Shown: positions 1 to 64,000 of the stretch, one piece after another
Numbering within the stretch: position 1 is the stretch's first letter
Layout of the letters: every line of letters starts with the position of its first letter
IMG/VR virus record: IMGVR_UViG_3300025276_000029
Coordinates: 1-64,000 of that record
Strand: one strand, 5' to 3'
DNA length: 64,000 nt
DNA from: a virus
The notes under the pieces: model-generated
Database searches by the model: none
The model's input: the letters and a program-made list of their open reading frames with translations, nothing else
Told to the model about the DNA's origin: nothing
Program-made: the position numbers and the translations under genes

Positions 1-181
1 ACTTTATCAATTCATTACCAGGTGCTTCTTTGGAAAATTCTTCGTCACTAATAAATGACCATATTTCTTCACCAACTTTTCTTTTATAAAAAATTAAACC
101 ATCTATATATCTTACTTGATACTCGTGTTTTTCGTTTTTACTTACAGCTTCTTTTAGTAGCTTTTTAATTAAGTGTTTCAT
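1..181 (-). CDS. Hypothetical late protein with IKKLL targeting-like N-terminus (partial)
   Basis: Only the first 60 codons are in the window; the rest lies beyond base 1. The ATG is at 179-181. The protein opens with MKHLIKKLLKEAVSKN, the same basic amphipathic helix ending in L-x-E-[AG] that starts several neighbouring but unrelated proteins. I infer that this segment is a capsid-targeting propeptide cut after the Glu. The part after it (HEYQVRYIDGLIFYKRK, then EEIWSFISDEEF) looks like a small beta-rich domain that I do not recognise. The gene is co-oriented with and directly downstream of the 186-440 gene. Confidence 0.75.
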   Translation of the reverse strand, partial: MKHLIKKLLKEAVSKNEKHEYQVRYIDGLIFYKRKVGEEIWSFISDEEFSKEAPGNELIK

Positions 182-185
182 TTAT

Positions 186-440
186 TTAAATTTTTACTTT
201 TTCGTATTTTTTTATCTTTTGCCTTTTAACTACTTTATTCCTCAACCTTTGAAACCTAGTCATTTCTTTTGAGAATATAACCTCGTCTATCTTAAAGAAT
301 ATTAGTGAACCTATTAAGTTGGCAATTAATGCTGTTACCCAAAAGTTATCTATACCATACCTTGTCAATATAAAAGGTATTATTGCTAATATTGGTGTGC
401 TTAGTTGCCATCTGAACATGTATTTTACCAGCTTTTTCAT
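186..440 (-). CDS. Small two-helix membrane protein
   Basis: 84 residues. It begins MKKLVKYMFRWQLSTPILA and has two hydrophobic stretches (about residues 13-27 and 34-50) followed by a strongly basic tail (RFQRLRNKVVKRQKIKK). The expected topology is a hairpin in the inner membrane with a cytoplasmic, possibly DNA- or lipid-contacting tail. The gene is in the same operon as the flanking late genes, with only a few bases between them. I know of no functional assignment. A holin-like or membrane-anchoring role is possible, but nothing in the sequence shows it. Confidence 0.6.
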   Translation of the reverse strand: MKKLVKYMFRWQLSTPILAIIPFILTRYGIDNFWVTALIANLIGSLIFFKIDEVIFSKEMTRFQRLRNKVVKRQKIKKYEKVKI

Positions 441-445
441 ATTTA

Positions 446-1036
446 TTAATCTAATCTATGTTCAATATAGTTTTTTATTGTTCTGTAATCTAAACCACTA
501 AGCTTGTCATACCCCATTTCTTTAAATTTAGTATCTATCTCTTCCTTTGAAAGACCTTTAAGTGATATAGCTAATTTATCAACTAACTGTCTATATAAGT
601 CTTCTATTACTATTACTGGCATTGTTTCACAACCTAATTTCATAGCCGCTAAAGCACGATGCCTACCTTCTTGGTCTGATTCACCTTCTCTATAGTAACC
701 GATAGGAAACTTACTTCCAGATTCCATAGCTTCTGCATACTTATCAACATTATCCCAGTTAACGTGTGCTGTTGCATCTTCATAACTTAAATTACCAAAA
801 CCCCTAGCTATTGCGTAAATGTATTGTTTAGGACTTATATACTTTAGTGTTTGTTTTTTTAACTTTTCTAACATATGATATACTGGATGGTCAAAACCAC
901 CGAATCTTTCCAATGATTCAAAGTCAAAATACTTACAACAATCACAATTAAAGTCTGGACCTTCTTTGATAAAGTATTCATCAATCATTCTTGACTTTAA
1001 ACCTTCATTTAATAACTTCTTTATAAACTTCTTCAT
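446..1036 (-). CDS. ParB/Srx-fold-like protein with capsid-targeting-like N-terminus
   Basis: 196 residues. The first 13, MKKFIKKLLNEGL, match the recurring basic helix plus L-x-E-G site. A short Cys cluster, CDCC, follows at 31-34. The core around 113-146 contains EGRHRALAAMKLG and then TMPVIVIED. This is the pattern of the ParB/sulfiredoxin-like superfamily (the ParB form is D-G-x-x-R-x-x-A-x-x-x-L-G-x-x-x-V-P), whose members bind or hydrolyse nucleotides or nick DNA. The C-terminal 45 residues are helical. The gene abuts the next one (start at 1036, upstream stop at 1039). A nuclease- or nucleotide-binding role is inferred from the fold pattern only. The N-terminal helix suggests that it is packaged in the head and delivered with the DNA. 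Confidence 0.7.
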   Translation of the reverse strand: MKKFIKKLLNEGLKSRMIDEYFIKEGPDFNCDCCKYFDFESLERFGGFDHPVYHMLEKLKKQTLKYISPKQYIYAIARGFGNLSYEDATAHVNWDNVDKYAEAMESGSKFPIGYYREGESDQEGRHRALAAMKLGCETMPVIVIEDLYRQLVDKLAISLKGLSKEEIDTKFKEMGYDKLSGLDYRTIKNYIEHRLD

Positions 1037-1038
1037 AA

Positions 1039-2190
1039 TTAGTGAATTAATAGGAATGTTTTTTGAACATCCATTCTTTGTGCACCTATATCGGTATCGC
1101 CAGTTGGTAATACAATAACATCGTATTGGAACTTCTCACCTTCTTCTGATGGTAATTCAGATTGGTACTTAAGTCTATCCACAGATACATTGTATGCTTT
1201 TGCTACTAATTGTCTAAGTGTTTCTTTACCACCTTCATCAAATACTGGTAGACCATCTTCACCCTTAACTACGTGTGGACCTTTCCATTTGAATACTTTC
1301 TTAAATAACACCTTTGGCACAATATCTGAATACTTAACCTTTTCAATATCTACTTGAGCTATTTCCTTAGGTGCAGAACCCTTAGAAAAGTTCATGATGA
1401 ACTCATCACTACCTAAGTTAACAAATTTAGCTTGCTTAGTATATGCGTATGACTTAACCTTATAACCGTCTTCTATTAAATCTTTAGTTACTCTTTGAGC
1501 TATTTCGAAATACTTCTTACTGAAGAAATCCCCAGCATCATTCCATCTAATTACTAGTTGGTCAACACTTCCACTTCTTCTACCTTGCCTCTTTAGTTTA
1601 ACAGCTAATGGTTCTAGTTCGTCCATTATCATGTTGTAGTATTCTTCAGGGTCATTCCATAGTAGGTTAAGTCTTCTAATTAACTTAAGTATCTTACCAT
1701 CATTCATTCCGTAGAACCCCTTTCTTGCATAACAAACTAGTTGACATGCACCAGCACCTGGGCAAGTATTAATATGTTTAAATTGTTTTTCACCTTCATC
1801 ATAAATAATACCAGAGATTGCTGGTAGTCCAGTGTTCACTGTGTATTGAGATGCACCTACATCACTCTTCTCCATCTTAGGGTTCTTGTCGAATATAACC
1901 TTTGGTGATGTTGTGATAAGTGTCTTGAATTTATCAACGTCAAGCCCACCTTCTTTATTTATAACTGATTGTATTTGTTTCTTGTGATATATAATGTCCT
2001 TAACACCTCGCTTAGTTCTGTCCTTAGCTGCAGTGTTAATTCTATTTAATTCCTTAGTCATGTCATCGGCTAACGCTTGTGGTGTTACACATTTTGTCTT
2101 AGCGTCTGGGTGGTCTTCAGCACCTTCATTTAATTCTTTGTTCTTGTAAACACTAATTAACGATTCGTTTAGTAATTTTATTATGCTCAT
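1039..2190 (-). CDS. GP88-like (rolling-circle-replication-associated-like) protein
   Basis: 383 residues. It starts MSIIKLLNESL, a shortened form of the shared targeting helix, and a second L-x-E-G site (ELNEGAED) lies at 19-26. The central region has a Cys triad, C143, C149 and C153, in NTCPGAGACQLVCYARKG, followed by VIRWNDAGDFFSKKYFEI near 213-230. This combination resembles the phage 'gene product 88' family, sometimes labelled rolling-circle-replication-associated, whose biochemical role is not settled. A TATTTATA box lies only 3 nt before the ATG. The likely position is first gene of a late transcript continuing into the 446 and 186 genes. The function beyond the family resemblance is unknown. 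Confidence 0.7.
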   Translation of the reverse strand: MSIIKLLNESLISVYKNKELNEGAEDHPDAKTKCVTPQALADDMTKELNRINTAAKDRTKRGVKDIIYHKKQIQSVINKEGGLDVDKFKTLITTSPKVIFDKNPKMEKSDVGASQYTVNTGLPAISGIIYDEGEKQFKHINTCPGAGACQLVCYARKGFYGMNDGKILKLIRRLNLLWNDPEEYYNMIMDELEPLAVKLKRQGRRSGSVDQLVIRWNDAGDFFSKKYFEIAQRVTKDLIEDGYKVKSYAYTKQAKFVNLGSDEFIMNFSKGSAPKEIAQVDIEKVKYSDIVPKVLFKKVFKWKGPHVVKGEDGLPVFDEGGKETLRQLVAKAYNVSVDRLKYQSELPSEEGEKFQYDVIVLPTGDTDIGAQRMDVQKTFLLIH

Positions 2191-2193
2191 ATC

Positions 2194-2201
2194 TATAAAT
2201 A
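2194..2201 (-). promoter_or_regulatory. Late-type promoter box TATTTATA
   Basis: TATTTATA on the coding strand, 3 nt before the ATG at 2190. It is one of about a dozen exact copies placed just upstream of late or virion-type genes. If it is a -10/-7 element, the mRNA would be nearly leaderless. Confidence 0.5.
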
Positions 2202-2204
2202 TCT

Positions 2205-2984
2205 TTAATCTAAGGAAACGGACTTATCATATGCATCTGTAAGCATATCATCAATATCTTCCATTATGTCGTTTCTTCTAAGTAGTTTAAATACTATGTT
2301 CTCATTAGAGAATTCACCATCTGAATCGAGACCACTTTGTCTCATTGCTTTTATTTTATCCTTAAGCTTCTCAAGCATCTTAACAATATCTTCATCATCA
2401 CATTTTTTGATTTCATTAACTGTCTTGATTATAGTATTATATTTCTTTGTTATTGTTTCCTTGTCAATATCAGCATCAACCTTATTAGGTTCCACAACCC
2501 ACTTATTATTTGTAATTGAATAAACTCCTGTTGAGTGATGTGGTTGGTCTTCTGGTTGTAGATACAATTCTACTTCAAAATCCTTAATTTTAATGTCGTG
2601 CTTCAGGTTCCAAGCTCTAGTCTTAACATCTAGTAAGTCTTTAACCATAGTCTTATCCTTGCCTAAGAATTTCATATCAAATATCATATGAATGTCAGCG
2701 TCAGAATACTTTGACCAATTAAAGTTAGCTAGACTACCTGTAAGTGTTATATTCATAAGTGGAGCTTCTAATTCCAATCCTTTCCAATAATCTGTGGCGA
2801 TTGTTTTAAGAGCTTCTAAGACGTCAGGCTTCATCGTGTTGTTACTTTCCCATATTTCAGGATTAAGTGTCTCATTTATCTTAAAAGTGGAGAAATCAAG
2901 ACTACTTGTAACTTCACCAAGTAACTTTGTGAAGTTATTTTCCTCAAGCCCCTCTCTTAGTAATTTTTTAATTATGTTTTTCAT
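2205..2984 (-). CDS. Pol-beta-type nucleotidyltransferase-like protein with targeting-like N-terminus
   Basis: 259 residues from the ATG at 2984. I chose this start because it exposes MKNIIKKLLREGLEEN, the conserved helix plus L-x-E-G site; a longer reading exists upstream. The motif TGSLANFNWSKYSDADIHM at 82-100 is the classical nucleotidyltransferase signature G-S-x(n)-S-D-x-D. D95 and D97 would be metal ligands, and the acidic pair in DFEVELYLQ (135-143) supplies the third carboxylate. Such enzymes add nucleotides to RNA, proteins or small molecules; MNT-like and CCA-adding enzymes belong here. The substrate is unknown. Given the N-terminal signal and the neighbours, an enzyme injected with the genome, analogous in role (not in fold) to T4 Alt, is a reasonable inference. 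Confidence 0.72.
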   Translation of the reverse strand: MKNIIKKLLREGLEENNFTKLLGEVTSSLDFSTFKINETLNPEIWESNNTMKPDVLEALKTIATDYWKGLELEAPLMNITLTGSLANFNWSKYSDADIHMIFDMKFLGKDKTMVKDLLDVKTRAWNLKHDIKIKDFEVELYLQPEDQPHHSTGVYSITNNKWVVEPNKVDADIDKETITKKYNTIIKTVNEIKKCDDEDIVKMLEKLKDKIKAMRQSGLDSDGEFSNENIVFKLLRRNDIMEDIDDMLTDAYDKSVSLD

Positions 2985-3021
2985 TATTAAACTTTTGTTT
3001 TGTACCTTTATATTACTTGAG

Positions 3022-4392
3022 TTATATGTTATCAATTATAAAATCTAAAGTAGCGTCCTTCCCTTTCATATCATTAAAATAGCTAGAAGAGATATATTCG
3101 TTTTTTAAATTGTTTTGATTACTGTATGCCTCTTTTTCCCAAGGAAGGTTTTTGTAATTATCGTAGTTTTTTTGTGCTTTTTTATAATCTTTTACTGAAA
3201 CCTCTGTATCATCTTTCCATAGTATAGATTTCCAATCTTCGGATGGTCTAAGTTCACCATTTGTTATTTGTTTAACATGTGTTAATTCGTGTACCAATGC
3301 ACCTATTATCATTCTATAACCTTGGTCTGGATTATAATGTAATGTGAATTTACCTTTGTTCAAAGATGCATCACTAAGTACAACATCACCGATTTGTGTG
3401 TTAGAAGACTTTTTCTTTACTACTATTTTATTAGGTTTGAATTTTAATTTATCTTGCATAAATTCAATAACAGAATCAATTAAAAGTTTTTCATATTTTT
3501 TAATTTCAAGACCTTCTCTTATTAGTTTTTTAATTAAACGTTTAGTTTTAGTAGGTTTACTAAAACTTTCCTCTATATCTGAACTATCATCTTTGTTAAA
3601 GTTCCAAACTCCTGAAAAACCTGAAAAGTAATAAGTTGTGTTTTTAAGTGTTTCCACTACGAATTTAATTCCATTAAATATTTTACGCCCCCAACTTATA
3701 AATGCACCTATACCAGTAACACCGTTTAGTAAACTTCCTAACCCAGTTACTAATGTTTTTTTTAAACCGTCGAATATGTTATCATCCAATAGATTTGTTA
3801 AAAAATCCTTACTCATTTCTGCTATCGGTGTTGTTAAAATATTTAAACCACCTTCACCAATTTTATCTATTACGTATTTTATAGATAAGGCCATACCAGT
3901 AAGACTTACAGCTGTTTTCCACCCACCATAACCTTTTATTTTTATGAAACTATCTTCAAAAAATTTTATTACTTTAGTTATACCTTTGGCAATTTTATCC
4001 AGACCAAGCTTTTCTGCAGATTCTTTTACATTTTTTAAGAATTCTTCTATTTTTTCTTTCCCTTTATTAACAATTTTAACTTCAAGAGATTTAACCCAAT
4101 TTTCAATATTACCTGGGGTACTTACCGCTTCCTTAAATTTTTTCATCAACAGCATAAGGTCCTTAGGGAATGATTTTATATCATCCCAAAATCCTTCCAT
4201 TAATAGATATTCCTCGATAACTAATCTTTTTTCTTCTACACTACTATTTTCGTTAATATACCCACTAATACCTAATACTTTAGTTTTATATTCATAATCA
4301 AATATATTTGGCATTCCCTCACTTAAATAAGGATTAAGTCTAGTTATTAATCCATCATTAAGTGCTAAGTGATTTATTATTTCTTTATTCAT
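3022..4392 (-). CDS. Putative processed polyprotein: membrane-active N-terminal part plus zincin metallopeptidase
   Basis: 456 residues. The C-terminal third has HELTH at 368-372, the HExxH zinc motif, and a plausible third ligand Glu in WEKEAYSN (about 418-425), so it is a gluzincin-like peptidase domain. It is preceded at 285-294 by RLIKKLIREG, the same helix plus cleavage signal that starts other proteins in this window, here internal. Two more [L]-x-E-G sites lie near the N-terminus (LSEG 23-26, LMEG 64-67). Residues 90-270 hold amphipathic and hydrophobic helices. I infer a precursor cut by the prohead protease into a helical and membrane-seeking piece and a free peptidase. A TATTTATA box lies upstream at 4434-4441. 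The substrate is unknown. Confidence 0.7.
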   Translation of the reverse strand: MNKEIINHLALNDGLITRLNPYLSEGMPNIFDYEYKTKVLGISGYINENSSVEEKRLVIEEYLLMEGFWDDIKSFPKDLMLLMKKFKEAVSTPGNIENWVKSLEVKIVNKGKEKIEEFLKNVKESAEKLGLDKIAKGITKVIKFFEDSFIKIKGYGGWKTAVSLTGMALSIKYVIDKIGEGGLNILTTPIAEMSKDFLTNLLDDNIFDGLKKTLVTGLGSLLNGVTGIGAFISWGRKIFNGIKFVVETLKNTTYYFSGFSGVWNFNKDDSSDIEESFSKPTKTKRLIKKLIREGLEIKKYEKLLIDSVIEFMQDKLKFKPNKIVVKKKSSNTQIGDVVLSDASLNKGKFTLHYNPDQGYRMIIGALVHELTHVKQITNGELRPSEDWKSILWKDDTEVSVKDYKKAQKNYDNYKNLPWEKEAYSNQNNLKNEYISSSYFNDMKGKDATLDFIIDNI

Positions 4393-4433
4393 TTTTATAC
4401 TTATTTATTCATTTATATATATCAGTATCTATA

Positions 4434-4441
4434 TATAAATA
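4434..4441 (-). promoter_or_regulatory. Late-type promoter box TATTTATA
   Basis: Exact TATTTATA on the coding strand, 41 nt upstream of the ATG at 4392. The leader is AT-only and lies downstream of the 4465-4488 terminator, so this box probably starts the late operon running to base 1. Confidence 0.5.
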
Positions 4442-4464
4442 TAAAGAAATTTAATTAAAAAACA

Positions 4465-4488
4465 AACCCCGTAATCAATTACAGGGTT
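4465..4488 (-). terminator. Rho-independent terminator
   Basis: The inverted repeat AACCCTGTAAT / ATTACGGGGTT is followed on the minus strand by TGTTTTTTAATT. It ends the transcript of the dNMP-kinase gene. Confidence 0.8.
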
Positions 4489-4518
4489 ATTTTAATTATT
4501 ATGGTATTTAATTTAGTA

Positions 4519-5040
4519 TTATATAGTTCCAGTCAGTAATTTACCTAATAATACACTCTTATTTGTGAACTCATCATATGTCCCATTATTGTCTAAAATA
4601 ATGTGAGCGCAAGACTTATCTATATTAAAAGATTTTTTATCTTCAAGTGGTAATCTATCTGAAGCATCAACCCATATTATTAAATCAAATAACTTATTTT
4701 TTAAACACTCATATATTTCTTCCCTATCCCTCATACCTACATAACAGTCTGTAGTCTTTAGGATATCTTTAGCTAATCTAGATTTATCACCCTTATTGTA
4801 ATCACAAATCATTTCGTACCACTCTTGTCTGTGATTAACTCTATCTTCAAAGCATTCTTCTGGTGTATTATACCCGTACTTTAATTTTAATTCATCGTAA
4901 ATGAAGATATCAGCACAAGCTTGTGATGATGATTTGAATTTAAGGTTAAACTTATCGCTTAGTATTTCAGCTAATGAATCTTTTCCGTGGCGTTTATGAC
5001 CTACGATTAAAAGTGATGGGAATTTTTTATCTTTACTCAT
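4519..5040 (-). CDS. Deoxynucleoside monophosphate kinase-like P-loop protein
   Basis: 173 residues. It has a P-loop, GHKRHGKDSL at 14-23, of the G-x4-GK-[DST] type used by phage dNMP kinases such as T4 gp1. An NMP-binding-like region (SSSQACADIF), a basic lid region (GMRDREEIYEC) and a beta strand LIIWVDAS follow. The expected job is phosphorylation of dNMPs to dNDPs for phage DNA synthesis, in line with the ribonucleotide reductase at the other end of the window. It is shorter than T4 gp1 but similar in plan to many myovirus homologues. Two strong hairpins with U-runs lie directly before the start, so expression depends on readthrough or a promoter that I do not see. Confidence 0.75.
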   Translation of the reverse strand: MSKDKKFPSLLIVGHKRHGKDSLAEILSDKFNLKFKSSSQACADIFIYDELKLKYGYNTPEECFEDRVNHRQEWYEMICDYNKGDKSRLAKDILKTTDCYVGMRDREEIYECLKNKLFDLIIWVDASDRLPLEDKKSFNIDKSCAHIILDNNGTYDEFTNKSVLLGKLLTGTI

Positions 5041-5059
5041 ATTTAAATTTTTAAATAAA

Positions 5060-5084
5060 AATCCCCAGCTTATTACTGGGGATT
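5060..5084 (-). terminator. Rho-independent terminator directly before the kinase gene
   Basis: The hairpin AATCCCCAGT / GCTGGGGATT is followed by TTTTATTTAA on the minus strand. It ends only about 20 nt before the kinase ATG. Confidence 0.75.
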
Positions 5085-5100
5085 AATTATATTGTATTAA

Positions 5101-5127
5101 AAAAACTAGTTTCTGAAACTAGTTTTT
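5101..5127. terminator. Near-perfect palindromic bidirectional terminator
   Basis: AAAAACTAGTTTC and GAAACTAGTTTTT are separated by a single base, giving A- and T-runs at both ends. It can end transcripts from either strand. On the minus strand it would close the short transcript started at about 5171. Confidence 0.8.
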
Positions 5128-5172
5128 ACATTTTGCGTGTGTGTTAATTGCTATACCCTTTCTTTAATACTA
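5101..5172 (-). ncRNA. Candidate small RNA or attenuated leader
   Basis: A strong host-type promoter (5178-5208) would start transcription near 5171. The only thing before the very strong terminator at 5101-5127 is about 45 nt without a usable reading frame. The product would be an RNA of about 70 nt. A second terminator (5060-5084) and then the kinase gene follow, so this could instead be an attenuator leader for that gene. I see no known riboswitch or tRNA fold in it. Confidence 0.45.
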
Positions 5173-5177
5173 TAAAA

Positions 5178-5208
5178 CAAATATACATATATTTTTAATA
5201 CATGTCAA
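5178..5208 (-). promoter_or_regulatory. Host-type (Bacteroidetes) promoter TTGACA-N17-TATATTTG
   Basis: The -33 element TTGACA is at 5203-5208 and the -7 element TATATTTG at 5178-5185, with a 17-nt spacer. This fits the Bacteroidetes consensus TTG / TAnnTTTG. Confidence 0.75.
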
Positions 5209-5219
5209 CTTTTTAATTA

Positions 5220-5459
5220 TTATTTTTCAAATAAATTATAATCATCAATATATTCTTCTAAAATTACAAAAATACTATTACATTTACCCCCCTTTATATT
5301 ATGAATCACATTACAAACACTATAATATTTACTTTCGTCAGTAATATAAATTAACTCATATATTTTTGGTGTTGTAGAAATCTTAATGTCAGATTTTAAT
5401 ATTTCCCATTTATTATTTAGAAGTGTTATTTTATTTCGTTTAAATATGTTAAACATCAT
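5220..5459 (-). CDS. Small hypothetical protein downstream of bS21
   Basis: 79 residues from MMFNIFKRNK. The start overlaps the end of the bS21 gene by 11 nt, so the two are translationally coupled. The sequence reads like a small beta-rich domain, with segments KISTTPKIYELIYITDE and KYYSVCNVIHNIKGG. This could be an SH3-like fold, but I cannot assign it. No membrane segment or Cys pair is seen. Its coupling to a ribosomal-protein gene makes a role near translation possible, but this is only context. Confidence 0.6.
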   Translation of the reverse strand: MMFNIFKRNKITLLNNKWEILKSDIKISTTPKIYELIYITDESKYYSVCNVIHNIKGGKCNSIFVILEEYIDDYNLFEK

Positions 5460-5643
5460 CCTCTTTGTTTTTTTTCTTATTAACGTATATTGCTTTCTTT
5501 TTTTTCTCCCTGTTAGCTTCTGAAGGTTTTGTATATTCTTTATTATCTCTTAACTCGACAATTTGTTTTACGTTCCTCGTTTTTCTCTTTAAAAGCTTAA
5601 GAGCTTTGTCGATATTTCCATTTTTAACATTTACTTTTAACAT
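5449..5643 (-). CDS. rpsU: Phage-encoded ribosomal protein bS21
   Basis: 64 residues from the ATG at 5643 (MLKVNVKNGNIDKALK); a longer upstream reading is unlikely. The family pattern is clear: a beta-start V-x-V-x-x-G-x-x-I-D-x-A-L-x-x-L-K-R, then VELRDNKEYTKPSEANREKKKKA and a lysine-rich tail. bS21 sits on the 30S platform by the anti-Shine-Dalgarno sequence. In Flavobacterium johnsoniae, bS21 is known to help hide that sequence, and ribosomes lacking bS21 gain SD responsiveness. A phage copy could therefore replace the host protein and change which mRNAs initiate. It has its own -7 box TATATTTG at 5674-5681. Confidence 0.88.
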   Translation of the reverse strand: MLKVNVKNGNIDKALKLLKRKTRNVKQIVELRDNKEYTKPSEANREKKKKAIYVNKKKNKEDDV

Positions 5644-5673
5644 ATAGTTATTATTTTTAGTATAATTATAAAA

Positions 5674-5681
5674 CAAATATA
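5674..5681 (-). promoter_or_regulatory. -7 box TATATTTG for the bS21 gene
   Basis: An exact Bacteroidetes -7 element 30 nt before the bS21 ATG. The -33 region is AT-rich but lacks a clear TTG. Confidence 0.5.
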
Positions 5682-5778
5682 GGTATTTTATTTATTAAAA
5701 TAAATAATTAAAGTTTATTTAACTTTTATCATATATTTATCTATATAGAATATAACATAAGATTTAAAATTTAAAACC

Positions 5779-5877
5779 ATGGCTTGCAATTGTAAAAAGA
5801 AAGGGAAAACTAAACCCGTAAACACAAACACTAACAATAGTACTAGTACGACTGTTAACACTACCACAAGTAAATGA
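5779..5877 (+). CDS. 32-residue peptide with MACNCKKK start (paralogue of the 59102-59425 N-terminus)
   Basis: A short plus-strand frame beginning MACNCKKKGKTKPV and continuing as a Ser/Thr/Asn-rich tail to a TGA. Its first codons closely match those of the membrane protein at 59102-59425 (MGCNCKKDNN) at both DNA and protein level, and both are preceded by an AT-only leader. It is therefore probably a real or formerly real gene: a truncated copy lacking the transmembrane part. It runs opposite to its neighbours and overlaps a poorer hydrophobic minus-strand frame that I regard as its shadow. Confidence 0.5.
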   Translation: MACNCKKKGKTKPVNTNTNNSTSTTVNTTTSK

Positions 5878-5881
5878 AAAA

Positions 5882-5901
5882 GAGTCAGATTATTCTGACT
5901 C
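5882..5901 (-). terminator. Rho-independent terminator
   Basis: GAGTCAGA / TCTGACTC is followed by TTTTTCATTT on the minus strand. It ends the transcript of the 5923-6150 gene. Confidence 0.75.
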
Positions 5902-5922
5902 CCTTTCCAATTATTATATACA

Positions 5923-6150
5923 TTATTTTGATGCACTGCCAAATCCTTTTACGATTGAGGCTCCTAACATTGTGCCAGAAAATATCAACATTGAGTCAAA
6001 CATTCCTGAGTCAATTTCATAGAAATTAAACCCGTCTACCACGAAAGCACTAAAAGCTAGTACTCCAGCTAATACACCCATCACCTTCTTTGATGATGTT
6101 TTACCGTCCTTTTTATCTTCTATTAAGATATCTTTTAAAAATTCCTTCAT
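5923..6150 (-). CDS. Small membrane protein, candidate holin
   Basis: 75 residues from the ATG at 6150 (MKEFLKDILIEDKKDGKTSS), chosen over a longer upstream frame because a TATTTATA box lies 14 nt before it. There is a charged N-terminus, then two membrane segments: VMGVLAGVLAFSAFVVDGF (about 29-47) and SMLIFSGTMLGASIVKGF (about 54-71). Size and topology fit a class II-type holin or a similar small phage membrane protein. No lysis gene is adjacent (the M15 peptidase and amidase are 11-20 kb away), so the role is inferred only. A terminator follows, making this a single-gene late unit. Confidence 0.6.
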   Translation of the reverse strand: MKEFLKDILIEDKKDGKTSSKKVMGVLAGVLAFSAFVVDGFNFYEIDSGMFDSMLIFSGTMLGASIVKGFGSASK

Positions 6151-6164
6151 AATTATTTGTTTAT

Positions 6165-6172
6165 TATAAATA
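6165..6172 (-). promoter_or_regulatory. Late-type promoter box TATTTATA
   Basis: Exact box on the coding strand, 14 nt before the ATG at 6150, just downstream of the terminator at 6190-6210. Confidence 0.5.
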
Positions 6173-6189
6173 TAACACAGGAACATAAA

Positions 6190-6210
6190 AAACCCTCACT
6201 AGGAGGGTTT
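6190..6210 (-). terminator. Rho-independent terminator (copy 1 of a repeated hairpin)
   Basis: The AAACCCTCCTAGTGAGGGTTT hairpin (positions 6190-6210) with a downstream U-run. The same hairpin occurs at 6994-7014. Confidence 0.85.
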
Positions 6211-6220
6211 GTGATATTTT

Positions 6221-6952
6221 TTATATTTTAACGAATTTTGGTTTTGACCGTAAATGATTGTTTTTTAATTTTCTAGGTAATTTATCGTAAACTTCAATGT
6301 CTTTTACATATAAGAGTTCGACATCATCTTTACGTGGGTGGTCTTCTACTTTTTTTAATATCCCTGAAATTTCATAAGGTTGGAAGAACATTACGTTATC
6401 GTCTAATTTTAAGAAAAGACCCTCGTAACCTCTTAAAACTAAATCAATAATATTTTCTTTTTCAGAAAACTTATAGTCTGGGTTTTCTTGAACATTTACC
6501 TCTGTCATACCTCCAAAAAAAGTAGAATCAATGTATTTATAAACTGCCTTATGTGTGGGTTTTTTCTTTACTTCTTTTGTGAGTGAATATTTTACTTTAT
6601 TATAATTCTTACTTCTCATCCAAGCATTAAGTTTACCATAGTGTTCCTCCATGGATTTCTTCATATTTTCCTCAATATTATGGTCTTTATTAAGTTCTAC
6701 CCAAACTTTAGGGACCCAGGTTTTTAATTTAACCACTTCCTCCTTAACACCTTTATACGTATCAAACTCTAGTAAAAAAGCCTTTTCTGTTTCTTTAATA
6801 ATTGTATACTCTAAACTAAAACTACCATTACTAATACTACCAGTAATTGGTAGACTCGTATCTTCCTTGATTAATCCCTTAGACTTAAGGTTTCTTTGTT
6901 CAAATAATATATTAGCTTTAAGCATTGCTAATGATTTATCTTTTCTTCTCAT
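6221..6952 (-). CDS. Hypothetical protein, 243 residues
   Basis: I chose the ATG at 6952 (MRRKDKSLAMLKANILFEQR). The longer frame upstream runs through a terminator and a TATTTATT late-like box and is unlikely to be coding. The N-terminus is a basic helix, followed by a beta-rich middle (SFSLEYTIIKETEKAFLLEF) and a lysine-rich stretch. Near the end is a domain with GLFLKLDDNVMFFQPYEISG. No catalytic motif or membrane segment is evident. It is a single-gene unit between two copies of the same terminator hairpin. The function is unknown. Confidence 0.65.
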   Translation of the reverse strand: MRRKDKSLAMLKANILFEQRNLKSKGLIKEDTSLPITGSISNGSFSLEYTIIKETEKAFLLEFDTYKGVKEEVVKLKTWVPKVWVELNKDHNIEENMKKSMEEHYGKLNAWMRSKNYNKVKYSLTKEVKKKPTHKAVYKYIDSTFFGGMTEVNVQENPDYKFSEKENIIDLVLRGYEGLFLKLDDNVMFFQPYEISGILKKVEDHPRKDDVELLYVKDIEVYDKLPRKLKNNHLRSKPKFVKI

Positions 6953-6993
6953 GATTTCATTCTTTAGTAATAAATATCTGAATAAACATAAAA

Positions 6994-7014
6994 AAACCCT
7001 CACTAGGAGGGTTT
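6994..7014 (-). terminator. Rho-independent terminator (copy 2 of a repeated hairpin)
   Basis: The same hairpin as at 6190-6210, followed by a run of seven U. It ends the FKBP transcript. Confidence 0.85.
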
Positions 7015-7052
7015 TATAAAAAAACAAATAATTAATAAATAATAATCGTTAC

Positions 7053-7502
7053 TTAAGCTACAGTTACCACTTCTAGTTCAAAGGTTAAGTCCTTACCAGC
7101 TAATGGATGATTCGCATCTAATACGACTGTATTCTCTTTAACTTCTTTTACAGTCACCTGCATAACTTGTTTTTGCTCATTCTCAGTTTGAAGCATGTCT
7201 CCTTCTTTTACAGTATCAGGAACAAATTCTTTCTCAACTTCTTGATAGTGATTTTCTTGAATCGGACCATAAGCGTCTGCTGATTCTATAGTTACTGTTT
7301 TAGTTTCACCTTCTGCCATACCTTGAAGAGCTTTTTCAAACCCTGGGATAAGCATCCCTTTACCTAACTCAATATCTAATGGGTCTCTGTCAATAAATTG
7401 TTCTTGGCCTTCAACTGCTTTAGAAGAATCGAAAATTGTACCGTCTGAAAGTTTTCCAGTGTAATGTACTTTTACTTTACTGTCTTCTTTAATAATTGTC
7501 AT
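7053..7502 (-). CDS. SlyD-like FKBP-type peptidyl-prolyl isomerase
   Basis: 149 residues from the ATG at 7502 (MTIIKEDSKVKVHYTGKL). The FKBP half has VHYTGKLSDGTIFDSS and LGKGMLIPGFEKALQGMAEG. After VTIESADAYGP comes the insert-in-flap chaperone domain (about residues 75-125, with GDMLQTENEQKQVMQVTV), and then the last FKBP strand, LTFELEVVTV. This is the SlyD plan without the metal-binding His/Cys tail. The expected role is cytoplasmic proline isomerisation and chaperoning, probably of abundant phage proteins. It has its own strong host-type promoter and a terminator, so it can be made early and alone. Confidence 0.9.
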   Translation of the reverse strand: MTIIKEDSKVKVHYTGKLSDGTIFDSSKAVEGQEQFIDRDPLDIELGKGMLIPGFEKALQGMAEGETKTVTIESADAYGPIQENHYQEVEKEFVPDTVKEGDMLQTENEQKQVMQVTVKEVKENTVVLDANHPLAGKDLTFELEVVTVA

Positions 7503-7529
7503 AATATAATATTTTTTTTTGTTATAGTA

Positions 7530-7560
7530 CAAATATACATAGAATAAATGGTATTGTCAA
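7530..7560 (-). promoter_or_regulatory. Host-type promoter TTGACA-N17-TATATTTG for the FKBP gene
   Basis: TTGACA at 7555-7560 and TATATTTG at 7530-7537; the start codon is 28 nt further on. Confidence 0.8.
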
Positions 7561-7576
7561 CCTTTAATAATAAAAA

Positions 7577-7604
7577 AAACCCTCTAAAATTAATTAGAAG
7601 GTTT
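7577..7604 (-). terminator. Rho-independent terminator of the tmRNA gene
   Basis: AAACCTTCTAA / TTAGAGGGTTT with a following run of eight U on the minus strand, 45 nt past the mature tmRNA 3' end. Confidence 0.8.
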
Positions 7605-7648
7605 AATTTGTTTTTGATGTTTTTTGTTAGTACAAAAAACGTCTTACG

Positions 7649-8011
7649 TGGAGTATTGGGGATTGAACCCCAGTCTCACTTACTTCTAATAAGTTTTCTA
7701 CATGCTTAGTCAGTCTTTTCTAGACTAACAAAAATAGATAGTTTCATTATTAACCGCTGATACTAACAACTAACGGGTGTCTTTGGTAGGTCTCAAAGTC
7801 TTAAACCATGTTTGTCCCTGAAGGACGTGCATCTTCGGTTAGGCGAATGCTACCTCTCCTGAGAACTCTTCTACTTGAGAAGTTTCTAGGAAGTTTTTGT
7901 CAATGTCAAACTCGTTGTCATCTAAAAAATTGCAATAGGTTATTAAAGTGTTTCCATTTAACACTGCATGCTTACTAATCACAACTTAAGTAATCAATAA
8001 CAATATACCCC
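7649..8011 (-). ncRNA. ssrA: Transfer-messenger RNA (tmRNA), 363 nt
   Basis: The ends form a tRNA-like acceptor: 5' GGGGUAU (8011-8005) pairs with 3' AUACUCC plus discriminator A (7656-7649), with one G-U pair. A T-arm ACTGGGGTTCAATCCCCA precedes the 3' end. The 5' D-like segment TTATTGATTAC and the AAGCATGC element are typical of tmRNA. CCA is not encoded. The tag frame lies in the expected place, and pseudoknot-rich sequence follows its stop. tmRNA with SmpB rescues stalled ribosomes and tags the nascent chain. Phage tmRNAs are known but uncommon. A strong host-type promoter is 29 nt upstream, and a precursor of about 22 nt extra would need RNase P processing. Confidence 0.93.
7839..7922 (-). 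other. tmRNA tag-peptide reading frame
   Basis: An open frame inside the tmRNA, from GAT (7922-7920) to TAA (7841-7839). It gives 27 residues starting DDNEFDIDKNFLE and ending EEFSGEVAFA. The exact resume codon is inferred. The tag is much longer than the roughly 10-residue ...ALAA tags usual in Bacteroidetes. In length, acidic start and AFA end it resembles mycoplasma tags. Confidence 0.8.
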
Positions 8012-8039
8012 ATAAATTAAAGAACGTATCTTATAAACA

Positions 8040-8070
8040 CAAATATACTAAAACTTTACTAACTTGTCAA
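8040..8070 (-). promoter_or_regulatory. Host-type promoter TTGACA-N17-TATATTTG for tmRNA
   Basis: TTGACA at 8065-8070 and TATATTTG at 8040-8047. The predicted start is near 8033, 22 nt before the mature 5' end. Confidence 0.82.
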
Positions 8071-8088
8071 GTTTTTTAATAAAAAAAA

Positions 8089-8108
8089 TGGGGACCGTTA
8101 AGTCCCCA
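8089..8108 (-). terminator. Rho-independent terminator
   Basis: TGGGGACTTAACGGTCCCCA is followed by eight U on the minus strand. It ends the 8157-8573 transcript and isolates the tmRNA promoter. Confidence 0.85.
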
Positions 8109-8156
8109 CTAATAATTCGTTGCCCCGTTTATTATTAATTAGCTAATAATTCCTTA

Positions 8157-8573
8157 TTAACTTTTTCTTGTTAAATTAGCTGAATCTAACTGATTTACAA
8201 ATTCTTTTTCCGTAAGCTTAATAAGGTCGTGGAGCTTATCAGCCCTCGAATCTAAATTAGACTCAAGTGTACTTAATATTCGAAATATATCTTCGACATT
8301 TTGGGTGAGATTACTATTGTTCTCTTCACTCTTTTTGTCAATTACTCGATATATTTCATCGATACCTTGGGTGAGATTACTATTGTTTTCCTCATACCTT
8401 TTGTCACTTGACCTTTGGTTTTCATCAATTAAATTGATTAAACCTGTTATCTCGTTGTTAAACATTTCGTTCCCAACCTTTTTGTTCAACTTCGTAAACA
8501 TAACCACAATAGCCGTAACTAATGCAACCACACCTAGAGTTGATAAAACTGAAATTAAAATAATTGTTTCCAT
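8157..8573 (-). CDS. Single-pass membrane protein with repeated coiled coil
   Basis: 138 residues. An N-terminal membrane segment (IILISVLSTLGVVALVTAIVV, about residues 4-24) is followed by a short basic linker and a long coiled coil. The coil contains two copies of a unit of about 22 residues built on EENNSNLTQ (NNSNLTQGIDEIYRVIDKK and NNSNLTQNVEDIFRILS), and the DNA of the two copies is also nearly identical. The Lys/Arg-rich flank after the helix predicts that the coil is cytoplasmic. Possible roles include a membrane scaffold or superinfection-exclusion factor. Nothing in the sequence decides this. Confidence 0.6.
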   Translation of the reverse strand: METIILISVLSTLGVVALVTAIVVMFTKLNKKVGNEMFNNEITGLINLIDENQRSSDKRYEENNSNLTQGIDEIYRVIDKKSEENNSNLTQNVEDIFRILSTLESNLDSRADKLHDLIKLTEKEFVNQLDSANLTRKS

Positions 8574-8615
8574 ATCTATTTATGTATTTAAATTGTTATA
8601 TGGGGCAACCAATTA

Positions 8616-8933
8616 TTATTTTTTTAATAATTTATTATATTCTTCTGTACTTAATCTATTGTTTGAGTTAAATATAGTATAGTATTTTTTTCCGTTGTTC
8701 CTATTGTAATACATGATTAAATCATCACAATTTCCAACCTCCTCACAATAGTCAATACTATGTGTTGAATCACTAAAGAATTTTATTGAAACACCATCAT
8801 TAAACCACCTTAACTTTGTATAATCAGTAAGTTTACCATATGCATATTCGATATTAAATGATTTAAATATATCATCTAGTATTGTAGAATAAGTTGACAG
8901 TAGGTCCTTTATGTTTTGTGAATCTTTATTCAT
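8616..8933 (-). CDS. Hypothetical protein, 105 residues
   Basis: Starts MNKDSQNIKDLLSTYSTILDD and is predominantly mixed alpha/beta with many Asn, Tyr and Asp. The middle has FNDGVSIKFFSDSTHSIDYC and then a basic, Tyr-rich stretch RNNGKKYYTIF. It has no membrane segment or recognised motif. It follows the ClpP gene with a 2-nt gap, so the two are probably co-transcribed. The function is unknown. Confidence 0.6.
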   Translation of the reverse strand: MNKDSQNIKDLLSTYSTILDDIFKSFNIEYAYGKLTDYTKLRWFNDGVSIKFFSDSTHSIDYCEEVGNCDDLIMYYNRNNGKKYYTIFNSNNRLSTEEYNKLLKK

Positions 8934-8935
8934 TA

Positions 8936-9673
8936 TTATTTCTTAGTGATAATATCATCTATTATACCATATTCTAAAGCTTCCTTAGCGTTAAGCCAAT
9001 TATCTCTTTCGCAATCTTCAAGAACTGTTTTGATATCCTTATCAGTATAATCTGCAAGCATACCAAATAAGGTTTGATTATACTTCTCAGCTTCTGCAAT
9101 ACTAATCTTCATGTCTTTAACGTGACCTTGAGCACCACCACTAACTTGGTGAAGCATAACCCTAGAGTTTGGTAGCGCAAATCTTTTACCTTTAGTTCCG
9201 TTACCTAATAAAATAGAACCCATTGACGCTGCCATACCAGTATTAACTGTTACAATATCAGACTCAATATAGTTCATTACATCTACCATGCTTAGACCGC
9301 TTTTAACGCTCCCTCCTGGACTATCTACGTGCATCCTAATGTCAGACACCTCTAGGTTGTCTAAGAACATTAATTGAGCACATACAACAGTTGACATTTG
9401 GTCGTTAACTGGTCCAGCAACCCAAAGTATTCTATCCATCATTTGTCTTGAGAAGATATCCATTTGGGTTACTCTTAATTCTCTTTCTTCAAGAATATAT
9501 GGTGTCATTGACCCATTAGGCGAGGTACTACCTACCACATTAACGTTATCGTATAATGACGTTTGTAATTTATCCCAATAGTGAAATTGCATTCCACTAA
9601 TCCCCATATGGTTCATTGCATAGTTCTTAAACTCACCATAGTAGTCTGTATTTGTATTTATGTAGTTTTCCAT
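8936..9673 (-). CDS. clpP: ClpP-family serine protease
   Basis: 245 residues. The ClpP core runs from about 58 to 240: the oxyanion region VDSPGGSVKSGLSM (117-130), nucleophile Ser150 in NTGMAASMGSI, His175 in VMLHQ, and Asp224 in ERDNWLNAKEA. The triad is thus complete, and the order and spacing are those of ClpP. An extra 50-60 residues at the N-terminus (MENYINTNTDYYGEF...) replace the normal propeptide and loop region. A phage ClpP can act as a maturation protease or can redirect host ClpX-type unfoldases. Here it lies about 1 kb from a phage tmRNA, so a role in degrading tagged proteins is an attractive inference. Confidence 0.9.
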   Translation of the reverse strand: MENYINTNTDYYGEFKNYAMNHMGISGMQFHYWDKLQTSLYDNVNVVGSTSPNGSMTPYILEERELRVTQMDIFSRQMMDRILWVAGPVNDQMSTVVCAQLMFLDNLEVSDIRMHVDSPGGSVKSGLSMVDVMNYIESDIVTVNTGMAASMGSILLGNGTKGKRFALPNSRVMLHQVSGGAQGHVKDMKISIAEAEKYNQTLFGMLADYTDKDIKTVLEDCERDNWLNAKEALEYGIIDDIITKK

Positions 9674-9685
9674 ATACTATTGTTT

Positions 9686-9910
9686 TTATCTAGCAGAAAA
9701 TAATTCTGATTTGTATTTTGTTAAGGCTTCTAATTTGTCGTCTGCATCAACTAATTTTCCTAATGCTTCTTCAACATTGTCATAAAAATCTTTAGTAGAG
9801 TGGTCTCCAATACCAGCTGGGTATTCGCCCATAAGTTTTAAAGTTGTTATAGCTTCTTCTCTTTCAGATAAAGCTTTACTCTTTAGTAGTTTATATAATT
9901 GTTCTTTCAT
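9686..9910 (-). CDS. Small helical hypothetical protein
   Basis: 74 residues from MKEQLYKLLKSKALSERE (ATG at 9910, one base after the upstream stop). It is all helical: about residues 1-28, then YPAGIGDHSTKDFYDNVEE, then a C-terminal helix ending SELFSAR. It is compact and acidic and probably acts in the cytoplasm as a small adaptor. Its N-terminus is superficially like the targeting helix but lacks the L-x-E-[GA] site. It lies in a clpP-proximal operon (10597 to 8616). The function is unknown. Confidence 0.6.
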   Translation of the reverse strand: MKEQLYKLLKSKALSEREEAITTLKLMGEYPAGIGDHSTKDFYDNVEEALGKLVDADDKLEALTKYKSELFSAR

Positions 9911-9911
9911 G

Positions 9912-10169
9912 TTATTCTTCGTTTGTATACACATAAACTGGTGTGTATTCACCCATCCATGCCCCTTTTATATTAAAATCAAAAAACTCAATAGCTTCTT
10001 CATATGTCATTCCGTCACGATTCATGAGTATTTCATATATCTTTTCGACACTATAAGCAGCAACGGGACCGAGATTTATTCTCTCGGCAACCCCTATCAA
10101 TGCTTCATCTAACCCATCCGCAATTAATGCTTCTTCGTTGTATTCTGATACTTCTTCTGGCGTCATCAT
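9912..10169 (-). CDS. Small acidic phage protein of unknown function
   Basis: 85 residues: MMTPEEVSEYNEEALIADG, then LDEALIGVAERINLGPVAAY, a helix VEKIYEILMNRDGMTYEEAI and a final beta strand GEYTPVYVY. The regular, well-folded pattern is familiar from small proteins in many large phages, but I know of no function. It overlaps the end of the 10166-10597 gene by four bases (ATGA type), showing translational coupling. Confidence 0.65.
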   Translation of the reverse strand: MMTPEEVSEYNEEALIADGLDEALIGVAERINLGPVAAYSVEKIYEILMNRDGMTYEEAIEFFDFNIKGAWMGEYTPVYVYTNEE

Positions 10170-10597
10170 ACTTCAGCTGTTTCTTTTTCTACTTCATAAA
10201 GACTCTTAATACTCTCTTGTACCACTTCGTACATTTCTGGAGTAAACTTTTTAAGTATACCTGAGAAGGCTCCGCGATTAGTTATACCAACATCACCTTT
10301 CTTAACAGTTAATTTATCTTTTTCAACGTCAAATACAATGGCTGTAATTGCTTCTTCAGCAACTAGTACTTGGTGAACTTCTTCTAGTTGTTCAAATATT
10401 AATTCATTCACCACAATAAAGACTTCTTTATTAGTTTCACTCTTCATTAACTCACCACTCTTTTGGATAGTGTAGATTTCCTTTTGTTTATTGTTACCTC
10501 TGATTGCGATAGACACCACTCTGTCTAATTCTTTGTTTGCGATAACACCGTTAAAAATACTTAATGTGTCCTCATGTGGTTCGTAAAACTTTGTCAT
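10166..10597 (-). CDS. Hypothetical protein, 143 residues
   Basis: Starts MTKFYEPHEDTLSIFNGVIAN. A beta-rich core (VSIAIRGNNKQKEIYTI, EVFIVVNELIFEQLEE, ITAIVFDVEKDKLTV) is followed by GDVGITNRGAFSGILKKF and a C-terminal helix. It may be a compact alpha/beta nucleic-acid-binding fold, but no motif proves it. It is first in the clpP-containing operon, with a TTGAAA-N17-TATCTTTG promoter upstream. The function is unknown. Confidence 0.6.
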   Translation of the reverse strand: MTKFYEPHEDTLSIFNGVIANKELDRVVSIAIRGNNKQKEIYTIQKSGELMKSETNKEVFIVVNELIFEQLEEVHQVLVAEEAITAIVFDVEKDKLTVKKGDVGITNRGAFSGILKKFTPEMYEVVQESIKSLYEVEKETAEV

Positions 10598-10634
10598 AAT
10601 TTAAAATTTAATTGTTATTTATTTGTTTCTGATA

Positions 10635-10665
10635 CAAAGATACTATTAATCAACCTTAGTTTCAA
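10635..10665 (-). promoter_or_regulatory. Host-type promoter TTGAAA-N17-TATCTTTG
   Basis: The -33 element is at 10660-10665 and the -7 element at 10635-10642, within and just after the 3' end of dnaJ. It drives the 10597-to-8616 operon containing clpP. Confidence 0.65.
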
Positions 10666-11698
10666 CCCCTTCGTGTATTTTTTTTAATTTTTTAATTAGT
10701 TCTAGCTCTTCACCTTCAATGTTTGTTGGCATTTCTATGTCTAAAATAATTATCATTGCGCCACGAAAATTATTTCTAATATTGTTTAAGCCCTTGTTAA
10801 TTATCCTTAAGTTGTCACCAATTTTACTATATTCTGGTATTGTAACTCTAATCTTACCTCCCTCAATTGTTGGTACTTCTACTTTATCACCCATAACTAG
10901 TTGTGGGTAACTTAACTTTAACTGATATTTTAAATCATTACCACTTATTACAAAATCTTCATGAGAAGCAATGTTAATCTTAATAAGCAATGAGCCTGGT
11001 GTACCACCTTTGATAGCGTTACCCATCCCAGAATATTGAAGTGTTTCTTGTTCGGTAATACCTTTAGGTATGTTTACTGTAATAAGTTCTTCTTTATTAC
11101 CTACACCCACACCTTTACAGCTATTGCATACTTTTTTAACTACATTACCTTCTCCTTGACAAGTTGGGCATGTACGTTGTGTTTGGAAGTTACCCATAGG
11201 TGTCATCTGCTGTGTTATAACAAAACCTCTACCGTCGCACGTTCCACAAACTTGTTTGTCGGTTCCACCAGCTCCGTTACAACTAACGCAAGCGGCTTTT
11301 CTTTTGTATTTAAATTGCTTTGTTGCACCATTAAATACTTCTTCAAGCGTAATCTTCATATTAAATATTATGTCTTGTCCACGCTTTTCTCTCTGTCCAC
11401 CAAATGGGTTTCCACCAAACGGGTTTCCACCCATTCCCCCACCAAAGTGATTCATCATATCTTCCATATTTACACCACCTTGCATTGGCCTTTGTTTGGT
11501 GTGTCCATATTTGTCATAATTATCTTTTTTTACTTTATCTGATAATGTTTCATTAGCTTCTGATATTTCTTTAAATAAATTTTCGTCACCACCTTTATCT
11601 GGGTGGTGTTCCATAGCTAATTTTCTGTAAGCTTTTTTTATTTCTTTATCTGTTGCACCTTTTTTTAGTCCAAGTATTTCGTAATAATCCCTTGCCAT
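10646..11698 (-). CDS. dnaJ: DnaJ-type Hsp40 co-chaperone
   Basis: 350 residues, the full type I layout. It has a J domain with HPD at 32-34, a Gly/Phe-rich linker ([17 protein letters not shown]), and four CxxCxGxG zinc-binding repeats ([32 protein letters not shown]; about 137-200). The two C-terminal substrate-binding domains follow. It is slightly shorter than E. coli DnaJ at the C-terminus. It should recruit host DnaK and stimulate its ATPase. Phage lambda and T4 exploit host chaperones for replication and capsid folding; a complete phage-encoded DnaJ is uncommon. It sits in the same block as ClpP, FKBP, tmRNA and bS21. Confidence 0.93.
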
Positions 11699-11726
11699 AA
11701 TATTTACATTTATTTAAATATACGTA

Positions 11727-11734
11727 TATTTATT
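11727..11734 (+). promoter_or_regulatory. Late-like box TATTTATT for the plus-strand gene at 11739
   Basis: One mismatch from TATTTATA; 4 nt before the ATG at 11739. Confidence 0.35.
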
Positions 11735-11738
11735 GAAT

Positions 11739-12395
11739 ATGTACAGGGTGATTCTATTAAAAAACGGTAAGTATAGTATGACGATGCATCGTTGTAAAAC
11801 AAGAGAGACTTCTTTTATTAATTACAGAAAAATTATTGACACCAACAAGGGTGTCATATTCCCTAGGAAATATGTTAACTATAAAGGTATAGTTAAAATA
11901 ACCTACAAGATTGCTATAATTAAAGACACTGAAGATGATGACGAATTTAGGGTGCTTAGAGATAAAATGGGTAGGACTTATACCGAAAAAGCACTTGGAA
12001 GTTGGACTATATTAGATGATAACCCTTACGAATTCGAAGAGACATTTTGGATGTTCGGTAGAAACCCAGTTCATGATAGAGTTACCATACATGATATAAT
12101 AAAACCAATAATGGAAGGTGCTTACAAAAAGAAAATGGTTAAGCAGTTAATTGTAGTTCATAATAAATTAGTTTTATATAATGAGGACCAATTTGAAATG
12201 ATTATTTGTAAATGTAAGAAAGATGCTCAAAGACTTCACCATGCGCTATCTAGTGCATGTAAGAAGAATAAGATTAAAAGTATTATATTTATGGGTACAG
12301 CACAACCTGCAACAATTTCATACATGTATGAAATCATAGCTGACCACACTGGATGGCCGATGACCAAAATTCGCCGCACAAGCACTAGACCATAA
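11739..12395 (+). CDS. Hypothetical protein on the plus strand
   Basis: 218 residues from ATG 11739 (MYRVILLKNGKYSMTMHRC); a TTG two codons earlier is possible. The N-terminal beta-rich half has YKIAIIKDTEDDDEFRVLRD and the C-terminal half is alpha/beta with VVHNKLVLYNEDQFEMIICK and SIIFMGTAQPATISYMYEII. The last residues are basic and Thr/Arg-rich (TKIRRTSTRP). It is transcribed divergently from dnaJ, one of only a few plus-strand genes. No catalytic motif is recognised. Confidence 0.7.
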   Translation: MYRVILLKNGKYSMTMHRCKTRETSFINYRKIIDTNKGVIFPRKYVNYKGIVKITYKIAIIKDTEDDDEFRVLRDKMGRTYTEKALGSWTILDDNPYEFEETFWMFGRNPVHDRVTIHDIIKPIMEGAYKKKMVKQLIVVHNKLVLYNEDQFEMIICKCKKDAQRLHHALSSACKKNKIKSIIFMGTAQPATISYMYEIIADHTGWPMTKIRRTSTRP

Positions 12396-12519
12396 TTAGT
12401 TACGGATATAATAAAATTAATATCGGTCTTATATATCTAGTGTGTGTTATGCATAGGTATTTATTAAAAACATTAATAAATGATAACATATTAAATATAA
12501 TCTTGTCTCCTTTCATGTG

Positions 12520-12846
12520 TTAATTTCTTACTAATTCACTAATAATTACACTATGGAAGTAACTATATATTTTCATGTCATTATCTTCATTAAATTTGTT
12601 TCTAAATTTAATTACTTTTAAAGTAACATCAATAAGTAACCCTTCTACTTGTCTATCTGTAACGTACTGCTTATTACCAAAATGTTTGTCGAATACGACT
12701 TTCACCCACTCTAATATTTTATCCATAAATTCTTGAGTGGGTACTTTCTTAGATTCAATCCATGTTCTAAGTAATTCATCATTCTTACTTGGTAGTGTAA
12801 GATTAATTTCGTTATTCATTTTTTTTGTTTGTTTGACTGTTTCCAT
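12520..12846 (-). CDS. Hypothetical protein, about 100 residues
   Basis: Begins METVKQTKKMNNEINLTL; the ATG at 12819 is an alternative. It is all helical after residue 20, with WVKVVFDKHFGNKQY, QVEGLLIDVTLKVIKF and MKIYSYFHSVIISELVRN. The last part vaguely recalls sigma region 2 (a helix, then K-x-Y-S-Y-F), as in T4 gp55, but it is too short and lacks the second half. I would not call it a sigma factor. It is separated from its neighbours by AT-rich gaps of more than 100 nt; the 12396-12519 gap holds nothing I can name. Confidence 0.55.
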   Translation of the reverse strand: METVKQTKKMNNEINLTLPSKNDELLRTWIESKKVPTQEFMDKILEWVKVVFDKHFGNKQYVTDRQVEGLLIDVTLKVIKFRNKFNEDNDMKIYSYFHSVIISELVRN

Positions 12847-12953
12847 TATACTATAATTTTGGAGGTTAAATACAATTATATCTATATATAATTATATCAG
12901 TTTTGTCAATAGTTTCACTTATGACATCAAAACTAACAATATAATAAATTTAT

Positions 12954-13283
12954 TTATTTTTTACTTATTTTTTTAACGTCAATTATATTGTCTGGGTTGT
13001 TTTTTCCCTCGTCAGCACCGTGGCCAATGTCGAAGCTATTTTTAATATCTTCAATGATTTTATTAATCTTACCCATTTCTGTTTTTTCTACTAGAGCTGG
13101 GTTAATACATTCAATTCGCTCTTCTCCATCTGTTGGAATAAAGAAGGCCATTGCGTTAGCATCTTTTTGGACTAGTGCGTTATTTACTTGGTCTGCAAAT
13201 CCTTGCATAATTTCGCTTTGCATCATTTCTCTATCTAAATAAAAGACAAGAAATAATGGACTATTGTTTCCGTTACTTTCCAT
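12954..13283 (-). CDS. Hypothetical protein, 109 residues
   Basis: MESNGNNSPLFLVFYLDREMM, then helix QSEIMQGFADQVNNALV, strand AMAFFIPTDGEERIECINP and a helical, charged tail rich in Asp, Lys and Asn. It looks like a small alpha/beta domain with a disordered end. It is adjacent (1 nt gap) to the 13285-13518 gene, so they form an operon. I recognise no family motif. Confidence 0.6.
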   Translation of the reverse strand: MESNGNNSPLFLVFYLDREMMQSEIMQGFADQVNNALVQKDANAMAFFIPTDGEERIECINPALVEKTEMGKINKIIEDIKNSFDIGHGADEGKNNPDNIIDVKKISKK

Positions 13284-13284
13284 T

Positions 13285-13518
13285 TTATTGATTTTTATAT
13301 TCTTCGTATGTCATTTCGACAACATTATTTAATAGGTCTTCTTTGTTGTTTACCCAGTCCTCTGGTGTAAAGTATTCACTAAGTAATTCATTTATTAATA
13401 CTTTTTTTCTATCAGCATCAACAATCTCAGCCTTAAGTGCCTTTTCGTTTGAGTCAACCAAATATACTATTGATTGAGAGCCGTCTTCTTTAATAACCTT
13501 TGATATTATTTTCATCAT
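13285..13518 (-). CDS. Hypothetical protein, 77 residues
   Basis: MMKIISKVIKEDGSQSIVYL, then VDSNEKALKAEIVDADRKKV and an acidic C-terminal half (PEDWVNNKEDLLNNVVEM). The beta-hairpin start and helical end suggest a small soluble domain. It is the upstream partner of the 12954 gene. The function is unknown. Confidence 0.55.
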   Translation of the reverse strand: MMKIISKVIKEDGSQSIVYLVDSNEKALKAEIVDADRKKVLINELLSEYFTPEDWVNNKEDLLNNVVEMTYEEYKNQ

Positions 13519-13593
13519 TACCTTATTGTTTATATTCCTTATTATATGCTAATTTAGCGATTATAATTCAAAGTGTAAACAATAAAAAACAGT

Positions 13594-13782
13594 TTATCTA
13601 AACAAGTCGTTAATTTTATCCTGAAATATATTTATCTTGGCTTGATTTTCGTTTATTTCTTTTTGTATATTGTCTGGTATATTAATCACATTATGAGATT
13701 TTAATGTAGAGTTCTTTCTTTCAAGTAGTCCAGCTTGAGTCACGTAGTGTTCGTATAACTTACCTTTTTCTTCAGTATTCAT
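13594..13782 (-). CDS. Small coiled-coil protein
   Basis: 62 residues, MNTEEKGKLYEHYVTQAGLLE onwards. It is almost wholly helical with heptad-like Leu/Ile spacing, interrupted by the loop SHNVINIPDN. The size and pattern fit a helical hairpin that dimerises. It is followed upstream by another tiny gene at 13788. The function is unknown. Confidence 0.5.
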   Translation of the reverse strand: MNTEEKGKLYEHYVTQAGLLERKNSTLKSHNVINIPDNIQKEINENQAKINIFQDKINDLFR

Positions 13783-13787
13783 AATTA

Positions 13788-13931
13788 TTAATTATTTTTT
13801 ATGTAATTGTAGTAACTCTTAATCGCTTTACCTAAAGCCTTCTCTGATTCACTATTTTCAATTAGTTTAATTATATAAGTTTTATCTAACTTTTCACTGA
13901 TAGCTTTTACATCTTTTAGTTTAATTTTCAT
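13788..13931 (-). CDS. 47-residue hypothetical protein
   Basis: ATG at 13931, stop at 13788; MKIKLKDVKAISEKLDKTYI, then IIKLIENSESEKALGKAI and a Tyr/Asn/Lys end. It is basic and helical, with codon use like its neighbours. It is packed 5 nt from the following gene and 23 nt from the lipoprotein gene, which supports it as a real short gene. Confidence 0.5.
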   Translation of the reverse strand: MKIKLKDVKAISEKLDKTYIIKLIENSESEKALGKAIKSYYNYIKNN

Positions 13932-13954
13932 TTTATTATCTTTATTACTTTTTA

Positions 13955-14449
13955 TTATATCTTTTTAAACCAAGCCCTAATTTTACTTGTTGTATTTTGA
14001 ATATTGTGAAACTCTACATTATCTATTACTCCATCATCAACGAAATAAAAACCTATGTTTGCACTATAATGACTCCCGCCAAATGTAGTCATATAATATA
14101 ATGATAAGTCGTAATTAGTTGAACCTACTATAGAACTTAATTGATAATTCCTTGCAATAGTACCGTTAATAGTATACTTAGTATTTGAAATGAACTCTAA
14201 AGTATCATTAGGGTATTCAGTAGCAAATGATGTTACCATCTTAGTTAAAACCCATTTAGTTCCGTTAATTGCATTGCTATTACCAGTACCATTCTGTAGA
14301 GTACCACCGTTTGTGTAATTATCTTGCCACTTAGTGGTGTCTTGAGCTTCTGGGATATTAACCCATGGCTCATACTCATCTTTCTCACAAGATGTAGATA
14401 AGAATAATACTATTAAAGTAACTACCAATGTATATATTAATTTTCTCAT
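13955..14449 (-). CDS. Predicted surface-exposed lipoprotein
   Basis: 164 residues. A signal peptide MRKLIYTLVVTLIVLFLSTS is followed by the lipobox Cys at 21. The residues after it, EKDE (positions +2 to +5), match the Bacteroidetes lipoprotein export signal X-K-(D/E)2 that sends lipoproteins across the outer membrane. The mature part is Asn/Thr-rich and beta-stranded (GTKWVLTKMVTSFATEYPND and TKYTINGTIARNYQLSS), like a small lipocalin-type or beta-sandwich domain. A phage-coded surface lipoprotein would fit superinfection exclusion by receptor masking, as T5 Llp does from the inner leaflet. This is inference; the export signal itself is plain in the sequence. Confidence 0.8.
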   Translation of the reverse strand: MRKLIYTLVVTLIVLFLSTSCEKDEYEPWVNIPEAQDTTKWQDNYTNGGTLQNGTGNSNAINGTKWVLTKMVTSFATEYPNDTLEFISNTKYTINGTIARNYQLSSIVGSTNYDLSLYYMTTFGGSHYSANIGFYFVDDGVIDNVEFHNIQNTTSKIRAWFKKI

Positions 14450-14472
14450 ACTGTAAATATATATATAAATAA

Positions 14473-14706
14473 TTACTTTTCCAAATCTTTTTTAATAAAT
14501 CTTACCGTAACACTTCCGATTTCAACTTCAATTAGGTCTCTGTGTTCAAATCCAGTACCTTCTGGATTGGATTTGTAGAACAAATGTTCATCCATATCTT
14601 TATGTCTCTTATCTTCTAGTTCATATACTAGAGTTAATCCATTATTGTTAATTTTTTCATTATTAATTATCTCTGAAACTGTGTTTATTAATTCTTCGTA
14701 CCTCAT
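14473..14706 (-). CDS. Hypothetical protein, 77 residues
   Basis: From ATG 14706: MRYEELINTVSEIINNEKIN, then GLTLVYELEDKRHKDMDEHL, then EHRDLIEVEIGSVTVRFIKK. One helix is followed by a beta sheet. The alternative upstream start would overlap the previous gene heavily. It lies one base after the stop of the 14708 gene. No motif is recognised. Confidence 0.55.
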   Translation of the reverse strand: MRYEELINTVSEIINNEKINNNGLTLVYELEDKRHKDMDEHLFYKSNPEGTGFEHRDLIEVEIGSVTVRFIKKDLEK

Positions 14707-14707
14707 A

Positions 14708-15004
14708 TTAAAATTTAGTAAATATTTTCTGTAAAAACAATTTAACTTTCTGACCAAATGTTTTTTTTATTATTATAACCTTACTTGGGTTTTTTTTAAC
14801 AATATTACCTAACCCAGACTTAAGTTCGTTTATATATAAACCTTTCTTTAGTTCTACGTTTTGTCTAATTCCCTTTATGTCGTTTTGAACAGCGTCAATG
14901 GTTTCAACTCTTTCTATATTCTCCTCACCATCTAATTCTTTTATAAACTTTTTAGTTTGTCGATTAGCTTTGTCTAATATATCTTGTACTGTTAAATCTT
15001 TCAT
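14708..15004 (-). CDS. Hypothetical basic helical protein, 98 residues
   Basis: From ATG 15004: MKDLTVQDILDKANRQTKKF. It is helical and ends in a strongly basic segment (VIIIKKTFGQKVKLFLQKIF). A TATTTATT late-like box lies about 45 nt upstream. The basic amphipathic end could bind membrane or DNA. It is in an operon with the 14473 gene. The function is unknown. Confidence 0.55.
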   Translation of the reverse strand: MKDLTVQDILDKANRQTKKFIKELDGEENIERVETIDAVQNDIKGIRQNVELKKGLYINELKSGLGNIVKKNPSKVIIIKKTFGQKVKLFLQKIFTKF

Positions 15005-15108
15005 TATTACTAATTTAGGTAAAATACACCTATTTGTAAACACTATTCCTTTAATAAATATTTACATACTGATATATATTCACTATATTTAAATAAATTA
15101 TATATATT

Positions 15109-15450
15109 ATGACAAATATTTTTATTTATTCATTCATTGTATACGGAGTATGCAATATACTTATTTGGGGTAGTAACTTCAAATGGTGGAGAAGTTTTTT
15201 ATCTAACTTTGGTGAAGGTGATTACAGTCTACATAAGTTATTCACATGTTTTATGTGTTTACCTACTTGGATTGGCGCTGGACTTAGTGCGTTATCAATT
15301 TATCTTGGTGATGGGTCTTTAGCTATTACAAACCATTTAGGTTTTGATAATATTGCTATTATCCTTTTATTAGATGGTGTGTTTGCTTCAGGTATTGTTT
15401 GGTGTATTAACACTGTTCAAGAATACTTTGAAAATAAAACTAACGATTAA
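15109..15450 (+). CDS. Membrane protein with CxxC loop (DUF1360-like)
   Basis: 113 residues with about three membrane segments: 2-20 (NIFIYSFIVYGVCNILIWG), 50-68 (LPTWIGAGLSALSIYL) and 82-103 (NIAIILLLDGVFASGIVWCI). C47 and C50 in LHKLFTCFMCLPTWIGA precede the second helix. This arrangement is seen in small membrane proteins related to DUF1360, found in phages and bacteria; their function is unknown. It is on the plus strand, opposite to its neighbours, and its 3' end overlaps the antisense sigma-like fragment at 15440-15562. Confidence 0.7.
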   Translation: MTNIFIYSFIVYGVCNILIWGSNFKWWRSFLSNFGEGDYSLHKLFTCFMCLPTWIGAGLSALSIYLGDGSLAITNHLGFDNIAIILLLDGVFASGIVWCINTVQEYFENKTND

Positions 15451-15562
15451 GGTGTTTAAACTTTTCTTTTAATATCTTTCTAACTCGGAAAAGATATACT
15501 TTAACTTGGGTCTCATTGGGACCCATTTTAGTTCCTATCTCTTCGTAACTATTACTTTTCAA
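15440..15562 (-). pseudogene. Orphan sigma-70 region 4 (ECF-like) fragment, 40 codons
   Basis: The minus-strand frame from TTG 15562 to TAG 15440 reads SNSYEEIGTKMGPNETQVK, then VYLFRVRKILKEKFKHL. This is the DNA-binding region 4.2 pattern of ECF sigma factors (S-Y-x-E-I-x-x-x-[ML]-x-x-x-x-x-x-V-K-x-x-L-x-R-x-R-x-x-L). There is an in-frame stop right before the TTG and no ATG, so it is either a decayed remnant or a tiny region-4-only protein. It lies after the terminator of the 15651 gene, which argues for a remnant. A complete RpoD-like factor exists at 27123-27968 but is not of ECF type. Confidence 0.55.
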
Positions 15563-15596
15563 CTAAGGTAATAAAAAATAACCAGTAAAACAAAAA

Positions 15597-15616
15597 AAAC
15601 TTCAATTAAGAAGTTT
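15597..15616 (-). terminator. Rho-independent terminator
   Basis: AAACTTCTTAATTGAAGTTT with eight or more U following on the minus strand. It ends the 15651-16271 gene. Confidence 0.75.
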
Positions 15617-15650
15617 TAGTGGTGTAGATATTATATGTTTGGTGATTAAA

Positions 15651-16271
15651 TTAAGATTGTCCGAATTTCGATTCTTCACATACTGGACATACTTCGTTTT
15701 CGTCACATTTACAAACAACGTTACTTGAGTGTTCTTCTAGTATAATCTTTTCACTCTTGGGCGGTAGTTCTATCTCTTGACCTTTAATCTTTGTAGTGTT
15801 AGATTCTGTCGTATCAATTGGCCCATCTACTTTATCTTCAGGTTCATTATTAAGACTTTCTTTAACTTCATTAAATTCTATTTCTATATCTTCATTTAAT
15901 GTAGGTAGTTTTTCTAATTCACTAAATCTAAACTTAAGTGTACTTAATTTTTTTAATGAACTTTTCTTAAAAACTTCTTGTAGTTCCTTTACTTTAACTT
16001 TAAATAGTTCTTCTTTATTTTCCTTTTCTATATTAATAGTGATAATACCTTCAACATACTCTAATAAGTCGTCAAAAGTTACTTTCTCTTTTTCAGTGTA
16101 AAACATGTAGTAGTTTTTACCTTCTTCGACTAGTTCTTTTCTGATTATATCAGATTCTGGCACCGTCCAACCATCTTTAAATACAGCGTCTACGACCTGT
16201 AGACCTTGAATGTACCTAATACCTACAATGTAGGGTTGTAGTGAGTCTAGTTTGTTTTGTATTTCGCTCAT
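15651..16271 (-). CDS. Hypothetical protein with C-terminal Cys cluster
   Basis: 206 residues. The N-terminal 90 residues are an alpha/beta domain (SLQPYIVGIRYIQGLQVVDA and WTVPESDIIRKELVEEGKN). Then comes a Glu/Lys-rich helical stretch, a disordered acidic linker around 140-170, and a terminal CKCDENEVCPVC (about 189-200) that looks like a zinc knuckle. Proteins of this general plan occur in T4-like phages of marine hosts without an assigned role. A single-strand nucleic acid or protein-adaptor function would fit the zinc tail. This is not demonstrated. Confidence 0.65.
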   Translation of the reverse strand: MSEIQNKLDSLQPYIVGIRYIQGLQVVDAVFKDGWTVPESDIIRKELVEEGKNYYMFYTEKEKVTFDDLLEYVEGIITINIEKENKEELFKVKVKELQEVFKKSSLKKLSTLKFRFSELEKLPTLNEDIEIEFNEVKESLNNEPEDKVDGPIDTTESNTTKIKGQEIELPPKSEKIILEEHSSNVVCKCDENEVCPVCEESKFGQS

Positions 16272-16283
16272 AAAACTTTATTA

Positions 16284-16496
16284 TTACATATAAACACCAC
16301 TAATTATTGATGTTAGTATATATGAAATGGACATACTCAATATCCATAATGAACTGTCGTCTATTTTGTACTTTTGAGGGTTGTCGGAATCTGACTTAAC
16401 CCATGCTTGTCCAAAATAATATAAATGTCTAGTCACATTAAGTGAAGACATCATTAAGACTATTAACAGTAGTTTGTTGAGTATATCCATCCACAT
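16284..16496 (-). CDS. Small two-helix membrane protein
   Basis: About 70 residues. MDILNKLLLIVLMMSSLNVT forms the first membrane segment, a soluble loop with a WVKSDSDNPQKYKIDD stretch follows, and SLWILSMSISYILTSIISGV is the second. The ATG at 16490 is as likely as that at 16496. Both ends lie on the same side of the membrane. It sits between the H1-like gene and the 15651 gene in one operon. The function is unknown. Confidence 0.55.
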   Translation of the reverse strand: MWMDILNKLLLIVLMMSSLNVTRHLYYFGQAWVKSDSDNPQKYKIDDSSLWILSMSISYILTSIISGVYM

Positions 16497-16503
16497 AATA
16501 TTA

Positions 16504-16677
16504 TTAGGCGTTTTTCTTTGCAGAAATTTCTTTTCTTAGTTCTTGCGCTACATTTTTTATTTCTTGTAACCCTTGTCTAACTCTAGTACCTGCAGCTTTA
16601 TTCCCTTTTTCATCGAACTTCTGAACATCTTCATTAAGACCTTCTAGAATAGCTTTCATGTTTTCAAATTTTTCCAT
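16504..16677 (-). CDS. Bacteroidetes-type histone H1-like protein
   Basis: 57 residues, ATG 16677, stop 16504. MEKFENMKAILEGLNEDVQK, then FDEKGNKAAGTRVRQGLQEI and an end KNVAQELRKEISAKK. The central GNKAAGTRVR-x-G-[ML]-Q-[ED]-[IL]-K motif is the hallmark of the small Hc1/H1-like proteins abundant in Bacteroidetes, which usually also have a Lys/Ala-rich tail; here the tail is minimal. It is expected to associate with the nucleoid. It could help to condense phage DNA or interfere with host nucleoid organisation. It is clearly of host-lineage origin, which supports the host assignment. Confidence 0.82.
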   Translation of the reverse strand: MEKFENMKAILEGLNEDVQKFDEKGNKAAGTRVRQGLQEIKNVAQELRKEISAKKNA

Positions 16678-16694
16678 TTTTTCGTTTTTTTTTA

Positions 16695-16898
16695 TTATTC
16701 GTTATTATTTGATTCATCCGTAGTGATATATTTAATCCACGTATCAATCATATTGTTTGTTGTAACAATTTTTTTTAATTCATCTTTTATCTTACTAACT
16801 TTCGTTTCAGACGTGTATTCATTGTTATTGATGATACTCTGTAAGTTTTCTTCAGATTTTAATTTATCTAAAGTTAATTCAGTAGTAACTATTTCCAT
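16695..16898 (-). CDS. Small hypothetical helical protein
   Basis: 67 residues from MEIVTTELTLDKLKSEENLQ. The ATG three codons earlier (16907) sits on the predicted transcription start of the promoter at 16913-16943, so 16898 is the better start unless the mRNA is leaderless. It is helical, with a middle NNEYTSETKVSKIKDELKK and a tail ending DESNNNE. It leads the operon containing the H1-like gene. The function is unknown. Confidence 0.55.
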   Translation of the reverse strand: MEIVTTELTLDKLKSEENLQSIINNNEYTSETKVSKIKDELKKIVTTNNMIDTWIKYITTDESNNNE

Positions 16899-16912
16899 TA
16901 GTCTCATAGATA

Positions 16913-16943
16913 CAAATATAGGACTATATTATTATAAAATCAA
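16913..16943 (-). promoter_or_regulatory. Host-type promoter TTGATT-N17-TATATTTG
   Basis: -33 element at 16938-16943, -7 element at 16913-16920, spacer 17. It would drive the 16898-to-15651 operon with the H1-like gene. Confidence 0.7.
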
Positions 16944-16945
16944 GT

Positions 16946-17437
16946 CTAAATGATGTTTTTCTGTCCTTTTTTTAAAGATTTGTCTAAAATAGTATAAACT
17001 TCTATGAAATTATCGACATCAGAACGAGTCTTGATGGTTTCATAAGAAAATAACTTAAACCACAATATACTTATAGTGGATGGTATGTGTGGCTTAGTTT
17101 CTTTGTTGGGTATAGAGTAATATACTTCATACATGAATTCTAAAAAGTAATCATATGCTTCTTTAGATTGGCTAAAGTTTATACCTTCATCTTTAAAGTT
17201 CTTTAAGTTTTTATCCCAACACCATTTAAAATGGCTTACTTTATCAACCTCTTGTGTTATTTCGTCACCCAAGTATGTATCAAACACAATAGCCAATAAT
17301 GATTGTATGAAATCTCCGTATAATTGTGAGCGCTCATGTTTTATATTATTAGCACTTAATAATACAACTATACTGTTTTCACTTAATGGTGTTCTAATAT
17401 AACTCAAGAATTCTATTTTTTTATTGGCATTATTCAT
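16946..17437 (-). CDS. Hypothetical protein, 163 residues
   Basis: MNNANKKIEFLSYIRTPLSE onwards. It is mostly helical and aromatic-rich, with SQLYGDFIQSLLAIVFDTY, HFKWCWDKNLKNF and a YDYFLEFMYEVYYSIPN segment. The C-terminal helices are basic. It is a soluble helical bundle. I know of similar-looking uncharacterised proteins in large myoviruses but can name no family. The promoter of the next operon overlaps its 3' flank. Confidence 0.6.
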   Translation of the reverse strand: MNNANKKIEFLSYIRTPLSENSIVVLLSANNIKHERSQLYGDFIQSLLAIVFDTYLGDEITQEVDKVSHFKWCWDKNLKNFKDEGINFSQSKEAYDYFLEFMYEVYYSIPNKETKPHIPSTISILWFKLFSYETIKTRSDVDNFIEVYTILDKSLKKGQKNII

Positions 17438-17476
17438 TATGTCACTAATATAATGAATATTATATAATAATAAATA

Positions 17477-18151
17477 TTACTTATCTAAATCTGGGTTTTT
17501 TATAATGTTTTCATTACCTTCATATGGTATGTACTTACCACCACCTAAAAATATTAGATTTTGCTTTCTATTTTTACCGTCTGGTCTATAAGAAACGTGA
17601 ATCCAACCTGAATAACCATTTACTGGTTTTTCATATATTAACTGGTCGTAATCTAAGTTCTCTCTAATCCAATCACCCATTTCTGTATTATTGAATTTAT
17701 TAATTCCTTTTCTCCAGTAGTAATCATCAATATCCATTGCTGAACCGTAACTACGCTTGCTAGGGTCTAAACCTACGCAATGTTGTGAGGTTTTTGACCC
17801 ACCTATAGCTTTATTTAATTCTGGTCCTCTAAACACCGAGTTTATCTTTATAGGTGCGTCTGTATGTTCTCTTAGTTTGTCAAAAACATTGATACATACC
17901 TCTTTAATTAATTCTAGTTGGTCATTAGTTGGTGTATTATCCAAACCTCTACTAATTGCTGTATTACTGTGTGTTACTTCAGCTAACGAAACATACTTTG
18001 AAACTTTTCCCATGTCTTTATCTTTTTTATTATCTATTATTATTTTTTCTTCCTTCGGTTCCACAATTTGTGGTTCTAGGTCATTATTAACCGTTTCAGT
18101 TTTTTTTGTTTTGAATAGGTTAACTAATAATTTTATTATCTTATATAACAT
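17477..18151 (-). CDS. M15-type (D-Ala-D-Ala carboxypeptidase fold) peptidoglycan peptidase
   Basis: 224 residues. The N-terminus MLYKIIKLLVNLFKTKKT is a basic/hydrophobic anchor-like segment, then an acidic linker to about residue 45. The peptidase_M15-type domain spans about 50-205: NSVFRGPELNKAIGG, then SQHCVGLDPSKRSYGSAMDI with H and D as zinc ligands, and WIHVSYRP with the last His. Such enzymes cut peptidoglycan stem peptides and serve as endolysins or tail-associated lysins. A TATTTATT late-like box lies 6 nt upstream of the start, so late expression as an endolysin fits. The N-terminal segment could act as a signal-anchor. Confidence 0.8.
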   Translation of the reverse strand: MLYKIIKLLVNLFKTKKTETVNNDLEPQIVEPKEEKIIIDNKKDKDMGKVSKYVSLAEVTHSNTAISRGLDNTPTNDQLELIKEVCINVFDKLREHTDAPIKINSVFRGPELNKAIGGSKTSQHCVGLDPSKRSYGSAMDIDDYYWRKGINKFNNTEMGDWIRENLDYDQLIYEKPVNGYSGWIHVSYRPDGKNRKQNLIFLGGGKYIPYEGNENIIKNPDLDK

Positions 18152-18179
18152 CTTATTAATAAATATCTGTAAAAAATAA

Positions 18180-18209
18180 AAAACCCTCCTTATTAGGGGA
18201 GGGGTTTTT
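18180..18209. terminator. Bidirectional terminator
   Basis: A hairpin of ACCCTCC / GGGGAGGGG type with A- and T-runs on both sides. It ends the 18317 transcript. Confidence 0.75.
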
Positions 18210-18230
18210 TAATAACTTATTATTCGTGTA

Positions 18231-18272
18231 TTACATTCCGTTTAATTGTTTTTTGAATTTAAGTCGTTTCAT
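18231..18272 (-). pseudogene. 13-codon vestige of the MKR-x-x-FK module
   Basis: ATG 18272 to TAA 18231 encodes MKRLKFKKQLNGM, nearly the first 13 residues of the modules starting the 18317-20131 protein (MKRIKFKNPFNGI) and lying inside the 20169-21620 protein (MKRLVFKKEFKGI). It is a truncated third copy or a mini-peptide, located between the terminator and the longer paralogue. Confidence 0.5.
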
Positions 18273-18316
18273 AATTTATAATAAAATTTTAATGAGTTTT
18301 TATTTTAAGCCGCTAA

Positions 18317-20131
18317 TTATCCCCAGTCTTCATATTCCTCTTCACCTCTATATTTAATCTTACCATTACCTAATGGTTCAAAGTAGTACTCCATTTGTTC
18401 ATCACTATCAATAAGTATAATTCCAAAATTTGGGTCCTTCTTTAACTTACGTGCTTTATCAGCACTTTTATAAACTTTTAAATCTTTTATTGTTGAGATT
18501 TGTGATATTTCATGCCCAACTTCTTCGTTGTCATAAAAACTCTCAGTAACTTCTTCTTCAATATCATCATCTTCATGCATACCTTCAAATACTTCGTCAA
18601 ATCTATCCTTATACAAGTCTCTTTCTATTTCAGATTCTTCGTCTGGTTTCATGTTAGCAAGTTGTTTTTCTATCTCATCATTACCTGCTTGCCTTAAGGC
18701 ATGGTTTCTTGGTTTACCTTTCGACTCACCCTTAGTTAAGTGGCTACCTTTTAGCCCTCTCTCACCACCCATTCCTGACCTAGCAGTTCCAGGTTTTATT
18801 GCGTTAGCTTCATCAACACCTAATATGGCAGCTTGTAATTCGTCAGGTAGTTCATCTTGACCTCCTGTTAATTTATCATTATCATTATATTCATCTGTGA
18901 ATGTAGCTTCGTCCACTTTAAACCCTTTTTGGTCTTCAGCACCTTCATCTCCTTCCGCTGCACCACCAGAATCAATAGCTTTATCAATTTCCTTCACTAG
19001 CATCTCTAGTTTCATTATAACAGCTGGTGAGTATGCGTTTGATTTCCCAGCTAGTTTTTTTATGATATCTAAAAGTTGAGTAGTAACTATCCTTTCTTTT
19101 GGTTTAAAGTCAGCTTTGGATATTGTATTTCCGTATTCCTTAAACTTTTTACCAATTGCACCTTTTGAAAGTGCCCCTAATTCTTCTTCTTCTTCTTTTA
19201 TATGAACTTCATTTTGGTTCATGATGTCAAAGTCGTTTTTGGTGATTTTACCATCATTGTTTAAATCAATATGTTTTTTTTGTTTATCAGTTAACTCTTT
19301 TTCATTAAGTGAGTTGTTTGATTCGTAGCGTCTTGTAGCTTCAACATATGTGCGATGAATCTTCTTAGCTGTGTCGATATCAATATTATCCCTTTCTAGT
19401 ATATCTTTTCTGAATATAACACCCATCTCCTCTCTAAATATATGCTCGAAGTGGCTTCCTAACCATTTTACCGCCTTTTTGGATTCTTTATATTCATCAT
19501 GTTCTGCAGGTGAGTGGCGTTTAGTGATAGAACCTTGGTCTCTTTCTAAATCACTTCTATGAGTAAAATTATCTAGAGCATCTTCATACGGTGCTTTTGC
19601 TTTCGCCATTTTAGTCATACTATATTTAAATGTATCTTCGAACCAATCATACGCACCAAGTTCTTTTGCAACCCTACCTGCATCACCAAGAGAGTGTCTT
19701 AATATTGGTTCCCATTTAACCGCCCATGAAGAGTTATCTTCCTCGTCATCATCATAACCATTTTTCTTCTCTAGTTCTGCATCTTGGTCGTATTCCGTTT
19801 GATACTCCTTAATAAGACCCTTTGATTTACCAAGAATATCATTAAACTTCTTATTTTCATCAAGTCTTGCGGCACCCTTAACTGTACCAAGTGTATCTTG
19901 TGATTTGAAACCCATTAAGTGTTTCATCTTTCGCATATCTTCATTAATTTGAGACTTGTTGCCAGATGTAAGTGCTGTAGCTTCGTTTATAGATGATTCC
20001 CACTTAAGTCTATAAGTTTCGTTACCATCAGTCATTTCAAACTCGTGACCATCAGTCTTGTAGGACTCTGGAATAAGTTTCTTTGCATTGTCTATCCCGT
20101 TGAATGGGTTCTTGAATTTGATTCTCTTCAT
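18317..20131 (-). CDS. Acidic virion-core-like protein, paralogue A
   Basis: 604 residues. Residues 1-108 form a module (MKRIKFKNPFNGI, IPESYK, MTDGNETYRLKWESS, MRKMKHLMGF, LGTVKGAARLDEN) shared with the 20169 gene product. Further on are a Glu/Asp-rich helical middle, an EF-hand loop DLNNDGKITKNDFD near 290, Gly/Ser-rich linkers, a very acidic region and a terminal small domain (FGIILIDSDEQMEYYFEPLG). Several [LIV]-x-E-[GASN] sites (SINEAT, LDEN, VDEA) could be prohead-protease cuts. I infer a head-core or internal protein. It is not recognisable as a known scaffold. Confidence 0.65.
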   Translation of the reverse strand: MKRIKFKNPFNGIDNAKKLIPESYKTDGHEFEMTDGNETYRLKWESSINEATALTSGNKSQINEDMRKMKHLMGFKSQDTLGTVKGAARLDENKKFNDILGKSKGLIKEYQTEYDQDAELEKKNGYDDDEEDNSSWAVKWEPILRHSLGDAGRVAKELGAYDWFEDTFKYSMTKMAKAKAPYEDALDNFTHRSDLERDQGSITKRHSPAEHDEYKESKKAVKWLGSHFEHIFREEMGVIFRKDILERDNIDIDTAKKIHRTYVEATRRYESNNSLNEKELTDKQKKHIDLNNDGKITKNDFDIMNQNEVHIKEEEEELGALSKGAIGKKFKEYGNTISKADFKPKERIVTTQLLDIIKKLAGKSNAYSPAVIMKLEMLVKEIDKAIDSGGAAEGDEGAEDQKGFKVDEATFTDEYNDNDKLTGGQDELPDELQAAILGVDEANAIKPGTARSGMGGERGLKGSHLTKGESKGKPRNHALRQAGNDEIEKQLANMKPDEESEIERDLYKDRFDEVFEGMHEDDDIEEEVTESFYDNEEVGHEISQISTIKDLKVYKSADKARKLKKDPNFGIILIDSDEQMEYYFEPLGNGKIKYRGEEEYEDWG

Positions 20132-20168
20132 CGTTTGTATTTATTTTTAGTTTTTTACACTTAATTTA

Positions 20169-21620
20169 TTAATTAGTCCATTCTGGGAATTTTTTACCCA
20201 TCACTATACTAAAATAGTCGTAATAATCGGTAATTAGTTGATTGAATCTATCGTGTTCTTCTTGGGACTCTACGCTGGTCTCTCCGTCATTCATAATCGT
20301 ATCTAACATATCGTCTAACATATCAGATGGGTCCATACCGTACTTAGTCGCAACCGCTGTAACTCGTTTTAAAAAGTTATTAGGTAATGATGCGATTACC
20401 GACTTAATAAAGGCCATGTCATCTTCACTTGGTAGTGCCATTTTGGGTTTTTTAGACTTTTTTTTAGCTTCGTCTAAATCTAAGTCACCTGGAAATTCTA
20501 AGTTTGGGTCTATATCTTCTAATTCTCTATCATCATATTCACCTCTTTTTGGGTTACGAAGACTATTAGGTGCTTGATGTGCATCAGGGAAAGATACGTT
20601 GTCGTCGTAATATTTGTTTTCACCATCATCATAATCATCAAATCTACCATCTTTATCTGGGTTAGTTACAATATCATCCCAACTACTTTTAAATCCTTGC
20701 ATACCTCCAGCAACTGGACCTTCACTTAATAAGTTCTTAGTCTTGTTAAGTACATCGTTAAATCTTGCATTTTCATCAAGTCTTGCAGAACCCTTAACAG
20801 TACCAAGAGTTTCTTTAGAAGAATAACCCATAAGGTGCTTCATCTTTTGCATGTCTTCACTCATAAGATTCTTATCTGAAGCTTTTAGGACAACCGCTCT
20901 ACCTTCTGTTAAGCTTCCTTCCCATTTGATTTCATATTTCTCATTACCATCAGTCATGTGAAATTGTTTTCCATTAACCTTATAAGATTCTGGAATAACA
21001 TTAAGTGCGTTTTCTATACCCTTAAATTCTTTTTTAAATACAAGTCTTTTCATTTTACTTTTTTTGTTAATTTTATTTTCTGATAATGCTATTGATTTAG
21101 AATCTTCATTACTCATTGAGCTATCCTTAATATCAGCACCACTAACTGTAGTTTTTGGACCTCTTACAGTTTCAGCGTCATCTCTCTTTTTCTTAGATGC
21201 TTTAATAGTCTTTACAAGATTCTCACCGAACTTTTCTCCAGTGAATCCAGCTTGGTCTGCTGTAACTACATTTGCGTAGTCTGGGGAGTTACCCATTCTT
21301 GCTGAACCAGCTATAGCTTCCTCAGCTCTTTTTTTGAATATTTCACTAGGTTCGTTCCCGTACTCAGCCATTTCTTGACCATTCATAATTTCCATTTGGT
21401 CATGGTACTCTTTTTCTTTGCTAGTATATTCGTTTTTAACAGGTTTGGAGTCGTCTTTCAATGGCTTGTCGTAGTCTTTCATTTGTTTAGCAACATCTTT
21501 ATTTGCAGCCTTATTTGTTTTTCCAGACTCATCTCGTATCTTTTTAGTTTTAGTTAAACCTGGCGCCTCGCTCTCTTCCTTTAACACTATTAAGTGTTTT
21601 TTGATTATATCTTTGTTCAT
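20169..21620 (-). CDS. Acidic virion-core-like protein, paralogue B (fusion)
   Basis: 483 residues. The first 190 are Lys/Asp/Glu-rich and low in order (MNKDIIKKHLIVLKEESEAP...). Then an internal Met at the position of base 21053 begins the same module as paralogue A (MKRLVFKKEFKGI, IPESYK, MTDGNEKYEIKWEGS, MQKMKHLMGY, LGTVKGSARLDEN). The remainder is acidic, with a C-terminal helical domain ending VMGKKFPEWTN. Candidate processing sites are LTEGR and LLSEGP. The retained internal start codon suggests that a module like paralogue A was fused behind another gene. A TATTTATA box precedes the gene. Confidence 0.65.
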   Translation of the reverse strand: MNKDIIKKHLIVLKEESEAPGLTKTKKIRDESGKTNKAANKDVAKQMKDYDKPLKDDSKPVKNEYTSKEKEYHDQMEIMNGQEMAEYGNEPSEIFKKRAEEAIAGSARMGNSPDYANVVTADQAGFTGEKFGENLVKTIKASKKKRDDAETVRGPKTTVSGADIKDSSMSNEDSKSIALSENKINKKSKMKRLVFKKEFKGIENALNVIPESYKVNGKQFHMTDGNEKYEIKWEGSLTEGRAVVLKASDKNLMSEDMQKMKHLMGYSSKETLGTVKGSARLDENARFNDVLNKTKNLLSEGPVAGGMQGFKSSWDDIVTNPDKDGRFDDYDDGENKYYDDNVSFPDAHQAPNSLRNPKRGEYDDRELEDIDPNLEFPGDLDLDEAKKKSKKPKMALPSEDDMAFIKSVIASLPNNFLKRVTAVATKYGMDPSDMLDDMLDTIMNDGETSVESQEEHDRFNQLITDYYDYFSIVMGKKFPEWTN

Positions 21621-21638
21621 AGTATTCTTATTTATATA

Positions 21639-21646
21639 TATAAATA
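21639..21646 (-). promoter_or_regulatory. Late-type promoter box TATTTATA
   Basis: Exact box, 18 nt before the ATG at 21620. Confidence 0.5.
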
Positions 21647-21667
21647 TCTTATTTTTACTTAAAGTTC

Positions 21668-23392
21668 TTATTTACTTATTTCAATTGCATCAGGCCCTTG
21701 GTCACAATACGGGAACTCAGAACACTTTTCTTTTACTTTAACTTCTTTACCTCCAGCTATTGTAGGTTTTTTCCATGTTGGACCTGTACCTTTTGGTGTG
21801 TCACCAGTCATGTCTGGATTAGAAAAACCTGGTGTATCATATTGCCCAGAATTTTGAATCCCTTCTTCATTAATTTCGATAGCTTCACCTGATTTTTCTT
21901 TTTCTATCTTTTCGTACATTCTTTTTATATAAGACAATATGTTATAAACACCCTTAACGTGTTCTTTGTATTGGTTATATACTTCAGGCTCATGTGCGTT
22001 ATCAGCGTATTTAATTAGATTCTCAATCATCTTTGGAAACTTGCGTTTAAGTGATGGTAAAGTTTTATTAATTACATTATCTTCTGTATCGTCATGATTA
22101 ACTACAGAGGCTGCTAATTCATTTAGCTCAGTTTCATTTTTTAATATTTCATCTGGGGCTACTGAATCCATGTTTATAATTTCTAATGCACCGACAACCG
22201 CCTTTCGTAATGGATTATCTACCTTTATTTCGACATCGTCACTGATTAATGAAGTCACAACATTTGACCCTTCCCGATGTATAGGTTCAAGTAAAGGGGC
22301 AACAACAGGACCTGAACTACCACCAGTACTAGCGGAGCCAGCTACAGTTGCTTCATCAACATCTTGTTCATTTTTAAACATACCTGGGTCACTGGTTGCT
22401 AAGTTAGCCATACCATTTTTAAATTCATCCCTAGCTTTAAGGTATACTGGGTTTATTATGTCTACATCTAAAAATCTATTTTCAGGTGTTAATTTAAATA
22501 TTGGCTCTTCATTAAATTTCTTTTTAAATACATCTACGTACCCAAACACCCACTTATTATCTACTCTTAAGTATTCATGTTCACTCCCTGTAATGTCATC
22601 ATGACTCATGATTATTCTAGTTGCGTCCATTCTCCCAATACCAGGGAATTTAACTTTTTTAACGCTTGTTGGTTCGTCTAGTGATGTCTCTTTTAGTTGA
22701 GATATTGGTGCGTATCTAAGTATATCAAGCCCTACGATACCCTCTGGAGTTTCTACTTCTTCTTCTCTAAGTGCTTCTTGCCCTAGTGTTTTGTAAAATC
22801 TCCAAGCTTCTTTATATTTACCTTTTTCGTAATATAATCTAATTGTATTATTTGTTACTTTATTGATATCAACATTTTTATCAAAAATAGTTTTGAACGT
22901 ATCTTCTATGGTTTCATGACTATTTGATAGGTCAGCGTCAAGAGCCTCCTCCATGGTATTCATAGCATTGTATTCGTTACCACCTTCATACATTTCGTGA
23001 AGACCCATAGATATTATTTCTTTTACTATGTTTTTATCACCTTTAAATTTTTCTTTAACTAGTCTTCCGTTGTTGATTAAACCAGAAACTTCCATTATTT
23101 TATGTAGTTTTTCATATACAAGTTCAGAACCTTCATTCATACCATATAATTCATTAATGAATTTTTCATATAGTTCTTCTAGTTTTATCTTTGTATTTTT
23201 AAATTCATTTCTAGAGTTACCCTTAAATGCGGTGTTAAATGAGTGGTCTACTGCTGATGGTCCTGCCCCTTCTACAAGTCTTTCTGACTCTATAATTCTG
23301 TTATACTGTTCTTTAGTTACCTTAAGAACTTTGGTTTTACCGAGCTCTTGTAACATGTTAGCCTGTTGCTCACTTATCCTTATCTTTTTCAT
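21668..23392 (-). CDS. Large acidic hypothetical protein, probable virion/core component
   Basis: 574 residues. It starts MKKIRISEQQANMLQELGKT with KEQYNRIIESERLVEGAGPS after it; LVEG would fit the processing-site pattern. The middle is helical, rich in Glu and Met (MGLHEMYEGGNEYNAMNTME). A beta-rich domain around 235-330 has SLDEPTSVKKVKFPGIGRMD. Low-complexity Gly/Ser linkers follow, and the C-terminus is Pro/Gly-rich (NPDMTGDTPKGTGPTW) with two Cys. It is co-transcribed with 23394 upstream (1-nt gap). No family is recognised. Position and composition suggest an internal head protein. Confidence 0.6.
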   Translation of the reverse strand: MKKIRISEQQANMLQELGKTKVLKVTKEQYNRIIESERLVEGAGPSAVDHSFNTAFKGNSRNEFKNTKIKLEELYEKFINELYGMNEGSELVYEKLHKIMEVSGLINNGRLVKEKFKGDKNIVKEIISMGLHEMYEGGNEYNAMNTMEEALDADLSNSHETIEDTFKTIFDKNVDINKVTNNTIRLYYEKGKYKEAWRFYKTLGQEALREEEVETPEGIVGLDILRYAPISQLKETSLDEPTSVKKVKFPGIGRMDATRIIMSHDDITGSEHEYLRVDNKWVFGYVDVFKKKFNEEPIFKLTPENRFLDVDIINPVYLKARDEFKNGMANLATSDPGMFKNEQDVDEATVAGSASTGGSSGPVVAPLLEPIHREGSNVVTSLISDDVEIKVDNPLRKAVVGALEIINMDSVAPDEILKNETELNELAASVVNHDDTEDNVINKTLPSLKRKFPKMIENLIKYADNAHEPEVYNQYKEHVKGVYNILSYIKRMYEKIEKEKSGEAIEINEEGIQNSGQYDTPGFSNPDMTGDTPKGTGPTWKKPTIAGGKEVKVKEKCSEFPYCDQGPDAIEISK

Positions 23393-23393
23393 A

Positions 23394-23648
23394 TTAGTTA
23401 CCCTTATTTGATAGCATGGTTTTCCATACTGACCTCTTTACCCAAAGAGCCTTATATAATTGTGTTAGAACATTTTTGGTAATATCTACAACCTTATCTT
23501 CTAACGCTTTTTCATTCTTTATTCTATCTTTAACTATTTTTTCAACCTTAGACTTGAATTCGCTGGAATTCATGTATTTACTGATTTCACTTTTAGCGTC
23601 GCTCTTAGTGAATTCTTCATTAAGTCTTTTTTTGATTATGTCTTTCAT
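23394..23648 (-). CDS. Small protein with targeting-like N-terminus
   Basis: 84 residues from ATG 23648: MKDIIKKRLNEEFTKSDAKS, a variant of the recurring helix with L-x-E. The remainder is a basic helical body (SEFKSKVEKIVKDRIKNEKA) ending WVKRSVWKTMLSNKGN. A TATTTATA box lies 15 nt before the start. It is probably an internal head protein or peptide precursor. It has no enzymatic motif. Confidence 0.6.
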   Translation of the reverse strand: MKDIIKKRLNEEFTKSDAKSEISKYMNSSEFKSKVEKIVKDRIKNEKALEDKVVDITKNVLTQLYKALWVKRSVWKTMLSNKGN

Positions 23649-23663
23649 AAAAATAGTGTTTAT

Positions 23664-23671
23664 TATAAATA
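23664..23671 (-). promoter_or_regulatory. Late-type promoter box TATTTATA
   Basis: Exact box, 15 nt before the ATG at 23648. Confidence 0.5.
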
Positions 23672-23687
23672 TCGAAAAATAATAAAA

Positions 23688-23707
23688 AAACCCCATTGCT
23701 GAGGTTT
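23688..23707 (-). terminator. Rho-independent terminator
   Basis: AAACCTCAGCAATGGGGTTT with a following U-run. It overlaps the stop codon of the 23706-23987 gene. Confidence 0.7.
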
Positions 23708-23987
23708 ATTTATTTTCTTTGTAGAATGTTATAAGTTTCTTGATTATATAGACATCATTAGTGGAGTTAAATATGTCCTTATCTTCTATAGACTTGACTA
23801 AATCATCCATAGTGGTTGTGTTGTAGTCAATCGGTTTATGTTTAGAACGTTTGGTGTTAATTGGGTTTTTCTTGCCTGTCAACTCCTCGTATAGTGGGTT
23901 TAATTCCCCAGTGTAAGGGTCATGTGTTGGTATAGACTTACTTTCTTTTGATTTTTTAAGGAAATTATGCATATGATTACTACCCAT
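23706..23987 (-). CDS. Hypothetical protein, 93 residues
   Basis: MGSNHMHNFLKKSKESKSIP and then THDPYTGELNPLYEELTGKK. The first half is basic and Pro/Asn-rich, probably extended; the second half is helical (MDDLVKSIEDKDIF, VYIIKKLITFYKENK). It is the last gene of the operon that begins at about 27101, one base after the 23989 stop. The function is unknown. It could be a small packaging or head-completion factor, but nothing shows it. Confidence 0.55.
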   Translation of the reverse strand: MGSNHMHNFLKKSKESKSIPTHDPYTGELNPLYEELTGKKNPINTKRSKHKPIDYNTTTMDDLVKSIEDKDIFNSTNDVYIIKKLITFYKENK

Positions 23988-23988
23988 T

Positions 23989-24462
23989 TTAATTAGCTAA
24001 AAATAATAGTAGTATTGGTAATACAATTGCACCTACAACAGCAACCGACTTGTAAAATTTTTGTTTTTTAATCTCTTTCTTTTGGATTAATATAATTTCA
24101 TCCTTTAATATAATTTCATCATCTTTATTAGTGACGATTTTATTTAAATTTTTAATAATGATATCAAAATTATCATTACTAAGTGAAAGTTTTAGAATTG
24201 TTTCTTTCTGTATTACGATTGAATTCGTATTTAGACTATCACGACCTTTGTATACTACTAGTAAGCTATCTGAATATTCGTAATGTAATATATCTTCTAG
24301 AAGTACCCTGGCATCGTGATGACTCATTATAACTAACGTATCACCTTTTTGTGTAACAAATGTTTTAACTCTTTTATCTCCTATTGAGATAGTCTGCGAG
24401 CTCACTGGCAACACCATCAGCATTAAGAGTGTTAACGTAACCAGAAACTTTACCTTTATCAT
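23989..24462 (-). CDS. Envelope protein with signal peptide, coiled coil and C-terminal anchor (candidate spanin partner)
   Basis: 157 residues. A cleavable signal peptide (MIKVKFLVTLTLLMLMVLPVSSQ) comes first. A periplasmic part has HHDARVLLEDILHYEYSDS and a long heptad-like helix (IIIKNLNKIVTNKDDEIILK). The last 20 residues, SVAVVGAIVLPILLLFLAN, form a C-terminal membrane anchor. Its start lies inside the 3' end of the 24374-24724 gene in another frame, an 89-nt overlap reminiscent of Rz/Rz1 pairs. Together they could form a phage spanin complex that fuses inner and outer membranes. The anchor arrangement is unusual for a spanin, so the call is tentative. Confidence 0.6.
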   Translation of the reverse strand: MIKVKFLVTLTLLMLMVLPVSSQTISIGDKRVKTFVTQKGDTLVIMSHHDARVLLEDILHYEYSDSLLVVYKGRDSLNTNSIVIQKETILKLSLSNDNFDIIIKNLNKIVTNKDDEIILKDEIILIQKKEIKKQKFYKSVAVVGAIVLPILLLFLAN

Positions 24463-24724
24463 TTTCTAAATCTTTTAGTTTTTCCTCAGTGTTAGCTAAT
24501 GCTACTTGAGTACTGTCAAAATTACTTATTAGTCTATTTATTTCAATATTAAGTAATTCGTTATTATTTAATATACTATCATTATTTAATATCAACCCCT
24601 TATTAACACCCTTAAGATTATTTATCTCATTTTCATATGTACTAATATCTTTTGATGGTCTAAAAATAAAACTTAATACTAAGGCTGTACCTAATACTAA
24701 TATAAAAATACTCTTATTATCCAT
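24374..24724 (-). CDS. Type II membrane protein with periplasmic coiled coil (candidate i-spanin)
   Basis: 116 residues from ATG 24724: MDNKSIFILVLGTALVLSFI is an N-terminal signal-anchor. It is followed by a long coiled coil (TYENEINNLKGVNKGLILNN, RLISNFDSTQVALANTEEKL) and a short tail ending ELADYLNRR. This is the architecture of Rz-type inner-membrane spanins. The 3' end overlaps the next gene in a different frame. The longer upstream frame is not needed, since the preceding gene stops at 24726. A spanin function is inferred from architecture and overlap, not from sequence identity. Confidence 0.6.
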   Translation of the reverse strand: MDNKSIFILVLGTALVLSFIFRPSKDISTYENEINNLKGVNKGLILNNDSILNNNELLNIEINRLISNFDSTQVALANTEEKLKDLENDKGKVSGYVNTLNADGVASELADYLNRR

Positions 24725-24725
24725 A

Positions 24726-25271
24726 TTAATCTTTTTTTGTATATTCACCAATTTTACCACCCCAGTCATCTCTCCAGTTAATATAGTAAGCACTTAACTT
24801 ATCTAAGATGGTTTTGAGTTCTTCCGTTAAGTTAACGTTTGACGCATTAATAAATAATCCGTCATTCTTTGAGAATTGCCACTCTAGGTCTGTATTTTGA
24901 AGTTCACCGCTCATGGTGACATTACCATTATCTTCTTGAATCTCAAATGTTTTTACACTTACCATTTGACTAACCTGACTAGTTATGTTGGATATTTCTT
25001 CTTTAGCTTCTGGTGTATCTAAGCCATTGTCTTGGATTTCTTCTTCTTCAGCTTCAGCACTATTATCAACCTCTACTTCTTCGACGTCAATATTTGATTT
25101 AGCTTGGTCACCACTTATAGGTGCTTGTGATGTAGCGCTTTCAAACCCAGAATTCATATCGCCACCTTCGTTTTCGTTAAGTCTTTTCATATGGTTAGAT
25201 GACTTAGCTCTAATCGCTTCTAACATTAATTTTGTAAAGTCGTGTTCGTTTTCGTTATCCATGTTGTTCAT
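24726..25271 (-). CDS. Acidic hypothetical protein with RLNENEGG segment
   Basis: 181 residues. Helix HDFTKLMLEAIRAKSSNHMK, then RLNENEGGDMNSG and a very acidic linker (VEEVEVDNSAEAEEEEIQD). The C-terminal 90 residues are a folded beta/alpha domain (FEIQEDNGNVTMSGELQNTD, ending YINWRDDWGGKIGEY). The N-terminal helix and acidic linker resemble the other core-like proteins at 18-23 kb. The start overlaps the end of the amidase-like gene by 17 nt. The function is unknown. Confidence 0.6.
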   Translation of the reverse strand: MNNMDNENEHDFTKLMLEAIRAKSSNHMKRLNENEGGDMNSGFESATSQAPISGDQAKSNIDVEEVEVDNSAEAEEEEIQDNGLDTPEAKEEISNITSQVSQMVSVKTFEIQEDNGNVTMSGELQNTDLEWQFSKNDGLFINASNVNLTEELKTILDKLSAYYINWRDDWGGKIGEYTKKD

Positions 25272-25881
25272 TTTTTTCTAGTTTATTTTTAAAATACTTA
25301 CAGTCCCACGCTGGGGTAATATCAGTATAGTATTTTTCAAAGTTACTTCTGTATAATACTCCGTTAAAGTTTTGAGCATCATCTAAGTTGGTATTGTGTG
25401 AAACTACATCCGTAGGGATGTTAAAGTTTTTACATAATTCAGCAACTAATTTAATTGTTGAATCTACCTGCTTGTCTGTAAATGGTGCCCAATACATTTG
25501 ACTTCTCCATCTCTTCTCAATAACAGAATCCTTTCTATTATAAATATGTCCAACATAGTTAATGTACTTCTTTTCGTTACTTAAATCTTTAATAAGCCAA
25601 CCTTCGTTTTCTAATAAGATAGTTATAGCACTTTCGTTCAAGTCTGGTTTTAGCATAAAGTCAGAAAAATAGTTAGGAGAGAAGTGTTGGTATACACTAC
25701 CGTTAATCGCTACAGTAAACATAGCTGTCCTGGTGTATTTGCCATTATTTCTCTTTGACCACCCAGTATAATGACTCATGTTCGACGAATATGTGACACC
25801 TATAACTATCTTATCTTTTTTAGTGCCTTGAGATATGTAGTTGTCTTCAGTCAATTTATAACTCTTAGTATTTATATTCAT
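25255..25881 (-). CDS. Amidase_2 / PGRP-fold protein, possibly lacking the first zinc ligand
   Basis: 208 residues. The fold markers of N-acetylmuramoyl-L-alanine amidases are present: KIVIGVTYSSNMSHYTGW, TAMFTVAINGSVYQHFSP, then YWAPFTDKQVDSTIKLVAEL, VVSHNTNLDD and a terminal DITPAWDCKYF that aligns with the Cys ligand of T7-type enzymes. The usual 'IVIHHT' start reads IVIGVT here, so the first zinc His seems replaced. The activity is therefore uncertain: it could be a peptidoglycan-binding virion protein or use a nearby His instead. It lies in a late operon between a big membrane protein and core-like proteins. Confidence 0.7.
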   Translation of the reverse strand: MNINTKSYKLTEDNYISQGTKKDKIVIGVTYSSNMSHYTGWSKRNNGKYTRTAMFTVAINGSVYQHFSPNYFSDFMLKPDLNESAITILLENEGWLIKDLSNEKKYINYVGHIYNRKDSVIEKRWRSQMYWAPFTDKQVDSTIKLVAELCKNFNIPTDVVSHNTNLDDAQNFNGVLYRSNFEKYYTDITPAWDCKYFKNKLEKNEQHG

Positions 25882-27101
25882 TAACCCCTTTTTTTAAAGT
25901 AAATAGTTTCGTTATTGCCGTCCCTAACCTCTTTATTAGTACCTATCCTATTTACAGTGTTAGTTCTTTTTCTTTCTGGAACTGGAACCGAAAATCCCCT
26001 ATCACCTTTATTTTTTATTATATTTTTTTGGGGTTCTTGTTTGGGTTCTTCTTTGAGCTCTTCAATTATATCAATATAATTTGTAAAAACTTTACCAGTT
26101 GTAGTGGCAGAAGCTTCGTCTGGTATAACTTCATCAATAACTTGAGGTTTAACTTGATTATGTACTTTTGGGGTTGTTTTATTTGATTTTTTAATTAATT
26201 TAGGCATTTTAAACCTTTTAAATAAAGAACCTATTGTTTTTATTTTATTTTTTAACTTATTTTTTATTTCAAACTTTCCACCTATATACTTTTTTTTTAC
26301 AACCTTGTTTTCGTCAGTGTTGACAATTTTATTAAATACAATAATCATAAGAACAGCCATAGGGTCGCCGATAATTATCAAAAGGAATATAAAATACTTC
26401 ATAACCTCATCCATACTTTTACCAGTAACTTCTGATAAATACTTAAGTGGACCTAGTTCTGCTGCACTATCATTACCTAACTTTACTTCAACAATCTGGT
26501 TGTCTAAATCGAATACCTTAGTGTTTAATTCATCGTACTTAACATTTATAACGTCTAGTCTTTCTTGTCCTGAATCTATTTGTTTAACCAGTTCCCTTCT
26601 TGTTGAAGATGAGGTTGTTGTTATTATCTTGCCTGTTTCTTTGTCTTTGTATTGTATAACGTTGTTAGATAAACCAGCGCTAAGTTCTGATATCCTAATA
26701 TTAATCGATTCTTTTTCTTTATTAACATTGTTTAATTGCCCTTGGAATCCATCTCTTTTCTTTTCTAGTAAAGTTACTTGAGCTTCTACGTTCTCAAGCT
26801 TCATAAACGTTTCCTTGTATGTAGACGATAAGAATCCGTAGATACCTACAGACGTTATTACCATGGCGATACCAATACCTAATGATAAAAGCCCTTTATA
26901 AATCCATGATATCTTCTTTCCGTATGTGTGTATCGCTGAAGTAGCGACAATCTTAGCAATCTCAATTGCTGAAAAGAATAATAACCCAAGTGTACCAGCT
27001 CCGCTGAATACCTTTAATAACCCTCCTACCGATACGTAAGCTACGATACCTGCCATTCCTACTGCCATGACTAATATCAAATATAATAATATTTTTTTCA
27101 T
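25881..27101 (-). CDS. Large membrane protein with coiled-coil loop
   Basis: 406 residues. Three N-terminal membrane segments (about 3-25, 36-58 and 69-92) are followed by a coiled coil of about 110 residues (FMKLENVEAQVTLLEKKRDG to LDNQIVEVKLGND). A fourth segment, YFIFLLIIIGDPMAVLMIIV, lies near 238-257, and a long basic cytoplasmic tail (KNKLKNKIKTIGSLFKRFKM) is Pro/Lys-rich. The tail ends in Arg/Lys/Gly. This plan (TM helices, coiled coil, TM helix) is found in DUF4407-like phage proteins. A TATTTATA box lies 8 nt before the start. A membrane remodelling or lysis-timing role is possible. Confidence 0.65.
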   Translation of the reverse strand: MKKILLYLILVMAVGMAGIVAYVSVGGLLKVFSGAGTLGLLFFSAIEIAKIVATSAIHTYGKKISWIYKGLLSLGIGIAMVITSVGIYGFLSSTYKETFMKLENVEAQVTLLEKKRDGFQGQLNNVNKEKESINIRISELSAGLSNNVIQYKDKETGKIITTTSSSTRRELVKQIDSGQERLDVINVKYDELNTKVFDLDNQIVEVKLGNDSAAELGPLKYLSEVTGKSMDEVMKYFIFLLIIIGDPMAVLMIIVFNKIVNTDENKVVKKKYIGGKFEIKNKLKNKIKTIGSLFKRFKMPKLIKKSNKTTPKVHNQVKPQVIDEVIPDEASATTTGKVFTNYIDIIEELKEEPKQEPQKNIIKNKGDRGFSVPVPERKRTNTVNRIGTNKEVRDGNNETIYFKKRG

Positions 27102-27109
27102 ATGTACTA

Positions 27110-27117
27110 TATAAATA
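27110..27117 (-). promoter_or_regulatory. Late-type promoter box TATTTATA
   Basis: Exact box, 8 nt before the ATG at 27101, in the 21-nt gap after the sigma-factor gene. Confidence 0.5.
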
Positions 27118-27122
27118 TATAA

Positions 27123-27968
27123 CTATTCATTAATTATATCAAATAAATCACTAGCGTTAAATCTAACCCTTCTGATAGCTTTTTCTTTTATTTGTCTAAT
27201 TCTTTCCTTAGTTAGGTTATACTTGTCACCAATAGCTTCAAGCGTCATTCCATTATACTCCTTATTAATACCAAAATAGCATTCAAGAATTTCTTTTTCC
27301 CTGCTGTCTAGTTTTGAAAGTATGTTGTTAATTTCTATTTTGATTCTTTCGTCAGTTGAAAATATCTCTTCTTCTATGTTAGAATTAGCATCTGCTATAA
27401 GACAATATAGTTCGTCACCGTCTTCATTTATAACGTCATTTAATGATGTGCACTGAGGTGTTATTAAGTGTTCTATCGCATCACCGTTAGTATCTAATAA
27501 ATCACCATACACTGGAAGTCTTTCGTTGTCTAATTCAAATCTTTCAATTTCTTTCCTTAGGTCTGAAACTTTTTTAATGACATTGGTAGGTAGTCTAATC
27601 ATTCTAGCATTGTCATTAAGACTCTTAATTATTGACTCTTTAATCCACCAAACCGCATAGGATATAAACTTAAAGCCTCTAGTGTGGTCAAAACGAGTTG
27701 CTGCCTTAACCAGACCTAAATTTCCTTCACTTATAAGGTCACTTAATGAAAGACCTTGGCCTTGATAGTCTTTTGCTATTGATATTACAAATTTTAAATT
27801 TGCACCAACTAGTTTATTTACTGCTGAATCATCACCGTTTTTAATCTTTATCGCCAAATCTACCTCGTCTTCAGGTGTTATTAATTCACTTTTTCTTACA
27901 TCTTTAAAATAATTAGATATTGTTGCGTCGTCTGAGGTGTTTGCAAATTTTTTCTTGTTCATATTCAT
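27123..27968 (-). CDS. RpoD-like sigma factor of Bacteroidetes type
   Basis: 281 residues. Region 1.2/2 begins near ITPEDEVDLAIKIKNGDDSA and continues through NLKFVISIAKDYQGQGLSLS, DLISEGNLGLVKAATRFDHT and RGFKFISYAVWWIKESI. Region 3 is shorter and diverged. Region 4 has the helix-turn-helix MTLEAIGDKYNLTKERIRQI with KEKAIRRVR. It has the size and order of the short Bacteroidetes housekeeping sigma, but the -10-reading and -35-reading parts differ enough to change specificity. T4-like phages normally use the small gp55 as late sigma; here a full host-type factor probably does this. The likely target is the TATTTATA box class, one copy of which precedes this gene. Confidence 0.93.
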   Translation of the reverse strand: MNMNKKKFANTSDDATISNYFKDVRKSELITPEDEVDLAIKIKNGDDSAVNKLVGANLKFVISIAKDYQGQGLSLSDLISEGNLGLVKAATRFDHTRGFKFISYAVWWIKESIIKSLNDNARMIRLPTNVIKKVSDLRKEIERFELDNERLPVYGDLLDTNGDAIEHLITPQCTSLNDVINEDGDELYCLIADANSNIEEEIFSTDERIKIEINNILSKLDSREKEILECYFGINKEYNGMTLEAIGDKYNLTKERIRQIKEKAIRRVRFNASDLFDIINE

Positions 27969-28007
27969 TTTTCATACTATAACTTCTTATTATGTTTCGT
28001 TAGGATA

Positions 28008-28015
28008 TATAAATA
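28008..28015 (-). promoter_or_regulatory. Late-type promoter box TATTTATA before the sigma gene
   Basis: Exact box, 39 nt before the ATG at 27968. It would allow autoregulation if the sigma factor reads this class. Confidence 0.45.
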
Positions 28016-28046
28016 TCTATAATAAATAAAAAAAGTATCTTTTACT

Positions 28047-28589
28047 TTATTTACTTATCATTTCTAACACTTTTTTGTCGAATTCACTTAGGTTGTCAAC
28101 CCCCTTGTCTAATATTTCGTCAATTATAACCGCTTTCTCGCTAACACTTAAATTGTCGTAATAACTTTTGTTCGGTCTTGTATCACTTTTAACAGTTTTA
28201 GTTTCCATTTTAAGATTTATAAATGGTATATCTTCTTCAGTACTACCACTATTAGTGAATGATTCACTAATTTCATCCATTATCTTGTCAGATTTATCTT
28301 TTAGGTTACTATAGTTTTTTTCCATTTCTCGGAATAACCCGTTGTGCACTTTTTTATTATTAATATTATAACCCGTATTACCAGCACCAACTTCAAGTAA
28401 GAAAAAGTTTCTTTCTAAGGATTTAAAGTAATCTTCCAATTCCTTAGCATTAGCAACACTAATAAATGTAGATATAACTACACCGACAGAGTTTAAAACT
28501 TTTGGCTTACTGTCGGAAACTTTTGCTATTTCTGGTAAGACGCCTTCTGTCTTACCCATTACCACTATACAATAATTTGTAAAAATCAT
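28047..28589 (-). CDS. Hypothetical protein, about 170-180 residues
   Basis: The start is at 28589 or 28559 (MGKTEGVLPEIAKVSDSKPK). Strand-helix elements VLNSVGVVISTFISVANAKE and LEDYFKSLERNFFLLEVGAG are followed by NTGYNINNKKVHNGLFREME and a helical C-terminus. No nuclease, kinase or membrane motif is seen. It is first downstream of a -7 box and precedes the gp46/47 block in space but not in transcription. Its role is unknown; replication-associated regulation is possible from context. Confidence 0.55.
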   Translation of the reverse strand: MIFTNYCIVVMGKTEGVLPEIAKVSDSKPKVLNSVGVVISTFISVANAKELEDYFKSLERNFFLLEVGAGNTGYNINNKKVHNGLFREMEKNYSNLKDKSDKIMDEISESFTNSGSTEEDIPFINLKMETKTVKSDTRPNKSYYDNLSVSEKAVIIDEILDKGVDNLSEFDKKVLEMISK

Positions 28590-28620
28590 AATTTATTATT
28601 TTTTTTTTAATATTATAACG

Positions 28621-28628
28621 CAAATATA
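28621..28628 (-). promoter_or_regulatory. -7 box TATATTTG for the 28047-28589 gene
   Basis: Exact -7 element with a poor -33 region, 31 nt before the ATG at 28589. Confidence 0.45.
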
Positions 28629-28660
28629 CTATTTTTTTGTTAATAAAGCTACCGTACTTG

Positions 28661-31042
28661 TTAGTATTCCTTAATACTCAATTTTGAGATGTTATTAACT
28701 TTTTCAATAGTAATGATATTATCAGCCCAATCTTTAACTATTTCATTCTGTGTAATAAAGAATACTATATCAAACATATCAGATATTCTTTCGAATAAAG
28801 GTTTCATGTTTGGTATGTTTTCTGGTGCTACTCTACCCATTACTTCATCAAACGTAATAAAGTTCGGTGTTGGTAGTGAAGACATCTTTCCTAATACACA
28901 TCTTAACGCTATACTTGCCGTTGTTAATTCAAAACCACTACCAGACTTAAGTGCTTTTTCAACACCGTCCTTTACTAATAAATATCTCACTTCATTTTTA
29001 TCGTCAATAAAAACTTCTATATCGAAATCTGTTATATCTTCCAGTAGCCTCTGTAGCTCACCATTTATGATTGGAAGTACTGACCTAAGAACTAGCTTGC
29101 TAATACCTTTCTTACCTACCATATCAATGTATATTTTAAAAATTCTCTCGATATCCTTTTCTTTTTTTAATATCTCAATTAAATTATCTTTTTTAAGAAT
29201 GTCTTTATTATTTGAGTCTACATTAATTGCGATGGTTTGTAGTTCAGCATTTAACCTGTTCTTAGATGTTTCACTAACATTCATCTTAGTATCTATAAGA
29301 CTAATGTTTATGTCAATCTTCTTGTTCTTGTCAATAGAGTCCAGATTTTCTTTATACTTTTTTAAGTCACCTTGTTTTTCTTTTATTTCAATCCTTAGTG
29401 TATCTACTTCAACACCAAGTCTATCTCTCTTTAATTCAAGATTGTTTCTGAGTTCAATCTTACTCTTAACCTCACTAAGTCCAAGTAAACTAGCTTCAAC
29501 TACAGCTAGTTTATTACTTTTAACTATAAGTTTTTTTACTTTAGTTTCAATATCTACCTCGTGTTGATTAATATGAGTACTATTATCTACATCATCTAAT
29601 TTTCTGTTACAAGACTGGCAAATCCCACCCTTAATTAAGTCTTGGACCACCTTCTTTAGTCTATTCACCTCGGCGTAACCAACAGCGATATCTGTTGTTA
29701 GAGTTTGCTTGTCTTTTGTTAATTCAAAGTCCTTATCTTCATCGAAATTAAGTTTTCCTATCTCTTTTAAATCTAAATTAATTTTCTTTATATCAGTATT
29801 GTGTTGTTTGCCAGTATTTATAATAGTAGCAATTTCACTTTCCAATTTAGATGGGTTCATGCTAAGTATTTCTGCATCAATCTTGTCCTTAGAGGCTACT
29901 TCGTCTAGTTTTTCTTGTGATAATCTCTTGTATGTTTCTGTTTCAGTCATTAATAACCTATCTGTAGCTGTTTTACTAGTCTCTAAGGTGTTAAGTTCCG
30001 ATTTATGACCTGTTATCTCCTCGGTAAGTGTTACCGTGTCGTAGATGTTACCTTTCATCGTCTTTCCGAAGTTCTTGTACATCTCTTTCGCTGCTTTTTC
30101 TTTTAAAGCAATCGGTTCAAGTCCGATGAACCTAGTTAATAGTCTTCCGCTCTCACCTGCGGTGGAGTCTACTAAACTGTCTAGGTTTCTGGATGTCGCT
30201 AACACTACTAAGTCAAAATCAGCTTCATTACCAACAGTGTCTTTGATTAGTTGTGTGGTTTTGATAGCGTCTTCATCGTTTAATTCTTCTTCTTCACCAT
30301 CTGGAAGTATCTTATAGTACTTAATCTTATTAGTTATATTCCAACCACCTTTCCTTTTTGGTTTTCTCTCTAATAGTCGTTCAATGATAAGTTCTTCACT
30401 GTCTTCAATCTCTATAAGACCTCTAACAACTAATTCATTACCTTCACTATATTGATTGAATACTTCAGAGTTGGTATCGGTCTTGGTTGTCTTACCAAAG
30501 AATAAGAACTTAACGGCGTCAATTGTTATAGATGTTTTACCTCCTTGATTTGCTGGTGTTGAATTAACGACAGTGAACCCTTTGAATCTATCTACTGGGA
30601 AGTAGTTGTTCTCGCCATAGGATAAAAAGTTATTAACCATCATCCACTTAAGTCTGTATTTCTTATGAATTTCAGCGTCAATATCAATATCTAACTCACC
30701 GTTTACTTTATCATCTAAGGTAAGTATTCTTTTAAAATCAAAATCTTCTTTACCTTCTCTGGTAAGCCATTCCTTAAATAACTCTCTTTGATAATGAGTG
30801 CTCATTATGTTTTCAATATTAGCACCATCAATCTCAACGATATCACCAGAGGTGTTTCGTTTAATTGGTTTGTATACCACGTTGATAGATTGACTATCAA
30901 TCCCGTACTTACTTCCAAAGTATTTCTTTACTCTTGTTCTAGATTCTCTAGAGTAGTTTTCTGGGTAGTCTGACCAATATACCTTTATCTTTGCGTTTTG
31001 TGGTATTTGTAATTTTACTAATCCTGTTTCTTGTTGTTCCAT
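28661..31042 (-). CDS. SbcC/Rad50-like recombination ATPase (T4 gp46-like)
   Basis: 793 residues. Walker A in VNSTPANQGGKTSITIDA (160-176), long coiled coils, a CxxC zinc hook GGICQSCNRKLDD near 476-480, a signature-like SGSGFELTTASIALR around 690, and Walker B FITFDEVMGR near 730. It partners with the gp47-like nuclease at 31574-32389 to resect DNA ends for recombination-dependent replication. Oddly, about 130 residues precede the ATPase domain (MEQQETGLVKLQIPQNAKIK...), with a small alpha/beta look. SbcC and gp46 normally start right before the first beta strand (here LKWMMVNNFLSYG, about 131-143), so this is an extra N-terminal domain. Confidence 0.92.
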   Translation of the reverse strand: MEQQETGLVKLQIPQNAKIKVYWSDYPENYSRESRTRVKKYFGSKYGIDSQSINVVYKPIKRNTSGDIVEIDGANIENIMSTHYQRELFKEWLTREGKEDFDFKRILTLDDKVNGELDIDIDAEIHKKYRLKWMMVNNFLSYGENNYFPVDRFKGFTVVNSTPANQGGKTSITIDAVKFLFFGKTTKTDTNSEVFNQYSEGNELVVRGLIEIEDSEELIIERLLERKPKRKGGWNITNKIKYYKILPDGEEEELNDEDAIKTTQLIKDTVGNEADFDLVVLATSRNLDSLVDSTAGESGRLLTRFIGLEPIALKEKAAKEMYKNFGKTMKGNIYDTVTLTEEITGHKSELNTLETSKTATDRLLMTETETYKRLSQEKLDEVASKDKIDAEILSMNPSKLESEIATIINTGKQHNTDIKKINLDLKEIGKLNFDEDKDFELTKDKQTLTTDIAVGYAEVNRLKKVVQDLIKGGICQSCNRKLDDVDNSTHINQHEVDIETKVKKLIVKSNKLAVVEASLLGLSEVKSKIELRNNLELKRDRLGVEVDTLRIEIKEKQGDLKKYKENLDSIDKNKKIDINISLIDTKMNVSETSKNRLNAELQTIAINVDSNNKDILKKDNLIEILKKEKDIERIFKIYIDMVGKKGISKLVLRSVLPIINGELQRLLEDITDFDIEVFIDDKNEVRYLLVKDGVEKALKSGSGFELTTASIALRCVLGKMSSLPTPNFITFDEVMGRVAPENIPNMKPLFERISDMFDIVFFITQNEIVKDWADNIITIEKVNNISKLSIKEY

Positions 31043-31572
31043 AAATCAATTGTGTTTGAACCTAAATAACCTCTTTTACCTCCGTATATATCGTCGTCTT
31101 CTTTCTTTGGCTTACTCTTTTCCGTTTCTAATTTTTCTTTTAAGATGCCTATCTCTTTTTCTTTTTCGTCTAGATTACGTCTAAATTCGTCTAATTTTTC
31201 GTCTAGATTACGTCTAAATTCGTCTAATTTTTCAAAATCAGATAGACTTAATTTAAGCGTTTCTTTAACTTTTGTTAATTCTTTTTTTAATTCGATATTA
31301 GCTTCATCGTCAGTAACAAATATCTCCTTCTCTACTTCAACAATCTTTTCTACTTCAATAAACTTTTCTACCTGAACCTCTTTAATCACTTCCACTTCCT
31401 TAATTACTTCCACCTCTTTAACCTCCACAGGTTTTTCCCATGGTGTAGAGCCGAATTTCTCAGATGTAAAACCATTCGTTAACATCTTAACAATAAAACC
31501 ATTAAGGTCGGTGATATCGTTAAGCCTGCAGTAGTCCCAGATTTCGTCTTTTATATTCTTTGGTAATTCCAT
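31018..31572 (-). CDS. Coiled-coil protein with internal repeats, between gp46 and gp47
   Basis: 184 residues. Helical start (MELPKNIKDEIWDYCRLNDI), then a Val/Glu/Lys array of the form (EVxVIK)n from about 48 to 80. Then comes a coiled coil with a perfect duplication of LDEFRRNLDEK, encoded by a 33-bp tandem repeat. It ends YGGKRGYLGSNTIDLWNNKK. It overlaps the gp46 start by 25 nt, so the two are translationally coupled. Proteins with such EVxVxK arrays occur next to gp46/47 in several large phages. They may be clamp- or SSB-binding adaptors, which is inference. Confidence 0.65.
   Translation of the reverse strand: MELPKNIKDEIWDYCRLNDITDLNGFIVKMLTNGFTSEKFGSTPWEKPVEVKEVEVIKEVEVIKEVQVEKFIEVEKIVEVEKEIFVTDDEANIELKKELTKVKETLKLSLSDFEKLDEFRRNLDEKLDEFRRNLDEKEKEIGILKEKLETEKSKPKKEDDDIYGGKRGYLGSNTIDLWNNKKQD
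31168..31233. repeat. Perfect 33-bp tandem duplication
   Basis: Two identical adjacent 33-bp units (31168-31200 and 31201-31233) inside the 31018-31572 gene. They add exactly 11 residues of coiled coil (one and a half heptads plus) and keep the frame. Confidence 0.95.
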
Positions 31573-31573
31573 T

Positions 31574-32389
31574 TTATATATTTGTTAATATTTCAGAACC
31601 ATTATCAATGTCGTTTATCGAATCTATTTTAAATTGGTAAAAACCGTAATCGGTTTCGACATCATGTTCTTCATATGTCTTAGTTTCAACGTCCCACCAT
31701 AAGAAACCATGCTTACCAATCTTCTCGCCAAAATTCTGTTGAATAAGTGAACTAGGCATTACGATAGGTATACCTTTAAATCTCAAGTCCTGACGTTTAT
31801 GTATGTCACCACACATGACAATATCATTACCTTCGAATATATCAAGACTATGTCCATGTTCAATTTCATAACCTACATCAGTTGTTGAGCCAATAAGTGG
31901 TCCGTGGAATAATCCGATATATGTCTTATCATCTCCATGGTCAATCCTAGCATCTTCAATATTTGGTCTGTCACTACCCGTTATGATGGAATAGACATCC
32001 CACACAACGTTATTATCAACATAGCACCCAGTTTCAGTATAGTATTGTATCTTTAACTCAGGAAGTAATTGAACCATAGGTGTGATACTATCAACCCTAT
32101 CCTTATTGTTCTCAAGTAAGTCATGATTACCTGGAATAATTACAACTGGTGCTATTTTATCTAGTTTCCTAAGAAACCAAGTACCAAGTATAAGTAACTC
32201 ATTAGAAATGGTTATCTTCTGGTGTACGTAATCTCCTGCTATAACGATTCTAACCTCTTCTCTATTGTATGGTTCCACTAGTACCCTTATCTGCTTTAAG
32301 AACGTCTTAAAAGCCGCCCCATATTCCTCATGCATTCTGAATGTTCTGATGTGGATATCAGCTATATGTATTATTTTCTTAATTTCCAT
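31574..32389 (-). CDS. SbcD/Mre11-like nuclease (T4 gp47-like)
   Basis: 271 residues. The metallophosphoesterase metal motifs are in order: DIHIR (D11, H13), GDYVHQK near 53, GNHDLLEN near 88, HGPL near 157 and CGDIHKRQ near 197. This is the catalytic half of the Mre11 fold without the long C-terminal region of bacterial SbcD, as in T4 gp47. With gp46 it processes double-strand ends and recombination intermediates. It lies two bases from the repeat protein and four from the PD-(D/E)XK nuclease gene, in a tight recombination operon. Confidence 0.93.
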   Translation of the reverse strand: MEIKKIIHIADIHIRTFRMHEEYGAAFKTFLKQIRVLVEPYNREEVRIVIAGDYVHQKITISNELLILGTWFLRKLDKIAPVVIIPGNHDLLENNKDRVDSITPMVQLLPELKIQYYTETGCYVDNNVVWDVYSIITGSDRPNIEDARIDHGDDKTYIGLFHGPLIGSTTDVGYEIEHGHSLDIFEGNDIVMCGDIHKRQDLRFKGIPIVMPSSLIQQNFGEKIGKHGFLWWDVETKTYEEHDVETDYGFYQFKIDSINDIDNGSEILTNI

Positions 32390-32392
32390 AAT

Positions 32393-33343
32393 TTATCCTT
32401 TTAATAGTTTATCTAAATCTTCTATTCTTTTTTTCTCTCTTTCAATATCACTATACTTCTTAGCCATAACTTCCTTTATTCTTGGTAGTGGAGGCATTGT
32501 TAATACTGTATCGCTAAATGACTTTGGTATTCTGTATTCTGTAAAAACACCTTCAGCTGTTAAATGAACAATAATCCCACCCAACACTTTTATGTTCTCA
32601 TACTTAGTACCCTTAAGCATGTCTAAAAATAATCTAATATATAATGGCAGTTGAATCATATAGTGAGACAATGCTGTATCCATGTAGTCCGTGAACGGCG
32701 CAAGCATTGGTTCTGTATATGCGTGTACTTGAAAGTTTTTTGGTTTATTAGTTTTCCAATCACTAATAACTACACCTAAATCACCATTCTTATCAAACAT
32801 AATCCACATCTTATCTGGTTGGCCAGTATATTCTAGGTCAGAACTACCTAAGACCATTTCAGTATCTAGCAATACTGCACCTCTCCTATGCATTTGCCTG
32901 ATAAAGTTATGGCCAGCGTCAATCATACGGTTACCATCAGTAGTTTGTTGTTCATCACACTCAAAGTGTGGTTTCCTGACTTCCTTGTACGAACCATATT
33001 CACTAAGTAAATCCATTTCAAGTAAATAATGAACCCTAGACCCCTTACTATTTGCGTAATCGGCAGTACCCGTCCATTCTCTAAGTAATTCATCTTGCTT
33101 TACGATGTCTCCGTTACACATGTCTAGTGATTTATCAAGCGCTGGAAAGTCATTATAAAATTGCTTAATTACTGTAGATACACTAGGGAAGTCGGTGCGT
33201 ATCTTCCCGTTATTATCTCTAATATAATAAATGTGGTCATCTTCAACGAATGAAAGTTCAAGCTCTTTTTGTTTGTCGTCTATTAAGTCTCTAATTTCCT
33301 GACCAATTCTTAATAGTTCTTTTTTTGTTTCTTTTTTATCCAC
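32393..33343 (-). CDS. PD-(D/E)XK nuclease (Cas4/RecB-type exonuclease fold)
   Basis: 316 residues. FPSVSTVIKQFYNDF and GSRVHYLLEMDLL (the conserved His region) precede the active-site block: Glu in DTEMVLG, YTGQPDKMW with the Asp, and VVISDWKTNKP with D-x-K. This is the motif order of RecB-family and Cas4-like exonucleases used in phage recombination and DNA degradation. The last 60 residues are basic and helical. It starts the recombination operon; a TTGAAA-N17-TATATTCG promoter lies just upstream. It may also be responsible for host DNA breakdown. Confidence 0.82.
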   Translation of the reverse strand: MDKKETKKELLRIGQEIRDLIDDKQKELELSFVEDDHIYYIRDNNGKIRTDFPSVSTVIKQFYNDFPALDKSLDMCNGDIVKQDELLREWTGTADYANSKGSRVHYLLEMDLLSEYGSYKEVRKPHFECDEQQTTDGNRMIDAGHNFIRQMHRRGAVLLDTEMVLGSSDLEYTGQPDKMWIMFDKNGDLGVVISDWKTNKPKNFQVHAYTEPMLAPFTDYMDTALSHYMIQLPLYIRLFLDMLKGTKYENIKVLGGIIVHLTAEGVFTEYRIPKSFSDTVLTMPPLPRIKEVMAKKYSDIEREKKRIEDLDKLLKG

Positions 33344-33359
33344 AAATGTTATTTAGTTG

Positions 33360-33390
33360 CGAATATAACTATTTTTTATGTAAATTTCAA
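33360..33390 (-). promoter_or_regulatory. Host-type promoter TTGAAA-N17-TATATTCG
   Basis: -33 element at 33385-33390, -7 element at 33360-33367 (one mismatch). It drives the recombination operon and is back-to-back with the plus-strand late box at 33392. Confidence 0.6.
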
Positions 33391-33391
33391 G

Positions 33392-33399
33392 TATTTATA
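33392..33399 (+). promoter_or_regulatory. Late-type promoter box TATTTATA (plus strand)
   Basis: Exact box, 8 nt before the ATG at 33408. It is important because it follows the orientation of the gene, not that of the genome. Confidence 0.6.
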
Positions 33400-33407
33400 G
33401 TAAAGAT

Positions 33408-34043
33408 ATGAAAATTTTAATAAAAAAATTACTTAGAGAAGGATTGTTGGATGAAGCTGCGTTAACGACTTCGAGCCTTCCTGAAGGTACAGGGTTGTTT
33501 GCTAAAGAGCAGAATAGTAATGAGTTAGTATTATTTAACCCTAGTACGAAACAAGCATACGCAATTATTAATTTTGTATATAACCCTAGTCAGTCAGACT
33601 TTCATTATGTCATAGCAGTTGCCGCTGAAAAGGGTTACGGACCACTTATTTATGAGTTAGCTATGATGTATGTTGCGAGTAAACATAATAACCTGCTAAC
33701 ACCAACTAGAGGTGGTGAAATTAGAAGTAAAGCTTTTAACGTTTGGGAGAAAATGTATAATAGAGAAGATGTTATTAAAAAAACATTACAACCGACTGAT
33801 AAAAACTTTAACTATGATATTTTATTTCCAACTAGCGAAGTTTCGAACGATGAAAGACAAGAAGCTTTTGACGAGTTGTCGGGTAATGAAAAAAAGGATT
33901 TAATTGTATTTAACTCAGGATATACTAAAGAACCAAGTAAAGGGTATTATGACTTATTGAGAATTGCACAAGAATACGGTGAAGATGTTTATAATTTAGC
34001 TTCTGAAGCTGGTGATAATTTATGGTCAATATCTTATGATTAA
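33408..34043 (+). CDS. GNAT-like protein with capsid-targeting-like N-terminus
   Basis: 211 residues. It begins MKILIKKLLREGLLDEAALT, the strongest form of the shared helix plus L-x-E-G site. The region HYVIAVAAEKGYGPLIYELA at about 67-86, followed by MMYVASKHNNLLTPTRGGEI and SKAFNVWEKMYNR, looks like the acetyl-CoA-binding strand-loop-helix of GNAT acetyltransferases, with [RQ]-x-x-G-x-[GA] replaced by EKGYGP. The C-terminus adds about 80 helical residues. It has its own late box and sits reversed within the replication genes (4-nt tail-to-tail overlap with the primase gene). It is a mobile late cassette, and its substrate is unknown. Confidence 0.7.
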   Translation: MKILIKKLLREGLLDEAALTTSSLPEGTGLFAKEQNSNELVLFNPSTKQAYAIINFVYNPSQSDFHYVIAVAAEKGYGPLIYELAMMYVASKHNNLLTPTRGGEIRSKAFNVWEKMYNREDVIKKTLQPTDKNFNYDILFPTSEVSNDERQEAFDELSGNEKKDLIVFNSGYTKEPSKGYYDLLRIAQEYGEDVYNLASEAGDNLWSISYD

Positions 34044-35002
34044 TAAAGATTACTTTCTGGTATCTTTTCTGAACTTCTAAGTAATTTAATAATACCACGA
34101 TTGCCTTCTCTTTCAAATATTAACGATGGGTCAGTGTCTGCTGGTGGTGTACATAATTTTACTCTATCGTACAACGAGCCTACATTTAACTCCTTGTATA
34201 TTCTAATAGCGTCATCCTTAGCATCGTCATCTAATAGTATTACAACATCAGACTTGGCGTTCTTAAGTAATAATGATTTAAGTCTATCATACATAGTTTT
34301 ACCTAAAAGAGGTATTGAGTTTGGAACTACAATATGGTCAAACACTCCTTCAACTAGGTATATTGTCCCATCCCAATTAAGGGTAAACTCATTATATATA
34401 AATAATTGTTTCTCTACGTCAGGATTTAAGTACTTTGGTTTTTTCCATTTATCCCAAGCTCTTGATATGAAGTAATTTAAATCACCTAATTCATCATAAG
34501 ATGGTATAATAATTCTATTGTGATATTTACCAGTTACAGTGAATCCAATATTATATTCTTTAATCATGGTGTCTGTGATACCGCGTTCTCTTAAGTATCT
34601 ATAAGCCTTACCGTAGTTAAGGTCGTTGTAGTTTGATTCTGATATTTTCTTGTAACCTATTGGTAATTTTAGGTCTACTTTAATTTCTTTATTTTGATTG
34701 TTGGCGTCTAAGTCAGTAGGTCTTATTATTTGATACTCTTTTAATATTTTATTATTACCGTATCTTTTGATTAGATTAGGTACACTGCCATGCATGTTAT
34801 TTTCAAACTTACAGACCCAACATTGATATATGTTTTTTTTGTAATTTAACGCTAGTTTATGTTTGCCATCACCGCAACCATTAGCTAGTCCTTTGTCTTC
34901 AGCACAAGCTGGACAATCAAACGACATTTGCCCACTACTCTCGTTGTGTTCGGCTGGTTCGCCTAGAAATTGTTTTAATATATCCGATATTATTTGAGAC
35001 AT
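34040..35002 (-). CDS. DnaG-type primase (CHC2 zinc finger plus TOPRIM)
   Basis: 320 residues. The zinc motif has CPAC at 30-33 and CWVC at 61-64, an extra Cys at 43 and a His-rich loop between. The TOPRIM domain has IYLVEGVFDHIVVP around 213-226 (catalytic Glu) and DVVILLDDDAKDDAIRI around 253-269 (Asp pair). It is short compared with bacterial DnaG but like T4 gp61 in size. It lays down RNA primers for lagging-strand synthesis. It has its own host-type promoter and overlaps the 3' end of the plus-strand GNAT-like gene by 4 nt. Confidence 0.9.
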   Translation of the reverse strand: MSQIISDILKQFLGEPAEHNESSGQMSFDCPACAEDKGLANGCGDGKHKLALNYKKNIYQCWVCKFENNMHGSVPNLIKRYGNNKILKEYQIIRPTDLDANNQNKEIKVDLKLPIGYKKISESNYNDLNYGKAYRYLRERGITDTMIKEYNIGFTVTGKYHNRIIIPSYDELGDLNYFISRAWDKWKKPKYLNPDVEKQLFIYNEFTLNWDGTIYLVEGVFDHIVVPNSIPLLGKTMYDRLKSLLLKNAKSDVVILLDDDAKDDAIRIYKELNVGSLYDRVKLCTPPADTDPSLIFEREGNRGIIKLLRSSEKIPESNLY

Positions 35003-35007
35003 AAAAA

Positions 35008-35038
35008 CAAATATATGTATTTTTTAATTAAAAAACAA
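35008..35038 (-). promoter_or_regulatory. Host-type promoter TTGTTT-N17-TATATTTG for primase
   Basis: -7 element at 35008-35015, -33 element at 35033-35038; the ATG at 35002 lies at the predicted start, so the mRNA would be almost leaderless. Confidence 0.55.
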
Positions 35039-35072
35039 ATAAAAAATAGTTTTAATTATACCTTATCTGTAA

Positions 35073-35729
35073 TTAACTATTCCACAACTCATCCCTCATC
35101 ATAACAGCTCTAACACAGCAATATGCGTCTGTCATGTCAAAATTCTCTACTTTTAATACATTGTTTTTGGTGTAAAGCCAAGTTATTTGTGGTTCCAGGT
35201 CGTATACCTTGTCAAATATAACTTGTTTTTTATCTATGTCAAATGGTAAACCACCAAACAGGACTTCTTTAGCTTTACTTATAGCGTTTTCGCTAAACAT
35301 CTTGCCTGCTCTAGTTCCTGTTCTTTTTGCCATTAATTCTGGAAAAGCGTACTTTCTAGCGTCGTATGATGATATAAATTCTGGTATTACACCGAGGATA
35401 TCATACACTGACCTGGATATCATTCCGTTAAATCTAAGAAGGGTTGCTACGGTATTAACGTTGTTAGAACGTAGGAGGGGTTCTTCAATAATAACCTTAG
35501 TTATACCAATATCTGCATAATTAGTTAAAAATTCTTCTTCGAAAATCCTAGCTTTTTCAAAAAGCTCTTGCATTTTGTTTGTTGGTTTCGGTTTGATTTT
35601 GGGCGTTACGTGATGTAGTAATTTTAAATTACCAGTATCACCCTCGTCTTCAAATAAAGCAATACCTATTGTCTTGGTTGATACGTCAAGACCTAACACA
35701 AAACTATTTTCACCATTTTCTAATTCCAT
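35073..35729 (-). CDS. RuvC-like Holliday-junction resolvase
   Basis: 218 residues. The RNase H-fold opening has VLGLDVSTKTIGIALFEDEG with D15. A central acidic pair is in KVIIEEPLL (about 80-88) and a C-terminal Asp in FDMTDAYCCVRAV (about 198-210). This is the order of RuvC-family resolvases. The segment RNFN..ISRSVYDILGVIPEF gives the dimer-type helix. It is expected to resolve recombination junctions and branched replicating DNA before packaging; in T4 the unrelated gp49 does this. It lies upstream of the primase gene in the same orientation. Confidence 0.88.
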   Translation of the reverse strand: MELENGENSFVLGLDVSTKTIGIALFEDEGDTGNLKLLHHVTPKIKPKPTNKMQELFEKARIFEEEFLTNYADIGITKVIIEEPLLRSNNVNTVATLLRFNGMISRSVYDILGVIPEFISSYDARKYAFPELMAKRTGTRAGKMFSENAISKAKEVLFGGLPFDIDKKQVIFDKVYDLEPQITWLYTKNNVLKVENFDMTDAYCCVRAVMMRDELWNS

Positions 35730-35778
35730 TATATACTATTTTAATTAAGTATAATATATAATTTACTAATGTAAAGTA

Positions 35779-36981
35779 TTAATAGTCTATTGTTATATTA
35801 AAAGCTACAAAATCGTTAGCTGATTTTTCGTATGTCTTATTTAATTTTCCAATTGCAATAAGTGTATCGCTGGCATCGAAAAGACCTACTTCAGTGATTC
35901 TAGGTGTGTCTCCTGCACTCCATGTCGTGTTATTGGATACTCCAAACTCACCCCTGTTTGCGACACATGTGATTGATTGAGATACTTTATTTCTAACAGT
36001 ATCAAAGTTAATTGTTGTTCCAGTGGCTCCAGAATAATTAGAATTAAATGAGTTAACTATTGTTGGTTCTGTTATTACCATAAACCCTTTGTCTAAATAA
36101 GCAATACCTACTGGTTTGTCAGCAACCTTAGATACGTTTGCATTTGTTATAACATTATATAATTCTTTACCATTAACGCTAAATGGTTTAGTTTGTGCGT
36201 ACCCAGTTGCCCAACTCTTACTTGCATCATTATTTGGTTTTTGAATAGTATCTGAGAAAAGCATTGCTCTGTTGGGTCCAAATCTAGTTATGTTAAGTGA
36301 TGTGTCAACCACTGAGGCATCTTGATTAGTTAGTACTGTACCTGTGTTTTCGTAAGTTCCGTATATCTCATATGTTGAAGCACTGGTTTCTATATTAATT
36401 TTAACACTTTTACCATCTATTAATTCAGAATATTCTTTAACATCAAGACCTATTACAAGCATTTTTGTTTGAGCGATATTACTAAGTGCGGTATCTTTAT
36501 AACCACCTTGAGTAATTGTGAGTCCAGTATATACGTTTATTTCTTGTGGTGTTATCGGTAATCCAAACGAATAATATAAATTTGTAAGTCTATCAGTTTG
36601 TGTATCAGCAAGTGATACTGCGTTTTGTGTAATTACCCCACCGCTAAAGTGTGATGTATCATACCCAAGGTGCTCGTATGATGTACTGACTGACATAGAT
36701 GCTATGTCAACAGGTTTTTTATCAGTATTTGCGTTATAATTAAGAGTACTTCTAAGCATGTAATTACTACCACCATTACTAATGTCTTTACCATTATAAT
36801 TTCCAGATACAGCTGGAACTTCACCACCAGTAAGTCCTGATAATGTAGCGTAATATGCGTCTGAATCACCAAGACTAAATGTCTTAATTAAACTATTTGT
36901 ACTAGTAATTAGTCTTGTTCTTCCTTGCGGCGTTAATTTCGCAATTAGTTCATAATTTGTTGTATTATCTAAAAATCCCAT
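35779..36981 (-). CDS. Tail/baseplate fibre protein with collar-like ends
   Basis: 400 residues. The N-terminus (NTTNYELIAKLTPQGRTRLI and FSLGDSDAYYATLSG) and C-terminus (DTPRITEVGLFDASDTLIAI, GKLNKTYEKSANDFVAF) match the corresponding ends of the adjacent 718-residue protein. The plan is a tail-anchoring start domain, a variable middle and a C-terminal 'ITEVGLFD' domain, as in phage tail-collar or fibre proteins. The middle is beta-rich and Asn/Thr/Ser-rich, without catalytic motifs. It is the last gene of the long tail operon and is probably attached to the baseplate or a spike. Confidence 0.72.
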   Translation of the reverse strand: MGFLDNTTNYELIAKLTPQGRTRLITSTNSLIKTFSLGDSDAYYATLSGLTGGEVPAVSGNYNGKDISNGGSNYMLRSTLNYNANTDKKPVDIASMSVSTSYEHLGYDTSHFSGGVITQNAVSLADTQTDRLTNLYYSFGLPITPQEINVYTGLTITQGGYKDTALSNIAQTKMLVIGLDVKEYSELIDGKSVKINIETSASTYEIYGTYENTGTVLTNQDASVVDTSLNITRFGPNRAMLFSDTIQKPNNDASKSWATGYAQTKPFSVNGKELYNVITNANVSKVADKPVGIAYLDKGFMVITEPTIVNSFNSNYSGATGTTINFDTVRNKVSQSITCVANRGEFGVSNNTTWSAGDTPRITEVGLFDASDTLIAIGKLNKTYEKSANDFVAFNITIDY

Positions 36982-36996
36982 CTATATATTTGTTTT

Positions 36997-39153
36997 TTAA
37001 AAGTCAATTGCTAATTCAAGCATTACAGTATTACCTGAGCTCAATTTAACTGGCTTACTTAATTTACCAATCATCACTAATGAATTATTATCATCATAAA
37101 TACCAACTTCAGTTACTCTAATATCTGGAGGGTTGACTAGACTGTTAGGTCTACTTGGGTTCGCTGTAGTTTTGAAGTCATCTGCTGATAAGTTAATATT
37201 AAATACCGTTTTAAATATTGTAGCACCAATATAAGTTTCTAAGTTACCGTAGAAAAATCTCTCATCCCCAAACTGAAGTTTTTCAGGTAGGGAATTTGTT
37301 GCCATTTCTAATGAATCTATAACACTAAAAGTAGTTGAACTTCCTGATACTGTTGAGTCTATTAAGAATCCATTTGTTGTTGGGTTTTGAATCTCTAACA
37401 ACTTAGGGTCTATTGTCTTATTAGCCACTGTTGTTATAGCAGTACTAGTAAAGTCGTGAACTTTCCAAGCGTCTGATAATGGTCTGTCGTTTGATTTTTC
37501 TACTATTTGGTACAATACCTTAAACTCCTTGGCTGAGAACCCCATTCCGTCGTAACCAGCTTTTTCTTCTTTTCTCATGTAGGGTAATAAGTCAATACTT
37601 TCAATATTGAATTCAATATCCTTAGAAGTTGACGTATTGTTTTCTATTTTTGTATAATACTGAGCAGGTAATGTGGTTGTTAGACCAAGACCACTAGCAT
37701 TTTCAAAACTATATGTTATATACATTGTTTTGTTTGTTGCTAATACACCATTTGCTGCTCCACTAGCTGGAGCCACAAGCTTCGCTTTAAGCGCTGGGAG
37801 TGTCCAGTTTCTATTAGACTTATAAGATGTTGCAGCGATAATTTCATCGTCTTCAAATATTACAGTTTTTAATTGTGGGAATACTCTACCTACAACTTTT
37901 TCAGTACCACTAACTAATGAAGGGTCTTCAATTAAGTCTACGTATTCTAAGTCAGAAGTGCCTACGAATTTTGTAGTACCTGTTGCTATGAATGTCATTC
38001 CCATAGTTGTACCGCTCTCTGTACTATAATTTCTTCTATGGTACATTAGGTCTGGTAATTGTAATTTAAGTATCTTGTTGTTAGCTCCGTCAATAAAAAA
38101 GAACTCACCATAGTAATTAGATATCGTATTATTTGTATAGTGTAGTATTGATATTGATTTCTTAGCGTCATCTATTACAGACTCACCTGGATTAGCACAA
38201 ATATCATTTCCTATTAAATCACCAACACAATCAACTTCGAAGAATGGATATTTTTGACCTAAGTAATCATTAGAACCGAACTTTTCAAAACTCTCGTTAG
38301 GTGTGGCTGTTATATTAGTAATACCTGTACCAGTCATACCTGCAAGGTTTTCGCACCAAACAGCGTTTTGATTCCAAATAGGAACATCACCGCATGATAC
38401 GTCGCAACATCCAGCAAAGTCTAGTGTATTACTGTTCCAATATGGTGTTGTTGTTTCAAATCCAAATGCACTATATACTTCCCCACCTGGATAGATAAGT
38501 ATTTGAGATGTAGCTGATGAAGCACCATTACTTGGTAGTTCTCTATCAAGAATAGCAGATTTAGATACACCTACACCTGTGGTTTGTTGTATTTTATACC
38601 ATAGGTTTGGTACTGGTGTTTTGTTTTGATTTAACGCAAGACTACCGACTGTGTCGTTACCTACCTTAAGTAGTACGTAGTCGCCAACATTAAATGTGGC
38701 TCCAGTACCAATTAAAAGTGTTTTACCACCAGTAAGTGATACAACTGTACTAGTCCCTTGACTGTAAGTGCTTGAAGTGTATGTAATGTGTGTTGTCCCG
38801 TCACCACTAAAAAACCCTCTATCTGTTGCTTCATTGTTAACAATCGCCTTAATAGTGCTAATTTGACCTGGATTTAATAAATTCAAGTTATTATTATTAT
38901 TACTATTTGATGTAATATACGACTTAATATCTGGTTGTCTGTCAACAGGTCTTAAGACCCTGCTACTGCCAGAAAGTGAAACATCTATAGCGGACGTACT
39001 TAAATCATGTATCGCTTCTCTGTTGTAGTTGATTTCAGAATCACCTATTCCAAAGGATGTGAAGTTTAATTGTCCTTGTGCTAACTTTTGTCTACCAGTT
39101 TCAGTTAACTTTATATTAACGAAGGCGCTTGTGTTGTTAATTATGTAGCTCAT
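36997..39153 (-). CDS. Large tail fibre/baseplate protein, paralogue of the 35779 product
   Basis: 718 residues. The start is INNTSAFVNIKLTETGRQKL with FTSFGIGDSEINY, and the end is PPDIRVTEVGIYDDNNSLVM with IGKLSKPVKLSSGNTVMLEL, both homologous to the next gene's ends. The middle holds two Cys-rich parts (FAGCCDVSCGDVPIWNQNAV and VDCVGDLIGNDICANPGES), suggesting disulfides or metal, hence an exposed structure. A TATTTATA box lies 4 nt before the ATG. I infer a receptor-facing fibre with conserved attachment ends and a swapped middle. Confidence 0.72.
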   Translation of the reverse strand: MSYIINNTSAFVNIKLTETGRQKLAQGQLNFTSFGIGDSEINYNREAIHDLSTSAIDVSLSGSSRVLRPVDRQPDIKSYITSNSNNNNNLNLLNPGQISTIKAIVNNEATDRGFFSGDGTTHITYTSSTYSQGTSTVVSLTGGKTLLIGTGATFNVGDYVLLKVGNDTVGSLALNQNKTPVPNLWYKIQQTTGVGVSKSAILDRELPSNGASSATSQILIYPGGEVYSAFGFETTTPYWNSNTLDFAGCCDVSCGDVPIWNQNAVWCENLAGMTGTGITNITATPNESFEKFGSNDYLGQKYPFFEVDCVGDLIGNDICANPGESVIDDAKKSISILHYTNNTISNYYGEFFFIDGANNKILKLQLPDLMYHRRNYSTESGTTMGMTFIATGTTKFVGTSDLEYVDLIEDPSLVSGTEKVVGRVFPQLKTVIFEDDEIIAATSYKSNRNWTLPALKAKLVAPASGAANGVLATNKTMYITYSFENASGLGLTTTLPAQYYTKIENNTSTSKDIEFNIESIDLLPYMRKEEKAGYDGMGFSAKEFKVLYQIVEKSNDRPLSDAWKVHDFTSTAITTVANKTIDPKLLEIQNPTTNGFLIDSTVSGSSTTFSVIDSLEMATNSLPEKLQFGDERFFYGNLETYIGATIFKTVFNINLSADDFKTTANPSRPNSLVNPPDIRVTEVGIYDDNNSLVMIGKLSKPVKLSSGNTVMLELAIDF

Positions 39154-39157
39154 ATCT

Positions 39158-39165
39158 TATAAATA
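39158..39165 (-). promoter_or_regulatory. Late-type promoter box TATTTATA
   Basis: Exact box, 4 nt before the ATG at 39153. Confidence 0.5.
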
Positions 39166-39208
39166 TACTTTATTCTTATTTTAATAATAAATACTAAAAA
39201 ATAAATGT

Positions 39209-41899
39209 TTAGTAGGCATTATTTTTGTTTGTTTGTAATGTTATCTCTGAAATTTCACTATATGCTGACGTTTTAACTACTTCATTACATAATGTTGTGA
39301 AATTCTTATCATTTTTAACTCTGTAGTATTGTTTGTCTCCAAGATTACCTACTAAGTTTGCTACAGCGTTGTAGCTGGTTTGACTAACGGTATATAGTGT
39401 GGTAGCTGAAGATACAATATTAGTAAAGTCTTTATTACTCGATACTTCAAGGGTAAAAATACCGTTAACTTCGCTAGGTGGGTTGTCTATAAACCAAGCA
39501 GCTTTTATTGATGTTCCGAATTGATTACCTAATACATTTGTATTTGTATTGTAATATACATTTGCTATGTCGTTAGGGATTAAATAACCCTCTAATATAA
39601 TCCTTTTAGGATTACTTACTGACTGATAGTAGTCTATATTTATAGCTAGTGAAGTACCGTTAAGAGTTACACCTATATCATTATTTGTTATTGGATTCAT
39701 GCTGGTAAATAATTCATACTTACCAGTGTCGGAATTAAAGTAAACTGTATTATCACCTTGAGCGTTAGTAGCACCACTAACTATTGGTTCATTTATATCA
39801 AAAGTATCAGACTTAATATTATTACCTAGTTGACTACTAGTGAACGCATACGTTAATATGTCACCATTAACCGTTGCCCCAGATAGTGATACACTATTAG
39901 TAATAAAACTACCACTATTAACAACGTTCATAGAGTAGTCAAAGTCTCGTGCTAATGTGATACCGTTTAATGATATTATAAAATCACCTGAACTAAATGG
40001 TAATAAAAACTCTGATTTAGTACCATCTAATATTTGACTGGAAACCGTTAGAGAACCTATAGGATTCTCACCGTCGTTATTATCGCTTGATGTTAATTGA
40101 GGGATATCTGCATCGTTGAATGCTATGAAGTAGAAGTCTCTAGTTGGTTGGTATAATCCAAACGACTCGCCACTAGTGTTTGATATTGTTGAATATTTAT
40201 AATTTAGTTTATTAGCAAATTCAGTACAGATATCATGTATATAATGACCCTTAACTAAGTATTCGCCATCTGGATTTATAGTATTTGCTGTTACTGAGGT
40301 TGTAAACGCACTTGTTCCACTAATACTAGACCATTCGTAATAGTCTGAAGTAAATACAGGTCTGTTATTAAAATAACCTAATTCTGGTATAAATTTATAA
40401 ATATCATATTTAAATAAAGCGTTTGTTGTTTCAAATGATTCCGTATTTGCTGTAAAGTCAAATGTCAAATCAAATGCTTCAGTTTCACCCGTTAACACGT
40501 ATACATTGCTATCATTAAGCGTTATACCGCTGAAGTCTAAATCACATACCGTTTGTTTTGTTTCGCAAGCTCCAGTAAATACACACGCTATGTCTGCGTT
40601 TTCAATCTTAATACATTCCGTTAGACCACCCCCACATGTATTTAAAGAATATCCAGTAGGGCAGTAATATCCAGCACTAGACCCACTTTCACCTAAATTC
40701 CAATAACCACCTGCAAAGTCAGTTGTTGTAAATATTGTAACAGCTGATAATTGAGCTTCTGTAGTGTATCCAGATAAAACCTCTGATGTTGCATTGTAAA
40801 TCTCAGCCCCAAATGCTCCATCTGTATAAATGTCATTCATGGCTTCCATTTCAACTATGTGTTTACCAGAGGTTAGTGTTATTGGTACCACATGCCAGTA
40901 TTTAAAACAAAACGTGCTACTAGTGTTTAAATTAAATATTAATTCACCATCTATTGTGAGTCGGCATTGATTGTCCGCAGCTATACCTATGTTGTATACA
41001 CCAGACGAAGGTATATCTACACACTTACTAAATCCATACCATTTACCATCGTCTGGCATATTTAAACCTGCGTTGTTTAATCTACCCTTGTTTGCGTTAT
41101 TATCACCCCATAAATTACTAATTACACTTTCATATGTAAGTGTAATATTAGAGTTATCTTTTAAGGAATCACCACTACCCTTGACTAAGGGTTTTGGTCT
41201 TGTTGTTGCGTCTTCGTAGAATCTAGACCCATAAAATGCATATTCTGGCAGCTTGTTGGGGTTGGGGAGTAGCCCTATTGTTGGACCAAGACCGTTAAAA
41301 GTTGAGGCTGTTATTGTGAATTTTTGACAGTCATCTAACGCTGTGGTAGCTGTGTATCCAGCTGGACAACTACATGATGTAGAGCCAGTGGTGTTGCCAG
41401 TTACAGGACAGTTTGCGTCATAATCTAACTTAGTAGTTAATTCTAGTTTTATATTTTTAAACCTAACTTCTTTATCTATTGTAAATTCTGTACCACTAAA
41501 CGAATAGTCGTAATTAAGCGTGTTGAATGCGGTCACTACGGAGCCACTAAAGGTAGTTATATCAATAACTGACCCAGTAAGGCTAGTTGAGCTATATATC
41601 TCGTTAGAGTACTTTAAAACGTCATCCTCGTACACGTTGGTTACCCAATCAATACTATTGAAACATGAACCTGATAGTGCGCTTGTTTCAAAACATTCAG
41701 TAGTCCCTGTAAATAAGTCATTATATGGTACTCCGCTAATGCTACAAGTTATTTCAGGACAATTAATACTACTTGCACCACTCATTGTAAATGATGGTCT
41801 GTTAAATACGCATATATCTGAACTTGTCTTTACTACTGGACCTACAAAGTTTCTATCGCATTTTCCATTTTGACTATATATTTTTTCTTGGTAGCTCAT
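39209..41899 (-). CDS. PA14-domain tail adhesin, 896 residues
   Basis: Cys-rich N-terminal region (SQNGKCDRNFVGPVVKTSSD), a CSCPAGYTATTALDDCQKF module near 185, then a PA14/GLEYA-type beta domain (GVYNIGIAADNQCRLTIDGE and ITLTSGKHIVEMEAMNDIYT, about 300-360) closed by a second YYCPTGYSLNTCGGGLTECI module. The C-terminal half consists of repeated beta sandwiches with 'VTLNGTSLAINIDYYQSV'-type repeats (two copies, about 640 and 740). PA14 domains bind carbohydrate or mediate adhesion. The protein is therefore a candidate receptor-binding fibre. It shares the CPxGY-PA14-CPxGY cassette with the 42158-46819 product. Confidence 0.75.
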   Translation of the reverse strand: MSYQEKIYSQNGKCDRNFVGPVVKTSSDICVFNRPSFTMSGASSINCPEITCSISGVPYNDLFTGTTECFETSALSGSCFNSIDWVTNVYEDDVLKYSNEIYSSTSLTGSVIDITTFSGSVVTAFNTLNYDYSFSGTEFTIDKEVRFKNIKLELTTKLDYDANCPVTGNTTGSTSCSCPAGYTATTALDDCQKFTITASTFNGLGPTIGLLPNPNKLPEYAFYGSRFYEDATTRPKPLVKGSGDSLKDNSNITLTYESVISNLWGDNNANKGRLNNAGLNMPDDGKWYGFSKCVDIPSSGVYNIGIAADNQCRLTIDGELIFNLNTSSTFCFKYWHVVPITLTSGKHIVEMEAMNDIYTDGAFGAEIYNATSEVLSGYTTEAQLSAVTIFTTTDFAGGYWNLGESGSSAGYYCPTGYSLNTCGGGLTECIKIENADIACVFTGACETKQTVCDLDFSGITLNDSNVYVLTGETEAFDLTFDFTANTESFETTNALFKYDIYKFIPELGYFNNRPVFTSDYYEWSSISGTSAFTTSVTANTINPDGEYLVKGHYIHDICTEFANKLNYKYSTISNTSGESFGLYQPTRDFYFIAFNDADIPQLTSSDNNDGENPIGSLTVSSQILDGTKSEFLLPFSSGDFIISLNGITLARDFDYSMNVVNSGSFITNSVSLSGATVNGDILTYAFTSSQLGNNIKSDTFDINEPIVSGATNAQGDNTVYFNSDTGKYELFTSMNPITNNDIGVTLNGTSLAINIDYYQSVSNPKRIILEGYLIPNDIANVYYNTNTNVLGNQFGTSIKAAWFIDNPPSEVNGIFTLEVSSNKDFTNIVSSATTLYTVSQTSYNAVANLVGNLGDKQYYRVKNDKNFTTLCNEVVKTSAYSEISEITLQTNKNNAY

Positions 41900-42141
41900 T
41901 AATACGAAATTTGTAATTCAATAAATTCTCTATTATTGTTTATATTTAAACCTATATCTCTATTCTTACCTAAGTCGGTCATTTCGGTTACCTTCTTGTA
42001 GTTTTGTATAAAGACCTCTAGGTGCCCTATTTTGAACCAATCTTTATAACCAAATGAGGTTTCAACAAACCTTATGGCTTCAACATTACTATTTATGTTG
42101 TCCGATACTTTTCCTACTATATTTTTTATTAATACTGGCAT
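41899..42141 (-). CDS. Small tail-operon protein, 80 residues
   Basis: MPVLIKNIVGKVSDNINSNV, then RFVETSFGYKDWFKIGHLEV and a polar end. It is a small alpha/beta or beta domain between the two giant PA14 proteins; its stop overlaps the next start by one base. A TATTTATA box lies 5 nt before the ATG. It is probably a fibre-assembly or attachment factor; I recognise no motif. Confidence 0.55.
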   Translation of the reverse strand: MPVLIKNIVGKVSDNINSNVEAIRFVETSFGYKDWFKIGHLEVFIQNYKKVTEMTDLGKNRDIGLNINNNREFIELQISY

Positions 42142-42146
42142 ATATA

Positions 42147-42154
42147 TATAAATA
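42147..42154 (-). promoter_or_regulatory. Late-type promoter box TATTTATA
   Basis: Exact box, 5 nt before the ATG at 42141. Confidence 0.5.
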
Positions 42155-42157
42155 GTG

Positions 42158-45100
42158 TTAACTTGGTATTATTGTACCGTTAATATCAATTGTTGTAACT
42201 TCACCTAAGAAGTCACTTTCACAACCAGTATCCTTTATCCAAACCCCATTACATTTAGTTATTGATGGTTGTAGTGTAATTAACCCACCTGTAGTCCCAG
42301 TTGTAGGTATAGAACTCGGTAACACTTGACTGATTACACTAACCGTAGAGTTACTTGCTAAGGGTAATATTGTAGGTGGAGGTGTTACAACTGTTGGTGT
42401 TGACGTTGTTGTTATTAATGATACCGTATTGATAGGTTTCCATATTAGTGGTGTTACTCCGTCAAGTTCTGTACGTGAATTTGTCCCGTTATCAAAATCA
42501 AAACTAACTGGACCTTGGTACGATGACGTAGTGTTTAGGGTTATTGTATCTATTTGATTTACTTTAGTAATATCTTTTACTATAGTTTCATAAGCTAAAT
42601 ACTCTATATCAAAATATATTTCTAAATGTACATTTCCAGAAATCCCTTGCCTACCAATAACTAAAGGATTAACAATTAATTTTACTCCATTCCTACTGAA
42701 GAAATCATTTTCAATGTCTGTTGCAAAATTAGATAGACTATAAGTTGTTGAGTCTGATTGACCCATAGTTACGGTAGTTCCGTCGTAATACTTTAACTCT
42801 CTCTTTCCTCCCTTAATAGTTGTAGTTGCGTCCCCTAAATATATATTATCATTATCGATAACTACGTTAACCTTAGAGGGGTCCGAAGCATAGGGTCCAG
42901 AGTTGACTAATTCAGTATTATCACCACGAAACATAAAAAGATAATAACCAGTATCTGACGGATTAGAGTTAGTACCATTTGCAGACCATAAATCTACGTA
43001 TATACCGTCGGGTATGTTTTGAAGCACACTTCTAGCCTTTACTATACCTGTTGTCACTGTTGATGTTATTGTTGTTGGTAATGATGTTGTTCCGCTAGTT
43101 GGTATATTACATAGGTATAAATTACCACGTTTATAATTAAATTTCTGTTGGTCAAATACTGTATTTTTGTAAGCGTATGTTGAACCCCATATTGTCGTAG
43201 CTGGTACAACTTGTTCTATTAAGTCAATCCAATAATTACCAACGGTCTTTCCGAAGGTGTCCATGTCGGAATAATCATACTTAGAACTATTAATTCCACA
43301 AAATTCTAATGAACGAGTGTTATATCTGTCGTAAAGCATTCTTAATGTTGCATAGCTACTAATTGTTTGTCTGTTTTTAACATCAATTAATTCACTACTT
43401 AATGTACTGGCAAATTCATTAACTGTATCTATTTGACTAAGTTCAGTTGTTAGTACGTCGTCTAGGTCAATACAGCCATTATCACCACATTTACTATAAA
43501 CACACTTGCTAGTGTTTTTATCCCAAGTCGCATTTGGATATGCGTTAATACCCTGGTTAAACATATCAGCGTATATTTCAAATGCATCATCAATTACCTT
43601 ACAACATGTCTCATTTACTTGACTTGACACATTTTCTTGTGTGTTTGTTGTTCCACTAATCCATTTTGATACATAAACCCCGATAGTTCCATTGTTTTCT
43701 TCTGTAATCCAAAACCCATCAAACGATGTTGTTGTACCTGAACCTATAGCGTAGGCTGTTCCACCGTTTGCCACATTAATAGGTTTTAATGTTGTAGTAG
43801 TTCCGTAATTATTTACTAGTGTGGTTATATCATTACATACAAAATTTGTTGTAGTTGTAGTCGTTGTAGCACTTGTTGCGCAACCTGATGCAGGAGTCAC
43901 GGTTGATATCGAAGGTGATAGAGGTAGTTCAATTGTCTTATTTTCGTAACCTTTAACAATTAACGGAAATCCGTCACAAGGACAGTATTCGTCTGATTGT
44001 TCATCTTCTCTTGTGATTCTATCAATCTTAGTACATACTGTAGAGCCTGATACACAGGTATCTAATGAATAACCTACTGGACATGAATAAGCGCTAAATT
44101 CACCTAAATCAAAAGTAGTACCTATTCTATCAATAGTACTAAATATCCTAACTGAATTAAGTTCACTTTCAAATCTAATATTTTTTAGTTGTGCTTCACT
44201 AGCGTCATATATTTCACAAACAAATCCAGCAATACCACTAGTATTGTTGTAACCTTCTATTTCTATAATGTTTTTACCAGCAGATAACTTAATACCCATG
44301 ACCACGTAACTTTGAATACTTCTTGAGTAAGAAATACTAAAGTTATTATGTATTCCAGCGTAATGTGATGGCGCTGTAACTGGGTTTATTAAGTACTCAC
44401 CGTTTATTTTTATTTTTGTTTCGTCATCAGCAGCAAACCCTAACCTATATGTCTTTGTTTCTGTTAGTTCAAGACAGTATGATAAACCAATCCATTCTTG
44501 AACTGGAAGTGTTCCTGGATTAGACCAAACTGATGCGTTTAGTAATCTACCAGCATTGTTAGTACTTGTTAAGTTGTTATACGTTGAGGCTGATACTGAA
44601 CCGTTTGTACCACCCCAAAGTATATTGGGGTTAAACATACTAGAGATTACGTCTGAATTATTTTTACCAAATTTACTTTTAATACCACTAAAGGCGTCTG
44701 GTGAAGAATATTGTAATGTTCCATCTGAAAACTTATTAATTCCGAAACCACTATGTGTTAAATAATTTCCAGAAGAATCTATTAAATAATCTACGTTGTA
44801 GTAAGGTCCAACCCAGCTATCTTTAGTTGTCCCTGTCCAGTATATCGGCCATTGGTTGTCTGTTACGTCTTCAACGAAGATAGTACCTCTAGATAAATAA
44901 TGTACTGAGTTAGTTAAACCTACACCAGGACCTACTGTATAGGTTGTAGCACTGCTTGTGGTTGCCGTTACCGTTAGTTCTGTACAACTGTCTCCATCAA
45001 CATCTAATGTATATCCAGAAGGGCAGCTAAATGAGTTGTATGTTTCTCCGCTAGAAATGCAACCTTCAAGGATGCAGTTGTTATCAGATACGTAGCACCA

Positions 45101-46819
45101 AACATCTTGTTCAACTGCTCTAGAAGGACTTAAATTTAAATCTACTTCCTTAGTGTTAACTACGAGTTTGTGATGATTAGTGTTGTATTCTGTACCTCTA
45201 TATTTTAAATCAAAGAATCTTTTGTCTTTTATTTCGTTAGATACCCATGATTTTTTATTATCAGGAACTTTGACTAATTCAAATTTTGGTGGTTCCGATA
45301 TGAATTTTTTTATATTATCAACTTTGGTACACACTTTATTCATCTTAATCCTATCTAATAAGATTGTGAAATCTACACAACTATTCTTTATTGATATCGT
45401 GATGTTAATTTTTCTATTTTCTATTGCATCTAAAACTAGTTTATCAGTAATAGTGGTTTCATAATTTAACCAACATGATTGATACCATCCAGTTAATCCG
45501 CTGAATATCTCTAACTGCTCTTGTTGAGTAGATGGTAGTGTATTTGTTTCTAAATATTGATTAAATAAATCCGTAACTAAGTTATCTCTAATTTGAGTAC
45601 ATAAATCAGCATTACTACTTAATAACTGACTTTGTGCGAGTGTTGGCATAAATCCTGTATCACCAGTAATTATTATACCTGTCTTGCCAGATGTGGAGTC
45701 AATATAATTATATAGGTTATCAGTCCCAATATTCATTAGCGTTTCTTCATAAACACTTGTTAGTATTTTTGTCGTACCTGTACTTTCTACTTCAAGTGTA
45801 AATGCAGTTTCGAATTGCTCAAACATATCAATATATGTAGTACATACACCTGGAATTGGGGCTGTGTAGGGTGTAGTTATGATGTTTCCTGTTATACCAG
45901 TAATAGAATTTGTTAAAGTTTGTAATTCAGCCTTACAGTTATTTAGTATGGGTGTATATTTGGTTATAGTGTCTTCCGCTCTTTCTCTATCATATATAGA
46001 GTAATTACACACACTTGTGTGATAGTCCCCTGGACTTGGTTCACTATCAATAAATGACTTGACTTGTGCGTTAGTGTAGGTTGTTGTGTCGGTACCGTAA
46101 CTAGCTGACCATGTGCCACCTGTCACTACGTTAGTTTCCCATTCCTGTTTCCCAAGGTCTGTTAAACAATAACTTACCACGTTAGGGTCGAAAATACCAT
46201 AAGCTAATGGAGGTAGATTGCCTCCATAGTATAACGATGGGTTGGTTGGAATGGTTATACCATTTGGACCTATTACTCCTGGAGCTAAATATTGGATAAC
46301 ATAAGGTACTGAATCTGCGTTATCTATAATATCTTGGTAAAAGTCACACTCTGTACTTACTGTGTTTGCGGACGATTCTAGTTCGTCTAAAGTCGTTAAT
46401 GTGGTAGAGTTGGCGCCGACAATCCCTAGAGCATTAGCTTTGGCTTTACGCAGTTTATCACATTCAAACATGTATAAATAATCAAAAGATATTTTTAGTT
46501 CGCAGGTTTCATTAGGTTCAACATTAAATAGTGTGCTTGAGTTTCCTTCTGGATTCAATATAACCTTAAATAATTCGGAATTATCTAATGCCCACATACA
46601 TTTTTGTGTTGTAACATCAAAAGTATAACCTAGTAATTCACAACATGGTTTTGTTTGGTGACTAGTTATAGGATTTTGAACTACAGCACCACTAGGTAGT
46701 GTTGTTGGTGGTTCGTATAGTCCAACTGTACCGCCAGATAGTTCAATTATTGTGTATCCGTCGGCTTCGTAAGAATCTTTAGTTCTACAATTTTTACTAT
46801 ATAAGGTTATTGCTGGCAT
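42158..46819 (-). CDS. Giant Cys-rich PA14-domain tail protein, 1553 residues
   Basis: The N-terminus has a Cys-bearing unit (TKPCCELLGYTFDVTTQKCM) that recurs near 1130 as VNETCCKVIDDAF ... ATWDKNTSKCVYSKC, an internal duplication. The middle carries SFSCPSGYTLDVDGDSCTEL, a PA14/GLEYA-like beta domain (YRLGFAADDETKIKINGEYL, IKLSAGKNIIEIEGYNN; about 790-880) and YSCPVGYSLDTCVSGSTVCT. Later come a Thr-homopolymer linker near 1010 and several Cys pairs. The C-terminus has Thr/Pro-rich linkers and a last Cys. It is an exposed, disulfide-rich adhesin-like tail component, probably long-fibre or receptor-binding. No enzyme motif is seen. Confidence 0.75.
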   Translation of the reverse strand: MPAITLYSKNCRTKDSYEADGYTIIELSGGTVGLYEPPTTLPSGAVVQNPITSHQTKPCCELLGYTFDVTTQKCMWALDNSELFKVILNPEGNSSTLFNVEPNETCELKISFDYLYMFECDKLRKAKANALGIVGANSTTLTTLDELESSANTVSTECDFYQDIIDNADSVPYVIQYLAPGVIGPNGITIPTNPSLYYGGNLPPLAYGIFDPNVVSYCLTDLGKQEWETNVVTGGTWSASYGTDTTTYTNAQVKSFIDSEPSPGDYHTSVCNYSIYDRERAEDTITKYTPILNNCKAELQTLTNSITGITGNIITTPYTAPIPGVCTTYIDMFEQFETAFTLEVESTGTTKILTSVYEETLMNIGTDNLYNYIDSTSGKTGIIITGDTGFMPTLAQSQLLSSNADLCTQIRDNLVTDLFNQYLETNTLPSTQQEQLEIFSGLTGWYQSCWLNYETTITDKLVLDAIENRKINITISIKNSCVDFTILLDRIKMNKVCTKVDNIKKFISEPPKFELVKVPDNKKSWVSNEIKDKRFFDLKYRGTEYNTNHHKLVVNTKEVDLNLSPSRAVEQDVWCYVSDNNCILEGCISSGETYNSFSCPSGYTLDVDGDSCTELTVTATTSSATTYTVGPGVGLTNSVHYLSRGTIFVEDVTDNQWPIYWTGTTKDSWVGPYYNVDYLIDSSGNYLTHSGFGINKFSDGTLQYSSPDAFSGIKSKFGKNNSDVISSMFNPNILWGGTNGSVSASTYNNLTSTNNAGRLLNASVWSNPGTLPVQEWIGLSYCLELTETKTYRLGFAADDETKIKINGEYLINPVTAPSHYAGIHNNFSISYSRSIQSYVVMGIKLSAGKNIIEIEGYNNTSGIAGFVCEIYDASEAQLKNIRFESELNSVRIFSTIDRIGTTFDLGEFSAYSCPVGYSLDTCVSGSTVCTKIDRITREDEQSDEYCPCDGFPLIVKGYENKTIELPLSPSISTVTPASGCATSATTTTTTTNFVCNDITTLVNNYGTTTTLKPINVANGGTAYAIGSGTTTSFDGFWITEENNGTIGVYVSKWISGTTNTQENVSSQVNETCCKVIDDAFEIYADMFNQGINAYPNATWDKNTSKCVYSKCGDNGCIDLDDVLTTELSQIDTVNEFASTLSSELIDVKNRQTISSYATLRMLYDRYNTRSLEFCGINSSKYDYSDMDTFGKTVGNYWIDLIEQVVPATTIWGSTYAYKNTVFDQQKFNYKRGNLYLCNIPTSGTTSLPTTITSTVTTGIVKARSVLQNIPDGIYVDLWSANGTNSNPSDTGYYLFMFRGDNTELVNSGPYASDPSKVNVVIDNDNIYLGDATTTIKGGKRELKYYDGTTVTMGQSDSTTYSLSNFATDIENDFFSRNGVKLIVNPLVIGRQGISGNVHLEIYFDIEYLAYETIVKDITKVNQIDTITLNTTSSYQGPVSFDFDNGTNSRTELDGVTPLIWKPINTVSLITTTSTPTVVTPPPTILPLASNSTVSVISQVLPSSIPTTGTTGGLITLQPSITKCNGVWIKDTGCESDFLGEVTTIDINGTIIPS

Positions 46820-46900
46820 TAAATAAGTTTATTATAATTATTAGTTAATATAATTTATTTTAAAAAATAGTAAATTATATTTCATTATATTATTAATATA

Positions 46901-49669
46901 TTACACTATATCTTTATAGCATCCGATTATATTTCTAGCTCTTTGTTCGTATAACTGATATATAATATTTGTTTTAGTTGGGTTATCGGTAAATTCCTTA
47001 ACACCTTTAGTGTTTAGTTTACATCCGTAACCTTTTTCACCTGTATATGGGTCTGTAATTAATTGATAATTAATATCGTAAAGGCCTCCTGGGCAAAAAC
47101 CTGTATCGGTATTAACTACTCTTGAATCACCTTTAGGGTCTATAAATTTTAAATAGTAGTTAGTTCCGATTAATTCCATACTACCTAGTGTCGAGCCTGC
47201 TAATACCCACTGACACGCTAAAGTGGAACCTACCCCTCTTTTTCTTGAATCATGAAACGGAATTTGTGTACTTACTGAGCTAGTTTGGTTCGTTGGAACG
47301 CAAAGATATCCGCAGTTAACTAACTCCCATTGAAGAGTACTCCCAGTAGTACCTGTACTTGTATTTATGTATTCTTCATGATAGAACGGTTTACTACCTG
47401 GGGCTAGTGCGTTGCAGCAATTCGGGTCTAACCATTTTGTCGTATTAGTGTGCGTACTTGATACTGTACCATCAGGTTCGTATAGTTCAAACTCTACTTC
47501 AATATAATTACCATCTAAAGTGACACCTGTAGGGTTTACTATATTTTGACCTATCATACCTTCTTTACATTTCTTGTCTTTTTGTAGTTGATTTAAGTTG
47601 TTAGTGTATGGGTTATTATTAGTTACGTCAATCCTTAACGCTTCATCATCTTCAGGTATATCACATCCGCAGTCCGTTTGCTCTACTTGAGGGCACGGGT
47701 CTTTTATTATAGAACTTTCAACTTTTGAGATATTAGTTAAATCTACACCGCTATCATTCTGAAGTGTAATGTGTGTGGCACCAGTGTATTGATTAAATAA
47801 CCCAGAATTATAATTTGTAAATAACTTTGCGTCAGTTGTTGTGATAGTTGTTGACGTAAGTGTAAACGGTGTAAAGTCTGGAATTATATTTTCTAATTGA
47901 TTAATATATTCTTTTCCCCCATCATAAGGTCCTACGTGTGGGTTATTACCATTAAGTATGTATTGCGTTGCGGTTTCACCGCCAGTTTCCCTATACCATT
48001 GACCACCTTTTTGAAAGTACATATTTGGTGTGTCTCTAAAGAATTTAGGGTATCCATCATAATCTACGTTGTATAGGTCTATGTCGTCGTCTAAGCCATT
48101 AGCTTCAAGCGTGGCATAGAATAGTTTCATATCTATTGGTTCTTTGGCTACGTATACGTGTTCGTCAAACTCAATAAGACCGTCTGGAGCACCTATTAAT
48201 TTAAAGAAAAATTCAATTGTTTTTCTAGTACCTTTAGATTTCCAAATCCAAGATGAATTAAGTATTAGCCTTCTCCATAATTCAGTCTCAGCTTCAGCTG
48301 GTGTTAGCCCTCTACTTTGTCCAGCGTAGGTCCTAGCGCCAACGTTTAAATATGAGTTTACTAAGTCGTTCTCTACTATTGAACTTGTCAATTCCCAACC
48401 TAGTACTCTAGCTAAGTATTTAACTAATTGGTCTGGTGTGTTTTTTTTCTTATCGTATGTTACAACGTTAGCAAATGATATACCGTCAATATATTTTTTT
48501 ATCTCGTCAAATTCCCTACCGTAAATTTTTAAGGTTTTGTTCATTTTCTGACCAGCAGTTTCTTCTTCATCACCTTCACAATTTGGTATAGTGTCAAAAT
48601 CTGATATAGATTCAGCCGTTAAGAATCTAGCCATAAGGTTGGTTTCGATACCATCCTTACTATTCGCTATTTCTATCAATTCACTTACAAATCTAACATA
48701 TTCAGCAGTGTTGTAATCTATATTGTAACCATCAGTTGTTGGCCATGTTAGTGTTTTTTCAGAAATCGTAATTGTTCCATCGTCTTCATCTTTTTTGTAG
48801 TTGTATGTGGATGTGTATTTAGGTAATGTTAACCTGTTTAATAGATTATTTTCATATTGACTTATACTATTAAAAAAAGACTCTTCAATAATCTTATTTG
48901 GTTTTATATGGTATGTTGGGGTACTATCTGCTGAACCATTAAAACCAAATGGGTCACCTTCTACTTCTAGTTTGATTGTATCGTTACCAATACTTGTTGC
49001 TCCTGAAAACCCTAATACTTTATATTCGTTATCATTAATTAATATAACGTAATCAGCATAACTAACTTGTAGGTTTCTGAGTTTGTTTTTTTTATTAAAT
49101 GTATTTATTATTGTTCCGTTATTTAAAAAATTAATATCAAATTTATTATCAATGAAGTTGACATCAACATTAAATGTTGCCTTATTCAAGACTGAATTAT
49201 AATTATAGTTAGATATAGTGTCACCTACAATCGTATTTATACCATCATTTCTTAACGGTGTAACATATAGTGAGGCTGGCCAATTTGTAATTATATTTTC
49301 AAGACTAACTCTAATAAATTCCGTAGCAGAACCAAAGTATACTAAATCACATAAGTTACCATTATCTAGATTAAGGGTTACTTTAATGTTGTTATTTAGT
49401 ATTAACTTACTACCAAAACTTGTCAAGTCGTAGCTATCTAGTGAGTAGAAATTACTATATTTTTTACTTGTATATAGTCTGGTGAGTCTACCCCCGTAAT
49501 TTGTCGTAGTTACGAAATTACCGAATGTAAATACAGACGTCTCTCCGTCAGCGTTTTCAGTTTGCTGATTACCTACTAGTCCGTCACTAAAGTTTCTATA
49601 TTCGATTCCACCATTATAAAAGACTCTTTGTGCGTAACCCGCTACCTTTACTCTGTTATTTTCACCCAT
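46901..49669 (-). CDS. Large baseplate/tail protein, 922 residues
   Basis: Beta-rich N-terminal 300 residues. Then around 370-520 is a helical region with VKYLARVLGWELTSSIVEND and RRLILNSSWIWKSKGTRKTI, then EFFFKLIGAPDGLIEFDEHV, which recalls the phage tail protein I / baseplate gpI-type pattern (helical, W-K-x-[KR]-G-T). A Cys motif, CPQVEQTDCGCDIPEDDEA, lies near 655, and the C-terminus has QLYEQRARNIIGCYKDIV. I infer a baseplate component linking wedge and fibre. It overlaps nothing and follows the 303-residue gene by 4 nt. Confidence 0.65.
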   Translation of the reverse strand: MGENNRVKVAGYAQRVFYNGGIEYRNFSDGLVGNQQTENADGETSVFTFGNFVTTTNYGGRLTRLYTSKKYSNFYSLDSYDLTSFGSKLILNNNIKVTLNLDNGNLCDLVYFGSATEFIRVSLENIITNWPASLYVTPLRNDGINTIVGDTISNYNYNSVLNKATFNVDVNFIDNKFDINFLNNGTIINTFNKKNKLRNLQVSYADYVILINDNEYKVLGFSGATSIGNDTIKLEVEGDPFGFNGSADSTPTYHIKPNKIIEESFFNSISQYENNLLNRLTLPKYTSTYNYKKDEDDGTITISEKTLTWPTTDGYNIDYNTAEYVRFVSELIEIANSKDGIETNLMARFLTAESISDFDTIPNCEGDEEETAGQKMNKTLKIYGREFDEIKKYIDGISFANVVTYDKKKNTPDQLVKYLARVLGWELTSSIVENDLVNSYLNVGARTYAGQSRGLTPAEAETELWRRLILNSSWIWKSKGTRKTIEFFFKLIGAPDGLIEFDEHVYVAKEPIDMKLFYATLEANGLDDDIDLYNVDYDGYPKFFRDTPNMYFQKGGQWYRETGGETATQYILNGNNPHVGPYDGGKEYINQLENIIPDFTPFTLTSTTITTTDAKLFTNYNSGLFNQYTGATHITLQNDSGVDLTNISKVESSIIKDPCPQVEQTDCGCDIPEDDEALRIDVTNNNPYTNNLNQLQKDKKCKEGMIGQNIVNPTGVTLDGNYIEVEFELYEPDGTVSSTHTNTTKWLDPNCCNALAPGSKPFYHEEYINTSTGTTGSTLQWELVNCGYLCVPTNQTSSVSTQIPFHDSRKRGVGSTLACQWVLAGSTLGSMELIGTNYYLKFIDPKGDSRVVNTDTGFCPGGLYDINYQLITDPYTGEKGYGCKLNTKGVKEFTDNPTKTNIIYQLYEQRARNIIGCYKDIV

Positions 49670-49673
49670 TTAA

Positions 49674-50585
49674 TTATGTATTTGATACGTCGTTGAATCC
49701 TTTTGTGAAATCAATGTTATTAAGTCTATCTTCTTTAATTTCGAATAATGGTTTACCAGTAAATCTATCTTTAATTTCATATAGATTATATTGTTTATAA
49801 ATTTCATTCGTAAAGTTGTATATACTATAAATACCATCCTCAAGACCCTTACTTTGATTACCAAACATACCAATTGCGAGACTTTCAATGTCGTAGTCAA
49901 CAATTTCTACTTCCATAATAAATGGTGAAAAAAATGTGTTTGTGATGATTATTTCTTGATTTGGTGAACCAATGTACGGAAGTGTGTTTGGGTTAACATT
50001 TGATGGGGCTGATGGTGATAGCGTACAAAAAACAAGTGACGAGTTGTTATTAAATCTGTATCTAATAGCTTTTTGGTTAACATTTGTTAAGTTTTGGTTA
50101 ACAGGTTCTGCTCTATTATTTGACGTAACTATTCTAAAGAAGTTTTTTATTTTTCTATCAGAAGCTGATGTGTCAGTATTAATATATTCAATTCTGTAAC
50201 CAACTAAGTTATTGTTTTCAAATGCCCCTATATTTTGACTTACATTAAAGTCTGAGGTATCTAGAACTAGACCTTTTATGTCTGGAAAAGCAGATAAAAC
50301 ACCACAATCTACAATCCTAGTTCTAATTTCCCTAGGTTTGAATGTTATAGTATATATCCCTTTAGTTCCAAATTCACTAATAGGTAATTTAAGTGTATAT
50401 AACCCCCCGAAAATCTCAAACCCTGTTGTGTTCTTTGGGTTGTTTATTGGTATTAAGTTAGATGAACTTAAACTAAACACTCTTGTGTTAGATGATTCTC
50501 TATTTGCTGAGTAAAATACTGTCATTTCTACGTCACTTGGTAACATATCTGCAGGTCTTATTGTACCGTAAACTCCACTTGCCAT
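49674..50585 (-). CDS. Tail/baseplate protein, 303 residues
   Basis: MASGVYGTIRPADMLPSDVE opens a beta-rich protein with MTVFYSANRESSNTRVFSLS and FGTKGIYTITFKPREIRTRI. The C-terminal third has a mixed fold (VEIVDYDIESLAIGMFGNQS) ending DRLNNIDFTKGFNDVSNT. No catalytic residues stand out. By its place between baseplate-type genes, it is probably a wedge or connector protein. A TATTTATA box lies 24 nt before the start. Confidence 0.6.
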   Translation of the reverse strand: MASGVYGTIRPADMLPSDVEMTVFYSANRESSNTRVFSLSSSNLIPINNPKNTTGFEIFGGLYTLKLPISEFGTKGIYTITFKPREIRTRIVDCGVLSAFPDIKGLVLDTSDFNVSQNIGAFENNNLVGYRIEYINTDTSASDRKIKNFFRIVTSNNRAEPVNQNLTNVNQKAIRYRFNNNSSLVFCTLSPSAPSNVNPNTLPYIGSPNQEIIITNTFFSPFIMEVEIVDYDIESLAIGMFGNQSKGLEDGIYSIYNFTNEIYKQYNLYEIKDRFTGKPLFEIKEDRLNNIDFTKGFNDVSNT

Positions 50586-50609
50586 TTTAAATTATTTTTA
50601 TTTCTTTAT

Positions 50610-50617
50610 TATAAATA
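50610..50617 (-). promoter_or_regulatory. Late-type promoter box TATTTATA
   Basis: Exact box, 24 nt before the ATG at 50585. Confidence 0.5.
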
Positions 50618-50620
50618 TCA

Positions 50621-51523
50621 CTATTTTTGTAAATTATAGAAACCATTTCCATAATTTATTAATTCTTCCATATTTGTTATATCACTAAGTTGCATATGAC
50701 TCTGAATAACCGTTGACCTACCTCTATCGATGAATAAATCATTAAAGACTGTAGGTGATTCAGTTATCCCAAATAAATAACCTTCTCTAGTTTCTGCGGA
50801 TAAGTGAATGTTGGTTTCGTTAAACCCTTCAGAATTGTAATTAATTTCAGTATATGGTATTTTATATTTACCAAGAACATTACTAGTTATAGTTCTGGTT
50901 TCTCCAGTTTTAGTCGTATAATAAATACCTCTTTTAGTTATTGGTAATAGCGCAAGTTCTGCTGGGTCTGTATCGCCTTCAATTAAATATGTTATCGGAT
51001 TTAGATTACTATTTGATATAACTCTTGTCCCAGAAATAAATGGTGCGTTTTGATAATCAATAGCACTAATATTTCTGGTTATATCAAAATTTGGTTTGTA
51101 CCTTAAATTAGCGTCGTATGAAACTACAGAGTCAAGTCTATTTTCTGTAAGTCCAGTAACTTGTATAGGTAGGGTAAAGTACTGATTAATGGTCTTATCT
51201 GGATATCTTGTATTAGGATAAGCTCCTGTTTGTGAGAAATTTGTTGTACCACCTGTCATAAAATTAAATTTATAACCGTTATTGTAAATTGTAGTTCCAG
51301 ATTTTATTAACCCTTGGTAGTCAACTAATAAATTTTTATTATTTGGGTCTGTAGTGTAATTCCATTTAGCTATAAACGGTAATTCGGTAGAAACGCCCAT
51401 ATCATCAGTGTCTTGTGTGAAAAATACATTAATATTAAATGTACTTGCAGTCATTTGTCCCCAATTAGATTGTTCTCTACTTGTATAATTATCTAACGCT
51501 ATTTTTCTCTTTATAACCTCCAT
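50621..51523 (-). CDS. Tail/baseplate protein, 300 residues
   Basis: MEVIKRKIALDNYTSREQSN, a beta-sheet-rich body (STFNINVFFTQDTDDMGVST and NQYFTLPIQVTGLTENRLDS), and a C-terminal region with FINERG-like loops (DLFIDRGRSTVIQSHMQLSD). The start shares one base with the stop of the 51523-52698 gene. No motif indicates enzymatic function. It is probably a structural baseplate component, inferred from position in the tail operon. Confidence 0.6.
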   Translation of the reverse strand: MEVIKRKIALDNYTSREQSNWGQMTASTFNINVFFTQDTDDMGVSTELPFIAKWNYTTDPNNKNLLVDYQGLIKSGTTIYNNGYKFNFMTGGTTNFSQTGAYPNTRYPDKTINQYFTLPIQVTGLTENRLDSVVSYDANLRYKPNFDITRNISAIDYQNAPFISGTRVISNSNLNPITYLIEGDTDPAELALLPITKRGIYYTTKTGETRTITSNVLGKYKIPYTEINYNSEGFNETNIHLSAETREGYLFGITESPTVFNDLFIDRGRSTVIQSHMQLSDITNMEELINYGNGFYNLQK

Positions 51524-52698
51524 TACATTGTACTTATTTCATACAGTTCTATATTATACTTACCAGTAGTTACATTAGATGTAGTTACATTTGATGTAGT
51601 TACATTAGATGAGTAGTTTTCATCTATCTCGTAGAAGTAACCGTCAATATCCCTTGTTAATATATATCTAGTATATAAGTTATTTTTAACACTTGTACCT
51701 GTTAAGTTCATAGTTGTCATCATTAGTTCATCAATAGGTAGGTTGGGACTATTTGAAGATATCAGACCTGTTGATATACCAGTCTTAGCGTTATTAAATT
51801 TAGCCTTCATGTAAAGGTGTTTAGGTGCATTAAGTATTTTAGGTGGTATTTCATCCTTAAAATGATATAAAGCAAATCCTTCACCATTTCCGTTTCTATC
51901 TAATAACGTGTTAGTTAATTCAAAATCCAATTGGTAAGTTGTTGGGTCTGGCACATTACCCTGCCCTGCAGCGGCAATATCTATTGAACTAAATTTAGGG
52001 TATAGTGTGATAAATGATATAAAATTTTGATTTGTAGCTATATCGCTATCGTAAAAATCAAGCCTTAAAAAACTTTTAGTAAATGATTTCTTTTTAAAAA
52101 GAAAATCGTTATAATCGAAACCTATGTCAGACCAAAAGTTTGATTTTTTTTTAATTGAACTTTTGGTGATAGTCCCGTTGATTAAAGCTAAATTTGAAGG
52201 TGTAGGGTTTATGTCAATAACAAATACTGTGGGTGAATCAAGTCTTTTTACTGTAAACTCTTTATCAAAAATATTACTTAGCGGACTTAATATTACAATT
52301 TTTTCACCTAATTTTAAATTATGTACTTTTGATGTTTCAAGAGCTAACATACTACTTGTTATTACATTCCCACTGTTTCCTACAATTGCAATGGAAGAGG
52401 AATAACTTAATATAGTTACCGAAGATGCTCCGATTAAATTATTGCTTTCTGTTTCTAGTAAATTAATATTATATGTTATATCAGTTATTGGAACAGTATC
52501 ATCTTTAGGTAGTAGTTTTACCTTTTCATAATCATATATGACGTTAACAGCCTTGTCTACTTCAGTCTCTATGAATTCACTTTCAATTGACTCTTGTTGT
52601 CCGACAAAGCCTACATTTTGACTCATAGATAAACTAATGTCGTAACCTGTGGTCCCGCTTAATTGTGAATTAACTATCGTATATTTATTAACAAACAT
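51523..52698 (-). CDS. Tail/baseplate protein with C-terminal SNVTT repeats
   Basis: 391 residues, beta-rich and Ser/Thr/Asn/Leu-rich (MFVNKYTIVNSQLSGTTGYD). It contains repeated 'S-x-V-x-I-L' strands and ends in a short array of three VTTSN units encoded by a 15-bp tandem repeat, then YNIELYEISTM. The start overlaps the preceding gene by 11 nt. It is probably a structural wedge/connector. Function is by context only. Confidence 0.6.
   Translation of the reverse strand: MFVNKYTIVNSQLSGTTGYDISLSMSQNVGFVGQQESIESEFIETEVDKAVNVIYDYEKVKLLPKDDTVPITDITYNINLLETESNNLIGASSVTILSYSSSIAIVGNSGNVITSSMLALETSKVHNLKLGEKIVILSPLSNIFDKEFTVKRLDSPTVFVIDINPTPSNLALINGTITKSSIKKKSNFWSDIGFDYNDFLFKKKSFTKSFLRLDFYDSDIATNQNFISFITLYPKFSSIDIAAAGQGNVPDPTTYQLDFELTNTLLDRNGNGEGFALYHFKDEIPPKILNAPKHLYMKAKFNNAKTGISTGLISSNSPNLPIDELMMTTMNLTGTSVKNNLYTRYILTRDIDGYFYEIDENYSSNVTTSNVTTSNVTTGKYNIELYEISTM
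51569..51613. repeat. Three 15-bp tandem units
   Basis: Units of AGTTACATTAGATGT type at 51569-51583, 51584-51598 and 51599-51613, with one or two changes each, encoding VTTSN repeats at the end of the 391-residue protein. Confidence 0.85.
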
Positions 52699-54517
52699 CT
52701 TGTCCTTTTTTTACTATAAAATTATCAGTAATAGCGTCACCTATTGGGTCTGGTGGGTCAAAAGGTCCGTTCCCAGTGATATTACCTTGGTAGTATAAAT
52801 CGTATTGACCAAATGGGTCTTGTCTTTTAGTCATGAGACATATGTTTTGGTGTATATAGTGGGCACCATTTGTAAATGGATAGTCTAGCTCTTCACCTTC
52901 CCCATCATAAACTCCAATATCTAATAAATCTCTCCATAGGTATCTCCCGTCATTAACACCTAAATATTCACGGTAATCTGGAATACCACCTGTCTTCTCA
53001 TCACCTTGTTCTATATATAGTGAGAATTCTCTAATTTTAAATAGATAATGAGGTTTATATAAATAACCTTCTCTTCTAGGACCTTTAGCGAGTCTTGATG
53101 CATTTGCATTTTCTCTATCAACGGTGTTAAACCTATGTAGTACATCTGCTAGTTTAGTTTCTCTAAGTGTAAACTTGTTGTACTCAACAACGTCACCATA
53201 AAACCAGTCTTTAGTGTTGAAAGTGCTACCGTATATATTACCTTCATTTGGTAGTGTAATGTGGCTGTCGAAGCCAGTCCAAGATGCAGGTCCGTCGTGA
53301 ATTCTCCTAACATTACTTATTTTGGTATCAGTTAGATTACCTTCTATAAATTCTAAATCCAAACCTGACTTTAACGGACCAAACATACCGTCACTATCGG
53401 TTTTTATAAAGGTAATATATAACTCACTAAGTGGTCTACCTAAATTATCACGTATTTCAACACCTGAGTCATCAATCCCTACATCTATATCTTCGTTGAT
53501 GATGAACTGGTAGTTTAAGTCATTAAATATTGTTCTACTGAAACCTAATGGATACATTTCGTAATCATCCTTTAACAGTATCTTTTTGAATTTTCTTAAA
53601 TAGTATCTTGATGGTTCACCGTTGACTAGTTTTTTCATTCTACCAGTACTGTTTATAATACCTAAAGTATTTGGTTTTACGTCTATTACGAAGTAATTAG
53701 CTAAGTAATCACCATTATTAAGACCTAGTCTTTTTACTGTATGGTCACCATTATAACTTGCAGTCATTCCAGTTAGTCTAACCCTGTCACCGTTTTCTAA
53801 CCCATGTTGTGTACTAGTACTTAAGGCTACCATTGGTATACCTCCCACTTCTACCGCTGCTGCTGAAACTATTAGTAACCCGCCATTAACAACGTGATGT
53901 GTGTCGTCACTATCGTATGGGTATGTTACTGTTAGTTGCCAATTTTTATCAATACTTGAGTTTAGGTCAAATCTATCTCTAGTTGGTTCGATATCAATGA
54001 AGTTACAAAAACCTGATTTACTAATGTCTGGGTTAGTAAATCCAAACCAACCTTGATTCTCTTGTAAGTAAGTGTTAAGTGAGTCTTTATATGTTAAATC
54101 TAATTTACCTATTGAATTCTGGAATATAGAGGGTGATGCGTCAGAACTAGTTTGGTCCTTTACAAAGTACTTTGCAAAGAACACGTCTAAACCATTACCT
54201 GTTTCGGGAGGAGTAAAGTTACTAACGCTACCATAAGTAAAGTTTGCAGTCACATTATTAAGTGAATAAAAGGATGGTTTTGTAGTCACGTTCATTAGTG
54301 GATTACTAAATAAAGGTTGAACTGTACCTTGTAATCTGTATATTTTTGACTTATTTCGCTCTTTAGCAAACTCAGCACCAACATCAACCACATGATTTAT
54401 TTCACCAACGGGTAATACTTTTCTTTCACCACCGAACCCTACTTTTATAAATGTATCCTGGTTCACGTCGTTTTTAGAACTACTCTCTCTTAATTTATAT
54501 TTTAATCTATTTCTCAT
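52688..54517 (-). CDS. Tail/baseplate protein, 609 residues
   Basis: MRNRLKYKLRESSSKNDVNQ is a basic start; the body is beta-rich with VLPVGEINHVVDVGAEFAKE, IYRLQGTVQPLFSNPLMNVT and AAAVEVGGIPMVALSTSTQHG. Near 490 is GYLYKPHYLFKIREFSLYIE, and near the C-terminus DPFGQYDLYYQGNITGNGPF. The regular mix of long beta stretches and conserved-looking aromatic positions fits a baseplate structural protein; none of the T4 names can be given with confidence. It overlaps the next gene's start. Confidence 0.62.
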   Translation of the reverse strand: MRNRLKYKLRESSSKNDVNQDTFIKVGFGGERKVLPVGEINHVVDVGAEFAKERNKSKIYRLQGTVQPLFSNPLMNVTTKPSFYSLNNVTANFTYGSVSNFTPPETGNGLDVFFAKYFVKDQTSSDASPSIFQNSIGKLDLTYKDSLNTYLQENQGWFGFTNPDISKSGFCNFIDIEPTRDRFDLNSSIDKNWQLTVTYPYDSDDTHHVVNGGLLIVSAAAVEVGGIPMVALSTSTQHGLENGDRVRLTGMTASYNGDHTVKRLGLNNGDYLANYFVIDVKPNTLGIINSTGRMKKLVNGEPSRYYLRKFKKILLKDDYEMYPLGFSRTIFNDLNYQFIINEDIDVGIDDSGVEIRDNLGRPLSELYITFIKTDSDGMFGPLKSGLDLEFIEGNLTDTKISNVRRIHDGPASWTGFDSHITLPNEGNIYGSTFNTKDWFYGDVVEYNKFTLRETKLADVLHRFNTVDRENANASRLAKGPRREGYLYKPHYLFKIREFSLYIEQGDEKTGGIPDYREYLGVNDGRYLWRDLLDIGVYDGEGEELDYPFTNGAHYIHQNICLMTKRQDPFGQYDLYYQGNITGNGPFDPPDPIGDAITDNFIVKKGQDVC

Positions 54518-54541
54518 ATCTTAAAGTAATTAATTTAGTAT

Positions 54542-57500
54542 TTAAATACTAACACCACCATAATTTTGTAGGACTACTACGAAATCACTAGTAAGACAAC
54601 CCTTACCGTTTCTGTCCCTAACTTTAATAGTATATTTAACAGGTGGGGCGAGTTGAGGTATGCCATTAACATCTATTATTACAGGATTAGCTGGTGGAAG
54701 GTTGTATACATCGTTTGAACCAGAAAGTTGTTTAACGACGTCTGGTGTTGTGCTTGACCCTTTATACCATTCTATCACGTATTTATAAATATCAATCCCG
54801 CTTGTAACATTAAGGTTAAATACACCGCCGTCAATAGTAGCTGTAATTGTACCTAAAGTTGTATCGCTTTTTAGTACTGCGGTAAGAGGTATGTCTGGTG
54901 AAAATACATCAACAAATTCGCTTTTGGTGCATCCACTTACGTCTGTAACTGTAACCTCATATGCGTTAACACCATTCCCTTCATCTAGCCCAAGTCCTGA
55001 ATTATCGAATGTTACATCGGTACCAGTTTTTGATTCTGTAGAAATAGTTGTTATGTATGGTCCTCCTGACCCACCTACAATATTATTAACTGATATAGAA
55101 GCTATTGAACCGTTGCAGTTACCATCCACAATAGTTATAGGGTCGTAAGTTATTGGTTGTGGTTCGTTTACGGCAACACTAAAATTTGTTGTCGTATTAG
55201 CTCCGTCATCTGTAACATCAACAGAATACGTTCCAGCATATAGGTCATCTATTAGACTTGTTGTTTTCCCATTACTCCATAAAAATGAATACGGACCTAC
55301 ACCTCCACTAACGTAACTTATAATACTTCCACTTTTTTCACCGTTACAGGCTACGTCCTCAGGAGTTAATACTACGTTTAATGCCTGAGGTTCAATTATT
55401 TCTATTAATTCGTCACAGCTAGTCTGAGGTGTGCTAGAGTCGGTTACAATTACTTTGTAATATCCTTTACCTAGATTAGATATAAGTCTACTTGTGGAGT
55501 TACCAGTGGTTGGTGGCCCTACAGGGGATAATAAAGTACCTGGTGGTGATGGGTCGTATTCATATGTTGTGACAGTGTATGGTGGTGTTCCGTTACTTAT
55601 GTCGATTGTTATTTTACCGTCAGTATAACCGTTAGCGGTTATATCAGTTTTTTGTGTGTTACAGTAAGTTGATGGTGCACCTGGAACTATAAATGTGCTG
55701 TCGGTTACATTTCCTGCTGAATCGGTAACTGTAACGGTGTATGTTCCAGCATATAATCCAGTTATTGAGTTTGTATTACCACTTTGTGGTGTGTAGTTGG
55801 GAGTTAATGGGTAACTTAAACCATTTATGGTTGGCCCATTCCACGAAAATGTGTATGGTCCGACACCCCCAGATACTTGTATCGTTATCTCACCTGAGCC
55901 ATTACTTAGTGAGTCACTTGTGATATCAGTTGCGATAACGAAAAAATCTATACCTGGTTCTGGTGTACATTTTGCAAAATATTTACTTTTCATTTTACTT
56001 AGTGCGGTTTTACCTTTATTTAAGCCAAAGTAGAAATAGTATGAACTTTCATAAAACCATATTTGACCATCAGTCTTTTGAATTGAACCAATACCAATTA
56101 ATAGAGGGTTAGGTTGAAAAAAAACTTGACTACCTACTGAGTAGCGTTTATTTACATTTCTAAATTCTTTGTAGTGTACATCCTCGTAATCATAGTAATC
56201 TTTTTCATCAATTCTAACTGATGGTATTTCTGTTAAGTTTGGTGAATTTAAATACGTAAACATACCTCTTACAAAATCTGATTCAACATCCTCGTTACCA
56301 ATACGATTATTAGGTACACTGCCAGTGTCATCTCTTCTTTCGTCTAAGCCCATACCTAATTCACTTAACCTTTTTATGTTGTTACAATTTTTACTGTTGG
56401 TTTGAAGACCTCCACAGGTTATGTTTCCGATTAACCCTGATTTAAGTATTCCGAACGTTCCGATAGGGATTATCACTACATTAGGAGTTGCTGGGTTTAC
56501 ACCAACGTTATATATTCCATTGTTAATCTGTGGGATAGGAATATAAGAGTAGTAGGTTGAGAGTGGTGTGTCAAACCCTGTTATTTGTATAGGTCCGTTA
56601 CCCCCAGAAGCTGTAGGTTCGTATTGAGCTACAAGTGGTGGAATATTAAAGGTTGTGTCTGTTAAATATTTATAAAAAACTGGTTCACCTTCCCAGTCAC
56701 AATCGAATACTGAACCTAGGTTAACGATATCGGTGGCATATAACTTAATGTCACCGTCTCTTGTTATCGGTGAATAGTATAATTCACCATCATTTTTCTT
56801 AATGTATCCACTTCTTATTTTTATAGCATCGTAAGCATTAACACCGCCATTAGGGTTTCCATTAGCGTCTGCAGCCGTAAAAGAAGTGCTAAATTGAGGT
56901 TGTGAACCTGTACATACGTCAATTATATAGTTACGTTGACATCTATTATCAGGTTTTCCGTTATCATTATTATCTACACCTGTGTTGGCAATCTGTCTAC
57001 AATCTACCTCGCAAAATCTTTCCCTACCAGCTCCATTCCTTCTGATTTTATATTTTAATAAAAAACTATATAGTGAACCATTAATCCAATCATTATAAAA
57101 ATCGAATTTAAAGATATCGAAAGCGTCTGCTAATGCTAGTGTTTGACAGTGTGACCATCCAGCGTCACAGCCTTCTATTGATAGAAGTTTTAAAGCTGTA
57201 CATTCATGTTCATCCGCTCCGTCGTTAACATAGTGGAAATCTTCTTTAGTTTCTAGTTCAGTTTCTGGGTCTACACTTGCGTAAGTTGCATCCCATGCCT
57301 TACGAAACACACTTGATTTCGTTTTACCACGCCTACCACCTGGAGCGTATTTTTTTCCACTATCATCGGCACTACAACCTAAGGTTATGTATGGTACGTA
57401 TGGAATAATATCTTTACAATCACAGCTGTTGTCGCTAGCCTTAAAGGTACCTATACATCCTCCTGACCTACAGGACGACTTATAATAAGCTAATTTAATC

Positions 57501-59083
57501 CCACATACAAGCGAACCTATTTGGTATAGTGCAATACATATACCTCTCATTATGAGGTTAAGTAGCATCATAATAAGGTTAATTATCGCAATAATGATAA
57601 AATTTATTACACCAACTATTCTTGCTATAATCCTAATTATTATACAAATTATTGTAAAAAGTGGGTTAATTTTGTTGTCCAATTTATTAAATGGAAATGG
57701 GTTTCTATTCTTAGAATCATCAACATTTTTAAGCCCTATGAAGTTTCTGACTTCATCATTAAGTGTAGGTTGTGCTCTAGTTATGTGATTTTTAACTGTA
57801 TATATTTTGTTCCATGATAATTCGGTAAAATGTTCATCCTTTGTTGTACTGTCAAAACTAAAATCAACACCCTTTAAAAATGGACTATAACTAGTGGTGC
57901 CAGGAGTACCTATTTCTTTAGCGCCCTTCCATGTATCTGGATTGTGTGGTACCAGAAATTTAGCTCTTGTTCTGTTTCTCCCTTCATCACCCTCTATATT
58001 CATTCCGATTCTAAATCTTACTTTAGCTTTTGTTGGGATACCTTTTGATGAATCTTCTGATGGGATAAAATTTCCATATTCATCAGTTATCATGTAGTTT
58101 CTATTCATGGGTATTTGATACGCCCACGCACCATCTTCATCAATTAATTCACCACCCTCAACATCATACCTTTCGGTTTTATCGTCGTTAGTTTTTCTTA
58201 TCATTTCGATTCTACCTTCACCAGTTACAAGTTCGTCCATTTTACCTAAATTTTTTCTAGGTGCACATGATTTGCTGACCGCATGTTTATCGTTATCGCT
58301 GATGATTGAACCCATGAATATAGCCTGAGGTACTATATTTGTAGCTAAATTAATGTCACTTCTAGCTATACCGATTCTACATTCTTCGGTGTCTCCCCAG
58401 AATGGTGGTACTGTAACACTTGTTGGTGAGGTTGTTTTTAATTGAGTAAGCGTTAAAGTTTCACTTATACCTTTAAATTTTGTTGTTGAGGTAAATTTAC
58501 CAATAGGGTTACCTTCTCGGATTGAATCGTATGGTCTCTGAGAAAGTACGCCTATATCTGAAATGTCAGCGTCTACATGCATAAAGTGTGTACCTACTGG
58601 GACTCCGAAAATCATAAAATCACCAGATTCGTTAGTTGTAACGGTGAATTTATAGTAATCACAATATATATCACCCATTTCTGGATTGTCTTGTATTTCC
58701 CTTTTACTTGGAAATGTGCCTATTGGTGAGAAACATTCATCTTTTCCCCTGTTGTTTCTAGGTAGGAGGTTGTATGGGATTCCTTTATCATTAGTATCAG
58801 TTATTCTTTCGTACGGATATAGTCCAAAGATTTCTGAATCTTCTGCATCTACTTCATCAATTGGTATAAAAATTGACACTTTTGCATTAGGAACACCTAC
58901 TCCGTTATTAACTATAACTCTTCCGACGACTACACCGTAGTCAGAGCAGAATCGTCTGTACGCTTCAGCTTGTGAAATTTTAAGTGAAAGAATTTCTATA
59001 AAATCAAATTTTTGATTTATTTTTAAATTTATATTCTTACTCCTTGAGCCTGGTGTTGTTTTTATCCTGATATTATCTGACAT
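54542..59083 (-). CDS. Giant tail protein with carboxypeptidase-regulatory-like, membrane-like and SprB-repeat regions
   Basis: 1513 residues. The N-terminus has a carboxypeptidase-regulatory-like fold (VVVGRVIVNNGVGVPNAKVS, 50-75). Residues about 470-530 are a highly hydrophobic block (FTIICIIIRIIARIVGVIN, FIIIAIINLIMMLLNLIM) followed by a Cys-rich segment (SSCRSGGCIGTFK ... CDCKD). The C-terminal 400 residues hold at least four SprB-type repeats (SGGVGPYTFSWNG, LYAGTYTVTVTDSAGN; SGGVGPYSFLWSNGKTT, LYAGTYSVDVTDDGAN), as found in flavobacterial gliding adhesin SprB. It lies between gp6-like and baseplate-like genes, so it is a tail or baseplate part with adhesin-like ends. Confidence 0.8.
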   Translation of the reverse strand: MSDNIRIKTTPGSRSKNINLKINQKFDFIEILSLKISQAEAYRRFCSDYGVVVGRVIVNNGVGVPNAKVSIFIPIDEVDAEDSEIFGLYPYERITDTNDKGIPYNLLPRNNRGKDECFSPIGTFPSKREIQDNPEMGDIYCDYYKFTVTTNESGDFMIFGVPVGTHFMHVDADISDIGVLSQRPYDSIREGNPIGKFTSTTKFKGISETLTLTQLKTTSPTSVTVPPFWGDTEECRIGIARSDINLATNIVPQAIFMGSIISDNDKHAVSKSCAPRKNLGKMDELVTGEGRIEMIRKTNDDKTERYDVEGGELIDEDGAWAYQIPMNRNYMITDEYGNFIPSEDSSKGIPTKAKVRFRIGMNIEGDEGRNRTRAKFLVPHNPDTWKGAKEIGTPGTTSYSPFLKGVDFSFDSTTKDEHFTELSWNKIYTVKNHITRAQPTLNDEVRNFIGLKNVDDSKNRNPFPFNKLDNKINPLFTIICIIIRIIARIVGVINFIIIAIINLIMMLLNLIMRGICIALYQIGSLVCGIKLAYYKSSCRSGGCIGTFKASDNSCDCKDIIPYVPYITLGCSADDSGKKYAPGGRRGKTKSSVFRKAWDATYASVDPETELETKEDFHYVNDGADEHECTALKLLSIEGCDAGWSHCQTLALADAFDIFKFDFYNDWINGSLYSFLLKYKIRRNGAGRERFCEVDCRQIANTGVDNNDNGKPDNRCQRNYIIDVCTGSQPQFSTSFTAADANGNPNGGVNAYDAIKIRSGYIKKNDGELYYSPITRDGDIKLYATDIVNLGSVFDCDWEGEPVFYKYLTDTTFNIPPLVAQYEPTASGGNGPIQITGFDTPLSTYYSYIPIPQINNGIYNVGVNPATPNVVIIPIGTFGILKSGLIGNITCGGLQTNSKNCNNIKRLSELGMGLDERRDDTGSVPNNRIGNEDVESDFVRGMFTYLNSPNLTEIPSVRIDEKDYYDYEDVHYKEFRNVNKRYSVGSQVFFQPNPLLIGIGSIQKTDGQIWFYESSYYFYFGLNKGKTALSKMKSKYFAKCTPEPGIDFFVIATDITSDSLSNGSGEITIQVSGGVGPYTFSWNGPTINGLSYPLTPNYTPQSGNTNSITGLYAGTYTVTVTDSAGNVTDSTFIVPGAPSTYCNTQKTDITANGYTDGKITIDISNGTPPYTVTTYEYDPSPPGTLLSPVGPPTTGNSTSRLISNLGKGYYKVIVTDSSTPQTSCDELIEIIEPQALNVVLTPEDVACNGEKSGSIISYVSGGVGPYSFLWSNGKTTSLIDDLYAGTYSVDVTDDGANTTTNFSVAVNEPQPITYDPITIVDGNCNGSIASISVNNIVGGSGGPYITTISTESKTGTDVTFDNSGLGLDEGNGVNAYEVTVTDVSGCTKSEFVDVFSPDIPLTAVLKSDTTLGTITATIDGGVFNLNVTSGIDIYKYVIEWYKGSSTTPDVVKQLSGSNDVYNLPPANPVIIDVNGIPQLAPPVKYTIKVRDRNGKGCLTSDFVVVLQNYGGVSI

Positions 59084-59101
59084 TTATACCTATTTATTTA
59101 C

Positions 59102-59425
59102 TTATTCCGAATCTAATAATTCAAATTCATCCTCATCATCAAAATCATACTCATCATCATCATTATTTTTATTTTTCTTAAATATAACATTACCGATAGA
59201 TTTTAAATTATCAGTAACATCCACACCTTTGTTGAAAAAGATAACTTTAAAAAGCATATAAATAGAAAACGGTATAACGATTATAGCTGTTAATAACGAA
59301 GCGAGTATAAATAAAAAACTCTTAGTTATTAATATAATACCTTTAATAACTATTGGGTCTTTTTTTCCACTTGGTGTTTGCTTAGTATCAACACTATTAT
59401 TGTCTTTTTTACAATTACATCCCAT
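59102..59425 (-). CDS. Membrane protein with MGCNCKK start
   Basis: 107 residues: MGCNCKKDNNSVDTKQTPSG, then two close membrane segments in IVIKGIILITKSFLFILASL and LTAIIVIPFSIYMLFKVIFF, and an acidic C-terminal tail (DDDEYDFDDEDEFELLDSE). Two Cys after Met-Gly give a metal- or lipid-modification-like end. The short plus-strand frame at 5779-5877 starts the same way. It lies inside the tail operon, which is odd for a membrane protein; it could serve tail-tip function or lysis. The function is unknown. Confidence 0.65.
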   Translation of the reverse strand: MGCNCKKDNNSVDTKQTPSGKKDPIVIKGIILITKSFLFILASLLTAIIVIPFSIYMLFKVIFFNKGVDVTDNLKSIGNVIFKKNKNNDDDEYDFDDEDEFELLDSE

Positions 59426-59485
59426 ATTTTTTAATTTAAAATTTTATAATATAAAAATAGTGTTTATTTATTATAAAGTGAATAC

Positions 59486-61303
59486 TTATTTTACCCTTAC
59501 TTTTATATCGCTGGTGGGGTGTTTAACTTCAAACATACCAGTAGGGTCACCAAAAAGAGTGTATTCTCCAAGTAGGTCAATCTGTCTAGTTTCGTCGCTG
59601 ACGTATGGTTGAGATACTTCGTTTGAAGAGTATTTACCACCACCTACTTTATTATAAACCCTTAAGTCAACAACATTTAGTACTCCTGCAACGTTGTTTA
59701 TTTGTTCAATAAGTTGTGCTATATATATGTTGTCACCCATGCCCCATTTATTAATATCAAAATAATCTGTAATATTATTAATAGTTTCGGTAATTACTTC
59801 AGATTGTGAAAATTGTTTATCAACAAATAAATCAACTTCAAAACCTAAGTTAAATACTTTACCGTTAGATACTTCAACGTAGTCATTAAGCATTCTGTAA
59901 TTTGATAAATAAGTCCCTATGTTTTCTCTTAGTGTGGATGTTAAATTTGTACTTAATTTACTATTTTCATCAAGAGTTAGTGTATATATTCTTATTTTAT
60001 TTTGAATTTCGATTACGTTATTTCTAAACGGTACACCAAATTCACCTGGAATAAGAGCGATTCTAACTTTATAATCTTCAATAGTAACACATCTTTCTTG
60101 TGACGCAAAATTATATCTAACAAGGTTTCTTAATTCTTCAATTGAAGGTTCGTCTTTACCACCAAGCGCTGGTAGGGGATTGCTAACTTTTAGTGAATTA
60201 CGAACGTTTTGATTAATTGTAGAGTCCGCTCCATTAACGAATTGCTCAACACTATTAATATTTATTAACGTATTAGGTCCAATGTTGGTACTTGAACCAC
60301 CACCTACCCTGTAGGATATAAACATTGTCTTATTAGCTGTTAAGGTTAGCCCTAACGATAGATTATTGATAAAGTCACCAATCCTACCAACAAGTGATTT
60401 ATCTACGTCAAAATCACACAATGAGCTTATGTCTTGGGTACCGCCACCAAATATTATCTTGGTAAATCCGTTATCGGTAAATTCTTTTATGAACCTTTGG
60501 TCAACTCTTTTAAATTTACCAGGTTTGACTGTTGAGTTATCACTGAGTCTTGTATTGTCTGGTATAAATACCACATCATCAGCAAGTGCACTTACTTCGT
60601 ACCATCTAATATCTTCATCGTAAAATTGAGAACTAGATGGTGTTTTTGTTAAGTTTGTACCTTCAAGAGTTATAATAGAATTTATTGATAATATGTCATC
60701 ATCTGGAAGTACTACTTCTAAGAATGGTTTTACGTCTGAGCTAGTTATTACTCTTTTAAATATTTTTGTAACACCATTTATTACCATTTCTCTTTTTGTT
60801 AACGTATAGTTAATAATATTTCCGTTACTATCTAAGTTAGGTAATACGAGTCTGTTTGGTATTCCACCTGTTGTAAACGGTGAGGAAAAATCAATTTCAT
60901 CTGATGTTTCGAAAACTTTACCTGAGCCACTGATTTGCGCACCCCTTTTAATTATTGGGGCGTAAGACACATCAAAAGTATCACCTATAACTGGTATTGT
61001 TACTGAAAAATCAGCAATACTTACTGAGGGTCTTTTTCCTGGAATCTTAAGTCCAAATGTTCTTGCCATTGATAGTATTGAACTTCTTTCCTGTGCAAAG
61101 TCTATTTGTGTTTCTTGAAACATTCTATCAGTTTGGAATGATAACATATCACCTACCGCAGCGTTTAGTTCTAAAAGCATCATACCTACTGACGCATCGT
61201 TAAAGTCGTTAAGTGTGTCTGGGTAGTATTGTTTAACGTACCCTATCAGTTCTTGTCTGACGTCAGCAAAGTTACGACTATAATAATTTATTTTTTTTGA
61301 CAT
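59486..61303 (-). CDS. Baseplate wedge protein gp6/J-like
   Basis: 605 residues. The start, NYYSRNFADVRQELIGYVKQ with DTLNDFNDASVGMMLLELNA and AVGDMLSFQTDRMFQETQID, is the typical N-terminal helix pattern of the Baseplate_J/gp6 family. The C-terminal half has IEELRNLVRYNFASQERCVT and IEDYKVRIALIPGEFGVPFR, the 'TxxDY' region of J proteins. It forms the wedge together with gp25 and gp53. It overlaps no gene but follows gp25 by 11 nt. It is confidently structural. Confidence 0.9.
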   Translation of the reverse strand: MSKKINYYSRNFADVRQELIGYVKQYYPDTLNDFNDASVGMMLLELNAAVGDMLSFQTDRMFQETQIDFAQERSSILSMARTFGLKIPGKRPSVSIADFSVTIPVIGDTFDVSYAPIIKRGAQISGSGKVFETSDEIDFSSPFTTGGIPNRLVLPNLDSNGNIINYTLTKREMVINGVTKIFKRVITSSDVKPFLEVVLPDDDILSINSIITLEGTNLTKTPSSSQFYDEDIRWYEVSALADDVVFIPDNTRLSDNSTVKPGKFKRVDQRFIKEFTDNGFTKIIFGGGTQDISSLCDFDVDKSLVGRIGDFINNLSLGLTLTANKTMFISYRVGGGSSTNIGPNTLININSVEQFVNGADSTINQNVRNSLKVSNPLPALGGKDEPSIEELRNLVRYNFASQERCVTIEDYKVRIALIPGEFGVPFRNNVIEIQNKIRIYTLTLDENSKLSTNLTSTLRENIGTYLSNYRMLNDYVEVSNGKVFNLGFEVDLFVDKQFSQSEVITETINNITDYFDINKWGMGDNIYIAQLIEQINNVAGVLNVVDLRVYNKVGGGKYSSNEVSQPYVSDETRQIDLLGEYTLFGDPTGMFEVKHPTSDIKVRVK

Positions 61304-61314
61304 ATTTTTTATTT

Positions 61315-61704
61315 TTAAATTTGGATTAATATAAAATCTGTTTCAACAAATGTATCCTCTGTAACTGTGTAATCTATTCTTAGTATTGATACGTGTTCAT
61401 TTCGGTCACTGGTTGTGACTGATACGTCATTTATTGAAAGGTTTGGTAAGTATTTTTTAACTGTTTCGTTAATATCATCTTTTATATTTCCTTTGGTTGC
61501 ATCATCGTTTAAATCAAACATATACTTAAGAAGGTCTGTACCAAAATCTGGCATGTAAAGTCTCTCACCTTTCCTTGTTAATATTAAGTGCATTAAATCA
61601 GACTTGATAGCAGAAGCGTCTTCATTATTTAACATTATATAATGACCTAAGTTACTGTCTTTAAACGGAAACTGTATATTTATAAACTTACCATTACCAG
61701 CCAT
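61315..61704 (-). CDS. Baseplate wedge protein gp25-like (GPW_gp25 family)
   Basis: 129 residues. FPFKDSNLGHYIMLNNEDAS, then LMHLILTRKGERLYMPDFGT, with DLLKYMFDLNDDATKGNIKD and the last strands VSILRIDYTV and VETDFILIQI. The L-x-T-x-x-G-[ER]-[RL]-x-x-x-x-[DE]-[FY]-G-[TS] pattern is the gp25/W family signature. gp25 seeds the sheath in contractile tails, so the phage is a myovirus. It leads the tail operon, with a TATTTATA box 16 nt before the ATG. Confidence 0.93.
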   Translation of the reverse strand: MAGNGKFINIQFPFKDSNLGHYIMLNNEDASAIKSDLMHLILTRKGERLYMPDFGTDLLKYMFDLNDDATKGNIKDDINETVKKYLPNLSINDVSVTTSDRNEHVSILRIDYTVTEDTFVETDFILIQI

Positions 61705-61720
61705 AATATCTTTTCTTTAT

Positions 61721-61728
61721 TATAAATA
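61721..61728 (-). promoter_or_regulatory. Late-type promoter box TATTTATA for the tail operon
   Basis: Exact box, 16 nt before the gp25 ATG. Confidence 0.55.
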
Positions 61729-61769
61729 TTATAATAAAACTTTTTTAAAAATAAATAGATAAATAAAAA

Positions 61770-61794
61770 AAGGTCTAACGTTACGCTAGACCTT
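61770..61794 (-). terminator. Rho-independent terminator
   Basis: AAGGTCTAGCGT / ACGTTAGACCTT hairpin with a following run of seven U. It closes the HNH gene transcript ahead of the late tail promoter. Confidence 0.85.
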
Positions 61795-61819
61795 TTCTTT
61801 TACTTTGTGTTAATGTGTG

Positions 61820-62281
61820 TTAATTATCACACATTGCAATTACACGTTTATATAATCTACTCACAGTCTGACCGTTCCAAAACCCGCCTGTTGAAGTTAT
61901 AAACCCCATTTCGGTGACGTTTCTTGCTATTTCTGCAAAGCTACTCCCTTTTTCACGCATACCTACAATAATATCACTAACCTCTTTGTTAAATAACCTC
62001 GCTTCCCTTTTTTTTCTATCAGCACCTTTTTGTGATGCTTCTTTAGTGAGGTTTTCTGGTTTACCTAGTTTAACCCCTCTAGCTCTAGCTATAGCTAACC
62101 CCTCCTTAGTTAACTTAGAATGACCTTCTCTACCAGTGATACCATGAACTTTTCCGTGGCAAGAGCTACATAATGGTATTGTACGTTTACCTCCTCTTAC
62201 TCTTGGAATAACGTGATGCATCTCTTCCTGAGGTCCACCACATTCGAAACATTTATCTAAGTCTATTGTTAATTGATTCAT
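61820..62281 (-). CDS. HNH endonuclease with resolvase-like DNA-binding tail
   Basis: 153 residues from ATG 62281. The N-terminal HNH/zinc domain has CFECGGPQEEMHHVIPRVRG (C11, C14, H22, H23) and PLCSSCHGKVHG (C38, C41, H46). The remainder reads like the linker and helix-turn-helix of serine recombinases (GLAIARARGVKLGKPENLT, then GMREKGSSFAEIARNVTEMG and GGFWNGQTVSRLYKRV). The nuclease is probably a free-standing homing endonuclease that recognises DNA through a resolvase-derived tail. It lies between two terminators next to nrdA, a classical location for phage homing endonucleases. Confidence 0.85.
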   Translation of the reverse strand: MNQLTIDLDKCFECGGPQEEMHHVIPRVRGGKRTIPLCSSCHGKVHGITGREGHSKLTKEGLAIARARGVKLGKPENLTKEASQKGADRKKREARLFNKEVSDIIVGMREKGSSFAEIARNVTEMGFITSTGGFWNGQTVSRLYKRVIAMCDN

Positions 62282-62342
62282 GTAATATATTATATCGAAA
62301 ATAATTAACAATGTAAACCATTATTAAATTTACCCATAAAAA

Positions 62343-62370
62343 AAGAGGAGAACCTTTTGGAACCCCTCTT
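62343..62370 (-). terminator. Rho-independent terminator of nrdA
   Basis: AAGAGGGGTTCC / GGTTCTCCTCTT hairpin followed by seven U on the minus strand. Confidence 0.85.
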
Positions 62371-62403
62371 TATCTTATTTATTATTTATTTTAATATGTG
62401 TCG

Positions 62404-64000
62404 CTAACCGTCACATGCGATACAGTCAACCATTGCTGCTTGGGCAATGTCACCCCTTAGGACGCTTTCAGTTCTCATGTAGTATAGAGTTTTAACGCCT
62501 AACTTCCATGCTTCTAAATGTACTTGATTAAGCCACTTTGGTGAAGCTTCTTTTGGGAATGCTAAATTAAGTGATACGGACTGGTCAATGTATTGCTGTC
62601 TAATCCCTGCTTGAGTAATTAAATCAAGTTGGTTAATCTCTTTAAAAGTTTTAAACACCTCTTTAAAAGCTACTATCTCATTAACTATTGTATTTTCTTC
62701 AATGGTGGTGATATTTTTTAATTTACCATCAATAAACCCCCAGTCATCAAAGTCTGAAATATCTTGAACAGAACCACCGTCGTAAAGCATCTTATCCCAG
62801 ATTTCTTTAGTGTTCAATTTCATCTTTTTTAAGTACTTTTCTAATGAAGGATTTTTCCTGATAAAAGTACCCTTAGCTGATTGGTCTGTCCATACATTTG
62901 CTGGCCATGGTTCTATACCTGCTGATAGGTTACCTGCATTCTTAGAGTTGGATACCGTTGGTGCTACTGCTCTTAAGTGGGTGTTTCTCATTCCAGTACC
63001 TATACACCAAAGTGGTTCACCATACTCGTCAGCTAGTGCTCTTGACGCTCTTTCCGATTCTAACTTCATTTGTGAGAATATCTTTCTAGTTTCATATTGT
63101 GCTAAAAGTCCTTCAAACGGAAGACCTTTATTTTGTAGATAAGAGTGCCACCCTAGTACACCAAGACCTAACGCCCTACCTTTTTCAGCACTTCTAACAG
63201 AGTTTTCAAATCCTCTCATGTTTTTAGCTTTCTGAATAAACTCTTCTAATACACCATCTAGAAATATAGTTGCAGTATATATTAAGTCAGTATCTTTCCA
63301 TTCGTCAAATTTAGCTAAATTAAGAGAAGATAAACAGCAAACAAATGAATGTGACTCATCGGTTGCGAGTGTAATTTCGCTACAGATATTTGTCATAAAT
63401 ACTTTTAAGTTATTTTTTTTATACGCTTCTGGGTTTTGATTATTAACATTACCTTTAAACATAATATATGGTTCACCAGTTTGCCTTCTTTTCTTAAGGA
63501 CCGCTCCCCACCTTTTCCTAGCGTCCTCATTACCAGATTCAACTTTCCTCATAAATTTATTAGAAATAACAACACACTGATGCATGTTAAGACATTGTCT
63601 GTTTACATCACCTTTTGGTTCTCTTATCTCTAACCAGTCGTAAAAGTCATCATGCTCTATATTCATGTTGACACTAGCAGCACCTCTTCTAACAGCACCT
63701 TGATTAGTCGCAAGAATAGTTGAGTCGTACATTTTGACGAAGGGGATGACACCGTCAGACGTGCCGTTACCTGTGATACTAGAACCTGCTGGTCTTATCT
63801 GATTAATACCAATACCAACACCTCCACCATGCTTAGCTAAAAGCATCATTTCTAAGTTTTTTTGTCCTATATCTAGGATTGAATCTGCAATATCAATTCC
63901 AAAACATGAAATAGGTAAACCTCTCTCTGTTCCTGTGTTAGATAATACTGGCGTAGCTAAACATAGCCAGCCTTGCCAGATGTAATCAAAGAATTTTGAA
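62404..64000 (-). CDS. nrdA: Class I ribonucleotide reductase large subunit (5' part outside window)
   Basis: The reading frame is open to the window edge: the last 532 residues are here, opening with KFFDYIWQGWLCLATPVLSN. TERGLPISCFGIDIAD carries the first redox Cys, TNICSEITLAT the N-x-C-x-E active-site block, SFVCCLSSLNLAKFD the second redox Cys, and GVKTLYYMRTESV the Tyr-Tyr radical-transfer pair. It ends VDCIACDG, the CxxC that thioredoxin or glutaredoxin reduces. All catalytic residues seen are present. It reduces NDPs to dNDPs for phage DNA synthesis; the small subunit would be outside the window. Confidence 0.95.
   Translation of the reverse strand, partial: SKFFDYIWQGWLCLATPVLSNTGTERGLPISCFGIDIADSILDIGQKNLEMMLLAKHGGGVGIGINQIRPAGSSITGNGTSDGVIPFVKMYDSTILATNQGAVRRGAASVNMNIEHDDFYDWLEIREPKGDVNRQCLNMHQCVVISNKFMRKVESGNEDARKRWGAVLKKRRQTGEPYIMFKGNVNNQNPEAYKKNNLKVFMTNICSEITLATDESHSFVCCLSSLNLAKFDEWKDTDLIYTATIFLDGVLEEFIQKAKNMRGFENSVRSAEKGRALGLGVLGWHSYLQNKGLPFEGLLAQYETRKIFSQMKLESERASRALADEYGEPLWCIGTGMRNTHLRAVAPTVSNSKNAGNLSAGIEPWPANVWTDQSAKGTFIRKNPSLEKYLKKMKLNTKEIWDKMLYDGGSVQDISDFDDWGFIDGKLKNITTIEENTIVNEIVAFKEVFKTFKEINQLDLITQAGIRQQYIDQSVSLNLAFPKEASPKWLNQVHLEAWKLGVKTLYYMRTESVLRGDIAQAAMVDCIACDG

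Follow-up and report, generated by a model that had tools for sequence, protein, structure and literature searches.

A conserved baseplate-region protein with a SprB-type Ig-like arm in uncultured phages with a likely Bacteroidota host

Described Ig-like surface proteins and the repeats of the 1513-aa protein

Tandem arrays of Ig-like domains of the SprB repeat family (PF13573) are characteristic of SprB and the SprB-like T9SS type-B CTD adhesins, which combine PF13573 with PF13585. An adhesin gene with a PorP/SprF gene directly downstream is the arrangement known for sprB-sprF and for other type-B adhesins. For phages the classic case of sticking by Ig-like domains is T4 Hoc. Gut phages infecting Bacteroidota have been found to adhere to the epithelium by means of Ig-like proteins with BACON and PKD domains (PMC13370021). 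Adhesive Ig-like domains are thus already known from phages; a SprB-type array on a conserved baseplate-region core was, however, not found in the phage records of INPHARED.

The window, i.e., the whole 64-kb stretch of viral DNA analyzed here, contains on its minus strand an ORF of 1513 amino acids located exactly at 54542-59083. A sequence-only reading had proposed that the C-terminal part of this protein carries at least four SprB-type repeats and that it is a phage tail protein. The repeats were confirmed by Pfam, which matched PF13573 in three stretches with E 4.7e-16 and 58.6 bits, the curated threshold being 28 bits (Table 1). No PKD family matched the protein at E up to 1, and we conclude that the repeats are related to SprB and not to PKD domains in general. 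The next Pfam family after SprB, CarboxypepD_reg, lies in the core described below and stays with 21.8 bits below its cut-off. The sequence motif SGGVGPYxFxW...LYAGTYxVxVTD is near-exact in two domains, D1 and D3. Domain D2 is a third, weaker match to the repeat profile; in D4 the motif is reduced to GG.GGPY...YEVTVTD, and D5 retains no more than the general fold. The number of four or more repeats is therefore fair when judged by eye, three being recognized by profile and four to five Ig-like domains being present in the model. The consensus of the arm domains still ends with TD..GC, as SprB-type repeats do. On the DNA level the best repeat is the one between D1 and D3, with 72% identity over 46 nt, which shows that the repeat copies are old.

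An AlphaFold2 model calculated with 50 related arms is a row of Ig-like sandwiches with a mean pLDDT of 83, in which the last 90 residues score poorly. The best solved relatives of the arm are fragments of the grappling-hook protein GhpA of Aureispira (Foldseek E 9.5e-11), which, like the SprB-type adhesins, is found on the surface of a member of the Bacteroidota and consists of Ig-like domains in tandem. With VIA, GhpA reached Z 11.6 with an rmsd of 8.3 over 305 aligned residues, as compared to Z 9-10 for unrelated Ig/FN3 chains. GhpA itself is, however, a giant cell-surface protein with about 13% identity to the arm, and likeness of fold is no proof of function. A lower-ranking Foldseek relative is the central fibre protein pb4 of T5, which shares with other phage tail Ig/FN3 proteins domains of this type at the distal tail projecting toward the host, but which belongs to a different sequence family and to a siphovirus. 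T4 Hoc and the BACON/PKD adhesins resemble the arm in being phage Ig-like arrays for surface sticking; they consist, however, of other Ig families, are head decorations or other proteins and are not known in combination with the core described below.

The conserved core and its gene neighbourhood

The 1040 residues preceding the arm form a core which is 43-62% identical to that of 51 homologues and which was modelled with a pLDDT of 79.5. We found no PHROG or NCBIfam family for the core, no match to it in the PDB by sequence and no fold match at E<=0.001. The best candidates for a named fold (Foldseek E 0.6; transthyretin with VIA, Z 4.5) were too weak. T4 gp7 did not appear either, neither by PDB sequence nor as a confident fold match to the core, although absence from the match lists does not exclude gp7. 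The sole library match to the core is a BFVD entry from Myoviridae sp. ctPuP5 (A0A8S5LA66, E 4e-69, 29% identity), which is without annotation and therefore confers no function on the core.

Inside the core there is a continuous, strongly hydrophobic helix. In the alignment Asn494 is conserved in 78/78 rows, Asn502 in 76/77 and Cys480 in 76/78; Asn509 is also frequent, and the three asparagines are spaced by 8 and 7 residues. The helix may form a coiled coil within the tail, or it may insert into a membrane. In all 78 loci an ORF equivalent to the 107-aa partner protein lies directly upstream of the core gene, and the partner starts with M(G/S)C.CK or a close variant.

The tail-protein setting is borne out by the neighbourhood, as the gene sits among baseplate genes of the gp25 and gp6 types. 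Across the loci the order gp25, gp6, small MGCNCK protein, 1513-aa protein and five further genes is kept, i.e., the gene is part of a conserved baseplate gene block. The 1513-aa protein is therefore probably present in the virion and located at the baseplate. We also considered large proteins that are similarly placed in other phages. Neither the 1265-aa protein of Flavobacterium phage immuto nor the 1336-aa protein of Microcystis phage Mel-JY01 is homologous to the 1513-aa protein; the latter matches the 922-aa neighbour in the window instead.

Table 1. Features of the 1513-aa protein and of its neighbours in the window
Feature	Residues	Position	Strand	Remarks
gp25-type baseplate wedge subunit		61315..61704	(-)	phrog_261 E 1.7e-24
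gp6-type baseplate wedge subunit		59486..61303	(-)	phrog_6 E 2e-18; 29% identity to Flavobacterium phage immuto baseplate wedge protein
107-aa partner protein MGCNCKK...		59102..59425	(-)	hydrophobic membrane-type segment, acidic C-terminus
Conserved core, undescribed baseplate-region family	1-1040	55964..59083	(-)	no signal peptide; weak transthyretin-like beta-sandwich regions
Continuous strongly hydrophobic helix inside core, 56 residues	474-529	57497..57664	(-)	hydrophobic in all members scanned; helix in model
Ig-like domain D1, SprB-type	1041-1136	55676..55963	(-)	PF13573 55832-55900, E 1.3e-9; domain profile 54 bits; pLDDT mostly 75-97
Ig-like domain D2, diverged SprB-type	1137-1232	55388..55675	(-)	PF13573 55574-55657, E 5e-6; domain profile 42 bits
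Ig-like domain D3, most typical SprB repeat	1233-1308	55160..55387	(-)	PF13573 55262-55366, E 7.3e-12; domain profile 63 bits
Ig-like domain D4, degenerate repeat	~1309-1418	54830..55159	(-)	sandwich beta-strands in model, partly lower confidence; GGSGGPY...YEVTVTD
Distal part D5, most variable	~1419-1513	54542..54829	(-)	low pLDDT; lowest identity of segments compared; dN/dS > D1-D3 in 7/7 pairs
609-aa conserved neighbour		52688..54517	(-)	conserved order after core gene, also where arm missing

Distribution and history of the arm

Scanning IMG/VR with the full-length protein gave 227 related places, and scanning with the core alignment gave at least 592. By contrast, tblastn with three different queries found no homologue of the core in the 50,697 phage records of INPHARED. 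SprB arrays in INPHARED were found mainly in LR756502, where the ORF carries CHU_C and adjoins SpoVR and glutamate synthase genes and thus looks cellular; a second match, LR745206, is weak (E 7e-4).

A core-only survey yielded 58 complete homologous ORFs, 50 of which have arms with SprB-type domains (49 with a domain of the window's type, and L133 as an additional case by Pfam). In L132, L134, L181, L182, and L197 the protein stops at or shortly past the core, and the remaining three end in long tails of other kinds. The first scan supplied a further homologue that consists of the core alone, L063, and here the usual next gene follows directly. Because homologues with no arm or with another tail exist beside the SprB-armed majority, we regard the arm as a module. 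It is mostly tied to the core: 127 of the 132 D-type domains in the family loci are located on the core-bearing ORF, and four lineages have a D-type domain also on a neighbour gene related to window 50621-51523. Among the related arms PF13573 was matched at E<=0.01 by 47/50. Among close relatives no pair was seen that joins a near-identical core to an unrelated arm.

Cellular relatives were searched in 198 genomes from the phylum of a Bacteroidota MAG. The arm was matched at E<=1e-6 in 36 of them (best 7.4e-22), and its best cellular matches are SprB-like T9SS type-B CTD adhesins. All five host relatives scanned carry SprB repeats and a CHU_C type IX signal, and a PorP/SprF gene is directly downstream in four of the five host loci checked. 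One MAG alone contains 145 PF13573 matches, so that the SprB repeat has to be considered a general Bacteroidota surface domain. Since PF13573 is very common in Bacteroidota, a match to it is, despite the name of the family, no indication of the gliding adhesin SprB in particular.

The phage arm differs from the SprB-like adhesins in having about three to five domains, in lacking a signal peptide and CHU_C, and in being fused to the core. With Pfam no type IX C-terminal signal (CHU_C, Por_Secre_tail) was matched in the 1513-aa protein. CHU_C was found in 0/50 phage arms and Por_Secre_tail weakly in 4/50, but the latter profile gives cross-matches within SprB arrays of hosts as well. A Sec signal peptide was not seen at the N-terminus (MSDNIRIKTTPGSR...), and the first hydrophobic segment of the protein is at residue 472. 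Pfam matched no PorP/SprF family in the four neighbours inspected (52688-54517, 51523-52698, 59486-61303, and 46901-49669).

We compared phage and host domains in a tree of 151 domains, which rests on 82 columns and has many weak forks and hence low resolution. In this tree the phage domains D1 and D3 form groups that follow their place in the protein and lie apart from the host domains, and the host/phage label changes 5 times as compared to 44.8 in shuffles. A recent capture from the host is not supported by this pattern. As the phage domains group by position, the acquisition looks ancient, and the tree suggests one old event or few. The proposal that the phage copies host surface domains is not supported as it was worded, the array having long been fixed in a widespread family of phages. 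A core shared by hundreds of uncultured phages, with the arm in most of those examined, suggests a module of old age that has been conserved for adhesion or receptor contact, and not a recent theft from a host.

In seven close pairs dN/dS was 0.02-0.11 for the N-terminus, 0.14-0.53 for D1-D3 and 0.15-0.61 for the distal part. In 7/7 pairs it climbs from the N-terminus over the mid part and D1-D3 to the distal arm, identity drops in the same order, and dN/dS stays below 1 throughout. The hydrophobic helix is a separate stretch which is also fast-changing. This gradient would fit a host-facing end, or plain relaxed constraint.

Shine-Dalgarno-like tetramers precede 4/48 genes of the window, and the sequences upstream of the genes are rich in A around -10 to -14; both figures cover this phage alone. 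Bacteroidota have been described as lacking Shine-Dalgarno sites and as having A-rich upstream regions (PMC6847099). A search of bacterial genomes for prophages gave seven matches, nearly all in contigs titled MAGs and none in a named isolate. Four of the bins are named Bacteroidota, Bacteroidales or Paludibacteraceae, and one each is named Clostridiales, Mycoplasmatota, and Wolfebacteria. Judged from these sequence features the host is likely a member of the Bacteroidota; nothing that would point to flavobacteria in particular was found.

A possible role of the protein and competing explanations

Observed at this locus and in its relatives are the repeats, the modularity of core and arm, the conserved gene order, the cellular relationships and the rate gradient. 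We think it probable that the 1513-aa protein is a virion protein of the baseplate with an arm that contacts the host surface or its polysaccharide; an adhesive function of the arm and its ligand are what we infer. The N-terminal ~1040 residues would build the protein into the distal tail beside gp6 and gp25, and the C-terminal ~470 residues would be a flexible SprB-type Ig-like arm reaching out from the tail. In the distant past the arm may have come from a Bacteroidota T9SS type-B adhesin, and it would then have lost its secretion signals, export being provided by membership in the virion. Most likely it would touch the host surface or the surrounding polysaccharide in a weak and multivalent way, and the variable distal end might tune specificity. 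Two observations speak against such a contact protein: a role at the membrane would suit the long hydrophobic helix and its membrane-type partner gene equally well, and phages with no arm exist, so that the arm is dispensable on some hosts.

The main rival to a contacting arm is a pure spacer. The Ig-like domains could act merely as a rigid stalk without any binding of its own, keeping a distal receptor-binding end or a different fibre away from the baseplate, which we regard as possible but clearly the less likely case. The fold indeed resembles spacer domains such as those of T5 pb4, the number of domains is not constant, and variability is highest in the distal part. On the other hand, Pfam recognized no receptor-binding domain at the ends of the 50 arms, and a stalk leaves unexplained why the TD..GC ending is kept in the consensus and why D3 retains the full SprB signature. 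A spacer and a weakly adhesive arm do not exclude each other, and our estimates for the two therefore overlap in part.

Somewhat less plausible than the stalk, and in our opinion rather doubtful, is that the arm attaches the phage to polysaccharide in the environment, i.e., exopolysaccharide, algal or mucus-like glycans, instead of to a cell receptor. The precedents are the BACON/PKD adhesion of gut Bacteroidota phages mentioned above and T4 Hoc, and PHROG matches obtained here are labelled 'Hoc-like'. BACON, PKD, and Hoc are, however, of other domain types, and the location in a baseplate cluster suits contact with a cell. We know of no ligand for PF13573.

The conserved 56-residue hydrophobic helix and the invariant membrane-type partner gene could also suggest a nonvirion protein that infected cells display, e.g., in superinfection exclusion, with the helix and the MGCNCK partner as membrane anchor. 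This is improbable: no signal peptide is present that could move the large N-terminal part across the membrane, the gene lies amid the conserved baseplate block, and the asparagines of the helix, one every 7-8 residues, are also compatible with an oligomeric coiled coil within the tail.

No more credible is an arm that docks onto the host's gliding/T9SS machinery at the cell surface, such as SprF-like anchors or moving adhesin tracks, for although the closest cellular relatives are type-B CTD adhesins, 4/5 of them beside a PorP/SprF gene, and although some Bacteroidota phages need gliding genes for adsorption (PMC13288928), the anchorage of type B CTD proteins is described in PMC9143113 as an association with PorP-like proteins, the phage protein has no CHU_C type B signal, and SprB repeats are common to many different surface proteins.

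Returning to the virion protein with a contacting arm, its most far-reaching version is a long shot. It would place the protein in a large, undescribed family of Bacteroidota phage tail proteins, in which a membrane-active or coiled-coil helix and an obligate small membrane-type partner are combined with a SprB-type arm that exploits the moving adhesins or outer-membrane anchors of gliding hosts for adsorption. To sum up, a likely host-contact protein can be named for a large group of uncultured phages (at least 592 places in IMG/VR), for which the natural arm-less versions are available as controls, and phage adsorption would be tied in a testable way to an adhesin family of gliding Bacteroidota.

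Features around the core gene and in the tail region

The core gene, whose product in the window is the 1513-aa baseplate-region protein with its core at residues 1-1040, is directly preceded in 78/78 loci by a short ORF (87-156 aa). Like the small MGCNCKK protein of the window, this ORF has a hydrophobic segment and begins with a Cys-rich stretch. The conserved helix within the core protein may be a membrane helix or an oligomeric coiled coil. The 1553-aa ORF, for which the similarity between relatives is patchy, is a candidate for a further fibre.

Further features of the window
Feature	Position	Strand	Remarks
Predicted tmRNA gene in the phage genome	7646-8011	-	Rfam RF00023
1553-aa ORF	42158-46819	-	same tail region, downstream; weak cEGF match (E 0.0018)
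Conserved 56-residue hydrophobic helix in the core protein	57497-57664	-	Asn every 7-8 residues
Small protein starting MGCNCKK	59102-59425	-	hydrophobic segment and acidic tail

For the predicted tmRNA gene the Rfam match scored 55 bits against a cut-off of 47; there was no ARAGORN call, and no DNA resembling this stretch was found in phage records.

SprB-like domains in other genes

The 642 kb record LR756502.1, which is labelled 'uncultured phage', contains a SprB-type adhesin gene with the type IX secretion signal domain CHU_C. This gene is adjoined by genes for SpoVR, glutamate synthase and topoisomerase IV, and the surrounding stretch looks bacterial.

In the related loci L042, L056, L068 and L079 a SprB-like domain is found, in ORFs near 14600-16000, on a neighbouring gene related to the one at window positions 50621-51523; each of these loci has two relatives of this window gene adjacent to each other. 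The SprB-like module seems to move between tail genes.
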